NCBI RefSeq assembly: GCF_003634965.1
Contig: NZ_RBXP01000013.1
Span: forward strand, 1-64,000
Direction: 5' to 3'
Length of the DNA: 64,000 nt
Source of the DNA: Azonexus fungiphilus
Lineage (GTDB): Bacteria > Pseudomonadota > Gammaproteobacteria > Burkholderiales > Rhodocyclaceae
Shown one piece after another: positions 1-64,000 of this stretch. Both the position numbers and the translations under genes were made by a program. How positions within the stretch are numbered: position 1 is the stretch's first letter; each line of letters begins with the position of its first letter. The notes beneath the pieces are model-generated. The model was not told the origin of the DNA. It ran no database searches and saw nothing but the letters and a program-made list of their open reading frames with translations.

Positions 1-194
1 TCGCCGCGCCGTCTCGTTCGATTCGTCTGCAGCAGAGAAGCGAGATTATGTACCACTCACTCACTTCCGTCAAGCACTTCAGCAAAATTTCTTTCACCTC
101 ACCGCCTGCCTCACACCGCCGGAAACCCCGTCGCTGCAAGGAAGGTGCGCATTCTACACGCACCACAAAACTCGTCAACTGAATTTTGAAAATT
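1..194. other. left-edge region without a recognisable gene
   Basis: No coding region that I can support covers this stretch. It is more AT-rich than the rest of the window, as expected for intergenic DNA, and holds a small nested inverted repeat near 14-47 (TCTCG/CGAGA outside, TCTGC/GCAGA inside). It lies downstream of greB, so it could hold the greB terminator or the end of a transcript from outside the window. Confidence 0.4.
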
Positions 195-752
195 TCACGC
201 AATCGTTTCGTAACGCACTTCCAGGATATCGATTTCCCGAACGCCGACCGGGCTCTGGAAACGAATGCTGTCACCTTCCCTCGACTTGATCAGCGCGCGC
301 GCCAGCGGAGATATCCAGCTGATGCGCCCGGCCGATGCGTCGGCCTCGTCGATACCGACGATCCTGTAGGTATGTTCACTGCCATCGGCTTCGCCAATGG
401 TTACCGTTGCCCCGAAGAAGACCTGGTCGTTGTCACCCTGACGTAGCGGATCGACGACTTCGGCGATATCCAGGCGCTTGCTCAGGAAGCGGATGCGCCG
501 ATCGATCTCGCGCAGGCGACGCTTGCCATATATATAGTCGCCGTTTTCCGAGCGGTCGCCATTCGACGCCGCCCAGGCGACGATCTCGACAACATGCGGT
601 CGCTCGCGCTTGACCAGATGCTCGAGTTCATCCTTGAGCCGGGCATGACCGGCCGGGGTGATGTAGTTGCGCGCCCCCGCGGGGATGCGCAGGGCCGGTT
701 GCAGCGCCTCGTCATCCTCTCCGTCGCTTTCCCTGACGAAGGCCTTGTTCAT
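195..752 (-). CDS. greB: transcription elongation factor GreB
   Basis: GreB enters the RNA polymerase secondary channel and stimulates cleavage of backtracked transcripts. The 185-residue protein has the Gre layout: an N-terminal antiparallel coiled coil whose tip carries acidic residues (NGDRSENGDY near residue 67, the GreB-type tip) followed by YGKRRLREIDRRIRFLSKRL, then the C-terminal FKBP-like domain. The YGKRRLREID signature distinguishes GreB from GreA. A TTG lies one codon upstream, but the ATG at 752 is preferred because it overlaps the TGA of the upstream gene as TGATG, implying translational coupling. Confidence 0.95.
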   Translation of the reverse strand: MNKAFVRESDGEDDEALQPALRIPAGARNYITPAGHARLKDELEHLVKRERPHVVEIVAWAASNGDRSENGDYIYGKRRLREIDRRIRFLSKRLDIAEVVDPLRQGDNDQVFFGATVTIGEADGSEHTYRIVGIDEADASAGRISWISPLARALIKSREGDSIRFQSPVGVREIDILEVRYETIA

Positions 753-1060
753 CAATAACCGATGCTGTACTGCTCGACATCGACACGGATCAGGTCGCGG
801 CCGAGGATGGCGGCGGTATGCCTGGCGAACTGTTCGCCCCAGGCCGGTTGATCTCGGAAACGGTCGCTACCGGCATACTTGGCGACACTGAGGATACGGT
901 CGACGGCGAGGATCTTGCCGGTCGGCGTGGCGACGTCGCATTCGAGATTGACGAACTCGCGGTCGAACCACTGACGCGCCTCGTCGGCCGCACCGGCGCC
1001 GGCGAGGCGGAATTCGAATTCGGCGTCCTTGCCGAACGAGACGATGATGTGGTGTTGCAT
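752..1060 (-). CDS. conserved hypothetical protein upstream of greB
   Basis: A 102-residue protein without signal peptide or membrane segment; I do not recognise a family. It is acidic, rich in Phe/Trp/Asp, and has no cysteines. The start is supported by a strong AGGAGG-type ribosome-binding site just upstream of ATG 1060. Its TGA overlaps the greB ATG (TGATG), so the two are made from one message and are probably coupled. The divergent DUF465 gene begins about 70 bases away, so the short gap 1061-1127 holds promoters for both directions. Confidence 0.75.
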   Translation of the reverse strand: MQHHIIVSFGKDAEFEFRLAGAGAADEARQWFDREFVNLECDVATPTGKILAVDRILSVAKYAGSDRFRDQPAWGEQFARHTAAILGRDLIRVDVEQYSIGY

Positions 1061-1127
1061 TCTGTTCTCCTCCTGTTATTGGTTCGGTTATTCTAAGCAA
1101 AACCCCAAATGCTGTCAGGAGCACCCC

Positions 1128-1349
1128 ATGGCCCTCCGCCCGCTGACCGATACCGAGCTCAGCGACATCCGCCTGCAACTGAATGAACTGCAGGTCGAGC
1201 ATCGCGACCTCGACCAGGTGATCCTGCACCTGATCGAAAACCCGCCGCCGGACGAACTGCTGATCCGGCGACTGAAGAAACGCAAGCTGGCTCTCAAGGA
1301 TCGCATCCTGCTGCTCGAACAGATGCTGGTTCCCGACATTCCCGCCTGA
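1128..1349 (+). CDS. YdcH/DUF465 family small helical protein
   Basis: 73 residues, almost entirely helical, with the family pattern: an N-terminal polar segment, then LNELQVEHRDLDQVI and an LKKRKLALKDRI stretch that pairs as a helical hairpin. The start at 1128 is preferred over upstream in-frame ATGs (for example 1029) because CAGGAGC precedes it and the upstream residues are unlike the family. Function of DUF465 proteins is not established. Confidence 0.85.
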   Translation: MALRPLTDTELSDIRLQLNELQVEHRDLDQVILHLIENPPPDELLIRRLKKRKLALKDRILLLEQMLVPDIPA

Positions 1350-1362
1350 CCCTCTATATATA

Positions 1363-1686
1363 GTGCACTTCCCCGACAACGCCTTCGGCGATCCTTTCGA
1401 CATCGCCCACCTGCCGTTGCGCCGCCCGGCCGAGGGCTATGCGGTCCAGATGCTCGACACCGATCGCCTGCTCGACCGCAACAGCGGCGACTTCCTGCCC
1501 GTACGCAGCCCGGCACTGCAGGCACTGTTCCCCGATTTCGCCAGCGCCCACGACGCTGCCGGCAACTGGGTCCGGCACCACTGCCCGGCGGCCGACACAC
1601 ACCGGCTGGCGATCGTGCCGGCCAGTTTCGACCCCATCCTCGAACGCCATGTGCTGATTTATGGCGTACTTTGCGGTCAACCCTGA
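1363..1686 (+). CDS. hypothetical protein (GTG start)
   Basis: A 107-residue soluble protein with codon usage typical of the surrounding genes, starting at GTG 1363 only 13 bases after the DUF465 gene. No motif recognised; there are two Cys (HHCP near residue 73 and LCGQP at the C-terminus). It ends 30 bases before the aldo-keto reductase, so 1128-3554 may be one operon. A GTG start without an obvious Shine-Dalgarno makes the exact N-terminus uncertain. Confidence 0.6.
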   Translation: MHFPDNAFGDPFDIAHLPLRRPAEGYAVQMLDTDRLLDRNSGDFLPVRSPALQALFPDFASAHDAAGNWVRHHCPAADTHRLAIVPASFDPILERHVLIYGVLCGQP

Positions 1687-1716
1687 ATTCAACCCGATTT
1701 TCCGGAGCCAACACCG

Positions 1717-2763
1717 ATGAGCCTGTTCAAGAATCGCCCGCTCGGCCGCAGCGTACTGAGCGTTCCCGAAATCTGTCTGGGCACGATGACCTTCGGCGAG
1801 CAGACCGACGAAGCCGATGCCCACGCCCAACTCGATTACGCGCTGGCGCACGGCATCAATTTCCTCGACACCGCCGAGATGTATGCGGTACCGGCCCGCG
1901 CCGAAACCTGCGGCGCCTCGGAAAGCATCGTCGGCCGCTGGCTCAAGCGGCAGGTGCGGGAAAAGATCATCGTCGCCACCAAGGTCGCCGGCCCCAGCCG
2001 CAACCTCGACTGGATCCGCGGCGGCCCGCTGGCAATCGACCGCGCCAACATCCGCGCCGCCGTCGAAGGCTCGCTGCAGCGCCTGCAGACCGACTACATC
2101 GACCTCTATCAATTGCACTGGCCGGAGCGCAACCAGCCGATGTTCGGGCAATGGCAGTACGAGCCCGACAAGGAGCGCGACTGCACGCCGATCCGCGCCC
2201 AGCTGGAAGCGCTCGCCGAACTGGTCGGCGAAGGCAAGCTGCGCCACGTCGCGGTCTCCAACGAGCACCCCTGGGGAATCATGGAGTTCACCCGGCTCGC
2301 CGACGAATTCGGTCTGCCGCGCATCGTCTCGACGCAGAATGCCTACAGCCTGCTCAACCGGACCTACGAAACGGCGCTGGCCGAAACCTGCCACCGCCAG
2401 CAAGTCGGCCTGCTCGCCTACTCGCCGCTGGCCTTCGGCCACCTCAGCGGCAAATACCTGGACAACCCGACGGCAGCCGGGCGGCTGACGCAATGGCCGA
2501 ATTTCGGCCAGCGCTACGCCAAACCGAACGTCGCCCCGGCCGTCGCCGCCTATGCCGAACTGGCGCGCAGCCACGGCCTGACGCCGACGCAACTGGCACT
2601 CGGCTTCGTCCGCTCGCGCTGGTTCGTCGCCAGCACCATCATCGGCGCCTCGTCGCTGGCACAACTCAAGGAAACCCTGCCGGCAACGCTGACGCCAATG
2701 CACGCCGACCTGCTCGCAGCGATCGACGCAATCCACCTGCGCTATACCAATCCGGCACCATGA
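1717..2763 (+). CDS. Tas-type NADP(H)-dependent aldo-keto reductase
   Basis: A 348-residue TIM-barrel oxidoreductase. The aldo-keto reductase tetrad is visible: Asp51 and Tyr56 in FLDTAEMY, Lys89 in VATKVAG and His134 in YQLHWPER. The long loop with PARAETCGASE and the LHWPERNQPMFGQ segment are characteristic of the Tas (YgdS) subgroup. Physiological substrate unknown. The stop overlaps the next start (ATGA at 2760), so it is probably co-translated with the ferritin-like protein. Confidence 0.9.
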   Translation: MSLFKNRPLGRSVLSVPEICLGTMTFGEQTDEADAHAQLDYALAHGINFLDTAEMYAVPARAETCGASESIVGRWLKRQVREKIIVATKVAGPSRNLDWIRGGPLAIDRANIRAAVEGSLQRLQTDYIDLYQLHWPERNQPMFGQWQYEPDKERDCTPIRAQLEALAELVGEGKLRHVAVSNEHPWGIMEFTRLADEFGLPRIVSTQNAYSLLNRTYETALAETCHRQQVGLLAYSPLAFGHLSGKYLDNPTAAGRLTQWPNFGQRYAKPNVAPAVAAYAELARSHGLTPTQLALGFVRSRWFVASTIIGASSLAQLKETLPATLTPMHADLLAAIDAIHLRYTNPAP

Positions 2764-3554
2764 GCGCATCGCTGTTCGCCCGCCTGGCGGAGGCGCTGGC
2801 CGCCACGGAAATCGATCAAAAACTGGCGTTGACCGTCAGCGTCGACGCCGACTGGCGCGCCGGCCGGCTCGACTGGCGCGACACGACACCGGTCGAACTG
2901 CACTGCGGCAGACCGGCACGGCCCGAGATCGTGCCACCAAAAGCCGTGCCGCAGCGCAGCCCGACCACGCCGGAAGGACGCGCCCGGCTGCTGCACGCGA
3001 TCGTCCATATCGAATTCACCGCGATCAACCTGGCGCTCGACCACGCCGCCCGCTTCCGCGGCCTGCCGCAGGCCTACTACGCCGACTGGATCGGCGTCGC
3101 CGCCGAAGAGGCGGCGCATTTCTCGCTGCTGCGCAAACGACTGGCCAGCTACGGCCACGACTACGGCGACTTCCCGGCCCACGCCGGCCTCTGGGAAATG
3201 GCCGAGAAAACCGCCGCCGCCCCGCTCGCCCGCATGGCGCTGGTGCCGCGCCTGCTCGAAGCGCGCGGCCTCGACGCGACGCCGCCGATCCAGCGCCGCC
3301 TGGCCGAAAACGGCGACGCGGCGAGCGCCCGCGCCCTCGACATCATCCTGCGCGACGAAATCGGCCACGTCGGCCTCGGCGACCGCTGGTTCCGCGAATT
3401 TTGCGGTCAACGCGGCGTTGACCCCGAAAATGCCTACCGCGAGTTGCTGATCGCCTACAAGGCACCGCGTCCGCCAACGCCGATGAACGAAGCGGCCCGC
3501 CTGCAGGCCGGTTTCAGCGCCGCCGAACTGGCGGCGCTGGCAAAAAAAAGGTAG
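2760..3554 (+). CDS. DUF455 ferritin-like protein
   Basis: 264 residues, all-helical, with the two-metal ferritin-like pattern: a Glu in VHIEFTAINLALDHAARF, an ExxH in AEEAAHFSLL and a second ExxH in RDEIGHVGL. Related DUF455 domains occur in tRNA-modifying diiron enzymes and stand-alone proteins; the specific reaction here is unknown. ATG 2760 overlaps the previous stop. Inside the 3' part (3399-3430) the DNA forms a near-palindrome whose arms read GGTCAACGC/GCGTTGACC, one member of a repeated family in this window. Confidence 0.8.
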   Translation: MSASLFARLAEALAATEIDQKLALTVSVDADWRAGRLDWRDTTPVELHCGRPARPEIVPPKAVPQRSPTTPEGRARLLHAIVHIEFTAINLALDHAARFRGLPQAYYADWIGVAAEEAAHFSLLRKRLASYGHDYGDFPAHAGLWEMAEKTAAAPLARMALVPRLLEARGLDATPPIQRRLAENGDAASARALDIILRDEIGHVGLGDRWFREFCGQRGVDPENAYRELLIAYKAPRPPTPMNEAARLQAGFSAAELAALAKKR

Positions 3555-3746
3555 AATAATCAGTTCAATGCGTTGATGCATCGCCCGCAGTAACTCCGAG
3601 CAGCCCCCGGTTTTTCAGTTCTTGTGCAGGATTCACCCCATTGATTTCTTCCCCGGCATGGCTGCGTCGGGGTCACCCAGGCCGCCCGCGATTCGGGCGA
3701 ATACCGCTGCCCGTCGCGAACCGGCAGCGCGGAAAGGAACAGCATC
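3555..3746 (+). promoter_or_regulatory. long 5' leader of the DEAD-box helicase gene
   Basis: A 192-base gap without a supported gene before the helicase start. Its start is relatively AT-rich (AGAATAATCAG), the rest GC-rich with inverted repeats such as GATTCGGGCGAATACCGC. Long structured leaders are common on cold-inducible deaD/csdA genes, so regulation through mRNA structure is plausible but not shown here. Confidence 0.35.
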
Positions 3747-5567
3747 ATGACGTCTACCGTCGACAGCTTTGCCGAACTCGGCTTGAGCGAATCCCTGCTC
3801 AAGACCCTGAGCGAAATCGGTTACGAAACCCCCTCCCCGATCCAGGCCCAGTGCATTCCCATCCTGCTCGATGGCCACGACATCCTCGGCATGGCCCAGA
3901 CCGGCACCGGCAAGACCGCCGCCTTCGCCCTGCCCTTGATGGAAACCATCGACATCAAGGTGAGCAAGCCGCAGGCGCTGATCCTGACGCCGACGCGTGA
4001 GCTGGCGATCCAGGTCGCCGAAGCCCTGCAGAGCTACGCCAAGAACCTGCCCGGCTTCCACGTGCTGCCGATCTACGGCGGCCAGAGCTACACCATCCAG
4101 TTGAAGCAGCTGGCGCGCGGCGCCCACGTCATCGTCGGCACGCCGGGCCGGGTCATGGACCACCTCGAGCGCAAGACGCTCAACCTCGACCACCTGAAGA
4201 CGCTGGTCCTCGACGAAGCCGACGAAATGCTGCGCATGGGCTTCATCGACGACGTCGAATGGATTCTCGAACACACGCCGGAACAGCACCAGACCGCGCT
4301 GTTCTCGGCAACGATGCCGGAACAGATCCGCCGCGTCGCCCAGAAATACCTGGTCGAACCGCGCGAGATCAAGATCAAGGCCGCTACCGCAACCGTCGCC
4401 GCCATTCGCCAGGTGTACTGGCAGGTCTCCGGCATGCACAAGCTCGACGCGCTGACCCGCATCCTCGAAGTCGAGGACGATTTCGACGCCGCCATCATCT
4501 TCGTGCGCACCAAGACCGCCACCGTCGAACTCGCCGACAAGCTGAACGCCCGCGGTTACGCCGCCGCCGCCCTGAACGGCGACCTCAACCAGCAGATGCG
4601 CGAACGCGTCATCGACCAGTTGAAGTCCGGTGCGCTCGACATCGTCATCGCCACCGACGTCGCTGCCCGTGGCATCGACGTGCCGCGCGTCAGCCACGTC
4701 GTCAACTACGACATTCCGTACGACACCGAAGCCTACGTGCACCGCATCGGCCGCACCGGCCGCGCCGGCCGCACCGGCAACGCCATCCTCTTCGTCGCCC
4801 CGCGTGAAATCCGCATGCTGCGCACCATCGAGCGCGCCACCCGCCAGCCGATCGCACCGCTGACGCTGCCCAGCCGCGCCGACGTGACCAACAAGCGCGT
4901 CGCCGACTTCAAGGCCAAGGTGGCCGAGGTACTCGATGCCGAAGGCCTCGATTTCTTCGCCAACATCGTCTCGCAACTGTGCGAGGAAAAGGATGTCAGC
5001 GCCGAGGAAGTCGCTGCCGCGCTGGCGATGATGGCCCAGGAAGGCAAGCCGCTGCAGATCGCCGGCGAAGACCCGGCGCCCCGGCCTTTCCGCGAGGACC
5101 GTGGCGATGACCGCCGTCCGGCCAGCTTTGGCGACCGCGAGCGCAAGCCGCGCTTCGAGGATCGCGGCGAACGCCCGCGCTTTGAAGACCGTGGCGAACG
5201 TAGCGAACGCCCGCGCTTCGAGGACCGTCCGCCGCGCAGCGAGCGTCCGGCGCGCCCGGCACCGGCCGGCGACATGGTGCGCTACCGCATCGATGTCGGT
5301 CGTGAGCACGGCGTCGAAGTGCGCGACATCGTCGGCGCGATCGCCAACGAAGCCGGCATCGAAAGCCGCTTTATCGGCCGCATCGGCCTCTACGAGGAAT
5401 CGAGCACGGTCGAGCTGCCCGCCGGCATGCCCGCAGAAGCAGCCAACGCCCTGAAGCGCACCCGCGTGCGCGGCGTGCCGATCAACCTGCGCCCCGACGA
5501 AGGCCGTCCGGGTGGCGGTTTCAGCGGCGAACGCAAGTTCAAGAAGAAGCCCTTCGCCGACCGCTAA
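3747..5567 (+). CDS. deaD: DEAD-box ATP-dependent RNA helicase, DeaD/CsdA type
   Basis: 606 residues with all helicase motifs: Q motif (GYETPSPIQAQCIP), AQTGTGKT, PTRELA, DEAD, SAT, ATDVAARGID and HRIGRTGRAGR. After the helicase core comes an Arg/Asp/Glu-rich repetitive linker (about residues 450-505, repeating RFEDRGER) and a C-terminal DbpA-type RNA-binding domain starting near MVRYRIDVGR. This layout fits DeaD/CsdA, which unwinds RNA in ribosome assembly, cold growth and mRNA decay. It ends in a strong hairpin. Confidence 0.93.
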   Translation: MTSTVDSFAELGLSESLLKTLSEIGYETPSPIQAQCIPILLDGHDILGMAQTGTGKTAAFALPLMETIDIKVSKPQALILTPTRELAIQVAEALQSYAKNLPGFHVLPIYGGQSYTIQLKQLARGAHVIVGTPGRVMDHLERKTLNLDHLKTLVLDEADEMLRMGFIDDVEWILEHTPEQHQTALFSATMPEQIRRVAQKYLVEPREIKIKAATATVAAIRQVYWQVSGMHKLDALTRILEVEDDFDAAIIFVRTKTATVELADKLNARGYAAAALNGDLNQQMRERVIDQLKSGALDIVIATDVAARGIDVPRVSHVVNYDIPYDTEAYVHRIGRTGRAGRTGNAILFVAPREIRMLRTIERATRQPIAPLTLPSRADVTNKRVADFKAKVAEVLDAEGLDFFANIVSQLCEEKDVSAEEVAAALAMMAQEGKPLQIAGEDPAPRPFREDRGDDRRPASFGDRERKPRFEDRGERPRFEDRGERSERPRFEDRPPRSERPARPAPAGDMVRYRIDVGREHGVEVRDIVGAIANEAGIESRFIGRIGLYEESSTVELPAGMPAEAANALKRTRVRGVPINLRPDEGRPGGGFSGERKFKKKPFADR

Positions 5568-5575
5568 CAGCAAGA

Positions 5576-5600
5576 TGGCGGCGCCGCAATGGCGCCGCCA
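5576..5600 (+). terminator. hairpin after the helicase gene
   Basis: A perfect 10-bp stem (TGGCGGCGCC at 5576-5585 with GGCGCCGCCA at 5591-5600) and a 5-base loop, starting 8 bases after the stop codon. There is no T-run directly behind it, so it is either a weak intrinsic terminator or a 3'-end stabiliser. Confidence 0.55.
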
Positions 5601-5665
5601 GTCTGTTCGGCAAAAAAACAACACCGATGCCCATGCCGGGCGAAATTGCTTTCTGCTTGAAGTTG

Positions 5666-5723
5666 CCTATGTAACAATAGCGATTCTCATTTAGCGAGCC
5701 AGCCACGATGTAGCGCCAGCCAG
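5666..5723 (+). promoter_or_regulatory. Fur-like operator and tandem CCAGCC leader 1
   Basis: The AT-rich stretch AACAATAGCGATTCTCATTT (5673-5692) resembles a Fur box (GAnAATnATTCTC type). Directly behind it lie CCAGCC (5699) and GCCAGCCAG (5715-5723), 17 bases apart start to start. The arrangement precedes a haem-type receptor, and a GGAGG ribosome-binding site follows at 5748. Confidence 0.6.
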
Positions 5724-5755
5724 CGAGTTCGAAGATCAACTTGACTGGAGGTTCC

Positions 5756-8035
5756 ATGCATCGCTCAGCCCTGTACGGCTTGCGCGCCATTCCGTTGGCG
5801 CTTTTCTGCGCCTTCCCGCCGCTCCCCGCCTTCGCCGACAACACCCTCGGCGAAACCATCGTCACCGCCAACCGCCGCGAAACCAGCGTCGACAGCATGA
5901 CGACCACCGTTACCAGCATCAATCGCGAACAGCTCGACCGCGCCCTGCCAATCGACGACGCCGACCTCTTCCGCGATGAAACCGACGTCGTCATGGCGCG
6001 CGACTTGCGCCGCCACGGCGCGACCCGGGTCAATATCCGCGGCATGGAGGACAACCGTGTGGTGTCGACCATCGACGGCGTGCGCATGTCTGATCACCTG
6101 GACTTCGGCGGCCCGACCAACTACACCTCGAGCGCCCCGATCGGAGTCATGCCCGATTTCCTGCGCCGCGTCGAAATCGTCCGCGGCCCGGCCTCCAGCC
6201 TCTACGGCTCGGACGCCCTCGGCGGCCTGGTCGGCTACCTGACCCTCAACCCGGAAGACATTGCCCGCCACGGCGCCGCCTTCGGCGCCCGCGCCAAGGC
6301 CAGCTACAGCAGCGCCAACCGCGGTTTCACCGGGACGCTGATCGGCGCCTGGCGCGGCGAAGTGGCGGACTTCCTGTTCGGTTACTCCCAGGGCGCCAGC
6401 AAGGAGACCGAGAACATGGGCAGCAACGGCAGCCGGCACAGCAGCGTCAACGGCAACCACAACTCGAACACCCGCAGCAAGCCGAACCATCTCGACAACG
6501 ACGACAAGGGCGCGATCGCCAAGCTCGTGCTGCGGCCGGCAAGCGGCCACCGCGTCACGACCACCGTGGAAGGCCGGCAAACGCAGACCGACGCCGACAT
6601 TCTGCTCATCCCCTACGGCCTGCGCCGGGTCGAGACGATGAGCGGCAACGACGAAAGCCGGCGCCTGCGCGGCAGCATCGAGTACGAGCACAAGCCGGCC
6701 AATGCTTTCTACGACCGGCTCGCGGCGCGCCTCTCGCACCAGCGCTCGACAACCGAAAACGACAACTTCCAGCAGCGCAGCAACACCTCGTTCAGCGGCC
6801 TCTCCGGCTGCTCGGCAACCGGTGTCGGGGCCAACACCTGCGACATCTGGCAGGTTTTCGAGTTCGCCCAGACCGATACCGCGGTCAACGTGCAGCTGGA
6901 TTCGAGCTTCAGCGTCGGCGCCAGCACGCACATCCTCAGCTACGGCTTCGACCTGATGCGGCAGTCGGTAGCCACCGAGCGCAACAACTACGCGCTCCGT
7001 GCCGGCATCAAGGTGCCGAACCCGGGCGGCGATGCCGATACGGTGCATGACTTCCCCGACGGCAAGACCGACAAGCTCGGCGTCTTCATCCAGGACGAGA
7101 TCGGCCTGTTCGCCAACCGTCTGACGCTGACCCCCGGCATTCGCTACGACCGGACCAAGCTCAAGCCCGACAACGATGCCGACTGGAAGGGCGTTGGCCA
7201 GCCGCCGGGCGCCACCTGGAGCCATGTATCGCCGAAACTCGGTGTGCAATGGCAGGTCGACCCGATGCTCAGCGCCTACGGCCAGATCGCTGGTGGTTTC
7301 CGGGCGCCGAACTACAAGGACGTCAACTACGCCTTCTTCAACCAGGCCCAGAGCTACGCCGTCGCTTCCAACCCCGACCTCAAACCGGAAACCAGCGTCG
7401 GCGTCGAACTGGGCGTGCGCGGCCGCACCGCCCGCGCGTCCTTCCAGTTCTCCGTCTACGACAATCGCTACAAGGACTTCATCAGCCTGGAGAGCCTCGA
7501 CTGCCCGACCAACCCGGCGTGCGTCGCGGGCGCCGCCTTCGGCACCTCGCAGTACCAGAACCTGGCCAAGGTCCGTATCTACGGCGCCGACCTGCGCGGC
7601 GCCTACCGCCTGACCGAGCAGTGGCAAATCGACGGATCGCTGTCCTACGCCCGCGGCAAGGACGAGGATACCAACGCCGGCCTGACCAGCATCGAACCGC
7701 TACGTGCCAGCCTCGGCGTCCAGTACACCGTCGGCGACTGGGGGGCCGAAGGCCGCCTGCGCCTGGCCAAGGCCAAGTCCCGCAGCAGCCTGGGCAACAC
7801 CACCACGCAGTACTACCGTCCGGCCGGCTATGGCGTCACCGACCTGACCGCCTGGTACCGTCTGTCCCGGAACACGCGCATCGTCGGTTCGGTCAACAAC
7901 CTGTTCGACAAGAAATACTGGCTGTGGGGCGATACCCGCCACGTCGGCCTGACCACGGCCGCAACCGACACCAACCCCGACTTCTTCACCCAGCCGGGGC
8001 GTAATTTCCGCCTGTCGCTGCAAGCCGATTTCTGA
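5756..8035 (+). CDS. TonB-dependent haem/haemoglobin-type receptor (HmuR-like)
   Basis: Outer-membrane receptor of 759 residues: signal peptide ending FPPLPAFA, a TonB-box-like ETIVTA right after it, a plug (VNIRGMEDNRVVSTIDGV near residue 97; VEIVRGPASSLYGSDALGG near 140) and a 22-stranded barrel ending in Phe. The 'RGMEDNRV...IDGVR' plug and overall length match the haemoglobin/haem/lactoferrin receptor subfamily. The start at 5756 has TGGAGG upstream. It heads a locus that includes ChaN and a chelatase, which supports haem as the substrate; the ligand remains an inference. Confidence 0.88.
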   Translation: MHRSALYGLRAIPLALFCAFPPLPAFADNTLGETIVTANRRETSVDSMTTTVTSINREQLDRALPIDDADLFRDETDVVMARDLRRHGATRVNIRGMEDNRVVSTIDGVRMSDHLDFGGPTNYTSSAPIGVMPDFLRRVEIVRGPASSLYGSDALGGLVGYLTLNPEDIARHGAAFGARAKASYSSANRGFTGTLIGAWRGEVADFLFGYSQGASKETENMGSNGSRHSSVNGNHNSNTRSKPNHLDNDDKGAIAKLVLRPASGHRVTTTVEGRQTQTDADILLIPYGLRRVETMSGNDESRRLRGSIEYEHKPANAFYDRLAARLSHQRSTTENDNFQQRSNTSFSGLSGCSATGVGANTCDIWQVFEFAQTDTAVNVQLDSSFSVGASTHILSYGFDLMRQSVATERNNYALRAGIKVPNPGGDADTVHDFPDGKTDKLGVFIQDEIGLFANRLTLTPGIRYDRTKLKPDNDADWKGVGQPPGATWSHVSPKLGVQWQVDPMLSAYGQIAGGFRAPNYKDVNYAFFNQAQSYAVASNPDLKPETSVGVELGVRGRTARASFQFSVYDNRYKDFISLESLDCPTNPACVAGAAFGTSQYQNLAKVRIYGADLRGAYRLTEQWQIDGSLSYARGKDEDTNAGLTSIEPLRASLGVQYTVGDWGAEGRLRLAKAKSRSSLGNTTTQYYRPAGYGVTDLTAWYRLSRNTRIVGSVNNLFDKKYWLWGDTRHVGLTTAATDTNPDFFTQPGRNFRLSLQADF

Positions 8036-8042
8036 CCCCAGC

Positions 8043-8079
8043 GGCCGGCGCTGCTGCAAGCGCCGGCCTTTTCCTTTTC
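8043..8079 (+). terminator. intrinsic terminator after the HmuR-like receptor
   Basis: A 10-bp stem (8043-8052 with 8059-8068) and 6-base loop followed by TTTTCCTTTTC, eight bases after the receptor stop. It should terminate part of the transcription between the receptor and chaN, lowering expression of the downstream chelatase genes relative to the receptor. Confidence 0.75.
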
Positions 8080-8090
8080 AGGGAGGCATC

Positions 8091-9053
8091 ATGCCGGCAC
8101 CGCTGTGCAACAATCCGGGAAAAATGCGTCCCGATGACGGTCGACCGTCATCGGGACGCATTTTTCTCCAGCGTCTTTCCCGGGCCGGCGCGCTGCTCGC
8201 CGCCTGCCTGCTTGGCCCCGGCACAGCCGCCGCCAGCGAACGCATCGTGGCCACGGCCGACGGCCAGGCGATCGGACGTGAAGTGCTGCTGCAGCGTCTC
8301 GCCGGGCACGACCTGATCCTGCTCGGCGAACTGCACGACAACCCGCATCACCATGCCGCCCGGGCCTGGCTGCTCGAGAAACTGGCAGCAACCCGGCCGG
8401 CAATCGTCGCCGAGCACCTCGAGCACGGCCGGCAGGCCAGCGGCAACGGCCCCCTGCTCGCCGATCTCGAAAGCGCCGGCTTCGATGCCGGCAACTGGCG
8501 CTGGCCGGTACACCAAGCGCTGTTCGAGGCAGCCCGCCGTACCGGCGGCACGCTGCACGGCGGCAACATCCCGCGCCAGCTTGCCCGCGACATCGTCAAG
8601 CGGGGCGCCGACGCACTGCCCGCCGACGTTGCCGCGGCGATCGCCGACGCCCCACTCGACGCCAACGCCCGGCAAACGCTAGAGCGCGATCTGCTCGACA
8701 GCCACTGCGGCCAGCTACCGGCCACGTTGATTCCCGGCCTGAGTCTGGCTCAACGCGCCCGCGACGCAGCGATGAGCCTGGCCATCGGCACCGCCCTGAA
8801 CAGCGGCCACCCGGTCATCCTGCTCGCCGGCAACGGCCATGTCCGCCGCGATTACGGCATCCCGGTCCTGCTCGAACGCCAGCAGCCGGGACGCCGGCGT
8901 GTCGCCATCGGCTTCCTCGAAAGCGACACTGCCAACGCCGCACAAGCCGCCGCACTGGCCAGCCGTTTCGATTACCTGTGGATCACCGAGCCGGCCGAGC
9001 GCCGCGATCCCTGCCTGGATTTCCCCAAGCCACAGACGGCACCGGCCGCCTGA
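8091..9053 (+). CDS. chaN: ChaN family haem-binding lipoprotein-like protein
   Basis: 320 residues of the haem-binding ChaN/Tiki-like family: LLGELHDNPHHH near residue 83 and a C-terminal LLAGNGHVRRDYG carry the conserved Glu/His residues. ChaN homologues bind haem in iron-regulated loci. GGGAGG supports ATG 8091. The signal peptide is odd: about 25 polar residues precede the hydrophobic core (SRAGALLAACLLGPGTAAA), and codons 10-25 of that extension are a perfect 48-bp palindrome. No ATG, GTG or TTG follows the palindrome before the core, so translation must run through it. A Cys lies in the core, but a lipobox is not clear. Confidence 0.85.
   Translation: MPAPLCNNPGKMRPDDGRPSSGRIFLQRLSRAGALLAACLLGPGTAAASERIVATADGQAIGREVLLQRLAGHDLILLGELHDNPHHHAARAWLLEKLAATRPAIVAEHLEHGRQASGNGPLLADLESAGFDAGNWRWPVHQALFEAARRTGGTLHGGNIPRQLARDIVKRGADALPADVAAAIADAPLDANARQTLERDLLDSHCGQLPATLIPGLSLAQRARDAAMSLAIGTALNSGHPVILLAGNGHVRRDYGIPVLLERQQPGRRRVAIGFLESDTANAAQAAALASRFDYLWITEPAERRDPCLDFPKPQTAPAA
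8119..8166. repeat. perfect 48-bp palindrome with GGTCGACC core
   Basis: Two perfect 24-base arms meet at 8142/8143. The outer ends are an A-run on the left and a T-run on the right, so the RNA from either strand is a long stem ending in U residues, the form of a bidirectional intrinsic terminator. It lies inside the first 26 codons of chaN and belongs to the GGTCGACC palindrome family (37142, 48208, 54830). Confidence 0.9.
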
Positions 9054-9088
9054 CCCCGTTCACTTCCCGACAGCCCAGCCAGGTGCCC

Positions 9089-12000
9089 ATGAGCGAGCTA
9101 CGCGCCCTCCTTCTTTCCGCCCTTCTCTTCTGCAGCGGCCAGGCGGTCGCCGGGAACATCCTGTTTGTCGCCACGTCGCCGGTGCCGCCGGGCAAGTTCA
9201 AGGTGATCGCGGAAATTGCCCAGAAATACGGGTTGACCGTGGACGCCCATTTCGCCGAGCGGATCGCACCGGAGAAGGCGGACACGCTGTTCGACGGACG
9301 CGACGCGGTGATCTTCGACGCCGGCCGCAGCCACATGCAGGACGCGGTCAGGCGCCGGCTGGAAAAACCACTGGCCCGGCTGAATACCCGGCACATCTGG
9401 ATGCGCGACAATGGCCCGCTCGCCGCCGGGTTCACCCAGACGCAGGCCGAACGCCTGCACGCCTATTACACCAACGGCGGGCGCGCCAATTTCGACGGTT
9501 TCTTCGCCACCCTCGCCGCCGAACTGCGCGGCCAGCCGGCGCCGAAGGTGGCGCCGCCATTCGTCTTCCCGGAAGACGCCGTCTACCACCCGCAAGCCCC
9601 CAACCAGGTATTCGCGACGCCGGCCGAGTATTTCCGCTGGCGCGGCATCGACCTTGAAAAGCGGCCGCCGACGGTGGCGATTGCCTTCCACCAGATCTAC
9701 ATCGGCGCCGAGCAGACCGCCTTCATCGACGACCTGATCGCCCGCATCGAAGCCGGCGGCGCCATCGCCCTGCCGTACTACGCCGGCGTGATGACGCCGC
9801 ATGCGCCGATGCTCACCGTTGCCGGCAAGCCGGTCGCCGACACGCTGATCAACACCCAGATCATTCTCAACCCCGAAGGCTGGCGCAAGGAACTGGAAAA
9901 GCTCGGCATTCCGGTGCTCCAGGCGCTCGCCTACCGGCGCGGCGACGAGGCCGCCTGGCGGGCCGACGCGCAGGGCCTACCGATGATCGACGTCCCCTTC
10001 TACCTGTCGCAGGGCGAATACGCCGGCATCATCGACGCAATCATCACCAACGCCGCCGGCAAGGACGGTCAGGTCGTCGTTTTTCCCGAGCAGACCGCCG
10101 CCGTCGTCAACAAGGCGCTCAAGCTGGTTCGCCTGCAGCGCCTGGCCAACGCCGACAAGAAGGTGGCGATGCTGTACTGGAACTATCCGCCGGGCGAAAA
10201 GAACCTGTCGGCCTCCTACCTCAACGTGCCGCGCAGCATCGAAGCCATGCTCAAGGCGATGCAACAGGCGGGCTACGATGTGCGGGCGGACGAGGAAATC
10301 CTGCTGATCAACAACCTGCAGCGCCTGCTCGCCCCCTTCTACCGCGACGGCGAACTCGCCGGGCTGCTGCGCGACGGGCTCGCCGAACGCCTGCCGGTGA
10401 AGGCCTACCGCGCCTGGTTCGACCGTCAGCCGGCGCAGCAGCGCGCGGAGATGCTCGCCCGCTGGGGGCAACCGGAAAAATCGTCGATGGTCGTCGTCGA
10501 CCGTGGCGAAGCCTACTTCGTGATCCCGCGCTATCCGGTCGGCAAGATCGTCTTCTCGCCCCAGGCGCCGCGCGGCGAGCGCTGGGAGGACAAGGAAAAG
10601 GCGCTCTACCACTCGTCGGTGGCGGCGCCCTCGCACTACTACATGGCGCACTACCTGTGGGTGCGCGAGCAGTTCAAGGCCGACGCCATCGTGCACTACG
10701 GCACGCACGGCTCGCAGGAATGGCTGCCCGGCAAGGAGCGCGGCCTGCCGGTCGGCGACTACCCGCTGGCCGCCATCGGCGATGTGCCGGTGATCTATCC
10801 CTACATCGTCGACAACATCGGCGAGGCGCTGCAGACCAAGCGCCGCGGCCGTGCCGTCAACATCACCCACCAGACACCGCCGTTCGCACCGGCCGGCCTG
10901 CACGGCACGCTCAATGAAATCCACGACCTGCTGCACGACTGGCAGCGCCAGGACGAAGGCGCGGTGAAGGAGAAAATTGCGGTCGACCTGCTGAAAAGGG
11001 TAAAAAAGGAACGCATCGACAAGGACATGGGCTGGGACGAGCAGCGCATCGCTGCCGACCTGCGCGGCTTCGTCGACGAACTGCACAGCCACTTGCACGA
11101 ACTGGCGCAGACCGCGCAGCCGCTCGGCCTGCACACGCTGGGCACGGCGCCGGCCGAAAAATTCCGCCTCGGCACCGTCCTCCTGATGCTCGGCAAACCG
11201 TTCTGGGAAGCCGCCGCCAAGGCGACCGGCGTGCCCGACCAAGACCTCGACGAAGCCTTCGTCGGCGATTATGAGAAGAGCGCCGAAACGCCGGCCTGGC
11301 GCCTGCTACGCGCCTTCATCGACGGCCAGCCGGTGGTCGCCGACAATAAGCTGAAAGGCCAGCTCGAACAGGGTCGCAAATGGTACGCCGACCTCGGCGC
11401 CGCCGGCGAGATGGACCGCCTGCTGGCGGCGCTGGCCGGCCGCCACATCCCGACCTCCTACGGCGGCGACCCGATCAAGAATCCGGACGCCCTGCCGACC
11501 GGGCGCAACCTCTACGGCTTCGACCCGTCGCGGGTGCCCACCAAACAAGCCTGGGAGGCCGGCAAGGAAGCCGCCGCCGCGCTGATCGCCGCGCACCGCG
11601 CCAAGACCGGGCGGGCGCCGAAGAAGCTGACATTCACGCTGTGGTCGGTGGAAACCATGCGCCACCAGGGGCTGCTCGAAGCGCAGGCGCTGGCGGCGAT
11701 GGGCGTCGAGCCGGTATGGGACGCCGGCGGCCGGGTCATCGACGTCAGGCTGATCCCGCGCGAACAGCTCGGGCGCGCCCGCGTCGACGTCGTCCTCTCG
11801 GCCACCGGCCTGTACCGCGACCACTTCCCGAACGCCATGAAGCAACTGGCCAAGGCGGCCGAACTCGCCGCCCGCGCCAACGAAGCCGACAACCCGGTAT
11901 ACGCCAACAGCCAGCGCATCGCCGCCAGCCTCAAGCAGCGCGGCGTGCCGGAAGCGGCCGCACAACGGGCGGCGGAAACACGCATCTTCTCCAACGCCTC

Positions 12001-13012
12001 CGGCCGCTACGGCACCGGGCTGGACGACGCGGCGCTGGCCACCGACACCTGGAAAAGCAAGGCCGAAGGCGACCGCAAGCTGGCCCAGCTCTACCTGCGC
12101 AACATGCAGTACGCCTTCGGCAGCGACGAATCGAGCTGGGGCAGCAAGGGCACCGTCGGCGGCGAAGACGTCAACCTCTACGCCGAGCACCTCAAGGGCA
12201 CCGAGGGCGCCGTACTGTCGCGCAGCTCCAACCTCTACGGCATGCTCACCACCGACGACCCCTTCCAGTACCTCGGCGGCATCGGCAGCGCCGTTCGTTA
12301 TCTCGACGGCAAGGCGCCGGAACTGTACATCGCCAACCTGCGCGGCAGCGGCGCCGGCAAGGTCGAAGGCGCCGACAAATTCCTGGCCAAGGAACTCGCC
12401 ACCCGCAACTTCCACCCCGGCTACATCAAGGGGCTGATCGCCGAAGGCTATTCCGGCACCCTGCAGGTGCTCGACTCGATGAACAACTTCACCGGCTGGA
12501 CCACGGTCGCCCGCGAAATCGTCCGCGACGACCAGTGGCAGGAGTTCGTCGATGTCTATGTCCGCGACAAGCACCAGCTCGGCCTGAAGGACTGGTTCGA
12601 GAAGAACAACCCGCACGCGCTGGCGCAGACCATGGAGAAGATGCTGGAAATGGCCCGCCACGGCTACTGGCAAGCCGACGCGAAGACGGTCGCCGAATTG
12701 AAGGAACGCTACAACGATCTGGCCCGCCGCTTCGACGTCCGGAGCGACAACGCCGCCTTCGAGAAATTCGTCGCTGCCGGCTTCGGTAGCGCCGCCGCGC
12801 CGCGCCCGGCCCCCAGCGCGAGCCGCCCGCAAAGCGCCGCCGACCTGGCGCCACCGCCCGAACCGGCAGCGCCGCCGCCGATCCAGGGCATGCTGCTGCA
12901 GAAGGTCGAAATCAAGGCGCCGGCGGCACCACCCCTGGCGCTGTTCGGCGCCGGCCTGCTGCTCCTGGCCGGCCTCGGCGGCGCCGCCTCGGCCTGGCGG
13001 AGGCCGGCATGA
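9089..13012 (+). CDS. secreted, membrane-anchored CobN/HmuS-like chelatase
   Basis: 1307 residues of the CobN/ChlH large chelatase subunit family; the hallmark HYGTHGSQEWLPGK lies near residue 536. Unlike cytoplasmic CobN it has an N-terminal signal peptide (LLLSALLFCSGQAVAG), a Pro/Ala-rich linker after about residue 1230 and a C-terminal hydrophobic helix (LALFGAGLLLLAGLGGAA) ending in RRP, so the catalytic body should sit in the periplasm anchored to the inner membrane. There are no CobS/CobT ATPase genes nearby. In Bacteroidota hmu loci, HmuS, a related protein, is linked to haem use and reported to remove iron from haem. Role inferred: metal removal from a tetrapyrrole imported by the neighbouring receptors. 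Stop overlaps the next start (ATGA). Confidence 0.85.
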   Translation: MSELRALLLSALLFCSGQAVAGNILFVATSPVPPGKFKVIAEIAQKYGLTVDAHFAERIAPEKADTLFDGRDAVIFDAGRSHMQDAVRRRLEKPLARLNTRHIWMRDNGPLAAGFTQTQAERLHAYYTNGGRANFDGFFATLAAELRGQPAPKVAPPFVFPEDAVYHPQAPNQVFATPAEYFRWRGIDLEKRPPTVAIAFHQIYIGAEQTAFIDDLIARIEAGGAIALPYYAGVMTPHAPMLTVAGKPVADTLINTQIILNPEGWRKELEKLGIPVLQALAYRRGDEAAWRADAQGLPMIDVPFYLSQGEYAGIIDAIITNAAGKDGQVVVFPEQTAAVVNKALKLVRLQRLANADKKVAMLYWNYPPGEKNLSASYLNVPRSIEAMLKAMQQAGYDVRADEEILLINNLQRLLAPFYRDGELAGLLRDGLAERLPVKAYRAWFDRQPAQQRAEMLARWGQPEKSSMVVVDRGEAYFVIPRYPVGKIVFSPQAPRGERWEDKEKALYHSSVAAPSHYYMAHYLWVREQFKADAIVHYGTHGSQEWLPGKERGLPVGDYPLAAIGDVPVIYPYIVDNIGEALQTKRRGRAVNITHQTPPFAPAGLHGTLNEIHDLLHDWQRQDEGAVKEKIAVDLLKRVKKERIDKDMGWDEQRIAADLRGFVDELHSHLHELAQTAQPLGLHTLGTAPAEKFRLGTVLLMLGKPFWEAAAKATGVPDQDLDEAFVGDYEKSAETPAWRLLRAFIDGQPVVADNKLKGQLEQGRKWYADLGAAGEMDRLLAALAGRHIPTSYGGDPIKNPDALPTGRNLYGFDPSRVPTKQAWEAGKEAAAALIAAHRAKTGRAPKKLTFTLWSVETMRHQGLLEAQALAAMGVEPVWDAGGRVIDVRLIPREQLGRARVDVVLSATGLYRDHFPNAMKQLAKAAELAARANEADNPVYANSQRIAASLKQRGVPEAAAQRAAETRIFSNASGRYGTGLDDAALATDTWKSKAEGDRKLAQLYLRNMQYAFGSDESSWGSKGTVGGEDVNLYAEHLKGTEGAVLSRSSNLYGMLTTDDPFQYLGGIGSAVRYLDGKAPELYIANLRGSGAGKVEGADKFLAKELATRNFHPGYIKGLIAEGYSGTLQVLDSMNNFTGWTTVAREIVRDDQWQEFVDVYVRDKHQLGLKDWFEKNNPHALAQTMEKMLEMARHGYWQADAKTVAELKERYNDLARRFDVRSDNAAFEKFVAAGFGSAAAPRPAPSASRPQSAADLAPPPEPAAPPPIQGMLLQKVEIKAPAAPPLALFGAGLLLLAGLGGAASAWRRPA

Positions 13013-15132
13013 GCCGGCATCTGGGCCTGCTCGCGCTGACCCTGGCGGCGCTGCCGGCACTGGCCGACGAGACGCGGACGCTGGAGACGATCACCGTCAC
13101 CGCAAGCGGCGACGCGATCGATGAAAGGCTCGCCGCGGCAACCCAGAAAACCGTCATCGAGCGCGCGGAAATCGAGGCCCTGGGGGGGTTGACCGTCAAC
13201 GAGGTGATTCGCAAGCTGCCCGGCATCGACGCCGGCAACCACAGCGGTGACGGCGGCCCGGCCGCCAACGCCCGCGGCATGGGCCGCGACGCGGTGCAGT
13301 TCCTGGTCGACGGCGAACGCCCGAGCGCCAACGCCCGCTACGCGCTGACCGCGGTCGGCCGACTGCCGTCCGGCGAACTCGAGCGCATCGAGATCCTGCG
13401 CGGCGCCTCGGCCGAACACGGCGGCGGCGCCGCGATCACCGTCAACCTGATCATGAAGAAAGCGCGTCCGAGCACTGCCTCGACCTCGCTGCGCGTTGCC
13501 GCCGGCACCCGCGGCGACGAAGCCAACGGCCAGCTCAGCGCCAGCCTGGGCGGCGGCGACAAGGCCTTTTCCTGGACCTTGCCGCTGTCGATCAACCACC
13601 ACGGCATGCCCACCGACAAAAAGACCGTCCGCCAGGCGTCGACCGCCGGCATGCGCACGGCCTGGGAAATCGAGCGCGAGCGCGGCGCCTACACGCTCGA
13701 CGAATTCATCCTTTCGCCGCGCCTGACCTGGCGCGACGATGCCGGCACGCTGACGTTGTGGCCCAGCCTCTACCACAACCGCGGCGAACGCAGTACCGAG
13801 GTCGACCGCCTGGCCTACGCCGATCCGCTCGCCGGCAGCGGGCTGGCCGACGATGGCGGCCGCCGCGACCGCGAGGACAGCGCGATGACGCTGCTGCGCC
13901 TGCGTCTCGAAGGCGAGCGCAAGTTCGCCTTCGGCAAGCTTTCCGGCCGCGTCGCACTACTCGACGGCGAGCGCCGCAGCGACACCGCGCGCCGCTGGCG
14001 CGATGCGCTCGGCGCGACAACGCGGGCCGACGAGGCGATCCGCCGTGACGAAAACGAATTTTCCTCCGCCGTGCGCGTCGACCGTGGCATCGGCAACGGC
14101 CTGTTTTCCGCCGGTCTCGAACAGAGCTGGCACCGGCGCGAGGAAAGGCAGCGCATCACCGGTGCCGGCGCGCTGCGCAGCGACCATGCGGCGACGTCGA
14201 AACAATGGAGCGCCTGGCTGCAGCACGAGGCGCCGCTGGGCGACAAACTGACGCTGACCGGCGGCCTGCGCGGCGAACACATCGCGCTCACCGCCGACGG
14301 CCGTGCCCAATCGGCCAGCCAGTTGGCGCCGTCGCTGGCGGCGCGCTTCGAGATCGCACCCGACCTGATCTTGCGCTCCTCAATCGGCGCCGGCATCAAG
14401 GCGCCGAAAATCGACGAAATCTCGGGGTTGACCGTGCGCGCCACCGGCAGCAACAGCCCGCTCGAACCCGACCGCGCCGGCAACGGCAGCCTCGAGGCCG
14501 AGCGCAACCTCAACTGGGAAGCGGCGCTGGAAAAACGCCTGCCCGGCGACCTCGGCATCGTCGGCGCCAACCTTTACCTGCGCCGCACCGAGGATTTCAT
14601 CGAACGCCGCACGCAGCTCGAAGGCACGCGCTGGGTCGAGCGCCCCTACAACGAGGGCACGGCCCGCCACTGGGGGCTGGAACTCGACGCCAAGCTGAAG
14701 ACCGACCGCCTCGGCTGGAAAGGCGCCGCGCTGCGCAGCCACCTGACGCTGCCGAAAGCCCGTGTCGACGATGAGCGCCTCGGCCTGACCCGCGACGCCC
14801 GCGAACTGCCGCGCTACCAGTTCACCCTCGGCGTCGACCAGGCGCTGCCGGCGTGGCAGGCCAGCGCCGGCTTCCGCCTGACACAGCAAGGCCGCGTGCG
14901 CACCGACATTCCCGGCGAGACGAGCACCCGCCAACGCCCGAAAACCCTGCTTGACCTCTACCTGACCCGGCGACTGACGCCGCAGCTGAACCTGCGCCTC
15001 GACGCGCAGAACCTGCTGCGCGCCGACACCCGCCGCATCGCCACGTTCACCGCCAGCGCCGACGACTGGCGGCTGGCCGGCGACGAGCGCGGCCAGCGCA
15101 CGCTGCTGCTGTCGCTCGAAGGCAAGTGGTAA
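13009..15132 (+). CDS. TonB-dependent receptor coupled to the chelatase
   Basis: 707-residue outer-membrane receptor with signal peptide (LLALTLAALPALA), TonB-box-like ETITVTAS, plug segment ALGGLTVNEVIRKLPGIDAG, an IEILRGASAEHGGGAAITVN plug hairpin and a barrel ending LSLEGKW. It overlaps the chelatase by ATGA and is followed within 33 bases by the ExbB-like gene, so it is the second receptor of the haem-type operon. The plug is more like FepA/BtuB-type receptors than the HmuR-like receptor upstream, so the two may take different tetrapyrroles or act in sequence. Ligand unknown. Confidence 0.85.
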   Translation: MSRHLGLLALTLAALPALADETRTLETITVTASGDAIDERLAAATQKTVIERAEIEALGGLTVNEVIRKLPGIDAGNHSGDGGPAANARGMGRDAVQFLVDGERPSANARYALTAVGRLPSGELERIEILRGASAEHGGGAAITVNLIMKKARPSTASTSLRVAAGTRGDEANGQLSASLGGGDKAFSWTLPLSINHHGMPTDKKTVRQASTAGMRTAWEIERERGAYTLDEFILSPRLTWRDDAGTLTLWPSLYHNRGERSTEVDRLAYADPLAGSGLADDGGRRDREDSAMTLLRLRLEGERKFAFGKLSGRVALLDGERRSDTARRWRDALGATTRADEAIRRDENEFSSAVRVDRGIGNGLFSAGLEQSWHRREERQRITGAGALRSDHAATSKQWSAWLQHEAPLGDKLTLTGGLRGEHIALTADGRAQSASQLAPSLAARFEIAPDLILRSSIGAGIKAPKIDEISGLTVRATGSNSPLEPDRAGNGSLEAERNLNWEAALEKRLPGDLGIVGANLYLRRTEDFIERRTQLEGTRWVERPYNEGTARHWGLELDAKLKTDRLGWKGAALRSHLTLPKARVDDERLGLTRDARELPRYQFTLGVDQALPAWQASAGFRLTQQGRVRTDIPGETSTRQRPKTLLDLYLTRRLTPQLNLRLDAQNLLRADTRRIATFTASADDWRLAGDERGQRTLLLSLEGKW

Positions 15133-15165
15133 GCCGCCCCCATTCACCCACCGCACGGAGACCCC

Positions 15166-15648
15166 ATGTCCAATCTTGTCGAACTGACCATGTACCAGAT
15201 CTCGCAGCTCTTCCTGCTGCCGACGCTGGCGCTGATCGCCGCCCTCTTCCTGTACGCCTTCTGGGTGCTCGGCGAATTCCTCGTCCTCGCCTGGCGCCGC
15301 CGCAGCGGCCACGGGCGACCGCTGGTCGCCCAGTTCCGCGCCCGACCGACGCTCTCCGACGACCAACTCGACGTGCTCGCGCACAAGGCGCTGGAAAATC
15401 CGCGCATCGCCAGCCGGGTAACGCCGATGCTCGGCCTGGTGGCGACGATGATCCCGATGGGACCGGCGCTCAAGTCGCTCTCCGACGGCAACCTCGCCGA
15501 GGTCTCGAACAACCTGACGATCGCCTTCTCGGCGGTGATCCTGGCGCTGATCGCGGCGTCGATCACCTACTGGGTGGTCAACGTCCGGCGCCGCTGGCTG
15601 GCCGAGGAAATCCTCGAAATCCAGGCGCTGCGTGGGGTGGCGGCATGA
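15166..15648 (+). CDS. MotA/TolQ/ExbB-family proton-channel-like protein
   Basis: 160 residues with an N-terminal membrane helix (LFLLPTLALIAALFLYAFWV) and two C-terminal helices containing TPMLGLVATMIPMGPAL and AFSAVILALIAASITYWVV, the MotA/TolQ/ExbB core. It is shorter than the canonical ExbB at 33761. It overlaps the DUF2149 gene (ATGA), and the two together resemble a dedicated ExbB-ExbD-like motor for this operon, as in Bacteroidota hmu loci. Confidence 0.83.
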   Translation: MSNLVELTMYQISQLFLLPTLALIAALFLYAFWVLGEFLVLAWRRRSGHGRPLVAQFRARPTLSDDQLDVLAHKALENPRIASRVTPMLGLVATMIPMGPALKSLSDGNLAEVSNNLTIAFSAVILALIAASITYWVVNVRRRWLAEEILEIQALRGVAA

Positions 15649-15974
15649 GCCTGAAGCTGCTGCACGAGCCGGAGACCGAGGATCCGATCCTGTCGGTGGT
15701 CAACCTGATCGACATCTTCCTGGTGATCATCGCCGCGCTGCTCATCACCGTCGCCAAGAACCCGCTGATCAATCCCTTCAACAAGCAGGACGTGACGGTG
15801 ATCACCGACGCCGGCAAGCCGACCATGGAAGTGCTGGTCAAAAAGGGCGAGAAGATCGAGAAATACAAGGCGAGCGGCGAAATCGGCGGCGGTGACGGCG
15901 AGAAGGCCGGCGTCGCCTACAAGATGAAGGACGGTTCCATGGTCTACGTGCCGGAAACCGCGCCCGCCCAGTAA
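15645..15974 (+). CDS. DUF2149 protein (ExbD-like)
   Basis: 109 residues: a short cytoplasmic N-terminus, one membrane helix starting with an Asp (NLIDIFLVIIAALLITVA) and a small periplasmic domain (residues 45-109). The Asp at the helix start matches the essential Asp of ExbD (compare LVDVMLVLLIIF in the ExbD at 34509). The family is known from chelatase-TBDT operons. Inferred role: partner of the ExbB-like protein in energising the haem-type receptors or the chelatase. Confidence 0.83.
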   Translation: MSLKLLHEPETEDPILSVVNLIDIFLVIIAALLITVAKNPLINPFNKQDVTVITDAGKPTMEVLVKKGEKIEKYKASGEIGGGDGEKAGVAYKMKDGSMVYVPETAPAQ

Positions 15975-15992
15975 CCCAGCCACCAGGACAGC

Positions 15993-16763
15993 ATGCCAGT
16001 TTCCCTCGCCCGCCCCCACCCGCACCGCATCCTTGAATGCCTGACCAGTCGCCGCTTCGCCGTCGAATACCAGCCACTGGTATCGACCCGCGACGGTGAA
16101 AGCCTTTGCCACGAAGCCTTGGCCCGCTTCATCGACGAGCGCGGCGAGTTCCTGCCGCCCAACCTGGTCTTTGAGACGCTGCACGACAACCCGCTACTGC
16201 TGCTCCACGCCGAGCTCGAGACCACGCGCTTGCAACTCGCCGAGGCGCCGGCGCACGGCCTGCTCTTCGTCAATCTCGACCCCGACAGCTATGCCGCCGG
16301 CTACGACGAGAACGGTGCCAACGTCTTCCTGCCGATGCTGCGCCAGCAGCGCAGCCGGCTGGTCGTCGAGGTCATCGAAAACCTGCACCTGCAGGACGTC
16401 GACCGTGCGGAACGAATGATGGGCGAACTCGACGCCGAGAAGATCGACCTGGCGATCGACGACCTGTCCTCGTCGCGCGGCCTGATTTCCTACGCCGCGC
16501 TGATGCACGCCCGCTATGTCAAGTTCGACCGCAGCTGGCTGGCCGGCGAACTGAGCGCCAAGCAGCGCGTGATCATGACCTGGGTGCTCGCGCAGGCCAG
16601 CGACCTCGGCCTGCGCACAGTGCTCGAAGGCGTCGAGACCCAGGAACACCTGGCACTGGCCCGCCAGTTCGGCTTCGACCTGGTTCAGGGCTACCTCTTC
16701 CGCGATCGCTTCATCCGCCGCGGCTGCCCGCCGCGCACCGGCAGCACCCGCCTAGCTGCCTGA
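15993..16763 (+). CDS. EAL-domain cyclic-di-GMP phosphodiesterase
   Basis: A 256-residue stand-alone EAL domain with no sensor domain or membrane helix. The catalytic set looks complete: EAL in CHEALARF, Asn in FVNLDPDS, Glu in VEVIEN, the DD pair in AIDDLSSS, Lys in YVKFDRSW, EGVET and QGYLF. It should hydrolyse c-di-GMP to pGpG. It starts 18 bases after DUF2149 with an AGGA site, so it is probably transcribed with the haem-type genes, an unusual partner for an uptake operon. Confidence 0.87.
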   Translation: MPVSLARPHPHRILECLTSRRFAVEYQPLVSTRDGESLCHEALARFIDERGEFLPPNLVFETLHDNPLLLLHAELETTRLQLAEAPAHGLLFVNLDPDSYAAGYDENGANVFLPMLRQQRSRLVVEVIENLHLQDVDRAERMMGELDAEKIDLAIDDLSSSRGLISYAALMHARYVKFDRSWLAGELSAKQRVIMTWVLAQASDLGLRTVLEGVETQEHLALARQFGFDLVQGYLFRDRFIRRGCPPRTGSTRLAA

Positions 16764-16791
16764 GCCCAACTGCCCGGATGGCATGAAACAG

Positions 16792-16865
16792 TTGACACGC
16801 AAGCGTTAACTAAGAATAATTCGCATTCATCAGCCAGCCAGCCGCGTTTCCGGTGAGCCAGCCAG
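16792..16865 (+). promoter_or_regulatory. promoter, Fur-like operator and tandem CCAGCC leader 2
   Basis: TTGACA (16792-16797) and AATAAT (16815-16820) are 17 bases apart. The Fur-like AAGAATAATTCGCATTC (16812-16828) covers the -10. It is followed by CAGCCAGCCAGCC (16831-16843) and GAGCCAGCCAG (16855-16865). GGAG and ATG 16891 follow. The second copy CCAGT can pair with ACTGG just before the ribosome-binding site. Confidence 0.65.
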
Positions 16866-16890
16866 TTTCCCGAATCGACTGGAGCGCCTC

Positions 16891-17157
16891 ATGGAAAACA
16901 CCGACATGCCTCTCGAACTCCGCCTGGCTGCGGTCATCCACCTGCTGTCCTCGTCCGCGCTGCGCGGTGCCACCTTCCACAAGACCGAGGCGCTGCGCGC
17001 TCATCTGCGCTGTGTCGCCGACGAGGACGGGCTCAATCCCTACCTGCGCAGCACGCTGCAGGAAGTGCTCGGCGGCTGGGAAGCGGTGCATTGCCACCCG
17101 GCCTCTGTCCCGGTCGATTGCTACCCCCTGGCTGCGCCAGGTTGCCAAACCCACTGA
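16891..17157 (+). CDS. small hypothetical protein heading the S4-paralog/HemP operon
   Basis: 88 residues, mostly helical, three His and four Cys, no signal peptide. No family recognised. It begins after a GGAG site and lies 18 bases before the S4 paralog. Its core (LRLAAVIHLLSSSALRG...EALRAHLRCVADEDGLNPYLRSTLQEVLGG) has the same spacing of Leu/Ala and Arg residues as the 67-residue protein at 18298, so the two may be distant paralogs. Confidence 0.6.
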   Translation: MENTDMPLELRLAAVIHLLSSSALRGATFHKTEALRAHLRCVADEDGLNPYLRSTLQEVLGGWEAVHCHPASVPVDCYPLAAPGCQTH

Positions 17158-17175
17158 AAACAAAGAGAGAAACCC

Positions 17176-17793
17176 ATGTCCCGTTACACCGGTCCCCGTC
17201 TCAAGGTCCTGCGTGCGCTCGGCGTCGATCTGCCGGGTCTGTCGCGCAAGTCGATGCAGGAGCGCGCCCAGCCGCCCGGCCAGCACGGCGCCCGCAAGGT
17301 CGCCGCGCGCAAGTCCGAATTCGGTCTGCAACTGATGGAAAAGCAGAAACTGCGCTACAACTACGGCCTGACCGAACGCCAGTTGCGGCGCGCCGTCGCC
17401 GACGCCAAGAAGCATCGCGGCGCCACCGGGGGCAAGCTGGTCGAGCTGCTCGAACGCCGCCTCGACAACATGGTTTTCCGCGCCGGCTTCGCCCCGACCA
17501 TCCCGGCTGCCCGCCAGCTGGTCAGCCACGGCCATTTCCAGCTCAACGGCAAGCGGGTGACGATCCCGTCGATCCGCCTGCGCATCGGCGACGCCTTCGG
17601 GCCGACCGAAGCCGGCCGCAAGATCGACCTGGTCCGCGCCACACTCGAGGATCCGGCGCTCGAGCGCCCGGAATGGATCAGCCTTGACGGCACCACCCAG
17701 ACCGCCCGCCTGACCCACTTGCCGGACGGCGATTCCGCCCCCTTCCCGCTCGACCTGCAGCGCGTCGTCGAATACTACGCCACCCGCATGTAA
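17176..17793 (+). CDS. paralog of 30S ribosomal protein S4, cysteine-free
   Basis: 205 residues: the N-terminal S4 domain (SRYTGPRLKVLRALG, PPGQHGARK), then the S4 RNA-binding fold with LLERRLDNMVFRAG and ARQLVSHGHFQLNGKRV, and an ending VEYYATRM. It contains no Cys at all. The sequence resembles cyanobacterial/Firmicutes-type S4 more than the usual proteobacterial S4, and it is outside any ribosomal operon, so it is an accessory, probably transferred copy. It lies behind a Fur-like operator and next to hemP, suggesting it is made under metal starvation. Confidence 0.88.
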   Translation: MSRYTGPRLKVLRALGVDLPGLSRKSMQERAQPPGQHGARKVAARKSEFGLQLMEKQKLRYNYGLTERQLRRAVADAKKHRGATGGKLVELLERRLDNMVFRAGFAPTIPAARQLVSHGHFQLNGKRVTIPSIRLRIGDAFGPTEAGRKIDLVRATLEDPALERPEWISLDGTTQTARLTHLPDGDSAPFPLDLQRVVEYYATRM

Positions 17794-17813
17794 GCCCTTC
17801 CGAGGAGCGCATC

Positions 17814-18044
17814 ATGGAACAAACCCTGCGTATTCCCTTCCTTCACGCCAACGGCCCGCGCGGCACGCTGCGCCTGAATCGCGACAAGCCGGCGCCGGCC
17901 GCCGACAGCGAAGCCGGCCGGCCGGAGCTGTGCATTTCCAGCCGCTCGCTGTTCGGCAACGCCAGCGAGATCTTCATCCGCCACTGCGGCAGCGAGTACC
18001 GCCTGCGCATCACCCGCCAGGACAAGCTGATCCTGACCAAGTAG
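17814..18044 (+). CDS. hemP: HemP family hemin uptake protein (copy 1)
   Basis: 76 residues; the C-terminal half carries the HemP signature: SSRSLFGNASEIFIRHCGSE then YRLRITRQDKLILTK at the end. HemP proteins are small, soluble and iron-repressed; in Burkholderia HemP acts as a regulator needed for hemin uptake gene expression. GAGGAG precedes ATG 17814. It shares a transcript with the S4 paralog (20-base gap). A second HemP is at 32837. Confidence 0.9.
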   Translation: MEQTLRIPFLHANGPRGTLRLNRDKPAPAADSEAGRPELCISSRSLFGNASEIFIRHCGSEYRLRITRQDKLILTK

Positions 18045-18059
18045 GCAAGCCGGGCAACA

Positions 18060-18120
18060 GGAGCAGGTCGCTGACCCCGCCTGCTCCACGGAGGGCGCCG
18101 ATCACACGCCGGCGCCCTCC
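18060..18120 (+). terminator. two tandem hairpins after hemP copy 1
   Basis: Two stems follow the stop codon: GGAGCAGG/CCTGCTCC (18060-18067 with 18080-18087), then an 11-bp stem (18090-18100 with 18110-18120). Neither has a U-tract, so they may mark a processed or Rho-dependent 3' end. Confidence 0.45.
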
Positions 18121-18139
18121 ACCTCTCGATCAGTAAATA

Positions 18140-18196
18140 AAAGTAATTCCCGTTTGACTTTGTCCTATCCTGCGGTATATTGAGAACAGTTCTCAA
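18140..18196 (+). promoter_or_regulatory. promoter with palindromic Fur-type operator
   Basis: TTGACT (18154-18159) and TATATT (18176-18181) are separated by 16 bases. A perfect palindrome TTGAGAAC-A-GTTCTCAA (18180-18196) overlaps the -10 and start region, and a second AT-rich Fur-like stretch (AAAAGTAATTCCCGTTT) overlaps the -35. This fits a strong promoter repressed by Fur or a related regulator. Confidence 0.7.
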
Positions 18197-18212
18197 TCAA
18201 GTGAGGTGTCAG

Positions 18213-18287
18213 ATGAACAGTCTGCTGATCAACACCGCCGTCGCCGGCCTGCTGCTCTGGCTCGTGATCGCCGTCGGAACCGTCTGA
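18213..18287 (+). CDS. 24-residue single-span membrane peptide
   Basis: A very short reading frame beginning 16 bases after the palindromic operator, with GTGAGGTG upstream of the ATG. The peptide starts MNSLLINTAVAG and continues as one hydrophobic helix (LLLWLVIAVGTV) to the end. The next gene starts 10 bases later behind its own GAGGAG. Position directly after a strong promoter, a good ribosome-binding site and an uninterrupted hydrophobic sequence support a real small protein; function unknown. Confidence 0.6.
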   Translation: MNSLLINTAVAGLLLWLVIAVGTV

Positions 18288-18297
18288 GGAGCCGCCG

Positions 18298-18501
18298 ATG
18301 CCGAACAGCGAACTTTGGGCAGCGACGCTGAGCCTGCTGCTGATCCACGAAGAAACCGGCTGCCGGCACTCGGCGCTGAACGCGGCGCGGCTGCTCGACC
18401 ATCTCTGCGACCTCGAGATCGACGACGAAACGCGCCGCCTCTGCGAACGTGCCAGCCAGCGCCTCGGCAACCAGGAGAACCGCCATGCTTGCGCCGCTTG
18501 A
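18298..18501 (+). CDS. small helical hypothetical protein
   Basis: 67 residues, helical, with five Cys/His-rich positions (ETGCRH, HLCD, RLCE, NRHAC). GAGGAG precedes the ATG. It overlaps the following coiled-coil gene by 17 bases. No family recognised. It may be a distant relative of the 88-residue protein at 16891. Confidence 0.6.
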   Translation: MPNSELWAATLSLLLIHEETGCRHSALNAARLLDHLCDLEIDDETRRLCERASQRLGNQENRHACAA

Positions 18502-18919
18502 GAACCGTGGCCTGATCGAGCGCGAACCCGACGACGCGCTCCGCGCCGCCGAGCTGGAAAAGGAAAACACCGGCCTGCGCCAGGCCCTGCGCCAAGCGCG
18601 CAGCAGCCAGAAGCGGATGATCACGATGCATGCCAACCGCAGCATCGAGCTCGACAAGCGCATCGCCGCGCTGGAACAGCACTGCGCCGAGCAGGCCGCG
18701 CGCATCGGCGCCTTCGAGTCCGGCCAGGCGATCATCGAACTCGGCCGCCAGCTGATGGAACTCAAGGAGGCCAACGCCCGCCTGGTCGAGTCGGCGCAAC
18801 GCGTCTGGCACCTCGACAAGACGATCTGCGCCGCCCACCGCGAGTGCGAGCGCCTCGCCCGCGAACGCGACAGCCTGGCGCTGCGCCTCTGCACGCAGGC
18901 CGCCGACACGCTCAACTGA
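18485..18919 (+). CDS. coiled-coil hypothetical protein
   Basis: 144 residues, nearly all one long coiled coil (about residues 20-135) rich in Glu, Arg, Ala and Leu heptads, for example LEKENTGLRQALRQAR and LERECERLAR-type segments. ATG 18485, with CAGGAG upstream, is preferred over an in-frame ATG at 18449. No enzyme motif. Its composition resembles the central coiled coil of the DUF2325 protein at 31463, also in a HemP-linked, Fur-type operon. Inferred role: structural partner or regulator; not known. Confidence 0.65.
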   Translation: MLAPLENRGLIEREPDDALRAAELEKENTGLRQALRQARSSQKRMITMHANRSIELDKRIAALEQHCAEQAARIGAFESGQAIIELGRQLMELKEANARLVESAQRVWHLDKTICAAHRECERLARERDSLALRLCTQAADTLN

Positions 18920-19073
18920 ACGACGCCCAGGCGCCGCCGGTTTTTTGCCCAGCGGCGGCGTCGACCGTAAAACTCCCCATCACCTGCCGTCGTCATCGGT
19001 GCATGCGCCGAGGGCGGCGCGTCGTTCTTTTTATAAGCATACGATCATATTCTAAGTAATTTTGAGGCAAATC

Positions 19074-19147
19074 AAATTACGAATTATTCTCGTTTGTTAG
19101 CATTGACGCCGATTTCCACCGGCAAGCCAGCACGACGCCAGCCAGCC
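19074..19147 (+). promoter_or_regulatory. Fur-like operator and tandem CCAGCC leader 3
   Basis: The Fur-like AATTACGAATTATTCTCGTT (19075-19094) is followed by AAGCCAGC (19124-19131) and GCCAGCCAGCC (19137-19147). The second copy lies just before CTGGAG, the ribosome-binding site of ATG 19166, and CCAG can pair with CTGG. The 150 bases upstream (18920-19073) are AT-rich at their right end and hold a 7-bp stem (18933-18939 with 18955-18961). Confidence 0.6.
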
Positions 19148-19165
19148 CCAACCCTGGAGCCTTCG

Positions 19166-21223
19166 ATGGACCTGCCCCGCCTCACCCCGCTCGCCCTGGC
19201 GCTGCTCTGCGCCCATGCGACGGTCAACGCCCAAGAAACGACACTTTCCGCGGTCAACGTCAGCGCCAAGGGCTATGCCTCGGCCGACCTCGAGACGCCG
19301 ATCTCGACGACCACTCTCGACGCCGACGAAATTGCCCGGCGCGGCGCCGCCAACGTCGGCGACGCGCTGCGCGGCGAGCCCGGCATCGCCATCTCGAACG
19401 ACAGCGCGCAGGGCCAGAACCCGGTGATCCGCGGTCTCGGCAAGGAAAGCACGGTGCTGCTGGTTGATGGCATGCGCTTCAATTCGGCGCAGCCGGCCGG
19501 CGCCGTCGCCTCGTTCATGACCCTCGGCCTGGCCGAGCGCGTCGAAGTGGTCAAGGGCGGCGCCTCGGTGCTCTACGGTACCGGCGCGCTCGGCGGCGCG
19601 ATCAACGTGCTGATGCCGCAGGCAAAATTCACCCCCGGTATCGGCCTCAAGGCCGGCGCCAGCTACGACAGCGCCAGCGAAGGCTGGCGCGGCACGGCCG
19701 TGGTCAACGCCAGCCAGGGCGACCACGCGCTGATGCTCGGCGCCTCGCTCGCCCGCATCAACGACTACGACTCGCCCAAAGGCAAGGTCGACCGTACCGC
19801 TTACGATTCCGACGCCTTCATCGGCCAGTACCGCTTCCGCATCGACAACCGGCAGCAGCTGCGCGTCTCGGCGCAGCATCATCGCGACGAGGACGTCTGG
19901 TACCCGGGTTCGACGCGCCCCCACGCCAGCCCGCTGGTCGGCAGCACCACGGTGCATTCGCCGCAGCAGGAACGCCGCCTTTACGAGATCGGCTACCAGC
20001 GCCAGGGCGACGGCGCCGCGCCGGTCAATGTCGACCTGCGCGCCTACCGCCAGGAAATGGAGCGCAGCATCTACAGCTACGGCAACACGCTGCAGCGCGA
20101 CATCGTCACCAACACGGTCACCTTCCGCACCGACGGCATCGACGCCAAGGCCGACTGGCTGGCGCATCCGCAGCATCTGCTGTCGTTCGGCGCGAATGCC
20201 TGGAAGATGACCGGCAACCCCGACCGCTACATGGCGACCGGCGCGCCCTTCACCACGCTGACCGCCAACAATCCCTTCCAGCACGCCGAAATCCGCGCCC
20301 TCGGGCTCTACCTGCAGGACGACATGCGCTTCGGCCAGCTCAACCTGCTCGCCGGCCTGCGCTGGGACAGCGTCGAGGGCGACGCCGCCAGCATGGGCAA
20401 CGGCGCCCGCACCAGCGGCCTCGGCAAGAAGGAAACCGCCTTCTCCGGCAGCCTCGGCGCGGTCTATGAAGTGGCCCCGCTGCTGCGTCCCTACGCCAGC
20501 GTCGCCCGCGCCTTCCGCGCGCCGGGCATGCGCGAGCGCTACGAGTCGGGTCTGCGCGGCGACGGCTATTTCTACGCCGGCAGCCCGGAAGTCGAATCGG
20601 AAAAGGCCGACCAGTTCGAGCTCGGCCTCAAGGGCGCGACGTCCACGGTCAACTACCAGATTTCGGCGTTTTTCAACCGCATCGACAATTACATCACCGG
20701 CCAGATCCTCACCGGCGCCGCCGCCACCGCCGCTTGCGGCGCGGCCAACGCGGGCAACTGCAAGAAGACGGTCAACCTCGGCAGCGCGACGATCAAGGGC
20801 GTCGAAGCCAGGGTCGCCTGGCAGGTCGCCGGCGGCCACTGGCTGAACGCCGGCTACTCGCGCATCCGCGGCGACAACGACGATCTGAACGAACCGCTGT
20901 TCCAGATGCCGGCCGACGAGATTTCGCTCGGCTGGATCGGCGGCGTGCTGCCCGGCGTCAAGGCCGACTTCACGCTGCGCCTGGTCGACGAACAGGATCG
21001 CGTCGCCACGCAATTCACCCGCGGCACGGAAAACCGCACGGCCGGCTTCGTCACCGCCGACCTCGGTGCAACCTGGCAGTTCGCCAAGGACCAGAGCCTG
21101 CGCTTCGCCGTCAAGAACCTGGCCGACAAGACCTACCACGAGCACCTGACCGAAGGCGTCTCCGGCAACGAGATCAAGGCCCCGGGCCGCAGCGTCCAGC
21201 TCGCCTGGCGCGGGAGCTTCTGA
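19166..21223 (+). CDS. TonB-dependent receptor linked to an ABC importer
   Basis: 685-residue receptor: signal peptide (LALALLCAHATVNA), TonB-box-like TTLSAVNVSA, plug with NPVIRGLGKESTVLLVDGMR (near residue 90) and VEVVKGGASVLYGTGALGG, and a barrel ending in Phe. It contains one small Cys pair in an extracellular-loop-like region (TAACGAANAGNCKK). The following genes overlap by one or four bases and encode a NitT/TauT-type ABC importer, so receptor and importer probably handle the same small ligand. The ligand is not clear: haem, copper complexes or a cofactor precursor are all possible. Confidence 0.87.
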   Translation: MDLPRLTPLALALLCAHATVNAQETTLSAVNVSAKGYASADLETPISTTTLDADEIARRGAANVGDALRGEPGIAISNDSAQGQNPVIRGLGKESTVLLVDGMRFNSAQPAGAVASFMTLGLAERVEVVKGGASVLYGTGALGGAINVLMPQAKFTPGIGLKAGASYDSASEGWRGTAVVNASQGDHALMLGASLARINDYDSPKGKVDRTAYDSDAFIGQYRFRIDNRQQLRVSAQHHRDEDVWYPGSTRPHASPLVGSTTVHSPQQERRLYEIGYQRQGDGAAPVNVDLRAYRQEMERSIYSYGNTLQRDIVTNTVTFRTDGIDAKADWLAHPQHLLSFGANAWKMTGNPDRYMATGAPFTTLTANNPFQHAEIRALGLYLQDDMRFGQLNLLAGLRWDSVEGDAASMGNGARTSGLGKKETAFSGSLGAVYEVAPLLRPYASVARAFRAPGMRERYESGLRGDGYFYAGSPEVESEKADQFELGLKGATSTVNYQISAFFNRIDNYITGQILTGAAATAACGAANAGNCKKTVNLGSATIKGVEARVAWQVAGGHWLNAGYSRIRGDNDDLNEPLFQMPADEISLGWIGGVLPGVKADFTLRLVDEQDRVATQFTRGTENRTAGFVTADLGATWQFAKDQSLRFAVKNLADKTYHEHLTEGVSGNEIKAPGRSVQLAWRGSF

Positions 21224-22206
21224 TGCGCCGCCGGTTCGCCGCCCTGCTGACGGTGCTTGCGCTGGCGACACCGGCCTTGGCGGCGGGCCGGCTGCCTTCA
21301 CTGGTGCTCGCCGGTCCGCCGGCCTCGGTGTCGACGCCGCTGATCCACATGATCGACAGCGGCGCCTTGAAGGATCTCGCCGACAAGGTCGAGTTCCGCG
21401 TCTGGAAGGACCCCGACCAGCTGCGCGTGCTCGCCCTCGGCGGCCAGGCCGATTTCGTCGCGATGCCGAGCAACGTCGCCGCCAATCTCTACAACCGCGG
21501 CGTCAAGCTGCGCCTGCTCAACATCTCGACCTGGGGCGTGCTGTGGATGGTGTCGCGCGACGGCCAGGCAAAGACGCTGGCCGATTTCCGCGGCAAGGAA
21601 ATCGCCATGCCCTTCCGCGCCGACATGCCCGACATCGTCTTCAGCCTGATTGCCGCCCGCCAGGGCCTCGACGCCAGAAAGGACTTCCGCCTGCGCTACG
21701 TCGCCTCGCCGCTCGACGCGATGCAGCTGCTGGTCACCCGTCGCGTCGACCACGCGCTGCTCGCCGAGCCGGCGGTGTCGATGGCGCTGCGCAAGACGAA
21801 ATCCTTCCCGATCAGCGTCATTGCGCCCGAACTGCACCGCAGCGTCGACCTGCAACAGGAATGGGGGCGCCTGTACCAGCGCGAGGCACGCATCCCGCAG
21901 GCCGGCATCGTCGCCATCGGACGGTCCACGGTCGACCGCGATCTGCAGGCAAAAATCATGGCGGCCTACGAAAAATCGCTGGCCTGGTGCCAGAAGAACG
22001 CCATGGCTTGCGGCGAGATGGTCGCCAAACGCATCGACCTGCTCAGCCCGGAAGCCGTCGCCGATTCGCTGGCGGTCAGCCAGATGCGCCATGTGCCGAT
22101 CGCCGCCGCGCGCGCCGAGCTGCAATTCTTCCTCGAACGCCTGCACGGCGAGAACCCGGCGCTGGTCGGCGGCAAACTGCCCGACGACGCCTTCTACGGC
22201 CCATGA
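21223..22206 (+). CDS. periplasmic substrate-binding protein, NMT1/NitT-TauT type
   Basis: 327 residues with signal peptide (LLTVLALATPALA) and the type-II periplasmic binding fold of the NrtA/SsuA/ThiY group: a two-lobed pattern with GGQADFVAMPSNVAANLYNRG, ADFRGKEIAMPFRADMP and VDHALLAEPAVSMAL. It begins inside the receptor stop (TGATG) and overlaps the permease. Substrates of this class include nitrate, sulfonates and thiamine precursors; here the TBDT neighbour suggests a larger or chelated ligand. Confidence 0.85.
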   Translation: MRRRFAALLTVLALATPALAAGRLPSLVLAGPPASVSTPLIHMIDSGALKDLADKVEFRVWKDPDQLRVLALGGQADFVAMPSNVAANLYNRGVKLRLLNISTWGVLWMVSRDGQAKTLADFRGKEIAMPFRADMPDIVFSLIAARQGLDARKDFRLRYVASPLDAMQLLVTRRVDHALLAEPAVSMALRKTKSFPISVIAPELHRSVDLQQEWGRLYQREARIPQAGIVAIGRSTVDRDLQAKIMAAYEKSLAWCQKNAMACGEMVAKRIDLLSPEAVADSLAVSQMRHVPIAAARAELQFFLERLHGENPALVGGKLPDDAFYGP

Positions 22207-23006
22207 AACGCGCGGCCGGCGACTGGCTGGCGGCAACCGGCCACTACCTGTGGAGCGGCTGGGGCTCGCTGGCCAGCCTGGGCATTTTTCTCGCTATTTG
22301 GGAACTGACCGCGCAACAGCTCGGGCCGCTGATCCTGCCGACGCCGATCGAAGCCCTCGGCACGCTGCACGGCCTGTTCGCCAGCGGCGCCGCCGGGCCG
22401 GAAATCGCCGTCACGGCGCGCCGGGCGCTGGCCGGCTTCGCCCTCTCGGTTGGCGTCGGCAGCCTGCTCGGGCTGGCCGCCGGCGTCTCGCTGACCGCCT
22501 CGATGATGGCCCGGCCGATCATCACCGTGCTCGTCGGCATGCCGCCGATCGCCTGGCTGATCCTCGCCCTGCTGTGGTTCGGCGCCGGCGACGGGACGCC
22601 GGTGTTCACCGTCTTCATCGCCTGCTTCCCGATCATCTTCGTCGGCGCCATGCAGGGCACGCGCACGCTCGACGGGCAGCTGAAGGAAGTCGCCCGGATG
22701 TTCGGGCTGTCGACCTGGATGAAGCTGACCGACGTCTATCTGCCGCACGTCGTTTCCTATCTCTTCCCGGCGTGGATTTCGGCGCTCGGCATGTCGTGGA
22801 AGATCGTCGTCATGGCCGAGTTGCTGTCCACCGAGGACGGCATCGGCGCCGCGCTGGCGGTCTCGCGCAGCCACCTAGACACGGCCGCGTCGATGGCCTG
22901 GATCGTCGCCCTGGTCGGCACGCTGCTGGCGATCGAGTACCTGCTGCTCGAACCGCTCAAGCGCCGCGTCGAATCCTGGCGGGAGTTCGCATCATCAAGC
23001 AACTGA
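22203..23006 (+). CDS. ABC importer permease (SsuC/TauC-like)
   Basis: 267 residues with about six membrane helices and the binding-protein-dependent permease EAA loop (EVARMFGLSTWMKLTDVYLP) that contacts the ATPase. FPAWISALGMSWKIVVMAELL matches the SsuC/TauC group. It overlaps the binding-protein gene (ATGA), and its 3' end overlaps the ATPase gene. Confidence 0.88.
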   Translation: MKRAAGDWLAATGHYLWSGWGSLASLGIFLAIWELTAQQLGPLILPTPIEALGTLHGLFASGAAGPEIAVTARRALAGFALSVGVGSLLGLAAGVSLTASMMARPIITVLVGMPPIAWLILALLWFGAGDGTPVFTVFIACFPIIFVGAMQGTRTLDGQLKEVARMFGLSTWMKLTDVYLPHVVSYLFPAWISALGMSWKIVVMAELLSTEDGIGAALAVSRSHLDTAASMAWIVALVGTLLAIEYLLLEPLKRRVESWREFASSSN

Positions 23007-23740
23007 CCATTTCCGCGCTGAACCACCGTTTCGGCTACCAGCGCGTGCTCGAGGACATCGAACTGAACGTCGGCGAAGGCGAGGCGGTGGCGCTGGTCGG
23101 CCCCTCCGGCTGCGGCAAGACGACCCTGCTCAACCTCGCCGCCGGCTTGCTGACGCCGTGGGAAGGCACGATCGCCAGCAGCTTCGCGCGGCCGGCGATG
23201 ATGTTCCAGCAACCGCGCCTGCTGCCGTGGAAACGCACGCTCGCCAACATCGGCCTCGGCCTCAAGGCGCGCGGCGTCGGCCGTGCCGAGCGCGACCGCC
23301 AGGCGGCCGGGCTGGCCACGCGCATGGGCCTGACCGCCGACGACCTGGCGAAGTACCCGGGCGCCCTCTCCGGCGGCATGCAGAGCCGCGCCGCGCTGGC
23401 CCGCGCCTTCGCCGTCGCGCCCGACCTGCTGCTGCTCGACGAGGCCTTTTCGGCGCTCGACATCGGCCTCAAGAGCGAGCTCTACGCGCTGCTCGCCGGC
23501 GAGCGCGCGGCGCACGGCAGCGCCGTGCTGATGATCACCCACGACCTGATGGAAGCCGTCCGTCTGGCCGACCGCATCCTGGTGATGAGCGGCAGCCCGG
23601 GGCGGATCGTCGCCGAGCACCGGGTCGATACCCCGGTCGCCGCCCGCGACGAGGCCTGGGTCTTCGCCCGTACCGCCGAGTTCATCCGCTGGCCGGAGAT
23701 CCGCGCCGCCTTCGCGCTGCCGCCGCTGGAGGGCGCATGA
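22991..23740 (+). CDS. ABC importer ATPase (SsuB/TauB-like) lacking a normal start codon
   Basis: About 249 residues with Walker A GPSGCGKTT, Q-loop FQQPRLLPW, signature LSGGMQ, Walker B LLLLDEAF and switch His in MITHDL. No ATG, GTG or TTG lies in frame before the Walker A region except GTG 23047, which would remove the first beta strand. GGGAG (22981-22985) sits five bases before ATC 22991, which reads I-I-K-Q-L-T where an ATG-I-K-Q-L start would be expected. The start is therefore an AUC codon, a mutated ATG, or a base error. Overlaps the permease end and the NnrS start (ATGA). Confidence 0.82.
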   Translation: MIKQLTISALNHRFGYQRVLEDIELNVGEGEAVALVGPSGCGKTTLLNLAAGLLTPWEGTIASSFARPAMMFQQPRLLPWKRTLANIGLGLKARGVGRAERDRQAAGLATRMGLTADDLAKYPGALSGGMQSRAALARAFAVAPDLLLLDEAFSALDIGLKSELYALLAGERAAHGSAVLMITHDLMEAVRLADRILVMSGSPGRIVAEHRVDTPVAARDEAWVFARTAEFIRWPEIRAAFALPPLEGA

Positions 23741-24951
23741 AAATCGCCCGTTTTTCCGCGTTGACCGTCAACTTGTGGCTGTGCGCCTTCCGCCCCTTCT
23801 TCCTGCTCACCGCCGGCCACGCCGTCGTTGCCATGGTCTGGTGGCTGGGCGCGCTGGCCGGCCTGCTGCCGCTGCCCGAACTGCCCGGCGGCGCCGTCGT
23901 CTGGCACGCCCACGAGATGCTCTTCGGCTTTGCCGGCGCCTCGATCGCCGGCTTCCTGCTGACCGCGATCATCGAATTCACCGGCACGCCGGCGGTCGAC
24001 CGCAGAACCGTGCAGCTATTGCTCGGCCTGTGGGCCGGCGGCCGCCTCTGCTACCTGCTCGCCGGCTGGCTCGGCGTGCTGCCGGCAGCGCTCTGCGACC
24101 TCGCCTTCCTGGCCCTGCTCACCGCCCGCATCGCCGGCCCGCTGTGGCGCCAGCCGAGCCGCCGCCACCTGGCGTTTTTTCATGCGCTGGCGGCGTTGAC
24201 CGTGATCCATGCCGGTTTCTACCTGGCGCTGTGGCGCGGCGGCGACGCAATGGCCTGGCTGCTGCTCGGCGTCGGCCTGATGATGATGCTCATCGTCATC
24301 GCCCTGTCGCGCATCTCGATGCGCCTGGTCAACGACGTGCTCGAACGCCAGGGCGGCATCGCCGCGCCCTACCTCGCCCGGCCGCCGCGGCGCAAGCTGG
24401 CGATCTTCGCCATCGGCCTGTTCTCGGCCGCCGAGTTCTTCCTGCCCGGCAACGCCGTCGCCGGCTGGCTGGCGCTCGCCGCCGCCGCGGCCATCCTAAA
24501 CCTGCTCAACGACTGGCACGTCGGCCGGGCGCTATGGCAGCGCTGGGTGCTCATTCCCTACCTGGTGTACTGGGCAATGGCGCTCGGCTACGCGCTGATC
24601 GGCCTCGGCCTGCTGACTGGCGGCAACTGGAACAGCGCCGGCCACCACCTGCTGCTGGCCGGGGCGATGGCGCTATCGATCCTGATCGTGATGAGCGTCG
24701 CCGGCCGCCTGCACAGCGGCCACGGCCTCGACCACCGCCGCTGGCTGCCCGGCGCCGCCGCGCTGCTGCTCGGGGCCGGCCTGCTGCGTGCCGCCGCCAG
24801 CCTGCCCGCCTTCGCCACCGCCTACCTGCCGCTGCTGCACAGCGCAGCAGCGCTGTGGTTGGTCGGCTGGAGCGTCTACCTGCTTTACTCCTGGCAGGCG
24901 CTCGCCGGCCCGCGGCCGGACGGCGGCAAGGGCTGCGACGAGGCCGGCTGA
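23737..24951 (+). CDS. nnrS: NnrS family membrane protein
   Basis: 404 residues with about twelve hydrophobic helices. The family marker VVWHAHEMLFGFAGASIAGFLLTAI lies near residue 55 (as VVWHAHEMLFGF), with further conserved His and Arg residues (GHGLDHRRWLPG). NnrS proteins are haem- and copper-containing membrane proteins that protect against nitric-oxide stress, in part by limiting damage to iron. It is translationally linked to the ABC ATPase. The last 67 bases overlap the convergent PepSY gene. Confidence 0.88.
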   Translation: MKIARFSALTVNLWLCAFRPFFLLTAGHAVVAMVWWLGALAGLLPLPELPGGAVVWHAHEMLFGFAGASIAGFLLTAIIEFTGTPAVDRRTVQLLLGLWAGGRLCYLLAGWLGVLPAALCDLAFLALLTARIAGPLWRQPSRRHLAFFHALAALTVIHAGFYLALWRGGDAMAWLLLGVGLMMMLIVIALSRISMRLVNDVLERQGGIAAPYLARPPRRKLAIFAIGLFSAAEFFLPGNAVAGWLALAAAAAILNLLNDWHVGRALWQRWVLIPYLVYWAMALGYALIGLGLLTGGNWNSAGHHLLLAGAMALSILIVMSVAGRLHSGHGLDHRRWLPGAAALLLGAGLLRAAASLPAFATAYLPLLHSAAALWLVGWSVYLLYSWQALAGPRPDGGKGCDEAG

Positions 24952-26510
24952 GCCCAGACGCTGTCGGTATGGCCGGCGCACATGCGTCGCCGGGTGTAGG
25001 CGGCAATCGCCAGGAAAACCGGGACTGCGGCCAAGGCCGTCAGATCAACGATGAAGCCCATGCCCGGATGGTGCCAGGCGCCGCCGATGCCCCAGACGCC
25101 AGCCAGGCTGCTCAACGGAATCAGCAAGGTAGCCAGGGCCGCCAGGCGGAGCAGTTCGACGGCGGCGCGCGGCGCGCCGCGCACGAAAGCCCAGGCGACG
25201 GCGGCGACGAACACCGCGTAGTAGATGCCTTCGTGCCACGCCGCCAGGTTATCGACCCGCTGCGGCAGCCACTTGGTCGCCGCCAGGGTCGCCGAAATGC
25301 CGACGACACAGCCGAGCGAAACGCCAACGGTCAGGCTGCCGAGCACCCGCGCCGAGCGCGTCTGCTCGGGCACGCCATCGGCACGCTGCTTGCGCCGTCG
25401 CGATTCGATCCAGAGCAGGTTCCCGGTATAGAACAGCAAGGCGCCGGCCAGGCCGAGCAGCAGGTAGAGCCAGCGCACCGGATTGCCGCCGAAGCTGCCG
25501 AAATGCAGCATGAAGAAGGTGTTGACCGCGGCATCCCACGGCTCCATCTGGCCGGGCAGGTCGTGCGGATCGATTTCGCCGGTATAGGGATTCAGGTGCG
25601 TGCTGGCATAGGTGCGGGCGCGCGTGCCGTAGCGCGTGTCGAGGCCGGTGATGCTGGCTTCGAGCTGGCCGCCGGCCTGCTTGAAACTGAAATTGAAGAC
25701 CTCGAAACCGGGCTGCTGGACATGCGCCAGACGCAGCAGTTCGACTGCCGGCAGCGGCCTGGCGTCCGGCGTCGGCGGCCCCGGCGGGGTTTCGCGCTGC
25801 CAGGGAACGCCCTGCTCATAGACCACGGCCCCCTGCACGTCGTAGAACTCGTCGTGGAAAGCGAAGACCACGCAGGTCAGCGCCATGACGACATGGAAAG
25901 GCAGGCTGACCACCCCCAGCGCGTTATGCACGTCCATCCACAAGCGCTTGATGTTGTGGCCGATGCGCATGGCCAGCAGGTCCTTGGCCAGCGTCGGCAG
26001 GAAGATGATCAGCCCGGAGACCAGCGCAACCGCGTAGAGCAGCGCCACCGCGCCCATGATCGGACGGGCCAGCGCATCGGGAAAAGGCAGGCCGACCAGC
26101 TGGTGCAGCGTGTCGACCAGTTGGGCAACCGGCGCCTTGCGCAGCTGCTCGACCTGCAGGCTGCCGTCGTCGGCGAAGCTGGCGCCGAATTCGGTGAACT
26201 GCCGGCGGCTCTTGCCCGGCTCGCGCCAGATCACCCGGGCCGGCGCATCGACCGTCGGCTCGACGACGATCAGGTAGTTCTTCGCCGCCTGCGGATGCTC
26301 GGCAAGCACCGCCTGCAGCAAGACCTCGGCACCTGCCAGCGGCGGCGGCGCGGCCAGCGACGAAGGCGGCGTTGCCCAGCGTTCGAGCGGTTTCTCGAAC
26401 ATCGTGATGGCGCCGGCGTAGAAGGCGATGAACAGCATCAGCCCGCTGAGGATGCCGACCCAGATGTGTACATCCTTGTACACCTTGATGACGTCGTTGC
26501 GAATTTTCAT
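24885..26510 (-). CDS. PepSY-TM siderophore-reductase-like membrane protein 1
   Basis: 541 residues with four main membrane segments and two periplasmic PepSY-like regions. The start MKIRNDVIKVYKDVHIWVG is typical, with His in VHIWVG and later His residues in DVHNALGV and FFMLHFGSFGG that can bind haem. Members such as FoxB/PiuB reduce ferric siderophores in the periplasm. ATG 26510 is used rather than an upstream in-frame start because the family begins there. It is the last gene of a minus-strand siderophore operon. Confidence 0.85.
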   Translation of the reverse strand: MKIRNDVIKVYKDVHIWVGILSGLMLFIAFYAGAITMFEKPLERWATPPSSLAAPPPLAGAEVLLQAVLAEHPQAAKNYLIVVEPTVDAPARVIWREPGKSRRQFTEFGASFADDGSLQVEQLRKAPVAQLVDTLHQLVGLPFPDALARPIMGAVALLYAVALVSGLIIFLPTLAKDLLAMRIGHNIKRLWMDVHNALGVVSLPFHVVMALTCVVFAFHDEFYDVQGAVVYEQGVPWQRETPPGPPTPDARPLPAVELLRLAHVQQPGFEVFNFSFKQAGGQLEASITGLDTRYGTRARTYASTHLNPYTGEIDPHDLPGQMEPWDAAVNTFFMLHFGSFGGNPVRWLYLLLGLAGALLFYTGNLLWIESRRRKQRADGVPEQTRSARVLGSLTVGVSLGCVVGISATLAATKWLPQRVDNLAAWHEGIYYAVFVAAVAWAFVRGAPRAAVELLRLAALATLLIPLSSLAGVWGIGGAWHHPGMGFIVDLTALAAVPVFLAIAAYTRRRMCAGHTDSVWAQPASSQPLPPSGRGPASACQE

Positions 26511-26514
26511 CGGA

Positions 26515-26817
26515 TCATCCCAACAGACCGCGGACCCCGGCGAGCAGGCCGAAGGCGAGGAGGTTCGCGACCGCCAGCCAGCACCAGGCGCGCCGGCTGT
26601 CGCGAAAGAGGAAGACAAAGCACAGCACGCCGGCCCACAGCGGGGCAATCAACCACATGACGAACTGGATCTTGCCGTTGCCGCCGGCGATGCCGCCAGG
26701 CGTCAACCAGGCGCACAGGCCGCTGACGGCAAGCGCCAGCGAAAAACCCAGCACCAGGCCGGCAGCGGTCTTGCCGAACCAGTCGGCGCTGTCGAGGCGA
26801 TGGCGAGGCGACGTCAT
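26515..26817 (-). CDS. small membrane protein, DUF3649-like
   Basis: 100 residues with three predicted membrane helices (AAGLVLGFSLALAVSGL, IQFVMWLIAPLWAGVLCFVF, CWLAVANLLAFGLLAGV). It lies between the second small membrane gene (ATGA overlap at 26814-26817) and the PepSY gene (4-base gap). This triplet of two small membrane proteins plus PepSY is recurrent in siderophore operons; a subunit role in siderophore reduction is inferred. Confidence 0.7.
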   Translation of the reverse strand: MTSPRHRLDSADWFGKTAAGLVLGFSLALAVSGLCAWLTPGGIAGGNGKIQFVMWLIAPLWAGVLCFVFLFRDSRRAWCWLAVANLLAFGLLAGVRGLLG

Positions 26818-27098
26818 GCCCGGCTCCGTCGACGATGTGCTCGCCATGCCCCGAGAAACGGCGCCAGCGTGCCGACCAGCATCAACAGGGTCAGCCAGGT
26901 GGCGACCGCCGCCATCGCGCCCATCGTCGCCAGCAACAAGAGCAGCGAAACCAGCACAGCCGCGGCCCCCGACCACAGCAGCGCCGGCCCCGGCCGGCGC
27001 GGGGAAACCCGCCACAGCTGTTGTGGCGCGGCAAGGTAGAACAGCCAGCCGCCGGCTATGCCGGCCAGCGCTGCAAGCGTGAACAACCAGAGATTCAT
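26814..27098 (-). CDS. small membrane protein, DUF3325-like
   Basis: 94 residues with three hydrophobic helices and the pattern LAAPQQLWRVSPRRPGPALLW between the first two, seen in small proteins next to PepSY reductases. It starts about 30 bases after the esterase and overlaps the next gene. Assignment to DUF3325 is from the pattern only. Confidence 0.65.
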   Translation of the reverse strand: MNLWLFTLAALAGIAGGWLFYLAAPQQLWRVSPRRPGPALLWSGAAAVLVSLLLLLATMGAMAAVATWLTLLMLVGTLAPFLGAWRAHRRRSRA

Positions 27099-27129
27099 CG
27101 ATCGCTATCCTTGAAATGGCAGGAAATCG

Positions 27130-28062
27130 TCATTCGCCTTGCGTCAGCCCGAACAGGAAAGGTGGCAGCGAGGCTCCCAGCGTCTGCCCATGCGACAGCC
27201 CGGGCAAATCGAGAACCTCGACCGCCAGTCCGCGGTGACGCAGCCTTGCGGCAAGGGCCGGGGCTGCGTCCGGCGGCGCGCTCTGGCGGGCCCTTTGCAT
27301 GATTTCAAGGCGAGCGGCATCGCGACCGGCTGGCGGCTGGCGCTCCCCGGCGCCGGCCCCCAGCCACAGCCGCAGCCGGGTCCTGGCGGACCAGGCGGCA
27401 GCCGCAGCTTCCTCGCGCGCCAACTGACCGTCACCCCACCACAGCGAAGGATCGGCTGCGCCATAGTCGGCAAAGGCCTGCGGTCGGGTGAACAAGGCAT
27501 GGAGGACGAAGACACCGCCGTACGAATGCCCCCACAGGGCCTGGCGCGCCGGATCGACCGGCGCCAGCGCCGCCACCTGCGGCATTGCCTGCGTCGTGAT
27601 CAGGTCGAGAAAAGCATCGGCGCCGCCGTTGCGGCGGCTGCCCAGCGGATCGCGCTGGGCTGCGTCGCCGCCCGGCCGGCGCGGCGTGTAGTCGAAAGCG
27701 CGGGCAGCGCCGTCGATGCGCAGATCGTTGTCGTGGGCGACAAAGACGATCACTGGCGCAGCGGGCCGGCGGGCCAGTTCGCTCAGCGTGGCGGCGCCGA
27801 CATCCATCAGCGCAGCGTTGCCATCGAGCAGCCAGGCCACCGGATGACCACCGGCCGGCGCCGGCCCGGTCGGCAACGCGACGCGCAGGCGGTAATGCCG
27901 CTCGCCATCGGCCGACGACAGGCGCAACGTGGCAAAACGATAGCCGGGAACGCCGGTATCGGCCAGCGTGGTGCCGATTCGCTGCGCCAGGTTCGGCTGG
28001 GCGGCAACGGGTTGCAGCATCAGCAACGCCACCGACAACAGACAGGACAGGAGGCGGCGCAT
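27130..28062 (-). CDS. IroE/Fes-like alpha/beta-hydrolase (putative siderophore esterase)
   Basis: 310 residues from ATG 28062, with signal peptide (LLSVALLMLQPVAA), so periplasmic. The nucleophile elbow is GHSYGG, with a late His in PGLSHGQTLG completing a Ser-His pair; DGNAALM and ADPSLWWGDG match the PF00756 esterase type of Fes/IroE. Its start overlaps the receptor stop (TGATG), which fits hydrolysis of the imported siderophore or its loosening in the periplasm. Confidence 0.83.
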   Translation of the reverse strand: MRRLLSCLLSVALLMLQPVAAQPNLAQRIGTTLADTGVPGYRFATLRLSSADGERHYRLRVALPTGPAPAGGHPVAWLLDGNAALMDVGAATLSELARRPAAPVIVFVAHDNDLRIDGAARAFDYTPRRPGGDAAQRDPLGSRRNGGADAFLDLITTQAMPQVAALAPVDPARQALWGHSYGGVFVLHALFTRPQAFADYGAADPSLWWGDGQLAREEAAAAAWSARTRLRLWLGAGAGERQPPAGRDAARLEIMQRARQSAPPDAAPALAARLRHRGLAVEVLDLPGLSHGQTLGASLPPFLFGLTQGE

Positions 28063-30260
28063 CACCAGCTGAAGGTCGCCGTCGCATTCACGGTACGGCC
28101 GGTACCGTAGTAGCAGGACGCAACCGTGCCACAGGTCGAGATGTACTGCTTGTCGGTCAGGTTGCTGACGTTGAGCGCAAGCTGCACCGGCAGCTTGCTG
28201 TCACGGCCGATGACGTAGCGGATCGCGGCGTCCCACAGGGTGAACGAGGGAATCCGGTAGGCATTGGCACTGTCGCCGTAGCTCCTGCCGTTGTAGCGCA
28301 CCCCGGCGGCCACACTGAGGCCGGCCAGCGCGGCATTGTGGAAGGTATAGTCGGCCCACAGCGAGGCAGTCTTGTCCGGTACCCGGGCCAGTTCCTTGCC
28401 GCGCAAACCGGTGGTGCTGCGAATCACTTCCGAATCCATCCGGGAAATCGCACCGATGACGCTGAATCCCCGGGCCAAAGTGACCCGCCCCTCGAGTTCG
28501 ATGCCGCGGACACGGCTTTCGCCATCCTGAACCTGGCACTGACTGGCACCGCTGCCACAAGTGTTGTGGGTCGGATCGGGATCGTTGACCAGGATGTTCT
28601 GCTGGCGCAAGTCATAGACCGACAAGGTGACCAGACCGTCGATCGCCTTGGGCTGATACTTGACGCCGATTTCCCATTGTTCGCCGGTCACCGGATCGAA
28701 AGGCTTGCCCCCGAAACTCATGTTGGCATTGGTCGCCGACGGCTGGAAGGATTCGGCAAAGCTGACGTAGGGCGCAAAACCGTTGTCGGCGACATACAGC
28801 AGGCCGGCGTTGCGGGTGAAGGCCTCGCTATCGACCTGAGTCGGCGTCCGCGCGCCCCAGGTATTGGTGGCCACCGTATACGCCTGTGTCCAGGTATCGT
28901 CCTTGGCCCAGTCGTAGCGGCCACCGAGCGTCAGCCGCCATTTGTCGACGGCAATCTGGTCCTGAAGGTAGAAACCGGTCTGCCGGTTAACGCCCCCCAG
29001 ATAGGTGATGCTGGTCGTCACCGGCGTGAAGTGGCTGTACACCGGATTGAAGATGTCGATCGCGCCAGGATTGTTCATCGCACCACGGGCCCCGGTCCAA
29101 TCGGCCTTCTGCCAGTCAACACCAGTCAGCAAGGTGTGCGCGAGCGGACCGGTCGAGAACTTGCCGGTCAAGCGGGTATCGACGGTATAGCCGCGCGAAT
29201 CGCCCTCGCCCCAGACCGCACGGCGGTTCTGCGTGCGCCCGTCGGCATTCAGTGCGCCGTTGGTGACGACCGTCCGGAACAGCGACTGGACGTCGGTCAG
29301 GCGCGCACTCTGGCTCAATTTCCAGTGATCGTTGAAGGCGTGCTCGAACTGGTAGCCGGCGGTCCAGATCGTCCGGTTGTAGGTATTCCAGTCGGGTTCG
29401 CCGATGAAGCTGTTGTTCTTGATCCGCCCGTACTGCGTCGGCACCAGCGTGCCGGCCATCGGCAGGAACTGGTAGGTCGATCCGCCATGATCGCGCTGGT
29501 AAAGGCCGAGCAGGGTCAGTTTCGTCGCATCGGAAACCTGGAAGGTATAGCTGGGAGCAATGAAGGAGTGGTCTTCCTCGGTGTGCTTGATCTGGGTGTC
29601 CCCCTGACGGACCAGCCCGACCAGGCGGAAGAGATGGCGATCGTCGGCCGAGCCGGCGCCAAGATCGAAGGCAGCGTTGTACTGACCGTGGCCGTCGATG
29701 CCCAGACGCAGGATGCGTTCGCGCTCGCGGTTCGGCGTCTTGCTCACCTGGTTGACCATGCCACCGGGCGCGACCTGACCGTACATCACCGCCGCCGGCC
29801 CCTTCAGCACCTCGATCCGTTCGAGGTTCCAGCTGTCGATCATGGTCCGGTTCCACTGGCTGCCCTGCGGCGCCCGCATGCCGTCAATGGTGACGTTGTT
29901 GCCCCAGCTGCCGGCATCGAAACCACGGATACTGAAATCATCGACGCGGTTGTCGATGCCGGTGCTTTCCAGCGCCACGCCGGCGACATAGCGCATCGCG
30001 TCGTTCAGGTTGCGGACACCACGGGCGTCCATTTCCTCGCGAGCGATCACCGACACCGACTGGGCAGTCTCGGCCACTGGTGTATCGGTCTTGGTTGCCC
30101 CGGAAGTCTGTTTCGTCGCCTGGTAGGCATTGACCGTTACCGAACCGAGCATCTTGGCCTCGCCATCGCCCCCGTCCTGCGCCATGACAACCAGGGGAAA
30201 CGCCGCCAGCACGGCGACACACAGGGGTTTGAGGCGGATACGGTCAACGCGAGATTTCAT
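28062..30260 (-). CDS. TonB-dependent siderophore receptor, FhuE/FoxA-like
   Basis: 732 residues. ATG 30260 gives a normal signal peptide (LCVAVLAAFPLVVMA). The plug begins AETAQSVSVIAREEMDARG and contains DDFSIRGFDAG, NLERIEVLKGPAAVMYGQVAPGGMVN, which is typical of hydroxamate receptors of the FhuA/FhuE/FoxA group. The barrel ends ATATFSW. One loop carries a Cys pair (NTCGSGASQCQ) and another near the end (STCGTVASCYYG). It leads the operon receptor-esterase-DUF3325-DUF3649-PepSY and is divergent from an AraC-type regulator. Confidence 0.9.
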   Translation of the reverse strand: MKSRVDRIRLKPLCVAVLAAFPLVVMAQDGGDGEAKMLGSVTVNAYQATKQTSGATKTDTPVAETAQSVSVIAREEMDARGVRNLNDAMRYVAGVALESTGIDNRVDDFSIRGFDAGSWGNNVTIDGMRAPQGSQWNRTMIDSWNLERIEVLKGPAAVMYGQVAPGGMVNQVSKTPNRERERILRLGIDGHGQYNAAFDLGAGSADDRHLFRLVGLVRQGDTQIKHTEEDHSFIAPSYTFQVSDATKLTLLGLYQRDHGGSTYQFLPMAGTLVPTQYGRIKNNSFIGEPDWNTYNRTIWTAGYQFEHAFNDHWKLSQSARLTDVQSLFRTVVTNGALNADGRTQNRRAVWGEGDSRGYTVDTRLTGKFSTGPLAHTLLTGVDWQKADWTGARGAMNNPGAIDIFNPVYSHFTPVTTSITYLGGVNRQTGFYLQDQIAVDKWRLTLGGRYDWAKDDTWTQAYTVATNTWGARTPTQVDSEAFTRNAGLLYVADNGFAPYVSFAESFQPSATNANMSFGGKPFDPVTGEQWEIGVKYQPKAIDGLVTLSVYDLRQQNILVNDPDPTHNTCGSGASQCQVQDGESRVRGIELEGRVTLARGFSVIGAISRMDSEVIRSTTGLRGKELARVPDKTASLWADYTFHNAALAGLSVAAGVRYNGRSYGDSANAYRIPSFTLWDAAIRYVIGRDSKLPVQLALNVSNLTDKQYISTCGTVASCYYGTGRTVNATATFSW

Positions 30261-30373
30261 GGATTTTCTCAATATATATTGATGATATTGATGTTGCGAC
30301 TTGTTACCATTTGCAACAAAAGACCGTAGTATTGCAAAGGATTGCCCCCCGAACTTTTGCCCGCGCAAGAAAA
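30261..30373. promoter_or_regulatory. divergent promoter region, receptor / AraC-type regulator
   Basis: A 113-base AT-rich gap. It contains repeats of TGATATTGATG/AATATATATTGATG (30274-30293) that look like a Fur or PchR-type operator on the receptor side, and the inverted pair TTGTTAC/TTTGCAACAAAA around 30300-30320. No CCAGCC pair is present, unlike most other iron-regulated leaders here. Confidence 0.5.
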
Positions 30374-31339
30374 ATGTTTGCCGTAAAGAAAACCCCGCTT
30401 CCGGTCATCGACGCCGATTACCTCTTCCGGCGCATCGGCGAAGGCTTCGCCATTCCCTACAAGCCGGCACGCAGCGAACTGCTCGACGGCGTCTTCTTCC
30501 AGACCGGGCTGCGCGGCGGACTTGGCCTGCAATGCACCGACATCGTCCATTTGTGCAACCTGAATACGGCCTACGCACTGATGCCGGCAGGCACCAAGGT
30601 GATCGTCAAACTGGAAGGCAATGCCCGGGTCAGACTGGACGGACAACTGCTCGACCTTGACGCCGGCGACGGCGACGCGGCGCAACCGGTGGCCACCGTG
30701 CTGACACTGGCACGACCGGTTCGGTTCACGCGCAGCAGCATTGCCGGCACCCGCGAAAGGATGGTGGTGATCACCCTGTCACCCACCTGGATGGACGAAG
30801 CCGGCCTGGCCGGACGACTGCCCGGCCGCCACCTCGGCCAGCTCGCCTGGTCGCCTTCGCAACGCACGCTGGCTGCCGTCGAACAACTCCTGCGCCCCGG
30901 CGACGCCGAGGATCCACTTGTGCGCCTGGCCATGGAGGGACATTGCCTGGATATCATCGGCGACGCCTTTGCCCAACTCCTGTCAAAAGAATTCAGTCAG
31001 GACCACGGACTGGCGCCGACGCATTACCGGCGCATCTGCCGCCTGCGCCGCCTGCTCGACAGCGGTGCCGCCGACCGCCTGGACATGCATGGGATCGCCC
31101 AGCAGATGGGTTGCAACGCGACGACGCTGCAGCAGCATTTTCGCCAGGCTTTTGCCTGCACGATCTTCGACTACCTGCGCCAGCGCCGCCTCGAACGCGC
31201 CGCCGCCGCCCTCCAGCGCGACGGCGTCAGCGTCGCCCGGGCCGCCGAAATCGCCGGCTACACCAGCCAGGCCAATTTCTCGACCGCTTTCCGCCGGCAT
31301 TTCGGCCAGCCGCCGAAGTATTTCCGCAGCCGGCTCTAG
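30374..31339 (+). CDS. PchR-like AraC-family transcriptional activator
   Basis: 321 residues: an N-terminal ligand-sensing part and a C-terminal double helix-turn-helix (MHGIAQQMGCNATTLQQHFR; VARAAEIAGYTSQANFSTAF; ending RRHFGQPPKYFR). The layout matches PchR, which senses a ferric siderophore and activates its receptor genes. ATG 30374 is chosen over 30311 because homologous regulators start near the FAVKK segment and the extension would lie in the promoter. Divergent to the FhuE/FoxA-like receptor, its likely target. Confidence 0.87.
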   Translation: MFAVKKTPLPVIDADYLFRRIGEGFAIPYKPARSELLDGVFFQTGLRGGLGLQCTDIVHLCNLNTAYALMPAGTKVIVKLEGNARVRLDGQLLDLDAGDGDAAQPVATVLTLARPVRFTRSSIAGTRERMVVITLSPTWMDEAGLAGRLPGRHLGQLAWSPSQRTLAAVEQLLRPGDAEDPLVRLAMEGHCLDIIGDAFAQLLSKEFSQDHGLAPTHYRRICRLRRLLDSGAADRLDMHGIAQQMGCNATTLQQHFRQAFACTIFDYLRQRRLERAAAALQRDGVSVARAAEIAGYTSQANFSTAFRRHFGQPPKYFRSRL

Positions 31340-31364
31340 CCGGCAGACGATCGGCATATTTCGC

Positions 31365-31440
31365 TTGACAGTGCCGCGCGAATAAATAACAATGATTCTC
31401 GTTTAGCCAGCACAACCGGGAGTCCGGCGAGCCAGCCAGG
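31365..31440 (+). promoter_or_regulatory. promoter, Fur-like operator and tandem CCAGCC leader 4
   Basis: TTGACA (31365-31370) and TAACAA (31387-31392) are 16 bases apart. The Fur-like AATAACAATGATTCTCGTTT (31385-31404) covers the -10. TAGCCAGC (31404-31411) and GAGCCAGCCAGG (31429-31440) follow. GCAGGAG and ATG 31463 come next. Confidence 0.68.
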
Positions 31441-31462
31441 TTTTTTTGCAGGAGTCCACGCC

Positions 31463-32743
31463 ATGTCCGATTTCCCCTACCACGTCGCCGGCGGCGCCTT
31501 CACCCCGACACGGCGCCCGCTGCAGCTGTTCGAATCGATGCTCAATGCCGCCCCTGCGGCCTTGCCGGCAACGCCGCAGGTGACGCGACGGCGCAAGCTG
31601 TGGGAGATCGCGCACAAGTTCCACTGCCCGGTGATCGGCACCTGCTTCGACGTCGCCGAACTGCGCAGCCTGATGAAGAAGGTCATGCACTTCCCGCCCG
31701 ACACCACCGACTTCGTGCTGCACACCACCGCCGTCGGCGCCTGCGAATCTCGCGGTCAACTCTCGGAATTGCTGCAAAAGCAGCTCGAGAAGCGCTACCA
31801 GCCGACCATCCGCCGCTTCGCCGCAGCCAAGGACACGGCCGCACTGCAGGCCCTGTGGCAGGAGGCGACGGCAAGCGGCAGCGAAATCCCGGCCGCGCTG
31901 TGGGCGACCTGGAGCCACCCGGCCTGCGACTCGACACTCGAACACGCGGTCTATGGCGACATCCACATGATCCAGCACCAGATCGGCACCGGCACCCGGG
32001 CCGACCTGAAGGCGCTCAAGGCGCTCAAGGAAGACAACCGCGAACTGCGCCGCCAACTCGACAAGGCGCGCCAGGAAAACGAAGCCCTGCGCAGCGAGAA
32101 ATCGAGCGAGACGCAGGGCCTCGGCCAGCGCATCGTCGACCTGCGCGCCGAACTGGCCGGCCGCGACGCCACGATCGCTGCGCTCACCGGCCAGCTCGAC
32201 CAGTTGCGCGCCAGCCTGCCCGACCTCAAGGATCGCCACGGCCTGCTGCGCCGGGCCACCGACGCCGAGGCCCGCAGCACCGCGCTGAGCGCCCGGGCCG
32301 AGCAGCAGGAGACCGAGATCTGGCATCTGCGCCAGCGCCTGCGCCACGCCGAGGAGACGATCAACCAGCTGCTTGCCCAGGAAGGCAGCGACGAGACGCT
32401 GACGGTCGACGCCGATTGCGCACCGGAAACGCTCTCCGGCAAGAGCGTGCTCTGCGTCGGCGGCCGCTCCGGGGCGATCGACGCCTACCGCCAGCTGGTC
32501 GAGCAGTCCGGCGGCCGCTTCCTGCACCACGACGGCGGGCTCGAGGAAAGCCTGCACCGCATCGACGGCGTCCTTGCCGCCGCCGACCTGGTCATCTGCC
32601 AGGCCGGCTGCATCAGCCACAACGCCTACTGGCGGGTCAAGGAACAGTGCAAGCGCACCGGCAAGCGCTGCCTGTTCGTCCGCAACGCCGGCGTTTCCAG
32701 CTTCGGCCGGATGATCAGCGCCGCCTGCGCGGAAGAAAATTAA
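31463..32743 (+). CDS. DUF2325 protein with central coiled coil
   Basis: 426 residues: an N-terminal helical domain (to about 180) with RKLWEIAHKFHCPVIGTC, a long coiled coil (about 185-305) and a C-terminal DUF2325 domain (from LSGKSVLCVGGRSGAIDAYR to RNAGVSSF). The DUF2325 part looks like a Rossmann-type fold with GGRSG near its start and two Cys (CQAGCIS). No catalytic role is established. A canonical Fur-type promoter drives it and hemP copy 2 follows, so it is likely part of the iron-starvation response. Confidence 0.8.
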   Translation: MSDFPYHVAGGAFTPTRRPLQLFESMLNAAPAALPATPQVTRRRKLWEIAHKFHCPVIGTCFDVAELRSLMKKVMHFPPDTTDFVLHTTAVGACESRGQLSELLQKQLEKRYQPTIRRFAAAKDTAALQALWQEATASGSEIPAALWATWSHPACDSTLEHAVYGDIHMIQHQIGTGTRADLKALKALKEDNRELRRQLDKARQENEALRSEKSSETQGLGQRIVDLRAELAGRDATIAALTGQLDQLRASLPDLKDRHGLLRRATDAEARSTALSARAEQQETEIWHLRQRLRHAEETINQLLAQEGSDETLTVDADCAPETLSGKSVLCVGGRSGAIDAYRQLVEQSGGRFLHHDGGLEESLHRIDGVLAAADLVICQAGCISHNAYWRVKEQCKRTGKRCLFVRNAGVSSFGRMISAACAEEN

Positions 32744-32768
32744 CCCTACTTCACGATTTAAAGACGAA

Positions 32769-32801
32769 TGTTATTGACAATCGTTCTTGTTTAGATACAA
32801 T
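32769..32801 (+). promoter_or_regulatory. promoter with Fur-like operator of hemP copy 2
   Basis: TTGACA (32774-32779) and TACAAT (32796-32801) are separated by 16 bases, a near-consensus sigma-70 promoter. TTATTGACAATCGTTCTTG (32771-32789) overlaps it as a Fur-like site. Confidence 0.72.
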
Positions 32802-32836
32802 CTGTAACAACCTCGTGCAACACACAACACAGAACC

Positions 32837-33013
32837 ATGAACAGCCAGCCCAAATCCGTGCCATCAGCCAGCCCGCCCCCGGCGGCCGGCAACCTGCCCC
32901 GGCTCGATAGCGGACAGATACTGCAGGGGGCCAGCACCGTCGAAATCGAACATGCGGGCCAGCGCTACCTGCTGCGCGTGACCCGCGAGAACAAGTTGAT
33001 CCTGACCAAATAG
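32837..33013 (+). CDS. hemP: HemP family hemin uptake protein (copy 2)
   Basis: 58 residues. The N-terminal 25 are Pro/Ser/Ala-rich; the C-terminal half is the HemP domain: LDSGQILQGASTVEIEHAGQ, then RYLLRVTRENKLILTK at the end, nearly identical in its last residues to copy 1. No strong Shine-Dalgarno is visible. Its first codons encode two AGCCAGCC stretches (at 32841 and 32860), so the recurrent leader motif occurs here inside the coding region. It precedes the TonB-ExbB-ExbD genes. Confidence 0.85.
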   Translation: MNSQPKSVPSASPPPAAGNLPRLDSGQILQGASTVEIEHAGQRYLLRVTRENKLILTK

Positions 33014-33042
33014 TTTTTCTCTCCGTTGTAAGACCTGTTCCC

Positions 33043-33074
33043 GTAGCCAGCGCGCCACAAGCCAGCAAGCCAAG
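33043..33074 (+). promoter_or_regulatory. tandem CCAGCC-type leader 5, before tonB
   Basis: TAGCCAGC (33044-33051) and GCCAGCAAGCCA (33061-33072) lie between hemP copy 2 and tonB. No separate Fur-like box is visible in this 92-base gap, so transcription may come from the hemP promoter. Confidence 0.5.
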
Positions 33075-33105
33075 GGTTTTTTCGGCGTGCTCGGGACACC
33101 ACCTG

Positions 33106-33759
33106 ATGATCGCCATGAGCTACACACTGTCACAACCCTCCACCACGCAACGCAGCGGCCTGCTCGGCATCGTCATCGGGCTGCACGTCGGCATCGTCCT
33201 GCTGGCCCTGGCGGCCAAGACGATCGCCCCGCAGATCATGGAAATGCCGCTGATCGTCGATCTGCTGCCGGCCCCCGAAGTCGAGGCCGAACCGCAGGCC
33301 AAGCCGCTGCCGATGGCACCGCCCGAGCCGGTCAAGCGCAAGCCGGTGCCGCAGCCGAAGGCACCGGCACCGCAACTCGAAACCACCAGCAGCACCGCCC
33401 CGGCCGAAAGCGCGCCGACCGCGCCGCCGCAAGTCGCCGAACCCGCCCCGCCGGCGCCCCCGGCCCCGCCGGCGGTCAGCCAGGCACGTTTCGACGCCGA
33501 CTACCTGCGCAACCCGCCGCCGCCCTACCCGCCGCTGTCGCGCCGGATGGGCGAAGAAGGCAAGGTGATCCTGCGCGTTTCCGTCAATCCGCAAGGCACG
33601 GCCGATTCGGTCGAGGTCCGCACGACGTCCGGCAGCAGCCGCCTCGACGAATCGGCGCTGAAGACCGTGCGCAACTGGAAGTTCATACCGGCCAAACGTG
33701 GCGACACCGCCATCCAGAGCTGGGTCCTGGTTCCCATCATTTTCAAACTGGAGCAATAG
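33106..33759 (+). CDS. tonB: TonB energy-transducing protein
   Basis: 217 residues: one N-terminal membrane helix (LLGIVIGLHVGIVLLALAA), a Pro-rich periplasmic spacer (about residues 50-125) and a C-terminal TonB domain (YPPLSRRMGEEGKVILRVSV ... SALKTVRNWKFIPAKRG). The His in the membrane helix is conserved for TonB. It links the proton motor to the receptors. A second in-frame ATG at 33115 cannot be excluded. No strong Shine-Dalgarno is present before either. Confidence 0.9.
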   Translation: MIAMSYTLSQPSTTQRSGLLGIVIGLHVGIVLLALAAKTIAPQIMEMPLIVDLLPAPEVEAEPQAKPLPMAPPEPVKRKPVPQPKAPAPQLETTSSTAPAESAPTAPPQVAEPAPPAPPAPPAVSQARFDADYLRNPPPPYPPLSRRMGEEGKVILRVSVNPQGTADSVEVRTTSGSSRLDESALKTVRNWKFIPAKRGDTAIQSWVLVPIIFKLEQ

Positions 33760-33760
33760 C

Positions 33761-34507
33761 ATGCAGGAAACCGTTCAAGAAAACGCCTTCGGTCTCGCCC
33801 ACCTGTGGGCCCAGGGCGACACCGTCTCGCACACGGTCGCCGTGCTCATCGTGGTCATGTCGATCGCCAGCTGGTACCTGATCCTGGCCAAGGCCTGGGA
33901 CTGGTGGCGCCTGCGCAAGGCAGCCAAAGCCGTCGGCGCTTTCTGGGCCGCCAGCAGCGTCGGCGAAGGCATCGAGAAGCTGCGCGAAGCCGGCGAGGAC
34001 AGCCCCTACGCCCAGCTGGCGACGCAAGCCAACTGCTGCAACCATGACTGCGAAACGGTCACCGGCCGCCTCGCCTCGCATTTCGACCCGGCCGAGCAGA
34101 TGGAACGCGCCCTGCGCCAGCAACTGTCGACCACCCAGGCCGGCATGGAAAACGGTCTCACCTTCCTCGCCACGACCGGTGCCACGGCGCCCTTCGTCGG
34201 CCTGTTCGGTACCGTCTGGGGCATCTACCACGCGCTGGTGGCGATCGGCATGACCGGCCAGGCTGCCCTCGAGAAGATCGCCGGCCCGGTCGGCGAAGCC
34301 CTGATCATGACCGCCGCCGGCCTCGCCGTCGCCCTGCCGGCCGTCTTCGCCTACAACACCTTCACCCGCGTCAATCGCGTCATCCTCGCCGACCTCGACG
34401 CCTTCGCCCACGACCTGCACGCCTTCTTCACCGTCGGCAAGCCGCTGGTCGCCAACAGCGCCCAGATCCACCCGATGCGCGCCCGCGCCGCGACGGAGGC
34501 CGCATAA
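33761..34507 (+). CDS. exbB: ExbB biopolymer transport protein
   Basis: 248 residues with three membrane helices; the MotA/TolQ/ExbB core includes GLTFLATTGATAPFVGLFGTVWGIYHAL and AAGLAVALPAVFAYN (in parts NGLTFLATTGATAPFVGLFG). It forms the proton channel with ExbD that powers TonB. It starts one base after the tonB stop. A Cys pair in NCCNHDC is unusual for ExbB. Confidence 0.92.
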   Translation: MQETVQENAFGLAHLWAQGDTVSHTVAVLIVVMSIASWYLILAKAWDWWRLRKAAKAVGAFWAASSVGEGIEKLREAGEDSPYAQLATQANCCNHDCETVTGRLASHFDPAEQMERALRQQLSTTQAGMENGLTFLATTGATAPFVGLFGTVWGIYHALVAIGMTGQAALEKIAGPVGEALIMTAAGLAVALPAVFAYNTFTRVNRVILADLDAFAHDLHAFFTVGKPLVANSAQIHPMRARAATEAA

Positions 34508-34508
34508 C

Positions 34509-34931
34509 ATGGCCATGGGCAGCTTCAACGGCACCGGCAGCCAGATGCCGACGGCCGAGATCAACATGACGCCGCTGGTCGACGTGATGCTGGTCCTGCT
34601 GATCATCTTCATGATCACCGCGCCGCTGATGACCCACTCGGTCAAGGTCGACCTGCCGCGTGCCTCGAGCACGCCGACGCCGGAAAAGCCGATGACGCTG
34701 CAGGTCGCGATCACCGCCGACAACAAGGTCTTCGTCGGCAGCGAACCGGTCGATGCGGCAACGCTGGAAACCCGTTTCCGCGATGCCGTCGGCCAGGACG
34801 CCAACGTCGAGCTGCACCTCAAGGCCGATCGCGACAGCCGTTACGAAAGCGTCGCCGAGACGATGAGCACGGCACGCCGGGCGGGGATCGGCAAGATCGG
34901 CTTCGTGACCCAGCCGGGCGACAGCCACTAA
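34509..34931 (+). CDS. exbD: ExbD biopolymer transport protein
   Basis: 140 residues with one membrane helix beginning TPLVDVMLVLLIIFMITAP, whose Asp is the proton-carrying residue of ExbD, and a periplasmic domain. It starts one base after the exbB stop and completes the TonB-ExbB-ExbD system used by the receptors of this window. Confidence 0.92.
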   Translation: MAMGSFNGTGSQMPTAEINMTPLVDVMLVLLIIFMITAPLMTHSVKVDLPRASSTPTPEKPMTLQVAITADNKVFVGSEPVDAATLETRFRDAVGQDANVELHLKADRDSRYESVAETMSTARRAGIGKIGFVTQPGDSH

Positions 34932-34963
34932 GCACAAAAATTCATAAAATCAGGGAGTTCAGC

Positions 34964-37093
34964 ATGCAAGGTTTCGATCCGAAGCCGCTCAGTCTGGCGG
35001 TCCTGCTGGCCTTTGCCGGGCCGGCGCTGGCCGACAAGCAACTGGGCGAGATCACCGTCAATTCCGGCAAGAGCGTCGGCGCCAGGCCGGTGCTGCGCGA
35101 CGAGATCATCGCCACCGAGTCGCTCGGTGCGCGCGAACTGGAAAAGACCGGGGCGACGATGCTCACCGAAGCCCTCGACAAGCGCCCGGGCATCTCGGTG
35201 CAGACCGAGTGCTCGATCTGCAACGTGCGCAACGTCGTGCTGAACAACCTGCCGGGCCGCTACACGACGCTGCTGATCGACGGCATCCCGATCTTCTCGT
35301 CGGTTTCCGCCGCCTACGGGCTGGACAGCGTCAGTCTCGGCGGCGTCGAACGCATCGACATCTCGCGCGGCGCCGGCACCAGCCTGATCGCCCCGGAAGC
35401 GCTGGCCGGCTCGGTGAACATGGTCACCCGCCGGCCGGCCGCGCATGAATTCAAGGCCGTTCAGCAATTCGGCTCGTACGGCCACCGCAACACCGACCTC
35501 TTCGGTGCCCGCGTGTTCGACGGCGGCGCCCTCACCGCCAACCTCAACTACAACACCCACGACACCGTCGACGCCGACGGCAACAAGGTTTCCGAATACA
35601 CCGGCTACCAGCGCAAGCTCGGCGGCGTCGGCTTCTTCCTCGACGACATCGGCGGCTTCGACATCCGCGGCCGCCTCGACATCGTCGACGAGAAGCGCAT
35701 GGGTGGCGCCATGGGCGACAACTATTCGAAGGTCAAGGCCGACGAGACCGGCAATCCCTTCCGCTGGAGCCGCGGCAAGAACGGCTCGCCGAGCGACGCC
35801 GGCTGGGTCGCGGTCGGCGCCGACGGCGTCGTCGGCACCGGCGACGACAGCTTCGTCAATTACAACGACGGCCTCGGCGGGATGTCGGAAATCATCTTCA
35901 CCGACCGCCAGCAGTTCGTCTCCAGTGCCACGCGCAAGCTCGGCGACGGCACCCTGCGCCTGGCCGTCGGCCTGGCCAGGCACAAGCAGGACTCGTACTA
36001 CGAGCACTCGATCTACAAGGCCAAGCAGACCCAGTACTACCTCGAGGCCAGCACCCAGCAGCCGATCGGCGCGACGCTGGTGACCGGCGGCGTCACCTAC
36101 CGCTACGAGGATCTGAAGAGCCGCGGCGCGATGGCCAACGGCACGCCGAACAACGGCATCGACAACTACGAGTACAAGACGCCCGGCCTCTTCCTGCAGG
36201 CTTACCACGCCTTCCTCGACGGCGACGTCGAGGTCAATGCCTCGGTCCGCTACGACGACCACAACGTCTTCGGCGGCATCACCAGCCCGCGCGTCAACCT
36301 GCTCTGGAACCACAGCCACGAGCTCAACAGCCGCTTCGCGCTGGGCCGCGGCTTCCGCGCCCCGACCTCGTTCTTCGAGCAGGACCACGGCATCCTCGAC
36401 ACCTCGCGCATCGTCCGCGAGATCAAGGAAGCCGAGATCTCGGACAACGCCTCCTACGCGCTGTCCTACGCCGGCGACCGGCTGGCCTGGGTCGGCTCGC
36501 TGAACTACAACCGGATCAAGAACATGGCGCTGCTCGATTCGGGCGCCACCGATCCGCTCAGCGGCCTGCCGATCACCGTGTTCACCTCGGCCAGGAAACC
36601 GGTCACCGTCGTCGGCGGCGACCTCACCGTCACCTACAAGCTGACGCCGACGCTGGAAACCACCGTCGCCGCCGAACGCTTCAGCTACCACTTCAGCGAA
36701 GCCGGCACGCTCGCCTTCGCCCGCCCGGAAGCCCGCGCCTACCTGCGCCTCGACTACGAGAGCGGTCCCTGGTCGGCGATGGCGCGCGGCACCTGGACCG
36801 GCCCGATGGACCTGAAGAAGTTCTACGACTACGCCAACAATCCACGCTACAACTTCGACGGCACGCGCAAGATGGACAAGAGTCCGTCCTACTGGACCGT
36901 CGACCTGCGCGGCGAGTACCGGCTCGACAAGCGCTGGTCGCTGTTCCTCGGCGTCGACAACCTGACCGACTTCAAGCAGTCGGACAAGGAAAGCATGCTC
37001 TGGGTGGACCGCGACGGCGCCATCGACGTCACCCAGATCTGGGGCCCGAACCGCGGACGCTTCGTCTACGGCGGCGTCAAGTTCGCCTTGTGA
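34964..37093 (+). CDS. TonB-dependent receptor of the feo operon, with plug Cys pair
   Basis: 709-residue receptor with signal peptide (LSLAVLLAFAGPALA), TonB-box-like GEITVNS, and a barrel ending in FAL. The plug has a TECSICNVRN segment near residue 83, a CxxC that could bind metal or respond to redox, directly before the ligand-facing LNNLPGRYTTLLIDG. GGGAG precedes the ATG. It follows exbD by 32 bases and overlaps the thioredoxin-like gene (TGATG), which is followed by feoB and feoA. A receptor co-transcribed with the ferrous-iron channel is unusual; ligand unknown. Confidence 0.88.
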   Translation: MQGFDPKPLSLAVLLAFAGPALADKQLGEITVNSGKSVGARPVLRDEIIATESLGARELEKTGATMLTEALDKRPGISVQTECSICNVRNVVLNNLPGRYTTLLIDGIPIFSSVSAAYGLDSVSLGGVERIDISRGAGTSLIAPEALAGSVNMVTRRPAAHEFKAVQQFGSYGHRNTDLFGARVFDGGALTANLNYNTHDTVDADGNKVSEYTGYQRKLGGVGFFLDDIGGFDIRGRLDIVDEKRMGGAMGDNYSKVKADETGNPFRWSRGKNGSPSDAGWVAVGADGVVGTGDDSFVNYNDGLGGMSEIIFTDRQQFVSSATRKLGDGTLRLAVGLARHKQDSYYEHSIYKAKQTQYYLEASTQQPIGATLVTGGVTYRYEDLKSRGAMANGTPNNGIDNYEYKTPGLFLQAYHAFLDGDVEVNASVRYDDHNVFGGITSPRVNLLWNHSHELNSRFALGRGFRAPTSFFEQDHGILDTSRIVREIKEAEISDNASYALSYAGDRLAWVGSLNYNRIKNMALLDSGATDPLSGLPITVFTSARKPVTVVGGDLTVTYKLTPTLETTVAAERFSYHFSEAGTLAFARPEARAYLRLDYESGPWSAMARGTWTGPMDLKKFYDYANNPRYNFDGTRKMDKSPSYWTVDLRGEYRLDKRWSLFLGVDNLTDFKQSDKESMLWVDRDGAIDVTQIWGPNRGRFVYGGVKFAL

Positions 37094-37590
37094 TGCCCCG
37101 GTCGCTGCTGCTCCTCGCCCTGCTCACCCTGACCCCGGCGGTTTTTGCGGTCGACGGCCCGTCGACCGCAAAAATGCCGCTCGACTTCGAACTCTCCGAC
37201 GGCCACCGCTTCGTCACCCTGGCCGCGCTGCCGGCGCTGCCGACGGTGGTCAACTTCTGGCGCGCCGACTGCCCGCCCTGCGTCCGCGAAATGCCCGAGC
37301 TTGCCGCCCTCGCCCGCGCCGGCCAGGTGCGCGTGATCACCGTCGCCCTGCAGCGCCCGGCCGAAACCGCCGCCGCACCGGCCGCCATCCAGGCGGCGCT
37401 GCAGCCGCCGCTGCTCTCCTTGCACGGTCCCGGCGAACCGCGCGGGCTGCTCGCCCGCTTCGGCAACCGCGCCGGCGCCCTGCCGCATACCGTCATCCTC
37501 GACACCGGTCGCCGCGCCTGCGCGCAGCACACCGGTGAAATCAACCGCCGCTGGCTGGCCGAAGCGCTGGCCAACTGCAGCAAAACCTGA
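37093..37590 (+). CDS. secreted thioredoxin-like (TlpA/DsbE-type) protein
   Basis: 165 residues with signal peptide (LLLLALLTLTPAVFA) and a thioredoxin fold whose active site is WRADCPPCVREMP near residue 59. A further Cys pair occurs at the C-terminal end (RRACAQH, ANCSK). It should act in the periplasm as a thiol reductant. Codons just after the signal peptide lie in a 33-bp palindrome. Its position between a CxxC receptor and FeoB suggests it keeps Fe or cysteines reduced; this is inference. Confidence 0.83.
   Translation: MPRSLLLLALLTLTPAVFAVDGPSTAKMPLDFELSDGHRFVTLAALPALPTVVNFWRADCPPCVREMPELAALARAGQVRVITVALQRPAETAAAPAAIQAALQPPLLSLHGPGEPRGLLARFGNRAGALPHTVILDTGRRACAQHTGEINRRWLAEALANCSKT
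37142..37174. repeat. 33-bp palindrome with GGTCGAC arms
   Basis: Two perfect 16-base arms (37142-37157 and 37159-37174) around a single C; outer ends are a T-run and an A-run. It encodes the signal-peptide cleavage region of the thioredoxin-like protein. Same family as the chaN palindrome, but with the T-run on the left, so it is not terminator-like on the coding strand. Confidence 0.88.
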
Positions 37591-37602
37591 ACCGGGAGGT
37601 CC

Positions 37603-39549
37603 ATGAACGCCACCGCCACCACCGCCAACGCCATCCTGCTGGTCGGCCACCCCAACGTCGGCAAGTCCGTCCTCTTCCACCGCCTGACCGGCGCCTACGT
37701 GAATGTCTCGAACTATCCCGGGACCACCGTCGAAGTCACCCGCGCCAGCGCCCGCTTCGACCCGCAGGCGGCGCTGCTCGACACCCCGGGCGTGCTCGCG
37801 CTGCCGTCGCGCAGCGACGACGAGCGGGCGACCATGCGCGCGCTGCTCAACGAATCGAGCCGCTGCCTGGTCCAGGTCGGCGACGCCAAGAACCTGCGCC
37901 GGACGCTGACCTTGACCGCGCTGCTGGCCGAACTCGGCGTGCCGATGGTGCTGGCCCTGAACATGCACGACGAGGCAACCGCGCGCGGCGTCACCGTGGA
38001 CATCCCGGCGCTCGCCGAACAACTGGCGATCCCGGTGCTGGCCACCGTCGCCACCGGCGGCGAAGGCATCGGCGAACTGACCGGCAGCGTCGCCCGCGCC
38101 GGCGTCGCCGACCGCATGCTGCGCTACGACCCGGCGCGCGAGACCGACATCGAGGCGCTCGCCGCCGCCATCACCGAACACGCGCCGCACCCGCGCCTGG
38201 CCGCACGCGGCCTGGCCATCCTCTTCCTCGGCAACGACAGCGAAGTCGAAGGCTGGCTGCGCGAACACGCCGGCGACGCTTACGGTCAACTCGAAAATCT
38301 GCGCAAAAATGCCGTCGACCGTGCACCGGGCGATCTGCCCGGCCTGCTCGCCCGAGAGCGCACCGAGGCCGCCGACGCACTGGCCGCCACCGTCACCCGC
38401 CGCGCCGTCAACAGCAGCCCGCTGCTCTCGCAGCGCATCGGCCAGGCCGTCGTCCATCCGCTGTGGGGCATTCCCATCCTGCTCGCCGTGCTCTACGCGG
38501 TGTACCAGTTCGTCGGCGTCTTCGGCGCGACGACGCTGGTCGGCCTGCTCGAGGAAGACCTCTTCGAAGGCATCCTCAACCCCGGCTTCACCGGCCTGGT
38601 CCAGGGCTGGTTCGGCGAAGGCCTGATCAGCGAACTGCTGGTCGGCGACTACGGCCTGTGGACGATGGGTATGACCTACGCGCTGGCGCTGATCCTGCCG
38701 ATCGTCACCACCTTCTTCATCGCCTTCGGCGTGCTCGAGGATTCGGGCTACCTGCCGCGCCTGTCGGTGATCGCCAACCGCCTGTTCGCGATGATCGGCC
38801 TCAACGGCCGCGCCGTGTTGCCGATGGTCCTCGGCCTCGGCTGCGTGACGATGGCGACGCTGACCACGCGCATCCTGCATTCGCCGCGCGAACGCCTGAT
38901 CACCGTCTTCCTGCTGGCGCTGGCGATTCCCTGCTCGGCCCAGCTCGGCGTCGTCCTCGGCATGCTCGGCGGCGTTTCCTTCTCGGCCGTGCTCATCTGG
39001 GCCCTGGCCATGGTCGGCGTCCTGCTGCTCGCCGGTTTCCTCGCCGCCAAGCTGATCCCCGGCCGGCGCATCCCGCTGGTCACCGAGCTGCCGCCGATGC
39101 GCCTGCCGATCGCCGGCAACGTCGTCAAGAAAACCGCCGGCCGCCTCAAGTGGTACCTGATCGAAGTCATCCCGCTGTTCCTGATCGGCACCTTCCTGAT
39201 GTTCGCGCTCGACAAGATCGGCGTCCTGCCGGCCATCATCGAAGCCGGCGAACCGCTGGTCAGCGGCTGGCTCGGCCTGCCCAAGGAAGCCTCGGCCGCC
39301 TTCGTCATGGGCTTCCTGCGCCGCGACTTCGGCGCTACCGGCCTGTTCGTCATGGCCGACGCGCTCGACCCGATCCAGGCCGTGGTCGGCATGATCACGA
39401 TCACGCTGTTCATTCCCTGCTTCGCCAGCCTGCTGATGATGGTCAAGGAACGCGGCATGAAGACGGCCCTGGCGATGGTCGCGGTCATCGTTCCCTTCGC
39501 CTTCTTCATCGGCGGCCTGTTCAACCTCGCCCTGCGCGCCCTCTGGTAA
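37603..39549 (+). CDS. feoB: ferrous iron transporter FeoB
   Basis: 648 residues. N-terminal G-domain with G1 GHPNVGKS, G2-region NYPGTTVEV, G3 DTPG and G4 NMHD, then the membrane part with two Gate-like halves, including VLGLGCVTMATLTTR and LALAIPCSAQLG whose Cys residues are typical of FeoB channels. It takes up Fe(II) across the inner membrane. It is shorter than E. coli FeoB (773 residues), mainly in the G-domain/spacer. GGGAGG precedes the ATG. Confidence 0.93.
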   Translation: MNATATTANAILLVGHPNVGKSVLFHRLTGAYVNVSNYPGTTVEVTRASARFDPQAALLDTPGVLALPSRSDDERATMRALLNESSRCLVQVGDAKNLRRTLTLTALLAELGVPMVLALNMHDEATARGVTVDIPALAEQLAIPVLATVATGGEGIGELTGSVARAGVADRMLRYDPARETDIEALAAAITEHAPHPRLAARGLAILFLGNDSEVEGWLREHAGDAYGQLENLRKNAVDRAPGDLPGLLARERTEAADALAATVTRRAVNSSPLLSQRIGQAVVHPLWGIPILLAVLYAVYQFVGVFGATTLVGLLEEDLFEGILNPGFTGLVQGWFGEGLISELLVGDYGLWTMGMTYALALILPIVTTFFIAFGVLEDSGYLPRLSVIANRLFAMIGLNGRAVLPMVLGLGCVTMATLTTRILHSPRERLITVFLLALAIPCSAQLGVVLGMLGGVSFSAVLIWALAMVGVLLLAGFLAAKLIPGRRIPLVTELPPMRLPIAGNVVKKTAGRLKWYLIEVIPLFLIGTFLMFALDKIGVLPAIIEAGEPLVSGWLGLPKEASAAFVMGFLRRDFGATGLFVMADALDPIQAVVGMITITLFIPCFASLLMMVKERGMKTALAMVAVIVPFAFFIGGLFNLALRALW

Positions 39550-39556
39550 GACGACC

Positions 39557-39799
39557 ATGAGCCAACACAACGAAGCCCGCCTTCCCCTCGCCTTCATCGC
39601 ACCCGGCAGCGAAGTCCGCCTCGCCGGCCTGGGCGACGAGATCGACCCGCTCCAGCGCGAACAGCTGACCGCCTACGGCCTGGCCGAAACGCAGTCGGTC
39701 AAGGTGCTCCAGCAAAAGCCGATGACGGTGATCCTCGCCGACCAGGTCGAGCTCGCGCTCGAACACGCGGTCGCCCGCCACATCTGGGTCGTCAGCTGA
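39557..39799 (+). CDS. feoA: FeoA family protein
   Basis: 80 residues with the SH3-like FeoA fold; the segment QREQLTAYGLAETQSVKVLQQKPMTVILADQVELALEHAVARHIWV follows the family pattern (start YGLAETQSVKVLQQ). FeoA interacts with FeoB. Gene order is feoB then feoA, seven bases apart, the reverse of the common order. Confidence 0.85.
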   Translation: MSQHNEARLPLAFIAPGSEVRLAGLGDEIDPLQREQLTAYGLAETQSVKVLQQKPMTVILADQVELALEHAVARHIWVVS

Positions 39800-39818
39800 G
39801 CCCCGGGCGCCGTCCGCG

Positions 39819-40331
39819 ATGTCCGCCGCCGCCAGCCCGGATCCGCTGCACCAGCTGTACGCCAGCCACCACGGCTGGCTGCACGGCTGGCTGCGGCGCA
39901 AGCTCGGCTGCCCGGAGCACGCCGCCGACGTCGCCCAGGACACCTTCCTCCGCCTGATCGGCTCGCGCGACGCGCTGCTCGCGCTGTGCGAACCGCGCGC
40001 CTGGCTGACCACCACGGCCAACCGCCTGATCATCGACCGGGCCCGCCGCCACGCCGTCGAGCAGGCCTGGCTCAACGAACTGGCGGCGCTGGCCGACCCG
40101 CTCGCCGGCTTCGCCTCGCCGGAAGAACAATTGCTCGCCGCCGAGGCGCTGGCGCAGATCGCCGCTGCCCTCGAGGCGGTCCCGGCGAAGGCCGGCGAAG
40201 CCTTCCTGCTGCATTACCTGGACGGACTGACGCACGCCGAGATCGGCGAACGCCTCGGCGTCGGTCCGCGCATGGTGCGCAAGTACCTGGTGCAGTGCCT
40301 GGTTGCCTGCGCCCCGGCCGAACCGACATGA
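39819..40331 (+). CDS. FecI-type ECF sigma factor 1
   Basis: 170 residues with sigma region 2 (DVAQDTFLRLIGSRD) and region 4 (LDGLTHAEIGERLGVGPRMVRKYL). FecI-type factors direct transcription of a neighbouring receptor on a signal from that receptor. It overlaps the FecR gene (ATGA). Its first third is nearly identical in DNA (about 39870-39945) to the second sigma gene at 48399-48473. Confidence 0.88.
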   Translation: MSAAASPDPLHQLYASHHGWLHGWLRRKLGCPEHAADVAQDTFLRLIGSRDALLALCEPRAWLTTTANRLIIDRARRHAVEQAWLNELAALADPLAGFASPEEQLLAAEALAQIAAALEAVPAKAGEAFLLHYLDGLTHAEIGERLGVGPRMVRKYLVQCLVACAPAEPT

Positions 40332-41323
40332 ACCGGCGCCTCGAAGAAACCCCGGAAACGCTGGCCGAACAGGCCGCCGACTGGATCGTCCGGCTTTCCG
40401 CCGACGAACCCGGCGAACGGCGCGCCGCCGAATCCGGCTTCGCCGCCTGGAAACAGGCCGATCCGCGCCACGCCGCAGCCGCCGCCCGCCTCGAGGCGCT
40501 GCTCGGCCGCCTCGACCATATCCGCGACAACGGCAGCCAGGCCCCGGCCCGGCAGGCGCTACGCGCCGCCCGGCTGCGGCGAACGCCGCGCCGCATCGGC
40601 GCCGCCCTCGCCCTGGGCGCCGCCCTGCTGCTGCCGGCCTGGCTGGCGCTGCATTCGACGCCGGCACCGGTGCTGCTCGCCGACCTGCGCACCGGCAGCG
40701 GCGAATGGGCCGAACGCACGCTGGCCGACGGCAGCCGGCTGTCGCTCAACGGCAATTCCGCGGTCGACCTCGAATTCGACGCAAAAACCCGGACCATCGC
40801 GCTGCTGCGCGGCGAAATCCTGGTCGATGTCGCCCCCGACCGCGACCGCCCCTTCGTGGTCAGCACCGCGCACGGCAGCATCCGCGCGCTGGGCACGCGC
40901 TTCCTGGTCAGCCGCGAGGCCGACGCGACCGTGCTCAGCATGATCGAGTCGCGCGTCGAGGTCAGCATCGACGGCCAGCCCCGGCCGCTCGTCGTCGGCG
41001 CCGGCCAGCGCCTGCGCTTCACCAGCGGCGACGCCGGCGAACTGGCCACGGTCGACGGCGAACTACTCGAAACCGCCTGGCAGCGGCACCAGCTGGTCGT
41101 CCGCAACGAGCCGCTGGGCAACGTCCTCGACCAGCTCGCCCGGCACCGCCCGGGCCTGCTCCGCTACGACGCGGCGGCGCTCGCCGGCCTGCACGTTTCC
41201 GCGGTGCTGCCGCTCGACGACACCGACCGCGCCCTGCAACTGCTGATCAACAACTTCCCCGGCCTGCGCATCCGCACGCTGACGCCCTACCTGGTCGTCG
41301 TCGATCACCCGAAAACCCGCTGA
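40328..41323 (+). CDS. FecR-type anti-sigma / signal-transfer protein 1
   Basis: 331 residues: N-terminal cytoplasmic helix bundle (AADWIVRLSADEPGERRAAE, with Trp residues typical of FecR), one membrane helix (IGAALALGAALLLPAWLAL), a periplasmic FecR domain (DGSRLSLNGNSAVDLEFDAK ... IRALGTRFLV) and a C-terminal STN-like domain. It passes the signal from the receptor N-terminus to the sigma factor. Confidence 0.88.
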   Translation: MNRRLEETPETLAEQAADWIVRLSADEPGERRAAESGFAAWKQADPRHAAAAARLEALLGRLDHIRDNGSQAPARQALRAARLRRTPRRIGAALALGAALLLPAWLALHSTPAPVLLADLRTGSGEWAERTLADGSRLSLNGNSAVDLEFDAKTRTIALLRGEILVDVAPDRDRPFVVSTAHGSIRALGTRFLVSREADATVLSMIESRVEVSIDGQPRPLVVGAGQRLRFTSGDAGELATVDGELLETAWQRHQLVVRNEPLGNVLDQLARHRPGLLRYDAAALAGLHVSAVLPLDDTDRALQLLINNFPGLRIRTLTPYLVVVDHPKTR

Positions 41324-41353
41324 ATATTTTTTTGCCCGGACAGTTCCGCTTTC

Positions 41354-41382
41354 GCGATCTCGTCCGTCAATACCCATGAAAG
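41354..41382 (+). promoter_or_regulatory. candidate ECF-sigma promoter of the mosaic FecA gene
   Basis: This 29-base stretch aligns without gaps to 49815-49843, also upstream of a FecA gene following a FecR gene. Shared bases are CGATCTCG, then after four bases G, CAAT, C and TGAAAG. The conserved blocks at the two ends fit a -35/-10 type arrangement, but which block is which is not certain. Confidence 0.5.
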
Positions 41383-41392
41383 ACGAGATTGG

Positions 41393-41426
41393 GTAGCCAC
41401 GCAGCATCCATAGTCGCGCCAGCCAG
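41393..41426 (+). promoter_or_regulatory. tandem CCAGCC-type leader 6
   Basis: GGTAGCCACGCAGC (41392-41405) and GCGCCAGCCAG (41416-41426) lie directly behind the candidate ECF promoter and ahead of the FecA start. There is no Fur-like box here. Confidence 0.5.
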
Positions 41427-41471
41427 TTCCGGTACTCGTCCCTGCCCGCCCGGGCTCGCCAACCCCAATGG

Positions 41472-44333
41472 ATGCCGACGATGACAAGACCGACCAACAC
41501 CCCGACCCGCCCCGGCCGACTGCGCACCCGCCTGAAGCCGCTGGTTTTCCTCACCCACCTGGCGTTGACCGCGACCCTGGCCGCCGCCGTCACGCCGCTC
41601 GCCCACGCCCAGGCCAGCCGCCACTACGACATCCCGGCCGGCCCGCTCGACGCCGCCCTCAACCGCTTCGCGGTGCAATCCGGCGTCGCGCTGGCGATCG
41701 ACGCCGAAAAGCTCAAGGGCCTCAACAGCGAAGGACTCAAGGGCAACTACGCGATCGACGCCGGTTTCACGGCGCTGCTGCGCAACACCGGCTACGGTGT
41801 CGCCCGCACGCCTTCCGGCTACATCCTGGTGGCGCTGCCGAAGAACGTCGACCTGTCAGCTGGCAGTGCTAGCGAAGCACAGCTTGCGCCGGTCATCGTG
41901 GTTGATCAGCGCGAGCCGCTCGGCATGACTGTCATCAGCAGAAAAACCATTGAAGCGATGCCTGCCGGCAACGGAGACATCACCAGCTTGCTGAAGACAG
42001 TCCCGAACATCCAGTTCGACAACAAACAGCAGAGTAGCAAGACCCCGGGCGAAATCGCACCGGCTGACATCAGCATTAATGGTGCCAAGTATTACCAGAA
42101 CGCTTTCATTGTTGACGGTGCAAACTTCAATAACGACATCGATCCTGGCGAACGAACCGAGTCAAGGATCAATTCTCTCTCCGACGTTCCCGGCCAAAGC
42201 CAGGGTTTGGCTCTGGATACCGATCTGCTTGAAAGCATCACCGTATATGACAGCAACGTGCCTGCTGCTTACGGACAATTCAATGGCGGGGTTGTCGAGG
42301 CAAACACACGCAAGCCAAGCAAGGAATTACGCGGAAAGATTTCCTACCAGATGTCCCGCTCCGCTTGGACGAAGTATCACATTGACAAACGGCAGTTGCA
42401 GGAATTCGAGAATTCCTCCTCGCACTTCGACCAACCGGAATTCGAGAAAACGATTTTACGTGCCACAGTGGAAGGACATTTGACTGAAAACTTCGGTCTG
42501 ATGGCAAATATCTCGCAGAAACGCTCGATCATTCCCACGAGTTTCTATTCATCAAACAACGTTACCAGCATGGGATTGCAAAAGCGGGACCAGGAACGTT
42601 CTATCGACAATTACTATCTCAAGGCATTCTGGAAACCGATCAGCCGACTGGATCTGGAAGGCAGCATCACCCATGCTCCGGAACAGAACACCTATTGGCG
42701 AGGCAACGCCGCCAACTCATCCTTTGAAACGCGCAACGGCGGAAAACTGCTTGGTCTGGTTGCCAAATGGGATGGCGACATTCTCAAACTCAATCAGAAT
42801 CTTTCGTACAGCGAACTCGATCAATCTCGTGACTCGGAATTCGACGACTGGTACACCTGGCGAAAATCTTCGACGAAATTCTGGGGCGTTGGAAACAGTG
42901 CGAGCACCAGTAGCCTGGAAGGAGGCTACGGCGACATTGAACAGCAGCAAAAAACCTGGCGCTACAAAGCCACGGGGGACTGGAAAGCTTTCAGCATGCT
43001 CGGCATGCAACACAACATCCAGAGTGGTTTCGAGTTTTCTCACCAGCAGGTCAACTACAAGCGCCTGACCGAAAACAGCACCTACACAACCCCTGTTTCC
43101 ACCGCAACCTGCACCAACAGCAGCGGTGTCGTCGTCGACGCCTGTTCGCTGGGAACCACAGTCAACGGATGGCCAGGTCAGCTCCTGACGCGACGCACCC
43201 GCTTTGCCATCGGGGAATTCGATTTTAACGTCACCCAATGGGGTGCATGGTTGCAGGACGACCTGGAAATCGGTCGCCTTTCCTTGCGTCCCGGAGTGCG
43301 GGTCGACGGTGACGATTACACCAAAACAACCACTGTCGCCCCGAGATTGGCCATCAAGTACGACTTGTTCGCCGACAGCACGACTATCCTGAATGCCGGC
43401 GTCAATCGCTACTATGGTCGCAACATCACCGGTTTACGGCTACGTGAAGGACGCAACCGACTGCGTTACAACAGCGAACAGCGGAACACGGTTGATAGTG
43501 CATGGACGGTAGGCACAAGGGCCGCGGACAACATGAAGTTCAATGAACTCGACGTCCCTTACGACGACGAACTGATGGCCGGTATAGAACAGCAGTGGTT
43601 GGGATTCAACTACCGCCTGAAGTATGTGCACCGCCAAGGCAAAGATCAGATCATCCAGGCCAAAGGTAGCAGCATCGGGCAACCTTCGACCGACCCTTCA
43701 AATCTTTCGAGCAGCTACACAACCTACACAAACGGCGGCAAGAGTGAGACTGACATCATTTCTCTGACCGTAACCCCAATTGAAGAATTCAGCTGGCTTG
43801 GCACCAGAACCACGGGACAGCTAGCGCTGGACTGGTGGCAAAGCAAAAGCAACGCACCGGACTACATCGATAGCGACACCGATGACTACGTGACCAACCC
43901 TTATATCCAATACAAGGGGAGTGTGATCCGCTATACCGACCGACCGGCGGAAAATTTCAACCGGCCGTGGACCCTGCGTCTAAGCACCGTTACCAGAGTT
44001 CCGCAGTGGCATCTGACCTGGTCGAATTTCCTGCGCTATCGCGCTGCATACAAGGCAGTTGGTCAAGTTGCATCGGCCAACACCTCGGGGGTCTTCCATA
44101 ACGGGGTACAAATTGCCGTCTGGGAAGAACGCAAATACAAGCCAGCTCTGACCTGGGATCTACGACTTGGCTGGGAATACCCGATCACGCGTGATCAAGC
44201 TTTCTTCGTCAATCTGGACGTGTTCAACGTTCTCAACAAGGCTTCTGTTGCCCAAAGCAGCGTCAGCAGCAGCACCATTCCCACCTACGAAATCGGCCGC
44301 CAGTTCTGGGTCGAACTCGGTTACCGCTTCTAA
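41472..44333 (+). CDS. FecA-type TonB-dependent transducer, mosaic gene
   Basis: 953 residues, large for a TBDT. Signal peptide (LALTATLAAAVTPLAHA), an STN signalling domain (about residues 55-110, from HYDIPAGPLDAALNRF), then plug and barrel ending in Phe. The STN domain matches the FecI/FecR genes upstream. From about 41,860 to 44,270 codon usage changes: TTA (42327, 42456, 43434), TTG, ATT, AAT and AGT codons appear that neighbouring genes avoid, while both ends are host-like. The plug and barrel appear to have been replaced by horizontal exchange. ATG 41481 is an alternative start. A cytochrome peroxidase and an M16 protease follow. Confidence 0.88.
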   Translation: MPTMTRPTNTPTRPGRLRTRLKPLVFLTHLALTATLAAAVTPLAHAQASRHYDIPAGPLDAALNRFAVQSGVALAIDAEKLKGLNSEGLKGNYAIDAGFTALLRNTGYGVARTPSGYILVALPKNVDLSAGSASEAQLAPVIVVDQREPLGMTVISRKTIEAMPAGNGDITSLLKTVPNIQFDNKQQSSKTPGEIAPADISINGAKYYQNAFIVDGANFNNDIDPGERTESRINSLSDVPGQSQGLALDTDLLESITVYDSNVPAAYGQFNGGVVEANTRKPSKELRGKISYQMSRSAWTKYHIDKRQLQEFENSSSHFDQPEFEKTILRATVEGHLTENFGLMANISQKRSIIPTSFYSSNNVTSMGLQKRDQERSIDNYYLKAFWKPISRLDLEGSITHAPEQNTYWRGNAANSSFETRNGGKLLGLVAKWDGDILKLNQNLSYSELDQSRDSEFDDWYTWRKSSTKFWGVGNSASTSSLEGGYGDIEQQQKTWRYKATGDWKAFSMLGMQHNIQSGFEFSHQQVNYKRLTENSTYTTPVSTATCTNSSGVVVDACSLGTTVNGWPGQLLTRRTRFAIGEFDFNVTQWGAWLQDDLEIGRLSLRPGVRVDGDDYTKTTTVAPRLAIKYDLFADSTTILNAGVNRYYGRNITGLRLREGRNRLRYNSEQRNTVDSAWTVGTRAADNMKFNELDVPYDDELMAGIEQQWLGFNYRLKYVHRQGKDQIIQAKGSSIGQPSTDPSNLSSSYTTYTNGGKSETDIISLTVTPIEEFSWLGTRTTGQLALDWWQSKSNAPDYIDSDTDDYVTNPYIQYKGSVIRYTDRPAENFNRPWTLRLSTVTRVPQWHLTWSNFLRYRAAYKAVGQVASANTSGVFHNGVQIAVWEERKYKPALTWDLRLGWEYPITRDQAFFVNLDVFNVLNKASVAQSSVSSSTIPTYEIGRQFWVELGYRF

Positions 44334-44344
44334 ATATGGAAACC

Positions 44345-44373
44345 GGGGTGCCGGCCGCAAGCGCCGGCACCCC
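44345..44373 (+). terminator. strong hairpin between the FecA gene and the dihaem peroxidase gene
   Basis: A perfect 11-bp GC stem (44345-44355 with 44363-44373) with a 7-base loop, ten bases after the receptor stop. No U-tract follows, so it probably acts as an mRNA end or processing site that lowers downstream expression. Confidence 0.45.
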
Positions 44374-44388
44374 CCGCTCCCTGACACC

Positions 44389-45477
44389 ATGAAAAAAATC
44401 CTCCCCCTGATCTTCCTCGGCCTGCCGTTCCTCGCCTCGGCGGCCAGCGATTGCCGGCAGCCACTCGACGGTCGTGACCCGGCCTGCCTGCGCCAGGCCT
44501 ACGCGCGGCCGCTGGCCGAATGGCCGGCGCCGCAGGTCGAGGGCCAGGTCGCCTGGCGGGAGATGGCGGCGGCGCAAGCGCCCGATCTGCCATCGACGCT
44601 GCCCTATCCGATGCTCAAGCTCGGCATCCGGCTTTTCTTCGACCCGGCGCTCTCGGCTTCGGGCAAGATCGCCTGCGCCTCCTGCCATCGCCCGCAGCAC
44701 GCCTACGCCGATACGCTGGCGGTGACGCCCGGCCACGAAGGTCGCCTGGGGCGGCGCAATGCGCCGGCGCTGGTCGGCGTCGCCGGAGCCAGCAGCCTGT
44801 TCTGGGACGGCCGCGCACCGACGCTGGAACACCAGGCCCTCGGCCCGATCGCCGACCCGGCCGAGATGGCGATGGAACTCAAGGAACTGCCGGCCAAGCT
44901 GGCGGCGATCCCCGGTTACGCCGAGGAATTCGCCGCTGCCTGGGGCGACGGCGCGGTGACGCTGGCACGCATCCAGGGCGCGCTCGCCGCCTACCAGCGC
45001 ACGCTGGCGCCGGAGCGCACCGCCTTCGACGCCTTTCTGGAAGGCAACAACAAGGCGCTCGACGACAAGCAACTGCTCGGCCTCCACCTGTTCCGCACCA
45101 AGGCCCGCTGCATGACCTGCCACAACGGCCCGGCGCTGAACGACAACGACTTCCACAACCTCGGCCTGACCTATTTCGGGCGCAAGTACGAGGATCTCGG
45201 CCGCTACAAGGTCACCGGCAAGAACGAGGACGTCGGCAAGTTCCGCACGCCGACGCTGCGCAACGTCTCGCGCAGCGGCCCGTGGATGCACAACGGCCTG
45301 TTCGGCTCGCTGCGCGGCATCGTCAACATGTACAACGCCGGCATGTTCCACCCCAAGCCAGCCAACGCCGCACAGGCCAAGGACCCGCGCTTCCCGGTCA
45401 CGTCGCCGCTGGTCAAGCCGCTCAAGCTCGACGAACGCGAGCTGCAGGCGCTCGAAGCCTTCCTGAAGACGCTGTGA
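44389..45477 (+). CDS. MauG/CcpA-like dihaem cytochrome c peroxidase
   Basis: 362 residues with signal peptide (LPLIFLGLPFLASA) and two haem c motifs, CASCH near residue 94 and CMTCH near residue 241, plus the FRTPTLRNVSRSGPWMHNG segment of dihaem peroxidases with its distal-ligand Met/His region. Family members reduce hydrogen peroxide or oxidise protein side chains in the periplasm. It overlaps the M16 protease gene (TGATG), so the two are probably coupled; it may oxidise, or protect against, a haem or iron released during protein processing. Confidence 0.88.
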   Translation: MKKILPLIFLGLPFLASAASDCRQPLDGRDPACLRQAYARPLAEWPAPQVEGQVAWREMAAAQAPDLPSTLPYPMLKLGIRLFFDPALSASGKIACASCHRPQHAYADTLAVTPGHEGRLGRRNAPALVGVAGASSLFWDGRAPTLEHQALGPIADPAEMAMELKELPAKLAAIPGYAEEFAAAWGDGAVTLARIQGALAAYQRTLAPERTAFDAFLEGNNKALDDKQLLGLHLFRTKARCMTCHNGPALNDNDFHNLGLTYFGRKYEDLGRYKVTGKNEDVGKFRTPTLRNVSRSGPWMHNGLFGSLRGIVNMYNAGMFHPKPANAAQAKDPRFPVTSPLVKPLKLDERELQALEAFLKTL

Positions 45478-48209
45478 TGCGCCGCCTGTTCCTCTTCGCG
45501 GCGGCCCTCGCCGCGCTGCCGGCGCTGGCCGCGGGCACGCCCTGGCAGCCCGAGGCGAGCGCCGGCGGTTTTTCGTCGTACCGGCTGGACAACGGCTTTC
45601 GCCTGATCCTGGCGCCCTTCCCCGACGCCGCGACGGCGCGCGTCGAACTGCTGGTCAAGACCGGCAGCAAACACGAAGGCTACGGCGAGACCGGCATGGC
45701 TCACCTGCTCGAGCACATGCTGTTCAAGGGCGCCGGCCGCCACCGCGACCTCAAGCAGGCACTGACGGCCCTGGGCGCGACCTGGAACGGCACGACCAAC
45801 ACCGATCGCACCAATTACTTCGAGACCGTGCGCGCCGACCCCGACAAGGTCGACGCGGCGATCCGCATCGAGGCCGACCGCTTCCTGCGACCGACCTTCA
45901 GCGCCGCCGATCTGGCCAGCGAGATGACCGTCGTGCGCAACGAACTCGAACGCAACGACAACAACCCGGGCAGCCTGGTCGCCCGCGCACTGCAGCGCCA
46001 GAGTTTCTTCTGGCATGGCTACGGGCGGCCGACCATCGGCGCCCGCAGCGACATCGAGAACGCCCCCTTCGCCGCGCTGCAGGCTTTCCATCGCCGCCAT
46101 TACCGGCCGGACAACGCGGTCCTGATCGTCACCGGCAAGTTCGACGCGCCGCGCGTCCTCGACCTGGTCGGTCAACTGTTCGCGCCGGCCAAAAACCCGC
46201 CCGGCCCGCCGCCGGCCACATGGACCCGCGAAGACGGCGAACGCCTGCGCCAGCGCGCCGAAATCCACCGCGAAAGCGGCAGCACCGTCGCCGCCGCGGC
46301 CTGGCTGCTGCCTGGCGCCAGCGACCGCCAGACGCTGGCCGTCGACCTGGCGCTGCCGGCGCTGTGTGCCGACAGCTGGGGCAGCCTGCGGCGGACGCTG
46401 GTCGACGAGAAACGCCTGGCCCTCGGCGTCTCCTGCGCCATCCAGGACCGCCCCGAATACTCGCTGCTGATCGCCAACGCCAGCCACGGCCAGGACGCCG
46501 ACGCGGCGACGCTGGCCGCCGCCTTGCGCACGGCGGTCGACCAGTTCGCCCGCGACGGCATCGACGCCGCCCAGCTCAAGCGGGTACGCAACAGCCGCCA
46601 GCGCCAGTTCGAGCGCGCCCGGCTTTCCCCCGAGACCACCGCCAACGCCCTCTCGGCGGCCGAAGTCGCCGGCGACTGGCGGCTGTTCTTCGTCGAGCGC
46701 GACATCGTCGCCGCGTTGACGCTGGATGAAATCAACGCCGCGCTGCGCCACTGGATCGCCGGTGTTGCCCCGGCCGAAGTCCTGCTCCACCACGGAGCGC
46801 CGCCGCGCACGCCGGCACCGCCGCCGGCAGTACCCGGACGGACGCTGGTCGAGGCCCACGGCCAGCGCGACTGGCCGCTGCCGACGCTGGCCATCGACCC
46901 GCTACCGGCGTCGCCGGCCGAGCTCGCTGCCGCCACCGTCGTCGTCCCGCTGGCCGACCCGTCGGCCAAAGCCGCGCTGATTTCGCGGCGGACCCAGGAT
47001 GGCCGGGCACGGCTGCTGATCGCCAACGATTTCGGCGACGGCGAATCGCTGCGCGGTCGCCAGGCTGCCTGCCGGATCGCCGGCAGCCTGCTCGGCGAAG
47101 GCGGCGCCGGCATCGCCCGCAGCGAACTCGGGCGTCAGCTTGCCACGCTGCAGGCGCAGGCCAGCCAGAGCCTCGGCCGGATCAGCCTGAGCGCGCCGCC
47201 GGCCAAGCTGGCCCAGGCGCTCGACTTGCTGCTCGCGGTGCGCCGCCAGCCGGCGCTGCCGGAAGCCGCCTTCGAACGCATCCGGGCGCTGGAGATCGCC
47301 AGCCTCGAAGCCAGCCTGAAACACCCGGGCCAGCTGGCAGCGCAGCAGGCCATGCTGCGCTTCGACAACTATCCACCCGAACACCCCGGCCGGCCGCGCC
47401 CGGTGGCCGAGCAACTGGCCGAACTACGCGCCCTCGGGCTCGACGACGTGCGTCGCTGCATCGCCGATTTCGGCGGCCGTTCGCAATTGCGCATCGCCGC
47501 CGTCGGCGACCTCGACGAAGCCGCGGTCGAGGGCATCTGGCAGCGCTTGCAAAGCTTGCCGCCCGCCCCCCTGCCCTACGCCCGGATCGCCCAGCCGACA
47601 GCGCCGGCGCAGGTGGACAGCGAGGCCATCGTGGTCGCGCTGGGGCCTTTCCCGAACGCCGAGGTGGTCGGCCTGAGCCTGCTGCCGCTGCGCGACGACG
47701 ACGACGATTACCTGCCCCTGGCGCTCGCCGTCCGCCTGCTCGGCGGCGACGCCAGCAGCCGCCTGCGCGTACGTGTGCGCGAGCAGGAAGGCCTGGCCTA
47801 CAGCGTCAATGCTGCCCTCGCGGCCACTCCCTTTGACGCCCGCGCCCGCCTGACAATCACCGCCAGCGTCGCCAGCGACCAGGCCGAGCGCGCCCGCGAG
47901 ATCCTCCGCGCAGAACTGGCGCGGGCGCTCGTCGGCGGCTTCGACGCAACGGAAGTCGCCGCCGGCATCGCCCGCTGGCAGGAAGACCGGCGCCGCGCGG
48001 TGCAGGCCGAAACCACCTACGCCGAACGCCTGGCGGCAATGCTGCAGACCGGCCGCGACGCGGCCTGGGACGCCGCCCGCGACGCGCGCCTGGCGACGCT
48101 CACCGCGGCCGAGGTCAATGCCGCGCTGCGTCGCCATCTCGGCCGGGCACCGCTGGTCTGGGCGATCGGCAAGGGGCAGCAGGGAGGCGTGGAAAATCCG
48201 CAACATTGA
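45477..48209 (+). CDS. periplasmic M16 zinc metallopeptidase (PqqL/FusC-like)
   Basis: 910 residues with signal peptide (LFLFAAALAALPALA). The inverted zinc motif HLLEH is at about residues 77-81, followed by MTVVRNELERN with the third zinc-ligand Glu; a second M16 half without the motif makes up the C-terminus, as in full-length pseudodimeric members. FusC of Pectobacterium and PqqL of E. coli belong here, and FusC cleaves imported ferredoxin after entry through a TBDT. The position right after a FecA-type receptor supports an iron-protein piracy role; this is inference. Confidence 0.87.
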   Translation: MRRLFLFAAALAALPALAAGTPWQPEASAGGFSSYRLDNGFRLILAPFPDAATARVELLVKTGSKHEGYGETGMAHLLEHMLFKGAGRHRDLKQALTALGATWNGTTNTDRTNYFETVRADPDKVDAAIRIEADRFLRPTFSAADLASEMTVVRNELERNDNNPGSLVARALQRQSFFWHGYGRPTIGARSDIENAPFAALQAFHRRHYRPDNAVLIVTGKFDAPRVLDLVGQLFAPAKNPPGPPPATWTREDGERLRQRAEIHRESGSTVAAAAWLLPGASDRQTLAVDLALPALCADSWGSLRRTLVDEKRLALGVSCAIQDRPEYSLLIANASHGQDADAATLAAALRTAVDQFARDGIDAAQLKRVRNSRQRQFERARLSPETTANALSAAEVAGDWRLFFVERDIVAALTLDEINAALRHWIAGVAPAEVLLHHGAPPRTPAPPPAVPGRTLVEAHGQRDWPLPTLAIDPLPASPAELAAATVVVPLADPSAKAALISRRTQDGRARLLIANDFGDGESLRGRQAACRIAGSLLGEGGAGIARSELGRQLATLQAQASQSLGRISLSAPPAKLAQALDLLLAVRRQPALPEAAFERIRALEIASLEASLKHPGQLAAQQAMLRFDNYPPEHPGRPRPVAEQLAELRALGLDDVRRCIADFGGRSQLRIAAVGDLDEAAVEGIWQRLQSLPPAPLPYARIAQPTAPAQVDSEAIVVALGPFPNAEVVGLSLLPLRDDDDDYLPLALAVRLLGGDASSRLRVRVREQEGLAYSVNAALAATPFDARARLTITASVASDQAERAREILRAELARALVGGFDATEVAAGIARWQEDRRRAVQAETTYAERLAAMLQTGRDAAWDAARDARLATLTAAEVNAALRRHLGRAPLVWAIGKGQQGGVENPQH

Positions 48210-48221
48210 CGGTCGACCGTC
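48208..48221. repeat. 14-bp GGTCGACC palindrome at the M16 gene stop
   Basis: GACGGTCGACCGTC overlaps the TGA stop (48207-48209) of the M16 gene. It has the same 14-base core as the chaN palindrome but without long flanking arms. Confidence 0.7.
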
Positions 48222-48242
48222 GAAAACAAGCAAAAACGGCGA

Positions 48243-48322
48243 TTGACGAAGCCGGCGCCAATCTGGAAAATAAGAACCATTATTGATTAGCAAGCCAAAT
48301 CGCCACCCGCGATCCAGCCAGC
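48243..48322 (+). promoter_or_regulatory. Fur-like operator and tandem CCAGCC leader 7
   Basis: TTGACG (48243-48248) is followed by the Fur-like AAAATAAGAACCATTATTGA (48267-48286), then TAGCAAGCC (48288-48296) and CCAGCCAGC (48314-48322). The leader ends in CCCCGGAG before the GTG of the second ECF sigma gene. Confidence 0.6.
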
Positions 48323-48347
48323 GCCCCCGTTTCCCCGGAGTTCCCCC

Positions 48348-48854
48348 GTGGCCCTGGCTGCCCCTTCCGATCCGCTGCACACGCTCTACAGCGAGCACCA
48401 CGGCTGGCTGCACGGCTGGTTGCGGCGCAAGCTCGGCTGCCGGGAAGACGCCGCCGACCTGGCCCAGGACACCTTCCTCCGCCTGCTCGCCCGGCCGCCG
48501 GCCGAACTCGAGCTGCGCGAGCCGCGCGCCTTCCTGACCACGATCGCCCACGGCCTGATGGTCAATCACGTCCGCCGCCGCGATCTCGAGCGCGCCTACC
48601 TCGCGGCGCTGGCCGCCCAGCCGGCGGCAACCGCCCCATCCCCGGAAGAGCGGGCCTTGATCCTGGACAGCCTGCTCGCCATCGACGCCCTGCTCGACGG
48701 CCTGCCGACCAAGGCCCGCCAGGCTTTCCTGATGTCCCAGCTGGAAGGCCTCAAGTACGCCGAGATCGCCGAACGGCTGGGCGTCTCGCTGAGCATGGTG
48801 AAGAAATACATGCTCCAGGCGATGACCCACTGCATGGGCATCGCGGAAGCATGA
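48348..48854 (+). CDS. FecI-type ECF sigma factor 2
   Basis: 168 residues from GTG 48348 (CGGAG nearby). Region 2 LAQDTFLRLLARPP and region 4 LEGLKYAEIAERLGVSLSMVKKYM are present. HHGWLHGWLRRKLGC near the start is identical to ECF factor 1, and the DNA there differs at only a few bases, pointing to recent duplication or gene conversion. It overlaps the FecR gene (ATGA). Confidence 0.87.
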   Translation: MALAAPSDPLHTLYSEHHGWLHGWLRRKLGCREDAADLAQDTFLRLLARPPAELELREPRAFLTTIAHGLMVNHVRRRDLERAYLAALAAQPAATAPSPEERALILDSLLAIDALLDGLPTKARQAFLMSQLEGLKYAEIAERLGVSLSMVKKYMLQAMTHCMGIAEA

Positions 48855-49792
48855 ACACACCGCCCGACCGGCGCACGCTGGCCCAGGCCGCCGAGTGGTT
48901 CGTCCTGCTCGCTTCCGGCGAAGCCAGCGACGAGGATCGCTGCCGCTGGCACGGCTGGCTCAACGCCCATCCCAGTCATCGCCTGGCCTGGCAGCGCGCC
49001 GAAGCCAGCGTCGCCCGCCTCTCCGGCCTGCCCGCCGCCCAGGCGCAGGCGGCCGCCCAGGCCCTGCGCCAGCCGCCGGCACGACGCCGCTTCGTCGGCC
49101 AGCTGGCCGCCCTGCTCACCCTGGGCGGCGCCGGCTGGCTCGGCTATCGCCACAGCGACCATTCGGCCGACCTGCGCACCGCGGTCGGCGAGCAGCGCGA
49201 AACCCGGCTGGCCGACGGCAGCCGCCTGCAGCTCGACACCGATTCCACGGTCGACCTCGATTTTTCGGCAAAAACGCGGCTGATCCGGCTGCGCCGCGGC
49301 CAGATCCTGATCGAAACCGCCACCGACAAGCTCGCCCGGCCGTTCATCGTCGAAACCGCCGAAGGCCGCATCCGCGCGCTCGGCACCCGCTTCACCGTCG
49401 AGCAGCTGGCCGGCCAGACCCGCGTCGCCGTGCTCGACCAGCGCGTCGCCATCCACGCCGCCGCCAGCAGCGATGCGCCGATCCTCGGCGCCGGCGAGGC
49501 CGCCCGTTTCGACCGCGACGGCATCCGCCTGCGGCAGACGGTCGACGACATCGACCGCAGCTGGCACCGCGGCCTGCTCGTCGCCAACGCCATGCGCCTG
49601 GCCGAGTTCACCGCCCGTCTCGGGCGCTACCGGACGACGCCGCTGCATTGCGCCGACGACATCGCCGAGCTGCGCATCTCCGGCGTCTTCCCGCTCGCCG
49701 ACGACGAGCGCGCCCTGGCGACGCTGACCGGCGCCCTGCCGGTGACGCTGGTGCGCGGCGCCGACGGCGACCGGCTGCAGGCGCGCAAATAA
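48851..49792 (+). CDS. FecR-type anti-sigma / signal-transfer protein 2
   Basis: 313 residues: AAEWFVLLASGEASDEDRCR N-terminal region, a short membrane helix (FVGQLAALLTLGGAGWLGY) and the periplasmic FecR domain (ADGSRLQLDTDSTVDLDFSA; IRALGTRFTVEQ), then an STN-like C-terminus. It works with the sigma factor 2 and the following FecA-type receptor. Confidence 0.87.
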   Translation: MNTPPDRRTLAQAAEWFVLLASGEASDEDRCRWHGWLNAHPSHRLAWQRAEASVARLSGLPAAQAQAAAQALRQPPARRRFVGQLAALLTLGGAGWLGYRHSDHSADLRTAVGEQRETRLADGSRLQLDTDSTVDLDFSAKTRLIRLRRGQILIETATDKLARPFIVETAEGRIRALGTRFTVEQLAGQTRVAVLDQRVAIHAAASSDAPILGAGEAARFDRDGIRLRQTVDDIDRSWHRGLLVANAMRLAEFTARLGRYRTTPLHCADDIAELRISGVFPLADDERALATLTGALPVTLVRGADGDRLQARK

Positions 49793-49814
49793 TCGCCGGG
49801 GCGCTGTACTTTTT

Positions 49815-49843
49815 TCGATCTCGCTTGGCAATGCGGGTGAAAG
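49815..49843 (+). promoter_or_regulatory. candidate ECF-sigma promoter of the second FecA gene
   Basis: Gap-free match to 41354-41382: CGATCTCG, G, CAAT, C and TGAAAG at identical spacing. It lies 22 bases after the FecR stop and 31 bases before the receptor ATG. No Fur-like box and no CCAGCC pair are seen in this leader. Confidence 0.5.
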
Positions 49844-49874
49844 CACATCAACACCCTGCCAAGGAAAACCCACC

Positions 49875-52310
49875 ATGCACGCTTCCGTCACCCGCCTGCG
49901 CCCCGCCGCGCTGGCCATCCACCTCGCGCTCGGCAGCCTGGCCGCCGGCGCCTTCGTCATGCCGGCCACGGCGCTGGCCCAGGCCGCGCAAGGCTACAGC
50001 ATTCCGGCCGGCGCCCTCGGCCCGGCGCTGACCCGCTTCGCCGCCGAAGCCGGCGTCGTCCTCGGCTTCGACCCGGCACTAGCGGCGGGCCGGCAGAGCG
50101 CCGGCCTGCAGGGCAGCTACACGGTCGGCGAAGGCTTCCGGCAGCTGCTCGAGGGCAGCGGCCTGCAGGCGGTGCGCCAGGACGACGGCGGCTGGCTGAT
50201 CCGGACTGCCGGCGAGAAGACGCTGTCGGCGGTCGTCGTCCAGGCCAGCGCCGACGCCTCGGCGGCCGGCCTGGCCGCCAACTACGCCGGCAACCAGGTC
50301 GCCCGCGGCAGCCGCGTCGGCGTGCTCGGCAACCAGGACATCATGGAAACGCCGTTCAGCACCACCGCCTACACCAGCCAGCTGATGCAGGACCAGCAGG
50401 CGAAGAGCGTCGCCGACGTCGTCCAGAACGACCCCACCGTGCGCCTCGCCCGCGGCTTCGGCAACTTCCAGGAGCTGTACGTGATGCGCGGCTTCCCGGT
50501 GCCTTCCGATGACATGACCTACAACGGCCTCTACGGCGTCCTGCCGCGCCAGTACGTCGCCGCCGAGCTGCTCGAGCGGGTCGAGATCTTCCGCGGCGCC
50601 AGCTCCTTCATCAACGGCGGCGTCGGCACGGTCTCCGGCTTCGGCGCCGGCGGCACGGTCAACGCGCTGCCCAAGCGGGCGCCGGCCGATCCGCTCAACC
50701 AGTTCACCGTCGGCATCGACCATGGCGGCCAGTACAACGTCGCCGCCGACCTGGCCCGCCGCTTCGGCCCCGACGACCGCTTCGGGCTGCGCATCAACGC
50801 CGCCCACCGCGACGGCGAAAGCACCGTCGACGACGAAAAGCGCCAGCTCGACCTGCTCGCCGTCGGCGTCGACTATCGCGGCGACCGCTTCCGCGTCTCC
50901 GCCGACGCCGGCTACCAGAACCACCGGATCGACGCACCGCGCCCGAGCGTCACGCCGAACGGCGCCATTCCCAAGGCGCCCGACGCCGACAGCAATTTCG
51001 CCCAGCCGTGGACCTTCGCCAAGGAGCGCTCGCTGTTCGCCACCGCCCGCGCCGAAGTCGACCTGAGCGAGCGCACGCTCGCCTGGATCGCCGCCGGCCA
51101 GCGCAACGGCGAAGAGGAAAACGTCCTCGCCAACCCGACCGCCAACGCCGCCGGCGCAACCAACGCCTACCGTTTCGACAACATCCGCGAAGACCGCGTG
51201 CAGACCGGCGAAGCCGGTCTGCGCACGCACTTCGCCACCGGCCCGGTCGGCCACACCGTGGTCGTCTCGGCCGCCACCTACGAGCTGCGCTCGAAGAACG
51301 CCTGGCGGGCTTCCGACTGGAACGCCAACGGCTTCGCCGGCGACGTCCTGGGCAACCTCTACCGGCCGAGCCCGGTCGCCATGCCGGCGATCGTCAACGC
51401 CACCGGCAACTACGCCGATCCGCTGACCACCGTGCGCAACCGCAGCAACTCGGTCGCGCTGGCCGACACCCTGGCTTTTGCCGACGACCGCGTCCGCCTG
51501 ACCCTGGGCGCCCGCCACCAGAAAATGGACAACCGCACCTACGACTACAGCAGCGGCGCCGAGGCGACCCGCTACAAAAAGTCGGTGGTCACGCCGATGG
51601 CCGGCCTGGTCGTCCGCCTGCAACCGCAGCTCTCGGTCTACGCCAACTACATCGAAGGCCTGACGGCCGGCGACAGCGCGCCGTGGAACGCGACCAACGT
51701 CGGCCACGTGCTGTCGCCGCGCGTGATCAAGCAGAAGGAAATCGGCCTCAAGTACGACGGCGGGCGGATCGGCGGCGGCGTCGCGGTGTTCTCGACGCTC
51801 AAGCCCTTCGGCATGCTCAATGCCGCCAGCCTGTTCGTCGACGGCGGCGAACAGCGCAACCGCGGCATCGAGTTCTCGGTCTTCGGCGAGCCGGTGCGCG
51901 GGGTCCGCGTGCTCGGCGGCCTGACCCTGCTCGACGCCGAGATCACCAGCAGCCACGATGCCACCCTCAAGGGCAACCGCGCCGTCGGCGTGCCGCGCAG
52001 TCAGGCCAACGTCGGCGTCGAATGGGATGTTCCCGGCGTCCGCGGCCTGACGCTGACCGGGCGCACCGTGTACACCTCGACCCAGTATGCCGACGCCGCC
52101 AATACCCTGAAGGTCCCGGCCTGGACGCGCCTCGACCTCGGCGCCCGGTACACGACGGCGATCAACGACCAGGTCGTCACCTTCCGCGCCCGCCTCGACA
52201 ACGCCACCGACCGCAACTACTGGGCCTCGACCGGCGGCTACCCGGGCTACGGCTACCTGGTCCTCGGCACGCCGCGCACGTTCACGCTCAGCGCCACCGT
52301 CGACTTCTGA
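49875..52310 (+). CDS. FecA-type TonB-dependent siderophore transducer
   Basis: 811 residues: signal peptide (LAAGAFVMPATALA), STN domain (GYSIPAGALGPALTRFAAEA, about residues 40-110), plug (TPFSTTAYTSQLMQDQQAKS; LYVMRGFPVPSDDM; RVEIFRGASSFINGGVG) and barrel ending VDF. The plug resembles FpvA/FoxA-type siderophore receptors. With the FecI/FecR pair upstream it should signal its own expression on ligand binding. AAGGA precedes the ATG. Codon usage is uniform, unlike the first FecA gene. Confidence 0.9.
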   Translation: MHASVTRLRPAALAIHLALGSLAAGAFVMPATALAQAAQGYSIPAGALGPALTRFAAEAGVVLGFDPALAAGRQSAGLQGSYTVGEGFRQLLEGSGLQAVRQDDGGWLIRTAGEKTLSAVVVQASADASAAGLAANYAGNQVARGSRVGVLGNQDIMETPFSTTAYTSQLMQDQQAKSVADVVQNDPTVRLARGFGNFQELYVMRGFPVPSDDMTYNGLYGVLPRQYVAAELLERVEIFRGASSFINGGVGTVSGFGAGGTVNALPKRAPADPLNQFTVGIDHGGQYNVAADLARRFGPDDRFGLRINAAHRDGESTVDDEKRQLDLLAVGVDYRGDRFRVSADAGYQNHRIDAPRPSVTPNGAIPKAPDADSNFAQPWTFAKERSLFATARAEVDLSERTLAWIAAGQRNGEEENVLANPTANAAGATNAYRFDNIREDRVQTGEAGLRTHFATGPVGHTVVVSAATYELRSKNAWRASDWNANGFAGDVLGNLYRPSPVAMPAIVNATGNYADPLTTVRNRSNSVALADTLAFADDRVRLTLGARHQKMDNRTYDYSSGAEATRYKKSVVTPMAGLVVRLQPQLSVYANYIEGLTAGDSAPWNATNVGHVLSPRVIKQKEIGLKYDGGRIGGGVAVFSTLKPFGMLNAASLFVDGGEQRNRGIEFSVFGEPVRGVRVLGGLTLLDAEITSSHDATLKGNRAVGVPRSQANVGVEWDVPGVRGLTLTGRTVYTSTQYADAANTLKVPAWTRLDLGARYTTAINDQVVTFRARLDNATDRNYWASTGGYPGYGYLVLGTPRTFTLSATVDF

Positions 52311-53425
52311 TGTCGCCGCATTCGCTGCGCACCTGGGGCTGGATCCACAAGTGGTCCAGCCTGATCTGCACGCTGTTCATGCTGCTGCTCTGCCTGACCG
52401 GCCTGCCGCTGGTCTTCTCGCACGAGATCGACGAGCTGGCCGGCGAGCATTTCGCCGCCGCGCCGCTTGCCGCCGATGCCCGCCCGGCCGGCGCCGACCG
52501 CGTCGTTGCCGCGGCGCTGGCGGCGCACCCCGGGCTGGTGCCGCTCTACCTGTTCGCCGAAGAGGATGACCCCGGGCTGTGGTACGCCAAGCTCGACCGC
52601 GACGTCGCCAGCGACGAGCGGAACGCCGTCCTCGTCGCGGTCGACGGCCACACCGGGGAGATTCTCGGCCAGCCCGACTTCGGCAGCGGCGTCATGGCGC
52701 TGATGTACCGCCTGCACGTCGACCTTTACGCCGGCCTGGCCGGCAAGCTCTTCCTCGGCGGCATGGGTTGCCTGCTGCTCGTCTCGCTGGTTTCCGGCGC
52801 CGTCCTCTACGCGCCCTTCATGCGCAAGCTCGAGTTCGGCTGCGTCCGCCGCCAGCGCGGGCCGCGCATTCGCTGGCTCGACCTGCACAACCTGATCGGC
52901 ATCGCGACGCTGGTCTGGCTGCTGGTGGTCGGCGCCACCGGCGTCGTCAACACGCTCGGCGACCTGATCCTCAAGGCCTGGCAGCAGGAACAGATGCAGC
53001 AGCTGGCCGGCGGCCGCGGCAGCACGCTGCTGGCCGGCGACGCCGGCCACGACGGCAGCGTCGAGCAGGCGATCGCCCGCGCCCGCCAGGCTGCACCGGG
53101 GATGCAGGTGGACATGGTCGCCTGGCCGGGAACGCTGCTCAGCACGCCGCAACACTACGCGGTGATTTTGCGCGGTGAAACGCCGTTGACCGCAAAACTG
53201 CGCCAGGCGCTGCTGGTCGACCCGGCCAGCGGCGAGGTCCTGCAGGCCGCCGCCCGGCCCTGGTACGTGACCCTGTTCCAGCTGTCGCAGCCGCTGCATT
53301 TCGGTGACTACGGCGGCCTGCCGCTGAAAATCCTGTGGGCCGCGCTCGACCTGCTCGCCATCGTCGTCATCGGCAGCGGACTCTACCTCTGGCTGGCCCG
53401 CGGCCGGCGCGGAGCACGGCCATGA
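52310..53425 (+). CDS. PepSY-TM siderophore-reductase-like membrane protein 2
   Basis: 371 residues with four membrane helices; N-terminal WGWIHKWSSLICTLFMLLLC and HEIDE, later YRLHVDLYAG, DLHNLIGIATLVWLLV and LHFGDYGG supply the His residues expected for a membrane haem. The start overlaps the receptor stop (TGATG). Likely reduces the ferric siderophore delivered by this receptor. Near 53165 the DNA has TTTTGCGCGGTGAA and GTTGACCGCAAAA arms, a degenerate member of the palindrome family. Confidence 0.85.
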   Translation: MSPHSLRTWGWIHKWSSLICTLFMLLLCLTGLPLVFSHEIDELAGEHFAAAPLAADARPAGADRVVAAALAAHPGLVPLYLFAEEDDPGLWYAKLDRDVASDERNAVLVAVDGHTGEILGQPDFGSGVMALMYRLHVDLYAGLAGKLFLGGMGCLLLVSLVSGAVLYAPFMRKLEFGCVRRQRGPRIRWLDLHNLIGIATLVWLLVVGATGVVNTLGDLILKAWQQEQMQQLAGGRGSTLLAGDAGHDGSVEQAIARARQAAPGMQVDMVAWPGTLLSTPQHYAVILRGETPLTAKLRQALLVDPASGEVLQAAARPWYVTLFQLSQPLHFGDYGGLPLKILWAALDLLAIVVIGSGLYLWLARGRRGARP

Positions 53426-53622
53426 AGCGCGCCTGGCGGATCTGGCGGATGCCCCTGCTGCTCGCCCTGGCGAGCTGTGCCGGCCTGCTCGCGGCGCTGC
53501 TCGCCGACGGTCTCGGCGACTTCCTGTCGTGGCTGGCGCTCGGCCTGGTGGTGGCGATGTCGACGGTCTACAGCCTGCGCCGGCCGAAAACGCCTGACAA
53601 CACAAATGAGAACAGTTCGTAA
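53422..53622 (+). CDS. small two-helix membrane protein after PepSY
   Basis: 66 residues with two hydrophobic helices (LLLALASCAGLLAALLADG; FLSWLALGLVVAMSTVYSL) and a polar C-terminus. It overlaps the PepSY gene (ATGA), so it is co-translated; small proteins like this often end FecA-PepSY operons. Function unknown. Confidence 0.7.
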   Translation: MKRAWRIWRMPLLLALASCAGLLAALLADGLGDFLSWLALGLVVAMSTVYSLRRPKTPDNTNENSS

Positions 53623-53727
53623 TTCCTTGTTATTAAAGGATTTTTTCGGGAACAAAGCTTCAAATCCCCGGTCCTAGCCCCTACAATGCGGACCGAGGCA
53701 AGCCAGCCGCGACACGCCAGCCAGCCA
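53605..53727 (+). promoter_or_regulatory. bfr promoter region: Fur-type half palindrome and tandem CCAGCC leader 8
   Basis: GAGAACAGTTC (53609-53619) matches the palindrome at 18182-18192 over 11 bases. A likely -10 TACAAT is at 53682-53687. AAGCCAGCC (53700-53708) and GCCAGCCAGCCA (53716-53727) follow, then CGGAG before ATG 53751. An iron-storage operon carries the same leader motif as the uptake genes. Confidence 0.55.
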
Positions 53728-53750
53728 CCCCCACTTTCCGGAGAAATGCC

Positions 53751-54236
53751 ATGAAGGGCGACAAGAAGATCATCGACATCCTCAATGAACTGCTGGCCGG
53801 CGAACTCACCGCCGTCGACCAGTACCTGATCCACGGCGAGATGTACGCCGACATGGGTCTCAACGAACTGGCCGAGAAGTCGATCCACGAATCCGACCAC
53901 GAGCGCCAGCATGCCCGCGCGCTGATCCAGCGCATCCTCTTCCTCGAGGGCAAGCCGGACCTGACCAAGCGCGAACCGCTGAAGGTCGGCAAGACCGTCC
54001 CGGACATGCTCAAGGCCGACCTCGCCGTCGAATACAAGGTCGATGGCGACCTCAAGAAGGCCATCGCTGCCTGCGAGAAGGCCCAGGACTACGTCTCCCG
54101 CGACATGCTGCAGACGCAACTGGAAGACACCGAGGTCGACCACGCCTACTTCCTCGAGAAGCAGCTGCGCCTGATCGACCTGGTCGGCCTGCCCAACTAC
54201 CTGCAGAGCCAGATGGGCTCGGGCAGCCCGGCCTGA
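53751..54236 (+). CDS. bfr: bacterioferritin subunit with ferroxidase site, no haem ligand
   Basis: 161 residues, four-helix ferritin fold. The diiron ligands are present: Glu18, Glu51, His54, Glu94 and an E-x-x-H at 128/131. The haem-binding Met52 is replaced by Arg. In E. coli numbering this is the ferroxidase-competent, haem-free type of the two-subunit bacterioferritins (Pseudomonas, Neisseria). It sits 10 bases before the partner gene, so both subunits are made together. Confidence 0.92.
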
Positions 54237-54246
54237 GGAGCGCGAC

Positions 54247-54729
54247 ATGAAAGGCGACAAGAAGGTCATCGACATCCTCAACAAGGTCCTCAAGAACGAG
54301 CTGACCTCGATCAACCAGTATTTCCTGCACGCCCGCATGTTCCGCAACTGGGGCCTGGAAAAGCTCAACGACTACCAGTACAAGCAGTCGATCCGGGTGA
54401 TGAAGGAAGCCGACGAGCTGATCGAACGCATCCTCTTCCTCGAAGGCCTGCCCAACCTGCAGAACCTCGGCAAGCTGATGATCGGCGAGAACGTCGTCGA
54501 ATGCCTGCAGGGCGACCTGAAGTACGAGCAGACCATCCAGCGCCCGCTGCTGATCGAGGCCATCGCGCTGTGCGAGGAGCTCCAGGACTACGTCAGCCGC
54601 GAACTGCTCGAAGACCTGCTCGAACACTGCGAGGAGGCCATCGACTGGCTGGAAACCCAGCACAGCCTGATCGCCGACGTGACCCTGCCGAACTACCTGC
54701 AGGCGCACATGGAGCCGGGCGAAGGCTGA
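54247..54729 (+). CDS. bfr: bacterioferritin subunit with haem ligand, ferroxidase site lost
   Basis: 160 residues. Met52, the axial haem ligand, is present, but Glu51 is Val and His54 is Glu, and the second ExxH reads EEAI, so this subunit cannot form a normal diiron centre. It complements the upstream subunit exactly, so the shell is probably a mixed 24-mer where electrons pass through haem at subunit interfaces. GAGGAG precedes ATG 54247. Confidence 0.92.
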
Positions 54730-54755
54730 TCCGCCCGACGCCCCCGAGAGCACAG

Positions 54756-54783
54756 ACCGCGGCCGAGGCCGCGGTTTTTTTTT
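54756..54783 (+). terminator. intrinsic terminator of the bfr operon
   Basis: A GC-rich stem (ACCGCGGCC with GGCCGCGGT) followed by a run of nine T residues (54775-54783), 26 bases after the second bfr stop. This is the clearest Rho-independent terminator in the window. Confidence 0.88.
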
Positions 54784-54829
54784 CGTCCGCCGCCCGCCCG
54801 CTCGCTGCGGGCATTTTTCTTGCAAATCA

Positions 54830-54841
54830 ACGGTCGACCGT
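54830..54841. repeat. 12-bp GGTCGACC palindrome between bfr and bfd
   Basis: ACGGTCGACCGT, flanked by imperfect AT-rich arms (AAATCA on the left, GAAATTTT on the right). A degenerate member of the family best seen at 8119-8166. Confidence 0.65.
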
Positions 54842-54880
54842 GAAATTTTGTCGAAAACGCGACAAGCTTGCAGATCGCTA

Positions 54881-54925
54881 TTGACATTCATTCTCAAGTC
54901 AATAGAATGCAAATTGTTCGCATTA
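54881..54925 (+). promoter_or_regulatory. promoter with Fur-like operator of bfd
   Basis: TTGACA (54881-54886) and TAGAAT (54903-54908) are 16 bases apart. The ATTCATTCTCAAGTCAAT stretch (54885-54902) fills the spacer as a Fur-like site. No CCAGCC pair follows. Confidence 0.72.
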
Positions 54926-54945
54926 CTTCCAATTCCGGAGCCACC

Positions 54946-55149
54946 ATGTACGTTTGCGTCTGCCAGGCCGTCACCGATCGCCAGATCCGCGAAGCCGCGC
55001 AAAGTGGCGCGCGAACGCTCAAGGACCTACGCCGCGACCTCGGCGTCACCCGCGACTGCGGCCGTTGCGCCTCCTGCGCGCACGAATGCCTGAAGGAAGT
55101 ACACGGCCACCAGGCCAAGCCGGGCAAGGTCGTGCGCATGGCGGCCTGA
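54946..55149 (+). CDS. bfd: bacterioferritin-associated ferredoxin
   Basis: 67 residues with the Bfd [2Fe-2S] pattern: YVCVC near the start and DCGRC about 32 residues later; two additional Cys (CASCAHEC). Bfd binds bacterioferritin at the haem and reduces the stored iron for release. GGAG precedes ATG 54946. Own iron-regulated promoter next to the bfr operon, as is common. Confidence 0.92.
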   Translation: MYVCVCQAVTDRQIREAAQSGARTLKDLRRDLGVTRDCGRCASCAHECLKEVHGHQAKPGKVVRMAA

Positions 55150-55162
55150 GGCCGCCTGCACC

Positions 55163-56257
55163 TCAGCCGGGGCAAAGATAGCCGGCGTCGATCGAGGCCA
55201 GGTCGGCGCAGCCGCACAGGGCCATGCAGGCCTCCAGTTCCTCACGCAGCAACTTCAGCAGATGCGCGACACCGAGCGCACCGGCCACCGCCAGCGCATG
55301 CGCGTAGGGGCGGCCGATCATCACCGCGTCGGCGCCGCCGGCGATTGCCTTGAAGACGTCGCTGCCGCGCCGGATGCCGCCATCGACCAGCAGCGTGAAC
55401 CGGTCGCCGAGCGCGGCACGAAAGGCCGGCAGCAGATCGAGCGTGGCCGGCGTCGTGTCGAGGACGCGGCCGCCATGATTCGAGACGACGATGCCATCGG
55501 CACCGAGGTCGCGCGCCAGGCGGCCATCGTCGACGTGGAGGATGCCCTTGAGCAGCAGCGGCAGCCGGGTGCGCGCACGCAGCCAGGCGATGTCGTCCCA
55601 GGTCGGCGCCAGCCCCATCAGGCCGGCGAAGATCGGGCTGCCGCCGGCCGTCGCGCTGATTTCCGGGGTCGCGTCGAGGTTGACCGCGGCGATCCCCGGC
55701 GGCAACCGGAAGGCGGCCCGCTGCTCGCGGTTGCGGATGCCCGACAGCGGCGCATCGACGGTCACCACCAGCGCCCGGTAACCGGCCGCCTCGGCGCGCC
55801 GGACCAGCGCCAGCGAACGCTCGCGCTCGCCCTGCCAGTACAGCTGGAACCATAGCGGGCGCTGCCCCTGGCTGGCGATCTCCTCGAGCATGCAGGTCGC
55901 CAGCGTGCTCACCGCCATGCCGCCACCCATCACGCCGGCGGCCAGCGCACTGGCCAGTTCGCCGGCCGGGTGGAACAAGCGCTGGTAGGCGAGCGGCGCC
56001 AGCAGCAAGGGATGCTCGAATTCGTCGCCGAACAGCCGGCAACGCGTCTGGCCATGGCGCAGGTCGCGCAGCACCCGCGGCAGCAGCCGGCGACGGCGGA
56101 AGGCGTCGACGTTGGCCGCCGCCGTCAGCTCGTCGGCCGCCGCCCCTTGCAGGTAGGCCCAGGCATTGTCGTCGAGATGCGCACGCGCCCGCTGCTCGTA
56201 GTCGCAGGCGGCCACCAGGTCGTGCGGAATCGCCGCGAGCGGCGGCAACGGGCTCAT
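55163..56257 (-). CDS. FMN-dependent alpha-hydroxy-acid oxidase/dehydrogenase
   Basis: 364 residues with the TIM-barrel flavoenzyme fold: KGILHVDDGRLARDLGADGIVVSNHGG carries the flavin Lys and the substrate-binding SNHGG; LVDGGIRRGSDVFKA and GRPY follow. Relatives oxidise L-lactate, glycolate or mandelate. It overlaps the PiuC gene (ATGA), so it is in the receptor-PiuC operon; a link to siderophore or 2-oxoacid chemistry is inferred only. The start at 56257 is used; three codons upstream another ATG exists. Confidence 0.86.
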   Translation of the reverse strand: MSPLPPLAAIPHDLVAACDYEQRARAHLDDNAWAYLQGAAADELTAAANVDAFRRRRLLPRVLRDLRHGQTRCRLFGDEFEHPLLLAPLAYQRLFHPAGELASALAAGVMGGGMAVSTLATCMLEEIASQGQRPLWFQLYWQGERERSLALVRRAEAAGYRALVVTVDAPLSGIRNREQRAAFRLPPGIAAVNLDATPEISATAGGSPIFAGLMGLAPTWDDIAWLRARTRLPLLLKGILHVDDGRLARDLGADGIVVSNHGGRVLDTTPATLDLLPAFRAALGDRFTLLVDGGIRRGSDVFKAIAGGADAVMIGRPYAHALAVAGALGVAHLLKLLREELEACMALCGCADLASIDAGYLCPG

Positions 56258-56931
56258 TCCGCCCATTGCTGCAACAGCTTGTGATAGTGGCCGGTCAGCG
56301 CGACGACCTCGGCGCTGTCGCCGAGCTGGCTGCGCAGCTTGAGGATGGTCATGTCGAGATCGAAGAGCATCGCCCGCCGCCAGGCATCGCGGACCAGGCT
56401 CTGCGTCCACAGGAAGGAAGCAACGCGGACGCCGCCGGTCACCGGCTCGACGCGATGCAGGCTGGTGGACGGATAGACGATGGCGTCGCCGGCCGCCAGC
56501 TTGACCTCGTGGCAGCCGTAGCTGTCCTCGGCGATCAGTTCGCCGCCCTCGTATTCCTCCGGCTCGCTGAGGAAGACCGTGGTCGAGACGTCGGTGCGGA
56601 TCTTCCGGCCAGTGAAGCGGTCGGTCTGGATCGCGTTGTCGATATGGTTGCCGTAGTGGCCGCCGTCCTGGTAGCGGTTGAACATCGGCGGCAGCACGTG
56701 CTTGGGCAAGGCGGCGGCGACGAACAGCGGATGCCGCTGCAGGCCCTCGGCGACCTGCCGCGAGAGCTCGCCGAACAGCGGCGAATCGACCGACAGCTGG
56801 AGGTTCTGCTTGCAGCCGGCGGCCTGCGCCCCCGAGGTCTGCAGGCCGCTGACCCAACCCGCCTGATCGAGACGGGCGCGGATCGCCGCGACTTCCGCCT
56901 TGCTGAGAACTTCCGGCACATGCAACAACAT
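56254..56931 (-). CDS. piuC: PiuC-type Fe(II)/2-oxoglutarate (PKHD) hydroxylase
   Basis: 225 residues: MLLHVPEVLSKAEVAAIR start, facial triad HxD in HYGNHIDNAI with distal His in STSLHRVEPVTGGVR, and the 2-oxoglutarate Arg behind it. PiuC is regularly paired with catecholate receptors PiuA/Fiu. ATG 56931 is chosen because the family starts MLLHxP. It follows the receptor gene by 66 bases. Exact substrate unknown. Confidence 0.9.
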   Translation of the reverse strand: MLLHVPEVLSKAEVAAIRARLDQAGWVSGLQTSGAQAAGCKQNLQLSVDSPLFGELSRQVAEGLQRHPLFVAAALPKHVLPPMFNRYQDGGHYGNHIDNAIQTDRFTGRKIRTDVSTTVFLSEPEEYEGGELIAEDSYGCHEVKLAAGDAIVYPSTSLHRVEPVTGGVRVASFLWTQSLVRDAWRRAMLFDLDMTILKLRSQLGDSAEVVALTGHYHKLLQQWAE

Positions 56932-56997
56932 CGGTCTTTCCTTTCTTTCAATGCGAAAACCCGCCGGGTGGCGGGTTTCCATTCGCTTCGCGAGCGC

Positions 56998-59220
56998 TCA
57001 GAACTGCAGTTCCGCGGACAGGACCGCCGTGCGCGGCGCTCCCAGGTTCATCCGCGCCCCGCTGTTGTTGAGCATGGCGATGTACTCCTTGTCGAACACG
57101 TTATAGACGTTCAGCCGCAGGTTGAGGTTCTTGCTCATCTTGTACGCCGCCATCAGGTCGGTCACCCAGTAAGACTGGATCTTCGGCATGTTCGGCGGCG
57201 TTGCCGGCGTCCCGGCGGTGATCACCCGCTTCTGTTCGGAAACGTAGCGGCTGCCACCGCCGAGGGTGAGATCGCCGAGCGTGTAGGAAGTCCACAAGGT
57301 TGCCGTCAGCTCCGGCGACCAGCGCACGCCGGTGCTTTCGCTAACCACACCGGAACTGTTGCGGCTAGCCTGATCGATCTGCTTGGTCTTCATCTTGGCG
57401 ATGCCGGCGGAGACCTGCCAGAAGTTGGTCAGCTGGCCGACCGCCGCCAGCTCGACCCCCTCGACCCGGGTCTTGCCTTCCTGGAAGTAGCTGGCGCTAT
57501 CGACGTCGTAGCTGACCTGCTTGTCGTTGTCGGTACGATAGACCGCCGCGCTCAGGCTGAGACGCTTGTCGAGCAGCTCCCACTTGGTCCCGAGCTCGAC
57601 GTTGATCGTCTCCTGCGGATCCATCGCCGCGTTCTGCTGGTTGTCCGTATCCGTCGACAGCGCAAAATTGCCGCTGCCCGGCGGCGTCAGCGACTTGGCA
57701 TAGGCGGCGTAGATGCTGCCGTTGCTGGCCGGTTTGTAGAGTGCACCGACCTTCCAGCTGAACAGGTTGTCGGAAAGCCCGCCCTTGCTCGGCACCAGGA
57801 CACCGCCAGTCAGCGTCTTGGCGTCGGTGTTCGTCTTGAAATGCTCGAAACGCAGTCCGGCATTGAGTTGCCAGCTTTCATTCAGCTTCAGCGTATCGAA
57901 GACATAGGCAGCGGCTGTCTTGGTGTTGCCGTCGGTATAGGCCCCGGTCTTGTACGGCTTGGCCAGGCTGACGTCGGCATCCGGGTGATACAGGTTGGCG
58001 GCCGTGACGGTCAGGCCGGTGGTCGAGAAACCGAGCGCTTTCTGCCGCTCGTACATGAGTTCCAGCCCGGCCGACAGTTCATGCTTGATGAAACCGGTGC
58101 TGAAGGCGGTGTTCAGGCTGGTCTGGTTGGCGACGATCTCGTTCACCTGGTCGATCCGCTGCCGCGAACGGCTGAGCGTCCAGGTCGACGGATCGGCCGG
58201 CGTCACCGCAGTGATGGTGTTGATCCCGGTCAGTATCCGGTCCATCTTCGAACGGCCCAAACGGAAGACGTTGCGGACGGTGGTGTCGCTGCCCAGATCA
58301 TGTTCGAACTTGGCAGTGGCCATGTCAGCCTCGACTTTTTCATAGTCGTGCTTGCTGCCGTAGAAGTTCTCGCGGTCGACCTTGCCGGCCGCGCGGACTT
58401 CCGCGGTGGCGTTGAAGAAACCCTTCATCCCGATCGTCGGGATGCCGCCGTCCGGGACGTTGTCCTGACGCACGTGCTGCGAGTAAAGATAGAAGCGGGT
58501 CGGCGAGTTCAGGCCGAAGGCGATCGACGGCGCGAAGCCGATGCTCTTGTTATGCACATGGTCGCGACCGGCGACGTCGGAATCCTGGGCCATCACGTTC
58601 AGGCGCAGCGCGACGCCTTCGGCCAGCTGACGGTTGAGGTCGGCGGTGACCCGCTTGTAGTCCTCGGTGCCAAGCGAGAGCGACGCCGAATTGATGTTCT
58701 CGGCCTGCGGCAGCTTGGAAATCAGGTTGATGTAGCCGGATTGCGAACCGCGACCGATGTCGCTGCCGGCCGGCCCCTTGACCACCTCGACCTGCTCGAG
58801 GTTGAAGACGTCGCGGGTGACCGCGCCGAGATCGCGGATGCCGTCGACGAAAGTCGAGGTCTGCGTCGAGAAGCCGCGCATCTGGAAAGTGTCGCCAGCC
58901 GAGGTATTGCCGTTCTCGCCGAGCTGCATGGTGATTCCCGGCGTGTTGCGCAACGCATCCATCAGGGTCGCGGCGCCTTGCTCCTGGAGCATTTCCTTCT
59001 TGATCACCTGGATCGTCTGCGGCGTATCGACCAGCGGCTGGGTGAATTTGGTGCTGGCCGAGCGTTCGGCCTTGTAGCTGACTTCGGCATCGGCCTTGAC
59101 GGTCGTCGCCGGCAGCGTCTTTTCGGCTTCCTGGGCATGCGCGGCAACCGGCAGCGCGGCGGCCATCAGGACGAGGAGATGCGAGGGAGCGGGGTGTTTA
59201 CGGCTGCGGATCTTGGTCAT
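56998..59220 (-). CDS. Fiu/PiuA-like TonB-dependent catecholate siderophore receptor
   Basis: 740 residues from ATG 59220 (AGGA eight bases upstream; an ATG at 59229 gives three extra residues). Signal peptide LLVLMAAALPVAAHA, TonB-box-like TTVKADAE, plug with DTPQTIQVIKKEMLQEQGA, DTFQMRGFSTQTSTFVDG and VEVVKGPAGSDIGRGSQSG, barrel ending LSAELQF. The plug GSDIGRGSQ is typical of Fiu/PiuA. With piuC downstream it probably imports monomeric catecholate-iron complexes. Confidence 0.92.
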   Translation of the reverse strand: MTKIRSRKHPAPSHLLVLMAAALPVAAHAQEAEKTLPATTVKADAEVSYKAERSASTKFTQPLVDTPQTIQVIKKEMLQEQGAATLMDALRNTPGITMQLGENGNTSAGDTFQMRGFSTQTSTFVDGIRDLGAVTRDVFNLEQVEVVKGPAGSDIGRGSQSGYINLISKLPQAENINSASLSLGTEDYKRVTADLNRQLAEGVALRLNVMAQDSDVAGRDHVHNKSIGFAPSIAFGLNSPTRFYLYSQHVRQDNVPDGGIPTIGMKGFFNATAEVRAAGKVDRENFYGSKHDYEKVEADMATAKFEHDLGSDTTVRNVFRLGRSKMDRILTGINTITAVTPADPSTWTLSRSRQRIDQVNEIVANQTSLNTAFSTGFIKHELSAGLELMYERQKALGFSTTGLTVTAANLYHPDADVSLAKPYKTGAYTDGNTKTAAAYVFDTLKLNESWQLNAGLRFEHFKTNTDAKTLTGGVLVPSKGGLSDNLFSWKVGALYKPASNGSIYAAYAKSLTPPGSGNFALSTDTDNQQNAAMDPQETINVELGTKWELLDKRLSLSAAVYRTDNDKQVSYDVDSASYFQEGKTRVEGVELAAVGQLTNFWQVSAGIAKMKTKQIDQASRNSSGVVSESTGVRWSPELTATLWTSYTLGDLTLGGGSRYVSEQKRVITAGTPATPPNMPKIQSYWVTDLMAAYKMSKNLNLRLNVYNVFDKEYIAMLNNSGARMNLGAPRTAVLSAELQF

Positions 59221-59252
59221 GAACGCCATCCTGTTGTTGCGGGTAAGGAAAG

Positions 59253-59343
59253 TTGGCTGGCGTTCCAGACCCCGGCGGACAGGGCGATACGGATGGCTGG
59301 CTAGGAATTGTTACTGCTATATGGTAACAATTCTCATAAGCAC
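59253..59343 (-). promoter_or_regulatory. Fur-like operator and tandem CCAGCC leader 9
   Basis: On the minus strand, a Fur-like TATGAGAATTGTTACCATA (revcomp of 59322-59340) precedes TAGCCAGCC (revcomp of 59295-59303) and CGCCAGCCAA (revcomp of 59253-59262), here 40 bases apart, and then the receptor start. The motif pair is therefore strand-specific to the transcript. Confidence 0.62.
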
Positions 59344-59397
59344 TCGCAACAAATAGCAACAAATTAGCAACACCTGTGTCAATTCCGCAACACCGGT

Positions 59398-60756
59398 CTA
59401 GTAGATGTCGCGCCGGTAGCGCCCCTCCCCGAGCAGGACGGCACGTTGTTCGGCACCGAAAATTGTCGTCATGGCGGCGTCGACCGCCGCCCCCATGCCC
59501 CGGGCGCTGCCGCAGACATAGATCGCGGCGCCGCCGGCAACCCAGTCGCGCAGGCTGTCGGCCGCCCGCAGCAGGCAGTCCTGAACGTAGATTTTCTCCG
59601 ACTGATCGCGGGAAAAGGCGAAGTCGGCACGGACGATCAGGTCGGCCTGCTGCCAGGCGGCGATCTCGTCACGGTAGAGGAAATCGGTGGCGGCATTGCG
59701 CTCGCCGAAGATCAGCCAGTTGCGCCCGTCGCCGGCTGCCGCCCGGGCGCGCAGGTGGGCGCGCAGGCCGGCCATGCCGGAGCCGCTGCCGATCAGGATC
59801 AACGGCCGCCCGGCGTTGTCGCCGAGCCGGAAGTTGCGGTGCGGACGCAGGCGCAGCGCGGCGCACTGGCCGGGTGCCAGCTGTTCGCACAGCCAGCCCG
59901 AGGCGACGCCGCTGCGGCCGTCGGCGTCGCGCTGCAGGCGGACCAGCAGATGCACGCGACCGTCGCCCGGAATCGAGGCAAGCGAGTAATCGCGCGGCCG
60001 CGACGGGTCGCCCGGCGCCAGCACCTGGGCCAGGTCGCCGGCCTGCCAGTCGGGCAATGGCTGGCCACCGGCCGGGGCAAATTCGAGATGAAAGAGCGGC
60101 GCGCCGGTGCTGCCGGGGTTCAGCTGGCGGCGCGCAAGCAGTTGCCAGTCGGCAAAGGCCGGGGCCTGCCAGTCGGGAACGTCGGCAGTGCCGGCCAGGT
60201 GCGCCAACTGCTGGCGCCAGCTGGCGAGGGCCGCTGGCGCCGCACGGTCGACCTCGATCGGCGCGAACAGCGGTGTCGCGCCGCATGCCTCGAGCCAGCG
60301 CCCGAGCAGCCGACCGAAGCCGCAGAATTGGCGGTAGTCGCTGTCGCCGAGCGCGAGCAAGCCATAGTGCAGGTCGCCGAGCGGCAGCCGCTGGCCGAGC
60401 AGGCTGCGCGCGAATTGCAGGGCGCTGTCGGGCGGATCACCCTCGCCGGCGGTGGCGACGATGAACAGCACCTGGCGGCTGCGCAGCAGACGTTGACGGT
60501 CAACCTCGCCGAGCGGGCAAATTTCGGCGGCGATGCCGGCAGCGGTGAAAACCGCCAGCGCTTCACCGGCCAGTTCCTCGGCGAAGCCGGTCTGGCTGGC
60601 GTAGGCCACCAGCAGGCCGGCCCCGGCACCGCCGCTGCCGCGTCGCGCCGCCTGCCGCCGCCGTTCACGCCACCAGACGCCGGCGCACAGCCCGGCGTAG
60701 GCGGCAAGCACGCCAGCAGCAGCCAGCCCGCGGGCCGGGTCGATCGAAAACGGCAT
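59398..60756 (-). CDS. membrane-anchored CysJ-like flavoreductase
   Basis: 452 residues: one N-terminal membrane helix (GLAAAGVLAAYAGLCAGVWW), flavodoxin domain (VAYASQTGFAEELA), FAD-binding domain (PRDYSLASIPGDG) and an NADPH domain (GSGSGMAGLRAHLRAR; FGERN; YVCGSARGMG; ending RRDIY). It should carry electrons from NADPH through FAD and FMN on the cytoplasmic face of the membrane. Last gene of an operon with DUF4198, DUF2271 and PepSY genes, so a role in ferric-siderophore or haem-linked reduction is likely. Confidence 0.87.
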   Translation of the reverse strand: MPFSIDPARGLAAAGVLAAYAGLCAGVWWRERRRQAARRGSGGAGAGLLVAYASQTGFAEELAGEALAVFTAAGIAAEICPLGEVDRQRLLRSRQVLFIVATAGEGDPPDSALQFARSLLGQRLPLGDLHYGLLALGDSDYRQFCGFGRLLGRWLEACGATPLFAPIEVDRAAPAALASWRQQLAHLAGTADVPDWQAPAFADWQLLARRQLNPGSTGAPLFHLEFAPAGGQPLPDWQAGDLAQVLAPGDPSRPRDYSLASIPGDGRVHLLVRLQRDADGRSGVASGWLCEQLAPGQCAALRLRPHRNFRLGDNAGRPLILIGSGSGMAGLRAHLRARAAAGDGRNWLIFGERNAATDFLYRDEIAAWQQADLIVRADFAFSRDQSEKIYVQDCLLRAADSLRDWVAGGAAIYVCGSARGMGAAVDAAMTTIFGAEQRAVLLGEGRYRRDIY

Positions 60757-60762
60757 CGCTGC

Positions 60763-61566
60763 TTACTGCGGCAGGACTTCCAGCGTCGCCACGTAGGACA
60801 GGCGGCGTTCCTTGGCCTGCTTGACCGTCGTCTTCGCGTCCTGTGCATCGACGTCGAGCCAGTAGAGGCCGGGCTGCGGCCATTTCACCGAGATTTTCCC
60901 CTCGGCATCGGTCTTCAGCTTGATCTCCTCCTTCTGGTCACGATAACGGCTGCCGCCGCGCACCAGTACGACCTCGAGGTCCTTGGCCGGCTTGCCCTCG
61001 AGGTCGAAACGGAAGACCGCGACCTCGCCGGCGACCAGATCGTTCGGGTGGGTCAGCGGGACCATTTCCAGGCCGACACCGGTCGCCGTCAGCGGCGTCG
61101 GCTTGCCGACGGTGACGAAGGTTTCCAGGCGGCCGAGCGATTCGCTGACCTTGAGATCCTCGGCCCCCGCCGGAACGTTCTTGGCGAAGGCCTCGGCGTT
61201 GCCGCGGAAACGCTTGCTCTCGCCGCCCTCCTTCCAGCTGGCCATGACGCCGCCGCTGGCCATCGTCAGGCGGTAGGTGCCGGTTTGGGCCAGGTTCAGG
61301 TCGAGCACGCTGCGCAGCTTGCCCTGCATGAAGTTCTCCGGCGCCACCTTGCTGCCGTCCGGGGCGACCGCGGCGAGATGCTCGAGGCCGCGCAGGGGGG
61401 CGTGGTTGTACACGAACTTGTCGTTGCCGGCAGCCGCCGCGACGGTGATGTAGCCGGCCTTGGAAAGCACCGTCGACGACGGTTCCAGCCAGATGTCGTG
61501 GGCCTGCGCCTGTTGCAAGCCGAGGCTGGCGACGACGGCGGCGACAAACTTCAATCCTTTTTGCAT
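60763..61566 (-). CDS. DUF4198 periplasmic protein
   Basis: 267 residues with signal peptide (AVVASLGLQQAQA) directly followed by HDIWLEPSS, the N-terminal His-containing mark of DUF4198. Two beta-rich halves follow. Members are found beside metal-uptake systems and bind metal in related NikM/NikK-like proteins. GGAGA precedes ATG 61566. Function here unknown. Confidence 0.84.
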   Translation of the reverse strand: MQKGLKFVAAVVASLGLQQAQAHDIWLEPSSTVLSKAGYITVAAAAGNDKFVYNHAPLRGLEHLAAVAPDGSKVAPENFMQGKLRSVLDLNLAQTGTYRLTMASGGVMASWKEGGESKRFRGNAEAFAKNVPAGAEDLKVSESLGRLETFVTVGKPTPLTATGVGLEMVPLTHPNDLVAGEVAVFRFDLEGKPAKDLEVVLVRGGSRYRDQKEEIKLKTDAEGKISVKWPQPGLYWLDVDAQDAKTTVKQAKERRLSYVATLEVLPQ

Positions 61567-61589
61567 GGGAATCTCCTTGCGGGTTGGGG

Positions 61590-62102
61590 TCACGGTTTCA
61601 GTTCGAAATTCAGCTTGCCCAGCTCATGCTGGCCCTGGGCGGTGAGCACGGTCGCCTTCTGCGGCGGCCACTGGAACGGCAGGCTGAGCAGTTCGCGGCC
61701 ACCGGCCTCGCGGGCGGCTTCGACCTGCAGCTTGTATTCGCCGGGCGGCAGCTTGGCCAGCGGCGCCTTGCCCTCGGCGAAGGTCAGGCTGTGCAGGCCG
61801 GGTGCCCGCGTCGCGCTGGTCACGCCGTCGATCGGCACCTCGAGTTCGCGGCCGATGCGCCGCCACCACTGGCGCATGTCCTTCAACCACTTGGTGCCTT
61901 CGGCGTTCTTCAGCTTGCCGTCGTACCAGACGGCGAGATTGGCGGCGACGCTGTTGTCCGGACGCTCGACCCAGACGGCGACATAGGGCCGGTGATACTC
62001 GGCGACGCTGAGGCGCGGCACCTCGATGTCGAGCTTGATCTCGGCGGCCAGTGCCGGTGCGGCGACGATGGCGGAGAATGCCAGGGGCAGCAGTTGACGC
62101 AT
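61590..62102 (-). CDS. DUF2271 periplasmic protein
   Basis: 170 residues with signal peptide (LLPLAFSAIVAAPALA). The family core includes YHRPYVAVWVERPD, WYDGKLKNAEGTKWLKDMRQWWR and DGVTSATRAPG. It is regularly found with PepSY and DUF4198 genes. ATG 62102 chosen because it gives a normal signal peptide. Function unknown; probably exported iron-linked redox or binding protein. Confidence 0.83.
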   Translation of the reverse strand: MRQLLPLAFSAIVAAPALAAEIKLDIEVPRLSVAEYHRPYVAVWVERPDNSVAANLAVWYDGKLKNAEGTKWLKDMRQWWRRIGRELEVPIDGVTSATRAPGLHSLTFAEGKAPLAKLPPGEYKLQVEAAREAGGRELLSLPFQWPPQKATVLTAQGQHELGKLNFELKP

Positions 62103-62124
62103 GCGGTTAACTCCTTGGACGGAC

Positions 62125-62799
62125 TTAGTGGATGAAGAGGATCGCCAGCAGCGCCGGCAGTACCGCGCCGAGACCGACCACCGGCCAGATTGCCGGGCGA
62201 TGCACGGCGTGCAGCTTGAGAATGAGCAGGCCGCTGATCGAGAAGACCAGGCAGGCAACGGCGAACAGGTCGATGAACCAGCGCCAGGCGGTGCCGGTGT
62301 GGCGCCCCTTGTGCAGGTCGTTGAAATAGGAAATCCAGCCACGGTCGGTGACTTCGTATTCGAATTCGCCGCTGCCGGTGTCGATGCGCAGCCAGGCATC
62401 GCCGCCGGGCCGCGGCAGGGCCAGATAGACTTCGTCGGCCGACCATTCGGCCGGCAGGTCCGGCACGGCCAGCGCCCGGGTCGTCACCAGCCACTGCCGC
62501 AGACTCGCCGGCAACGGCGCTGCCTGCGCCTGGTCGGCGATTTGCACGACAGCGGCGAGTTCGGCCGCCGGCAACTGGCCAACGACGCTGTGGCGCTGCG
62601 GCGCCGCCTCGATTTCGCCGGCGTGGTTGAGGGTGATGCCGGTCAGTGCGAAGAGCAGCATGCCGACCAGGCAAATCGCCGAACTGATCCAGTGCCAGCT
62701 GTGCAGTTGCTTGAGCCAGCGACTGCGGCGCGTGGCCTGGTCGATCGTGGGTGCGGACGCGGCGGACGGCGACTGGCCGGTTTTTGCGGAAAGGGGCAC
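62125..62799 (-). CDS. PepSY-TM membrane protein 3
   Basis: 224 residues from GTG 62799. One N-terminal helix (AICLVGMLLFALTGITLNHAG) with LHSWHWISS before it, a periplasmic PepSY part with SYFNDLHKGRHTGTAWRWF, and two more helices (VACLVFSISGLLIL; VVGLGAVLPALLAILF). His residues in HSWHW and LHKGRH resemble those of haem-containing PepSY reductases. First gene of the four-gene operon behind a Fur-type promoter. Confidence 0.83.
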   Translation of the reverse strand: MPLSAKTGQSPSAASAPTIDQATRRSRWLKQLHSWHWISSAICLVGMLLFALTGITLNHAGEIEAAPQRHSVVGQLPAAELAAVVQIADQAQAAPLPASLRQWLVTTRALAVPDLPAEWSADEVYLALPRPGGDAWLRIDTGSGEFEYEVTDRGWISYFNDLHKGRHTGTAWRWFIDLFAVACLVFSISGLLILKLHAVHRPAIWPVVGLGAVLPALLAILFIH

Positions 62800-62830
62800 G
62801 GCAGAAATGAATCGTTGCTAAAGGACAACG

Positions 62831-62859
62831 ATTCTATTGTTGATAATGCTTATCAACAA
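62831..62859 (-). promoter_or_regulatory. promoter with palindromic Fur box, minus strand
   Basis: Reading the minus strand, TTGTTG (62859-62854) and TAGAAT (62836-62831) are 17 bases apart. The spacer and -35 form a perfect palindrome, arms TTGTTGATAA and TTATCAACAA with three bases between (62837-62859), an excellent Fur-type operator for the PepSY-DUF2271-DUF4198-flavoreductase operon. No CCAGCC pair follows. Confidence 0.78.
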
Positions 62860-62901
62860 CCAATTTTTACATTTGCTGACACTCTGCCCGGCCGCGACCG
62901 C

Positions 62902-63186
62902 CTAGGCCAGGCGGTGAAAATCACTGCAGCCGGCCTGCAGCAACATGGTCAGCACCGCCACCAGGCTGCCGCCAGCAAAAGCGACGACGATCAGCGGCGG
63001 CTCATCGACCAGCACCGGACAGTCGATGGCCTGTGCGGCGAGCAGTTCCTGCACCGCGCCACTCCCGCCGCTCTCGACCCGACACACGCCACCGAGGCAG
63101 CGCAGCAGCCCGGGCAGACGAGCCGGCGCATCGGCCTCGGCGAGCGAGGCCAGCAGCCAGCATTCACGAGCGTCGTGCTGGCTCAC
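62902..63186 (-). CDS. hypothetical protein downstream of the HMA protein
   Basis: 94 residues from GTG 63186, without signal peptide but with one hydrophobic stretch near the end (LIVVAFAGGSLVAVLTMLLQAG). Four Cys (CWLL, LRCLGGVC, DCP, GCS). It begins 9 bases after the HMA gene. No family recognised and no clear ribosome-binding site; the reading frame has host codon usage. Confidence 0.5.
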   Translation of the reverse strand: MSQHDARECWLLASLAEADAPARLPGLLRCLGGVCRVESGGSGAVQELLAAQAIDCPVLVDEPPLIVVAFAGGSLVAVLTMLLQAGCSDFHRLA

Positions 63187-63195
63187 CGCGGGCGC

Positions 63196-63402
63196 CTATT
63201 CGGCGTCGAAACCCGCATCCTCGATCGCGGCCAGCAAGTCGGCCCGGCCGACCTGCTGCGGATCGAAGCTGACCGTGGCCTGCGCCGCCTCCAGCGAAAC
63301 CTCGGCGCTGGCGACGCCGGGCAGCGCGCCGAGCACGCCGCCGATGTTCCTGACGCATCCCTGGCAGCTCATGCCGCCGATCTTGATCGAAGTGGTTTCC
63401 AT
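63196..63402 (-). CDS. heavy-metal-associated domain protein (CopZ-like)
   Basis: 68 residues forming a single HMA domain: KIGGMSCQGCVRNI carries the CxxC metal-binding loop (Cys13 and Cys16), with the usual beta-alpha-beta pattern ending EDAGFDAE. Such proteins bind Cu(I) or other soft metals. It starts three bases after the EAL gene stop. Confidence 0.87.
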   Translation of the reverse strand: METTSIKIGGMSCQGCVRNIGGVLGALPGVASAEVSLEAAQATVSFDPQQVGRADLLAAIEDAGFDAE

Positions 63403-63405
63403 GCT

Positions 63406-64000
63406 TCAGTTCTCGTGAAGGAAAGGTTGGCTGCGCAGCAATTCGGTCATCCGCAAGGCGTCGACCGGACGGCTGAAATAATAGCCCTGAACCATGCCGC
63501 AGCCCATGCTGCGCAACAGGGTCAATTGCTCGGCGGTCTCGACGCCCTCGGCAAGCACGGTCAGGCGCAGGTTGCGCCCCATGCTGACGATGGTCGAGGC
63601 AATCGCGCGGTCGTCGGCGTCGCGCTCCAGGTCCATGATGAAGGAGCGGTCGATCTTCAGCTTGCCGACCGGAAAACGCTTCAGGTAGGCCAGCGAGGAA
63701 TAGCCGGTGCCGAAATCGTCGAGCGACAGGCTGACGCCCATGCGGTTGAGCGCCGACAGCGTGCCGAGCGTGAATTCGGCGTCGTGCATCACCGTGCGCT
63801 CGGTCAGTTCGAGTTCCAGGCGTTCGGCGGCGAGGCCGGTGGTGCCGAGCGCGCCGGCGACCATCTCGACGAAACCGGCCTGGCGGAACTGCACCGGCGC
63901 GACGTTCACCGCCATCGTCTGCAGCGCCAGCCCCTCGTCGATCCACGCCTGGGCCTGGCGGCAGGCCTCGAACAGCACCCAGTCGCCGATCGGGTTGATC
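63406..64000 (-). CDS. EAL-domain protein, cut by the window end
   Basis: The C-terminal 197 residues of an EAL phosphodiesterase: AVNVAPVQFR, LELELTERTVM (EVTE-like), SLDDFGTGYSSLAYL, LKIDRSFI, AEGVET and QGYYFSRP. The EAL motif itself and any sensor or GGDEF domain lie outside. The catalytic residues visible are intact. Probably the last part of a larger multidomain regulator; its 3' end is linked to the HMA gene. Confidence 0.88.
   Translation of the reverse strand, partial: INPIGDWVLFEACRQAQAWIDEGLALQTMAVNVAPVQFRQAGFVEMVAGALGTTGLAAERLELELTERTVMHDAEFTLGTLSALNRMGVSLSLDDFGTGYSSLAYLKRFPVGKLKIDRSFIMDLERDADDRAIASTIVSMGRNLRLTVLAEGVETAEQLTLLRSMGCGMVQGYYFSRPVDALRMTELLRSQPFLHEN

Follow-up and report, generated by a model that had tools for sequence, protein, structure and literature searches.

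A locus that places a haem-type receptor next to a secreted relative of the cobalt chelatase CobN raises the question of which metal this chelatase handles, and what drives it. We followed this question in a stretch of 64,000 nucleotides from Azonexus fungiphilus (the whole stretch is called the window in the following). Judged from sequence, the operon probably takes up haem, and its chelatase, a relative of the B12 cobalt chelatase, probably strips off the iron between the membranes. The fuller reading is that of a route under iron regulation for haem or a closely related compound, with a separately recruited chelatase and an ExbB-like/DUF2149 motor; we assign it a probability of about 0.5.

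Relatives were collected as the best 80 of 584. L052, for which the chelatase frame was not recovered, and G035 and G093, with partial frames, were left out. Both collections contained redundant genomes; counts given as non-redundant are based on 116 of 127 chelatases with less than 95% identity. Neighbour counts were made on six-frame open reading frames, as the gene caller performs poorly at low-G+C loci.

The gene block and its surroundings

5756-8035, + strand: haem-type TonB-dependent receptor P0001 (TIGR01786, 425.8 bits, cut-off 323.75; TIGR01785, 415.0 bits, cut-off 316.85)
8043-8068, + strand: terminator-like hairpin with T-run between receptor P0001 and ChaN (10-pair stem, 9 G-C)
8091-9053, + strand: ChaN family protein P0002 (PF04187, E 1.6e-37)
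9089-13012, + strand: secreted class I chelatase P0003, 1307 residues (PF02514, 992 bits; NF004644, 1406.5 bits)
13009-15132, + strand: second TonB-dependent receptor P0004 (PF00593 and PF07715)
15166-15648, + strand: ExbB-like protein P0005 (PF01618, 27.2 bits, cut-off 22.9)
15645-15974, + strand: DUF2149 protein P0006 (PF09919, 100 bits)
15993-16763, + strand: EAL-domain protein P0007 (PF00563, E 1.6e-31)
17814-18044, + strand: HemP, hemin uptake protein family (PF10636, 67 bits), just 3' of the block
19166-21223, + strand: TonB receptor of a downstream cassette (whole cassette 19166-24951)
21223-22206, + strand: substrate-binding protein of the cassette
22203-23006, + strand: permease of the cassette
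23045-23740, + strand: ATPase of the cassette
23737-24951, + strand: NnrS of the cassette

Profile matches confirm the seven genes, all on the + strand, in the order and with the ends claimed in the earlier note. The gaps between them do not exceed 56 bp and two 4-bp overlaps occur, so that transcription of 5756-16763 as a single unit is likely. The grouping exceeds chance, because chelatase, ExbB-like gene and DUF2149 are co-located in nearly all relatives with enough flanking sequence. The hairpin within the block speaks against a single transcript; of such hairpins, 12 were found versus 10.1 expected in shuffles. By eye, LAAC in ChaN P0002 could be a lipobox. That the block contains no haem ABC transporter, as previously stated, holds for the block itself, but a cassette of ABC transporter and NnrS lies 4.5 kb downstream and is a recurrent neighbour of the clade to which the chelatase belongs: in the non-redundant set it adjoins 7 of 47 loci of the clade and 0 of 37 loci of other secreted chelatases, and in Diaphorobacter L163 its genes are interleaved with the chelatase operon.

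Association with haem and iron

Receptors scoring above the level of the haem families are found at 38 of 55 clade loci versus 0 of 33 in other secreted clades, and Fur-like sites matching at 14 or more of 19 positions precede the receptor in 16 of 54 versus 0 of 23 cases (controls: 20 of 404 upstream regions), both counts still containing some redundant genomes. ChaN (15/47 versus 0/37) and HemP (11/45 versus 0/35; both non-redundant) are likewise confined to the clade in comparison with other secreted loci. The remaining 17 of the 55 clade receptors fall below the haem families' level, and the majority of clade loci contain neither ChaN nor HemP. In haem TonB receptors of the HmuR/HemR type, a histidine lies between the FRAP and NPDL boxes; P0001 has both boxes and no histidine between them.

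5676-5694, + strand: Fur-box-like site, 62-80 bp before the start of the first receptor (12/19 to a consensus)

The score of this candidate site is also reached by 71 of 404 control upstream regions. With a matrix built from the relatives' sites it is the 11th best place in the window, and 11.75% of 400 controls score at least as high; taken by itself, this site is weak. The canonical 19-bp Fur pattern has no match with up to three mismatches within the window, and the 13-bp Zur pattern has one, at chance level. Counted against a haem route are this weak site, the receptors below haem level, the lack of ChaN and HemP at most clade loci and, as detailed below, an Asp/Gln cleft and the riboswitches at L045 and in the sister group.

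The chelatase

9089-9151, + strand: signal-peptide-like start (hydropathy; cleavage site by eye)
10706-10708, + strand: codon of His540, the equivalent of HmuS His538
10922-11098, + strand: histidine cluster H612, H616, H666, H668 and H670 on two helices (helices from the model)
12245-12280, + strand: cleft motif LTTDDPFQYLGG (HmuS: LSLDHVYEFMGG), with D1057 and Q1060 replacing HmuS His1209 and Glu1212
12929-12997, + strand: C-terminal transmembrane anchor (17-residue hydropathy 2.04; limits by eye)

Signal peptide and anchor, both proposed earlier, are borne out on hydropathy only, and by the same measure 63 of 70 clade members versus 0 of 8 cytosolic proteins have a C-terminal transmembrane-like stretch. 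The AF2 model (pLDDT 90.7) shows the six-domain fold common to CobN, HmuS and ChlH; outside the class I chelatases, the structure search returned single Rossmann-like domains (Z about 10 or less). The position of His540 is occupied by histidine in all 127 aligned chelatases, cytosolic ones included (HYGTHG in the window, HFG(T/A)HG in HmuS). The histidine cluster is kept in 58-62 of 62 non-redundant clade members and is also present in the alphaZ group; in the alignment it is missing from HmuS and Mycobacterium tuberculosis CobN. Among non-redundant clade members with a residue there, the cleft aspartate is found in 61 of 61 and the glutamine in 60 of 61, the same pair as in M. tuberculosis CobN (DD...Q).

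CobN of CobNST and ChlH/BchH share the six-domain class I fold and the catalytic-loop histidine; they differ in that those sampled are cytosolic, with no C-terminal transmembrane segment in 8 of 8. A ChlI-type AAA+ gene adjoins the cytosolic chelatases L036, L037 and that of Halococcus. Neither an AAA+ partner nor B12 genes were found in the window operon, and the PF01078 matches of the host genome are all on other contigs (C5, C6, C1, C4).

The ExbB-like/DUF2149 pair

An ExbB-like gene is present at 82 of 84 secreted chelatase loci versus 0 of 7 cytosolic ones, and DUF2149 at 76 of 84 versus 0 of 7, the 76 being a lower bound because the local DUF2149 profile misses five B12a members, of which Pfam finds one. 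The ExbB-like gene accompanies secreted chelatases whether their setting is haem, Zur, cobalamin or hydrogenase; it may therefore act as the power source of the chelatase itself, replacing the AAA+ ATPase. P0005 has three hydrophobic segments (hydropathy), and P0006 has one transmembrane segment and an Asp23 that is invariant in 100% of 81 homologues. Among the matches listed of 159 plasmid records, a CobN-like gene adjoins DUF2149 in 10 of 11.

In the published reading, HmuU and HmuV are ExbB/ExbD-like and drive HmuR (PMC12583661, PMC10100974); the pair would accordingly energise TonB receptors and the chelatase would need no motor, which agrees with the description that HmuS activity in lysate requires NADH and not ATP. 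We consider this rather unlikely for the window. In the CoZ group the pair is present at 3 of 4 loci and a receptor is near at 0 of 4, the Trichlorobacter locus carries both the pair and a canonical ExbB-ExbD-TonB set, and the window has a canonical set of its own:

33106-34931, + strand: canonical TonB, ExbB and ExbD (TIGR01352; PF01618, 112 bits; PF02472, 113 bits)

Moreover, DUF2149 occurs in only 1 of 14 control genomes, that of the archaeon Methanosarcina acetivorans, in which PF02514 is also present, and archaea are not known to have TonB receptors. Three observations are counted against a motor on the chelatase: the cytosolic CobN L038 adjoins a canonical TonB-ExbB-ExbD set, the profile match of DUF2149 to ExbD is weak (hhalign 36.5%, E 3.7e-4 over 33 columns; best decoy E 0.044), and that of the ExbB-like protein to canonical ExbB is not significant (0.9%). 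The partition of the chelatases by clade calls two published readings into question: one in which the receptor for haem is driven by the pair, and one in which HmuV (DUF2149) serves as a diagnostic mark of haem transport (PMC10100974). A chelatase powered by the pair would represent a new, ATP-free means of driving metal chelation or removal.

Other metals and cobalamin riboswitches

The chelatase could also free metal from a non-tetrapyrrole chelate, i.e., a metallophore, with the haem-type P0001 reflecting family history and P0004 carrying the real cargo. P0004 indeed matches no named substrate class and scores below every NCBIfam cut-off listed (TIGR01785: 119.7 bits, cut-off 316.85), and the secreted chelatase module is found next to Zur-like sites or ZnuA (3 of 6 alphaZ promoters, L157) and, in Runella, inside a hyp hydrogenase cluster. 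The PA1921-PA1925 operon of Pseudomonas aeruginosa also unites a receptor, a CobN-like gene and an ExbD-annotated gene (PMC4542158, PMC8531726); compared here by its gene content, it differs in being Zur-regulated under zinc starvation (PMC4542158). We nevertheless regard a metallophore as quite unlikely, because all solved relatives handle a tetrapyrrole (names as deposited) and because ChaN, HemP and haem receptors are concentrated on the window clade.

A cobalt or corrinoid system, with a receptor that imports a cobalt porphyrin or a corrinoid and a chelatase for the insertion or removal of cobalt, would fit the CobN-like DD...Q cleft. The group nearest to the clade (SH-aLRT 97) includes a paralogue from the same genome, part of a second secreted CobN-ExbB-DUF2149 set under a cobalamin riboswitch, and such a riboswitch was detected in 2 of 4 sister-group members tested. 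A B12 riboswitch had been named in the earlier note as a sign against the haem route: none is present at the window locus, where no Rfam family reaches threshold anywhere in the window, but inside the clade one (114.5 bits) precedes the haem-type receptor and chelatase of L045 (63% identical), the only hit among nine clade loci tested (window, L045, L046, L047, L050, L055, L056, L059 and L062). The model NF004644, 'cobaltochelatase subunit CobN', accepts the window chelatase (1406.5 bits, cut-off 1248), a name that carries little weight because haem-linked L055 is accepted too. TIGR02257 (CobN) gives 498.6 bits, under its cut-off of 822.05, which the cytosolic CobN proteins L035, L036 and L038 pass, and TIGR02025 (ChlH/BchH) gives 557 bits, under 829. 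Given the absence of a riboswitch from the window, an operon without B12 genes and a clade with Fur-like sites, HemP and ChaN, we judge a role in cobalt metabolism improbable.

Relationship to HmuS

In the tree, the chelatase is placed outside cytosolic CobN and BchH, and HmuS forms a separate long branch inside the secreted superclade; the nodes dividing it from the window clade have values of 97.8-100, with HmuS sampled by two sequences, one of them partial. That the chelatase is a genuine HmuS-type enzyme for haem dechelation, gained from Bacteroidota, is very improbable: the kinds of genes are the same (receptor, chelatase, ExbB, DUF2149) and, among solved relatives, HmuS scores best by sequence (396 bits versus 366 for M. 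tuberculosis CobN), but those of its distinguishing hallmarks that could be located are absent, its branch is separate, trimmed identity is 0.31 to HmuS versus 0.36 to CobN 7c6o, and 7c6o is the nearest fold by both Foldseek E-value and VIA-align Z (HmuS 9d26: TM-score 0.80, VIA Z 40.7, rmsd 5.3 over 1121).

As to these hallmarks, the chelatase lacks the Met-rich insertion (maximum of 5 Met per 120 residues, versus 30 in Prevotella HmuS) and the His254-Gly-Arg ligand, in whose place two alignments put E263 or TQ-I. Met79 is replaced by Gly in the window and mostly by Pro in the clade, compared with Met78 in Prevotella, the N-terminal alignment being less certain, and LTTDDPFQYLGG stands in place of LSLDHxxEFMGG with His1209/Glu1212. 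The kinship implied by the earlier label HmuS-like is not supported. Compared with hmuYRSTUV of Bacteroidota (PMC12583661, PMC13227078), the operon shares a secreted, anchored class I chelatase with the invariant histidine, a TonB receptor, ExbB-like and DUF2149 proteins and FeoB as the proposed iron entry; it differs in having no hmuY or hmuT gene and in the added ChaN, second receptor and EAL protein. The possibility that an hmu locus was transferred horizontally from Bacteroidota was rejected on the basis of residues and tree. As both differ, the best reading of the sequences is that a secreted chelatase module was recruited to haem iron independently of HmuS.

A possible route from haem to iron

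In the reading that we prefer, P0001 would carry haem across the outer membrane, as suggested by its family, and ChaN, likewise by family, may keep it in the periplasm. The chelatase, anchored in the inner membrane, would bind the tetrapyrrole in the central cleft around His540 and extract the iron. The ExbB-like/DUF2149 pair, which co-occurs with such chelatases, would form a small motor, driven by protons, that acts on the chelatase and not on the receptor, holding the place that AAA+ ATPases (ChlI/ChlD, CobS/CobT) have in cytosolic relatives. Freed iron, perhaps passed on via the histidine cluster, would enter by FeoB:

37603-39549, + strand: FeoB (TIGR00437, 354.7 bits, cut-off 315.65)

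FeoB at 37603 is real, and of the periplasmic haem-to-iron route envisaged in the earlier note, the link between a chelatase outside the cytoplasm and a haem-type receptor is supported, while the kinship with HmuS is not. The idea of a periplasmic CobN-like protein followed by FeoAB or FeoB has already been published for Bacteroides (PMC6460266, PMC12583661). BtuS1 and BtuS2 of B. fragilis are comparable as periplasmic CobN-like proteins tied to haem iron and FeoAB, although from another phylum; the btuS1 btuS2 double mutant is reported to grow poorly on haem iron and still to release PPIX (PMC6460266). In loci of this kind, the dechelatase may therefore be something other than the CobN-like protein.

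Close relatives of the chelatase appear to be reused for several metals, and a proton-channel-like gene nearly always adjoins them. Tentatively, and with somewhat less than even confidence, we propose that secreted class I chelatases make up a single large family of periplasmic metal extractors driven by protons, in which the ExbB-like and DUF2149 engine is constant, receptor, regulator and cleft residues are swapped by metal, and the CobN annotation is wrong for all. The settings would be haem/Fur (window clade), Zur (alpha clade, PA1921-1925), cobalamin riboswitch (three clades), NiFe hydrogenase (Runella) and HmuYR (Bacteroidota). According to Nath et al. 2025 (PMC12583661), annotation is not possible for most clusters of the chelatase superfamily in bacteria; partition by clade (Fur/haem, Zur, cobalamin riboswitch, hydrogenase) assigns each cluster a testable metal.

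Profile searches of the host genome for other haem routes gave no match to HemS, HugZ or HutZ. If the preferred reading is true, environmental betaproteobacteria in which no cytosolic route of haem degradation is found would have an oxygen-independent way of using the iron of haem. Among 121 genomes, 7 have HemS, including 0 of the 17 with a clade chelatase (p 0.59, not significant). The sole haem oxygenase (PF01126; 22 bits in the genome search, 29.2 for the whole protein) is encoded directly behind a phytochrome gene; because its gene begins where the PHY/GAF/PAS_2 gene ends, the protein is read as a chromophore enzyme and was rejected as a true iron route. The sole FecCD permease of the genome adjoins a TonB receptor and a CobO gene.

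Organization of the operon and its surroundings

The locus in the window is a real and conserved operon for haem iron, probably under Fur control, whose chelatase is extracytoplasmic. The mechanism that we infer for it has about even odds. All seven genes described in the earlier note were recovered at their positions, and the chelatase, for which that note had claimed a signal peptide and an anchor, indeed has a signal-peptide-like N-terminal start and a hydrophobic C-terminal anchor; it comprises 1307 amino acids and a PF02514 match spans its length. Both models for haem receptors recognise the first receptor above their curated cut-offs, and the second stays below the cut-off of every NCBIfam model listed.

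Features in the window
5756-16763, operon: haem-type TonB receptor, ChaN, secreted chelatase, second receptor, ExbB-like, DUF2149, EAL
17176-17793, complete ribosomal protein S4 paralogue, adjoining the operon
17814-18044, HemP, near the operon
19166-24951, receptor-ABC-NnrS cassette: TonB receptor, ABC transporter with a substrate-binding protein matching PF12974, and NnrS
32900-34931, second HemP, directly 5' of TonB-ExbB-ExbD

Genes for TonB-ExbB-ExbD, FeoB and bacterioferritin also lie around the operon; a route from a periplasmic CobN-like protein to FeoAB is already in print for Bacteroides (PMC6460266 and PMC12583661). The receptor-ABC-NnrS cassette, which in Diaphorobacter (locus L163) is interleaved with the chelatase operon, is a candidate for the inner-membrane partner. 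An S4 gene is close to 11 of 45 loci of the proteobacterial chelatase clade that holds the window protein (clade W), compared with 1 of 35 loci of secreted chelatases outside it. Further Fur-like sites in the window were seen near 16812, 19073, 32770, 48266 and 54877.

Relatives and phylogeny of the chelatase

PF02514 was found in 35 of the 121 searched genomes of the family, from which 43 stretches were taken; 80 further named loci are the best 80 of 584 relatives. Two trees were calculated, with 130 and 98 tips, and in both the secreted chelatases form a superclade apart from cytosolic CobN and BchH, with support of 0.778 and 85.2, respectively. The window chelatase stands outside cytosolic CobN. 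It belongs to clade W, which has 70 tips in the 130-tip tree and whose best-supported sister in the 98-tip tree is the group that holds the riboswitch paralogue of the host genome (97); the basal W tips L125 and L140 fall outside W in the 98-tip tree. Bacteroidota HmuS forms a long branch inside the secreted superclade. At loci L048 (4141-18024) and L054 (4261-17493), a single operon carries a tandem of distinct secreted chelatases, separated by a receptor.

Comparison with HmuS

The kinship with HmuS that the earlier note had drawn from gene order did not hold up, as none of five features that could separate HmuS from other chelatases was found. The Met-rich insertion is absent (at most 5 Met per 120 residues versus 30 in Prevotella HmuS), His254 of HmuS has no counterpart in the window chelatase in two alignments, nor has Met79 in a less certain N-terminal alignment, the motif LSLDHxxEFMGG was not found in the alignments, and branching with HmuS (two sequences, one of them partial) was not seen in the 98-tip tree. 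What the two proteins do share, namely secretion, fold and His538, is common to wider sets. At the positions of the second His and the Glu of the HmuS cleft, W has Asp and Gln, a pair also found in Mycobacterium tuberculosis CobN and the riboswitch paralogue; His and Glu occur in the Zur-linked alpha clade and in the 'mix' group. These residues count against the haem reading, and the cleft alone is therefore no predictor of haem.

The predicted structure of the window chelatase (pLDDT 90.7) matches CobN best (7c6o: TM-score 0.84; VIA Z 51.3, rmsd 3.4 over 1090), followed by HmuS (9d26: TM-score 0.80; VIA Z 40.7, rmsd 5.3 over 1121); by sequence score, HmuS is the best solved relative. Five histidines (612, 616, 666, 668 and 670) lie on two consecutive predicted helices. 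They are conserved in 58-62 of 62 sequences of clade W and 8-9 of 9 of the alpha clade, whereas HmuS and M. tuberculosis CobN lack them. This cluster may act as a metal relay site. Relatives of HmuS and HmuV in Proteobacteria are noted in PMC10100974, and within open-licence PMC no paper on HmuS/CobN in betaproteobacteria was found.

Haem, Fur, Zur and riboswitch signals

Haem signals track clade W. For 38 of 55 W chelatases the nearest receptor matches a haem model with an E-value of 1e-95 or lower, versus 0 of 33 for the remaining secreted clades (Fisher 6e-12), in which CirA-like (10) and BtuB-like (3) receptors occur instead. ChaN is encoded near 15 of 47 W chelatases versus 0 of 37 others, and HemP near 11 of 45 versus 0 of 35 (both non-redundant). 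Fur-like sites of at least 14/19 precede the receptor at 16 of 54 W loci versus 0 of 23 others, a level reached by 20 of 404 control regions, and Zur-like sites of at least 12/15 occur at 3 of 6 alpha-clade loci and at 0 of 54 W loci. In the window itself, the Fur-like site 62-80 bp 5' of the first receptor's start codon scores only 12/19; a matrix built from its relatives ranks it 11th across the 64 kb, a score reached by 11.75% of 400 control regions.

One W member counts against the haem reading:

L045, 4935-11584, cobalamin riboswitch, haem-type receptor, W-clade chelatase

Here the riboswitch lies directly upstream (114.5 bits), and neither ExbB-like nor DUF2149 was called beside the chelatase. 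L045 was the only positive among nine W loci tested with Rfam; at the window locus no riboswitch was found, the presence of which would by the earlier note have refuted its reading. A calibrated pattern scan gave no further upstream case in W. PMC10100974 notes that in B. fragilis, too, an Hmu-like operon is preceded by a cobalamin riboswitch.

The ExbB-like/DUF2149 pair

Among non-redundant loci with enough flank, an ExbB-like gene is near 82 of 84 secreted chelatases and DUF2149 near 76 of 84 (a lower bound), versus 0 of 7 cytosolic ones in each case. The association holds at loci that look haem-, Zur- or cobalamin-linked, and the paralogue group keeps the pair (3 of 4) though a receptor is near none of its four loci. 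Legends in PMC12583661 and PMC10100974 give the pair to the receptor instead; we propose that it would drive the chelatase. That DUF2149 resembles ExbD is suggestive only, and HmuV has already been called ExbD-like from AlphaFold models (PMC10100974). Within open-licence PMC, only PMC13227078 was found for a periplasmic cobaltochelatase with ExbB and proton motive force; in that literature the haem-linked betaproteobacterial clade and the idea of a motor for the chelatase appear unpublished.

Among the plasmid matches listed, a DUF2149-like match lies beside a CobN-like gene in 10 of 11 records (8 by annotation, 2 from Pseudoalteromonas by coordinates); the eleventh, from Paracoccus, has no CobN-like gene within the annotated stretch. 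DUF2149 occurs in one of 14 control genomes, Methanosarcina acetivorans, which also has PF02514 in its genome. In Trichlorobacter the set adjoins B12 genes and a canonical exbB-exbD-tonB, and in Runella it may be a nickel version:

L165, 3110-12688, receptor, ExbB, DUF2149 and CobN-like genes within the NiFe-hydrogenase maturation cluster hypBF...CDE

Beside the cytosolic CobN genes of L036, L037 and Halococcus lies a gene for a ChlI-type AAA+ protein; none was present among the genes tested at L038, L040 and L042, and L038 adjoins a canonical TonB-ExbB-ExbD.

Haem routes and the second chelatase set in the host genome

No match to HemS, HugZ or HutZ was found in the host genome. Its sole FecCD permease gene has TonB-receptor, ABC-ATPase and CobO genes as neighbours, and its sole haem oxygenase gene lies directly behind a phytochrome gene; the search for haem routes covered these five families. 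PF02514 and DUF2149 proteins are each encoded exactly twice in the genome, once in the window operon and once in a second set:

L004, 8636-14229, ZrgA, ExbB-like, DUF2149, secreted CobN

A cobalamin riboswitch (74.7 bits) stands in front of this set, and the two chelatases share 37% identity. Downstream of CobN follow a porin-like gene and then ZnuA and ABC genes preceded by a Zur-like GTTATAACATCGC.
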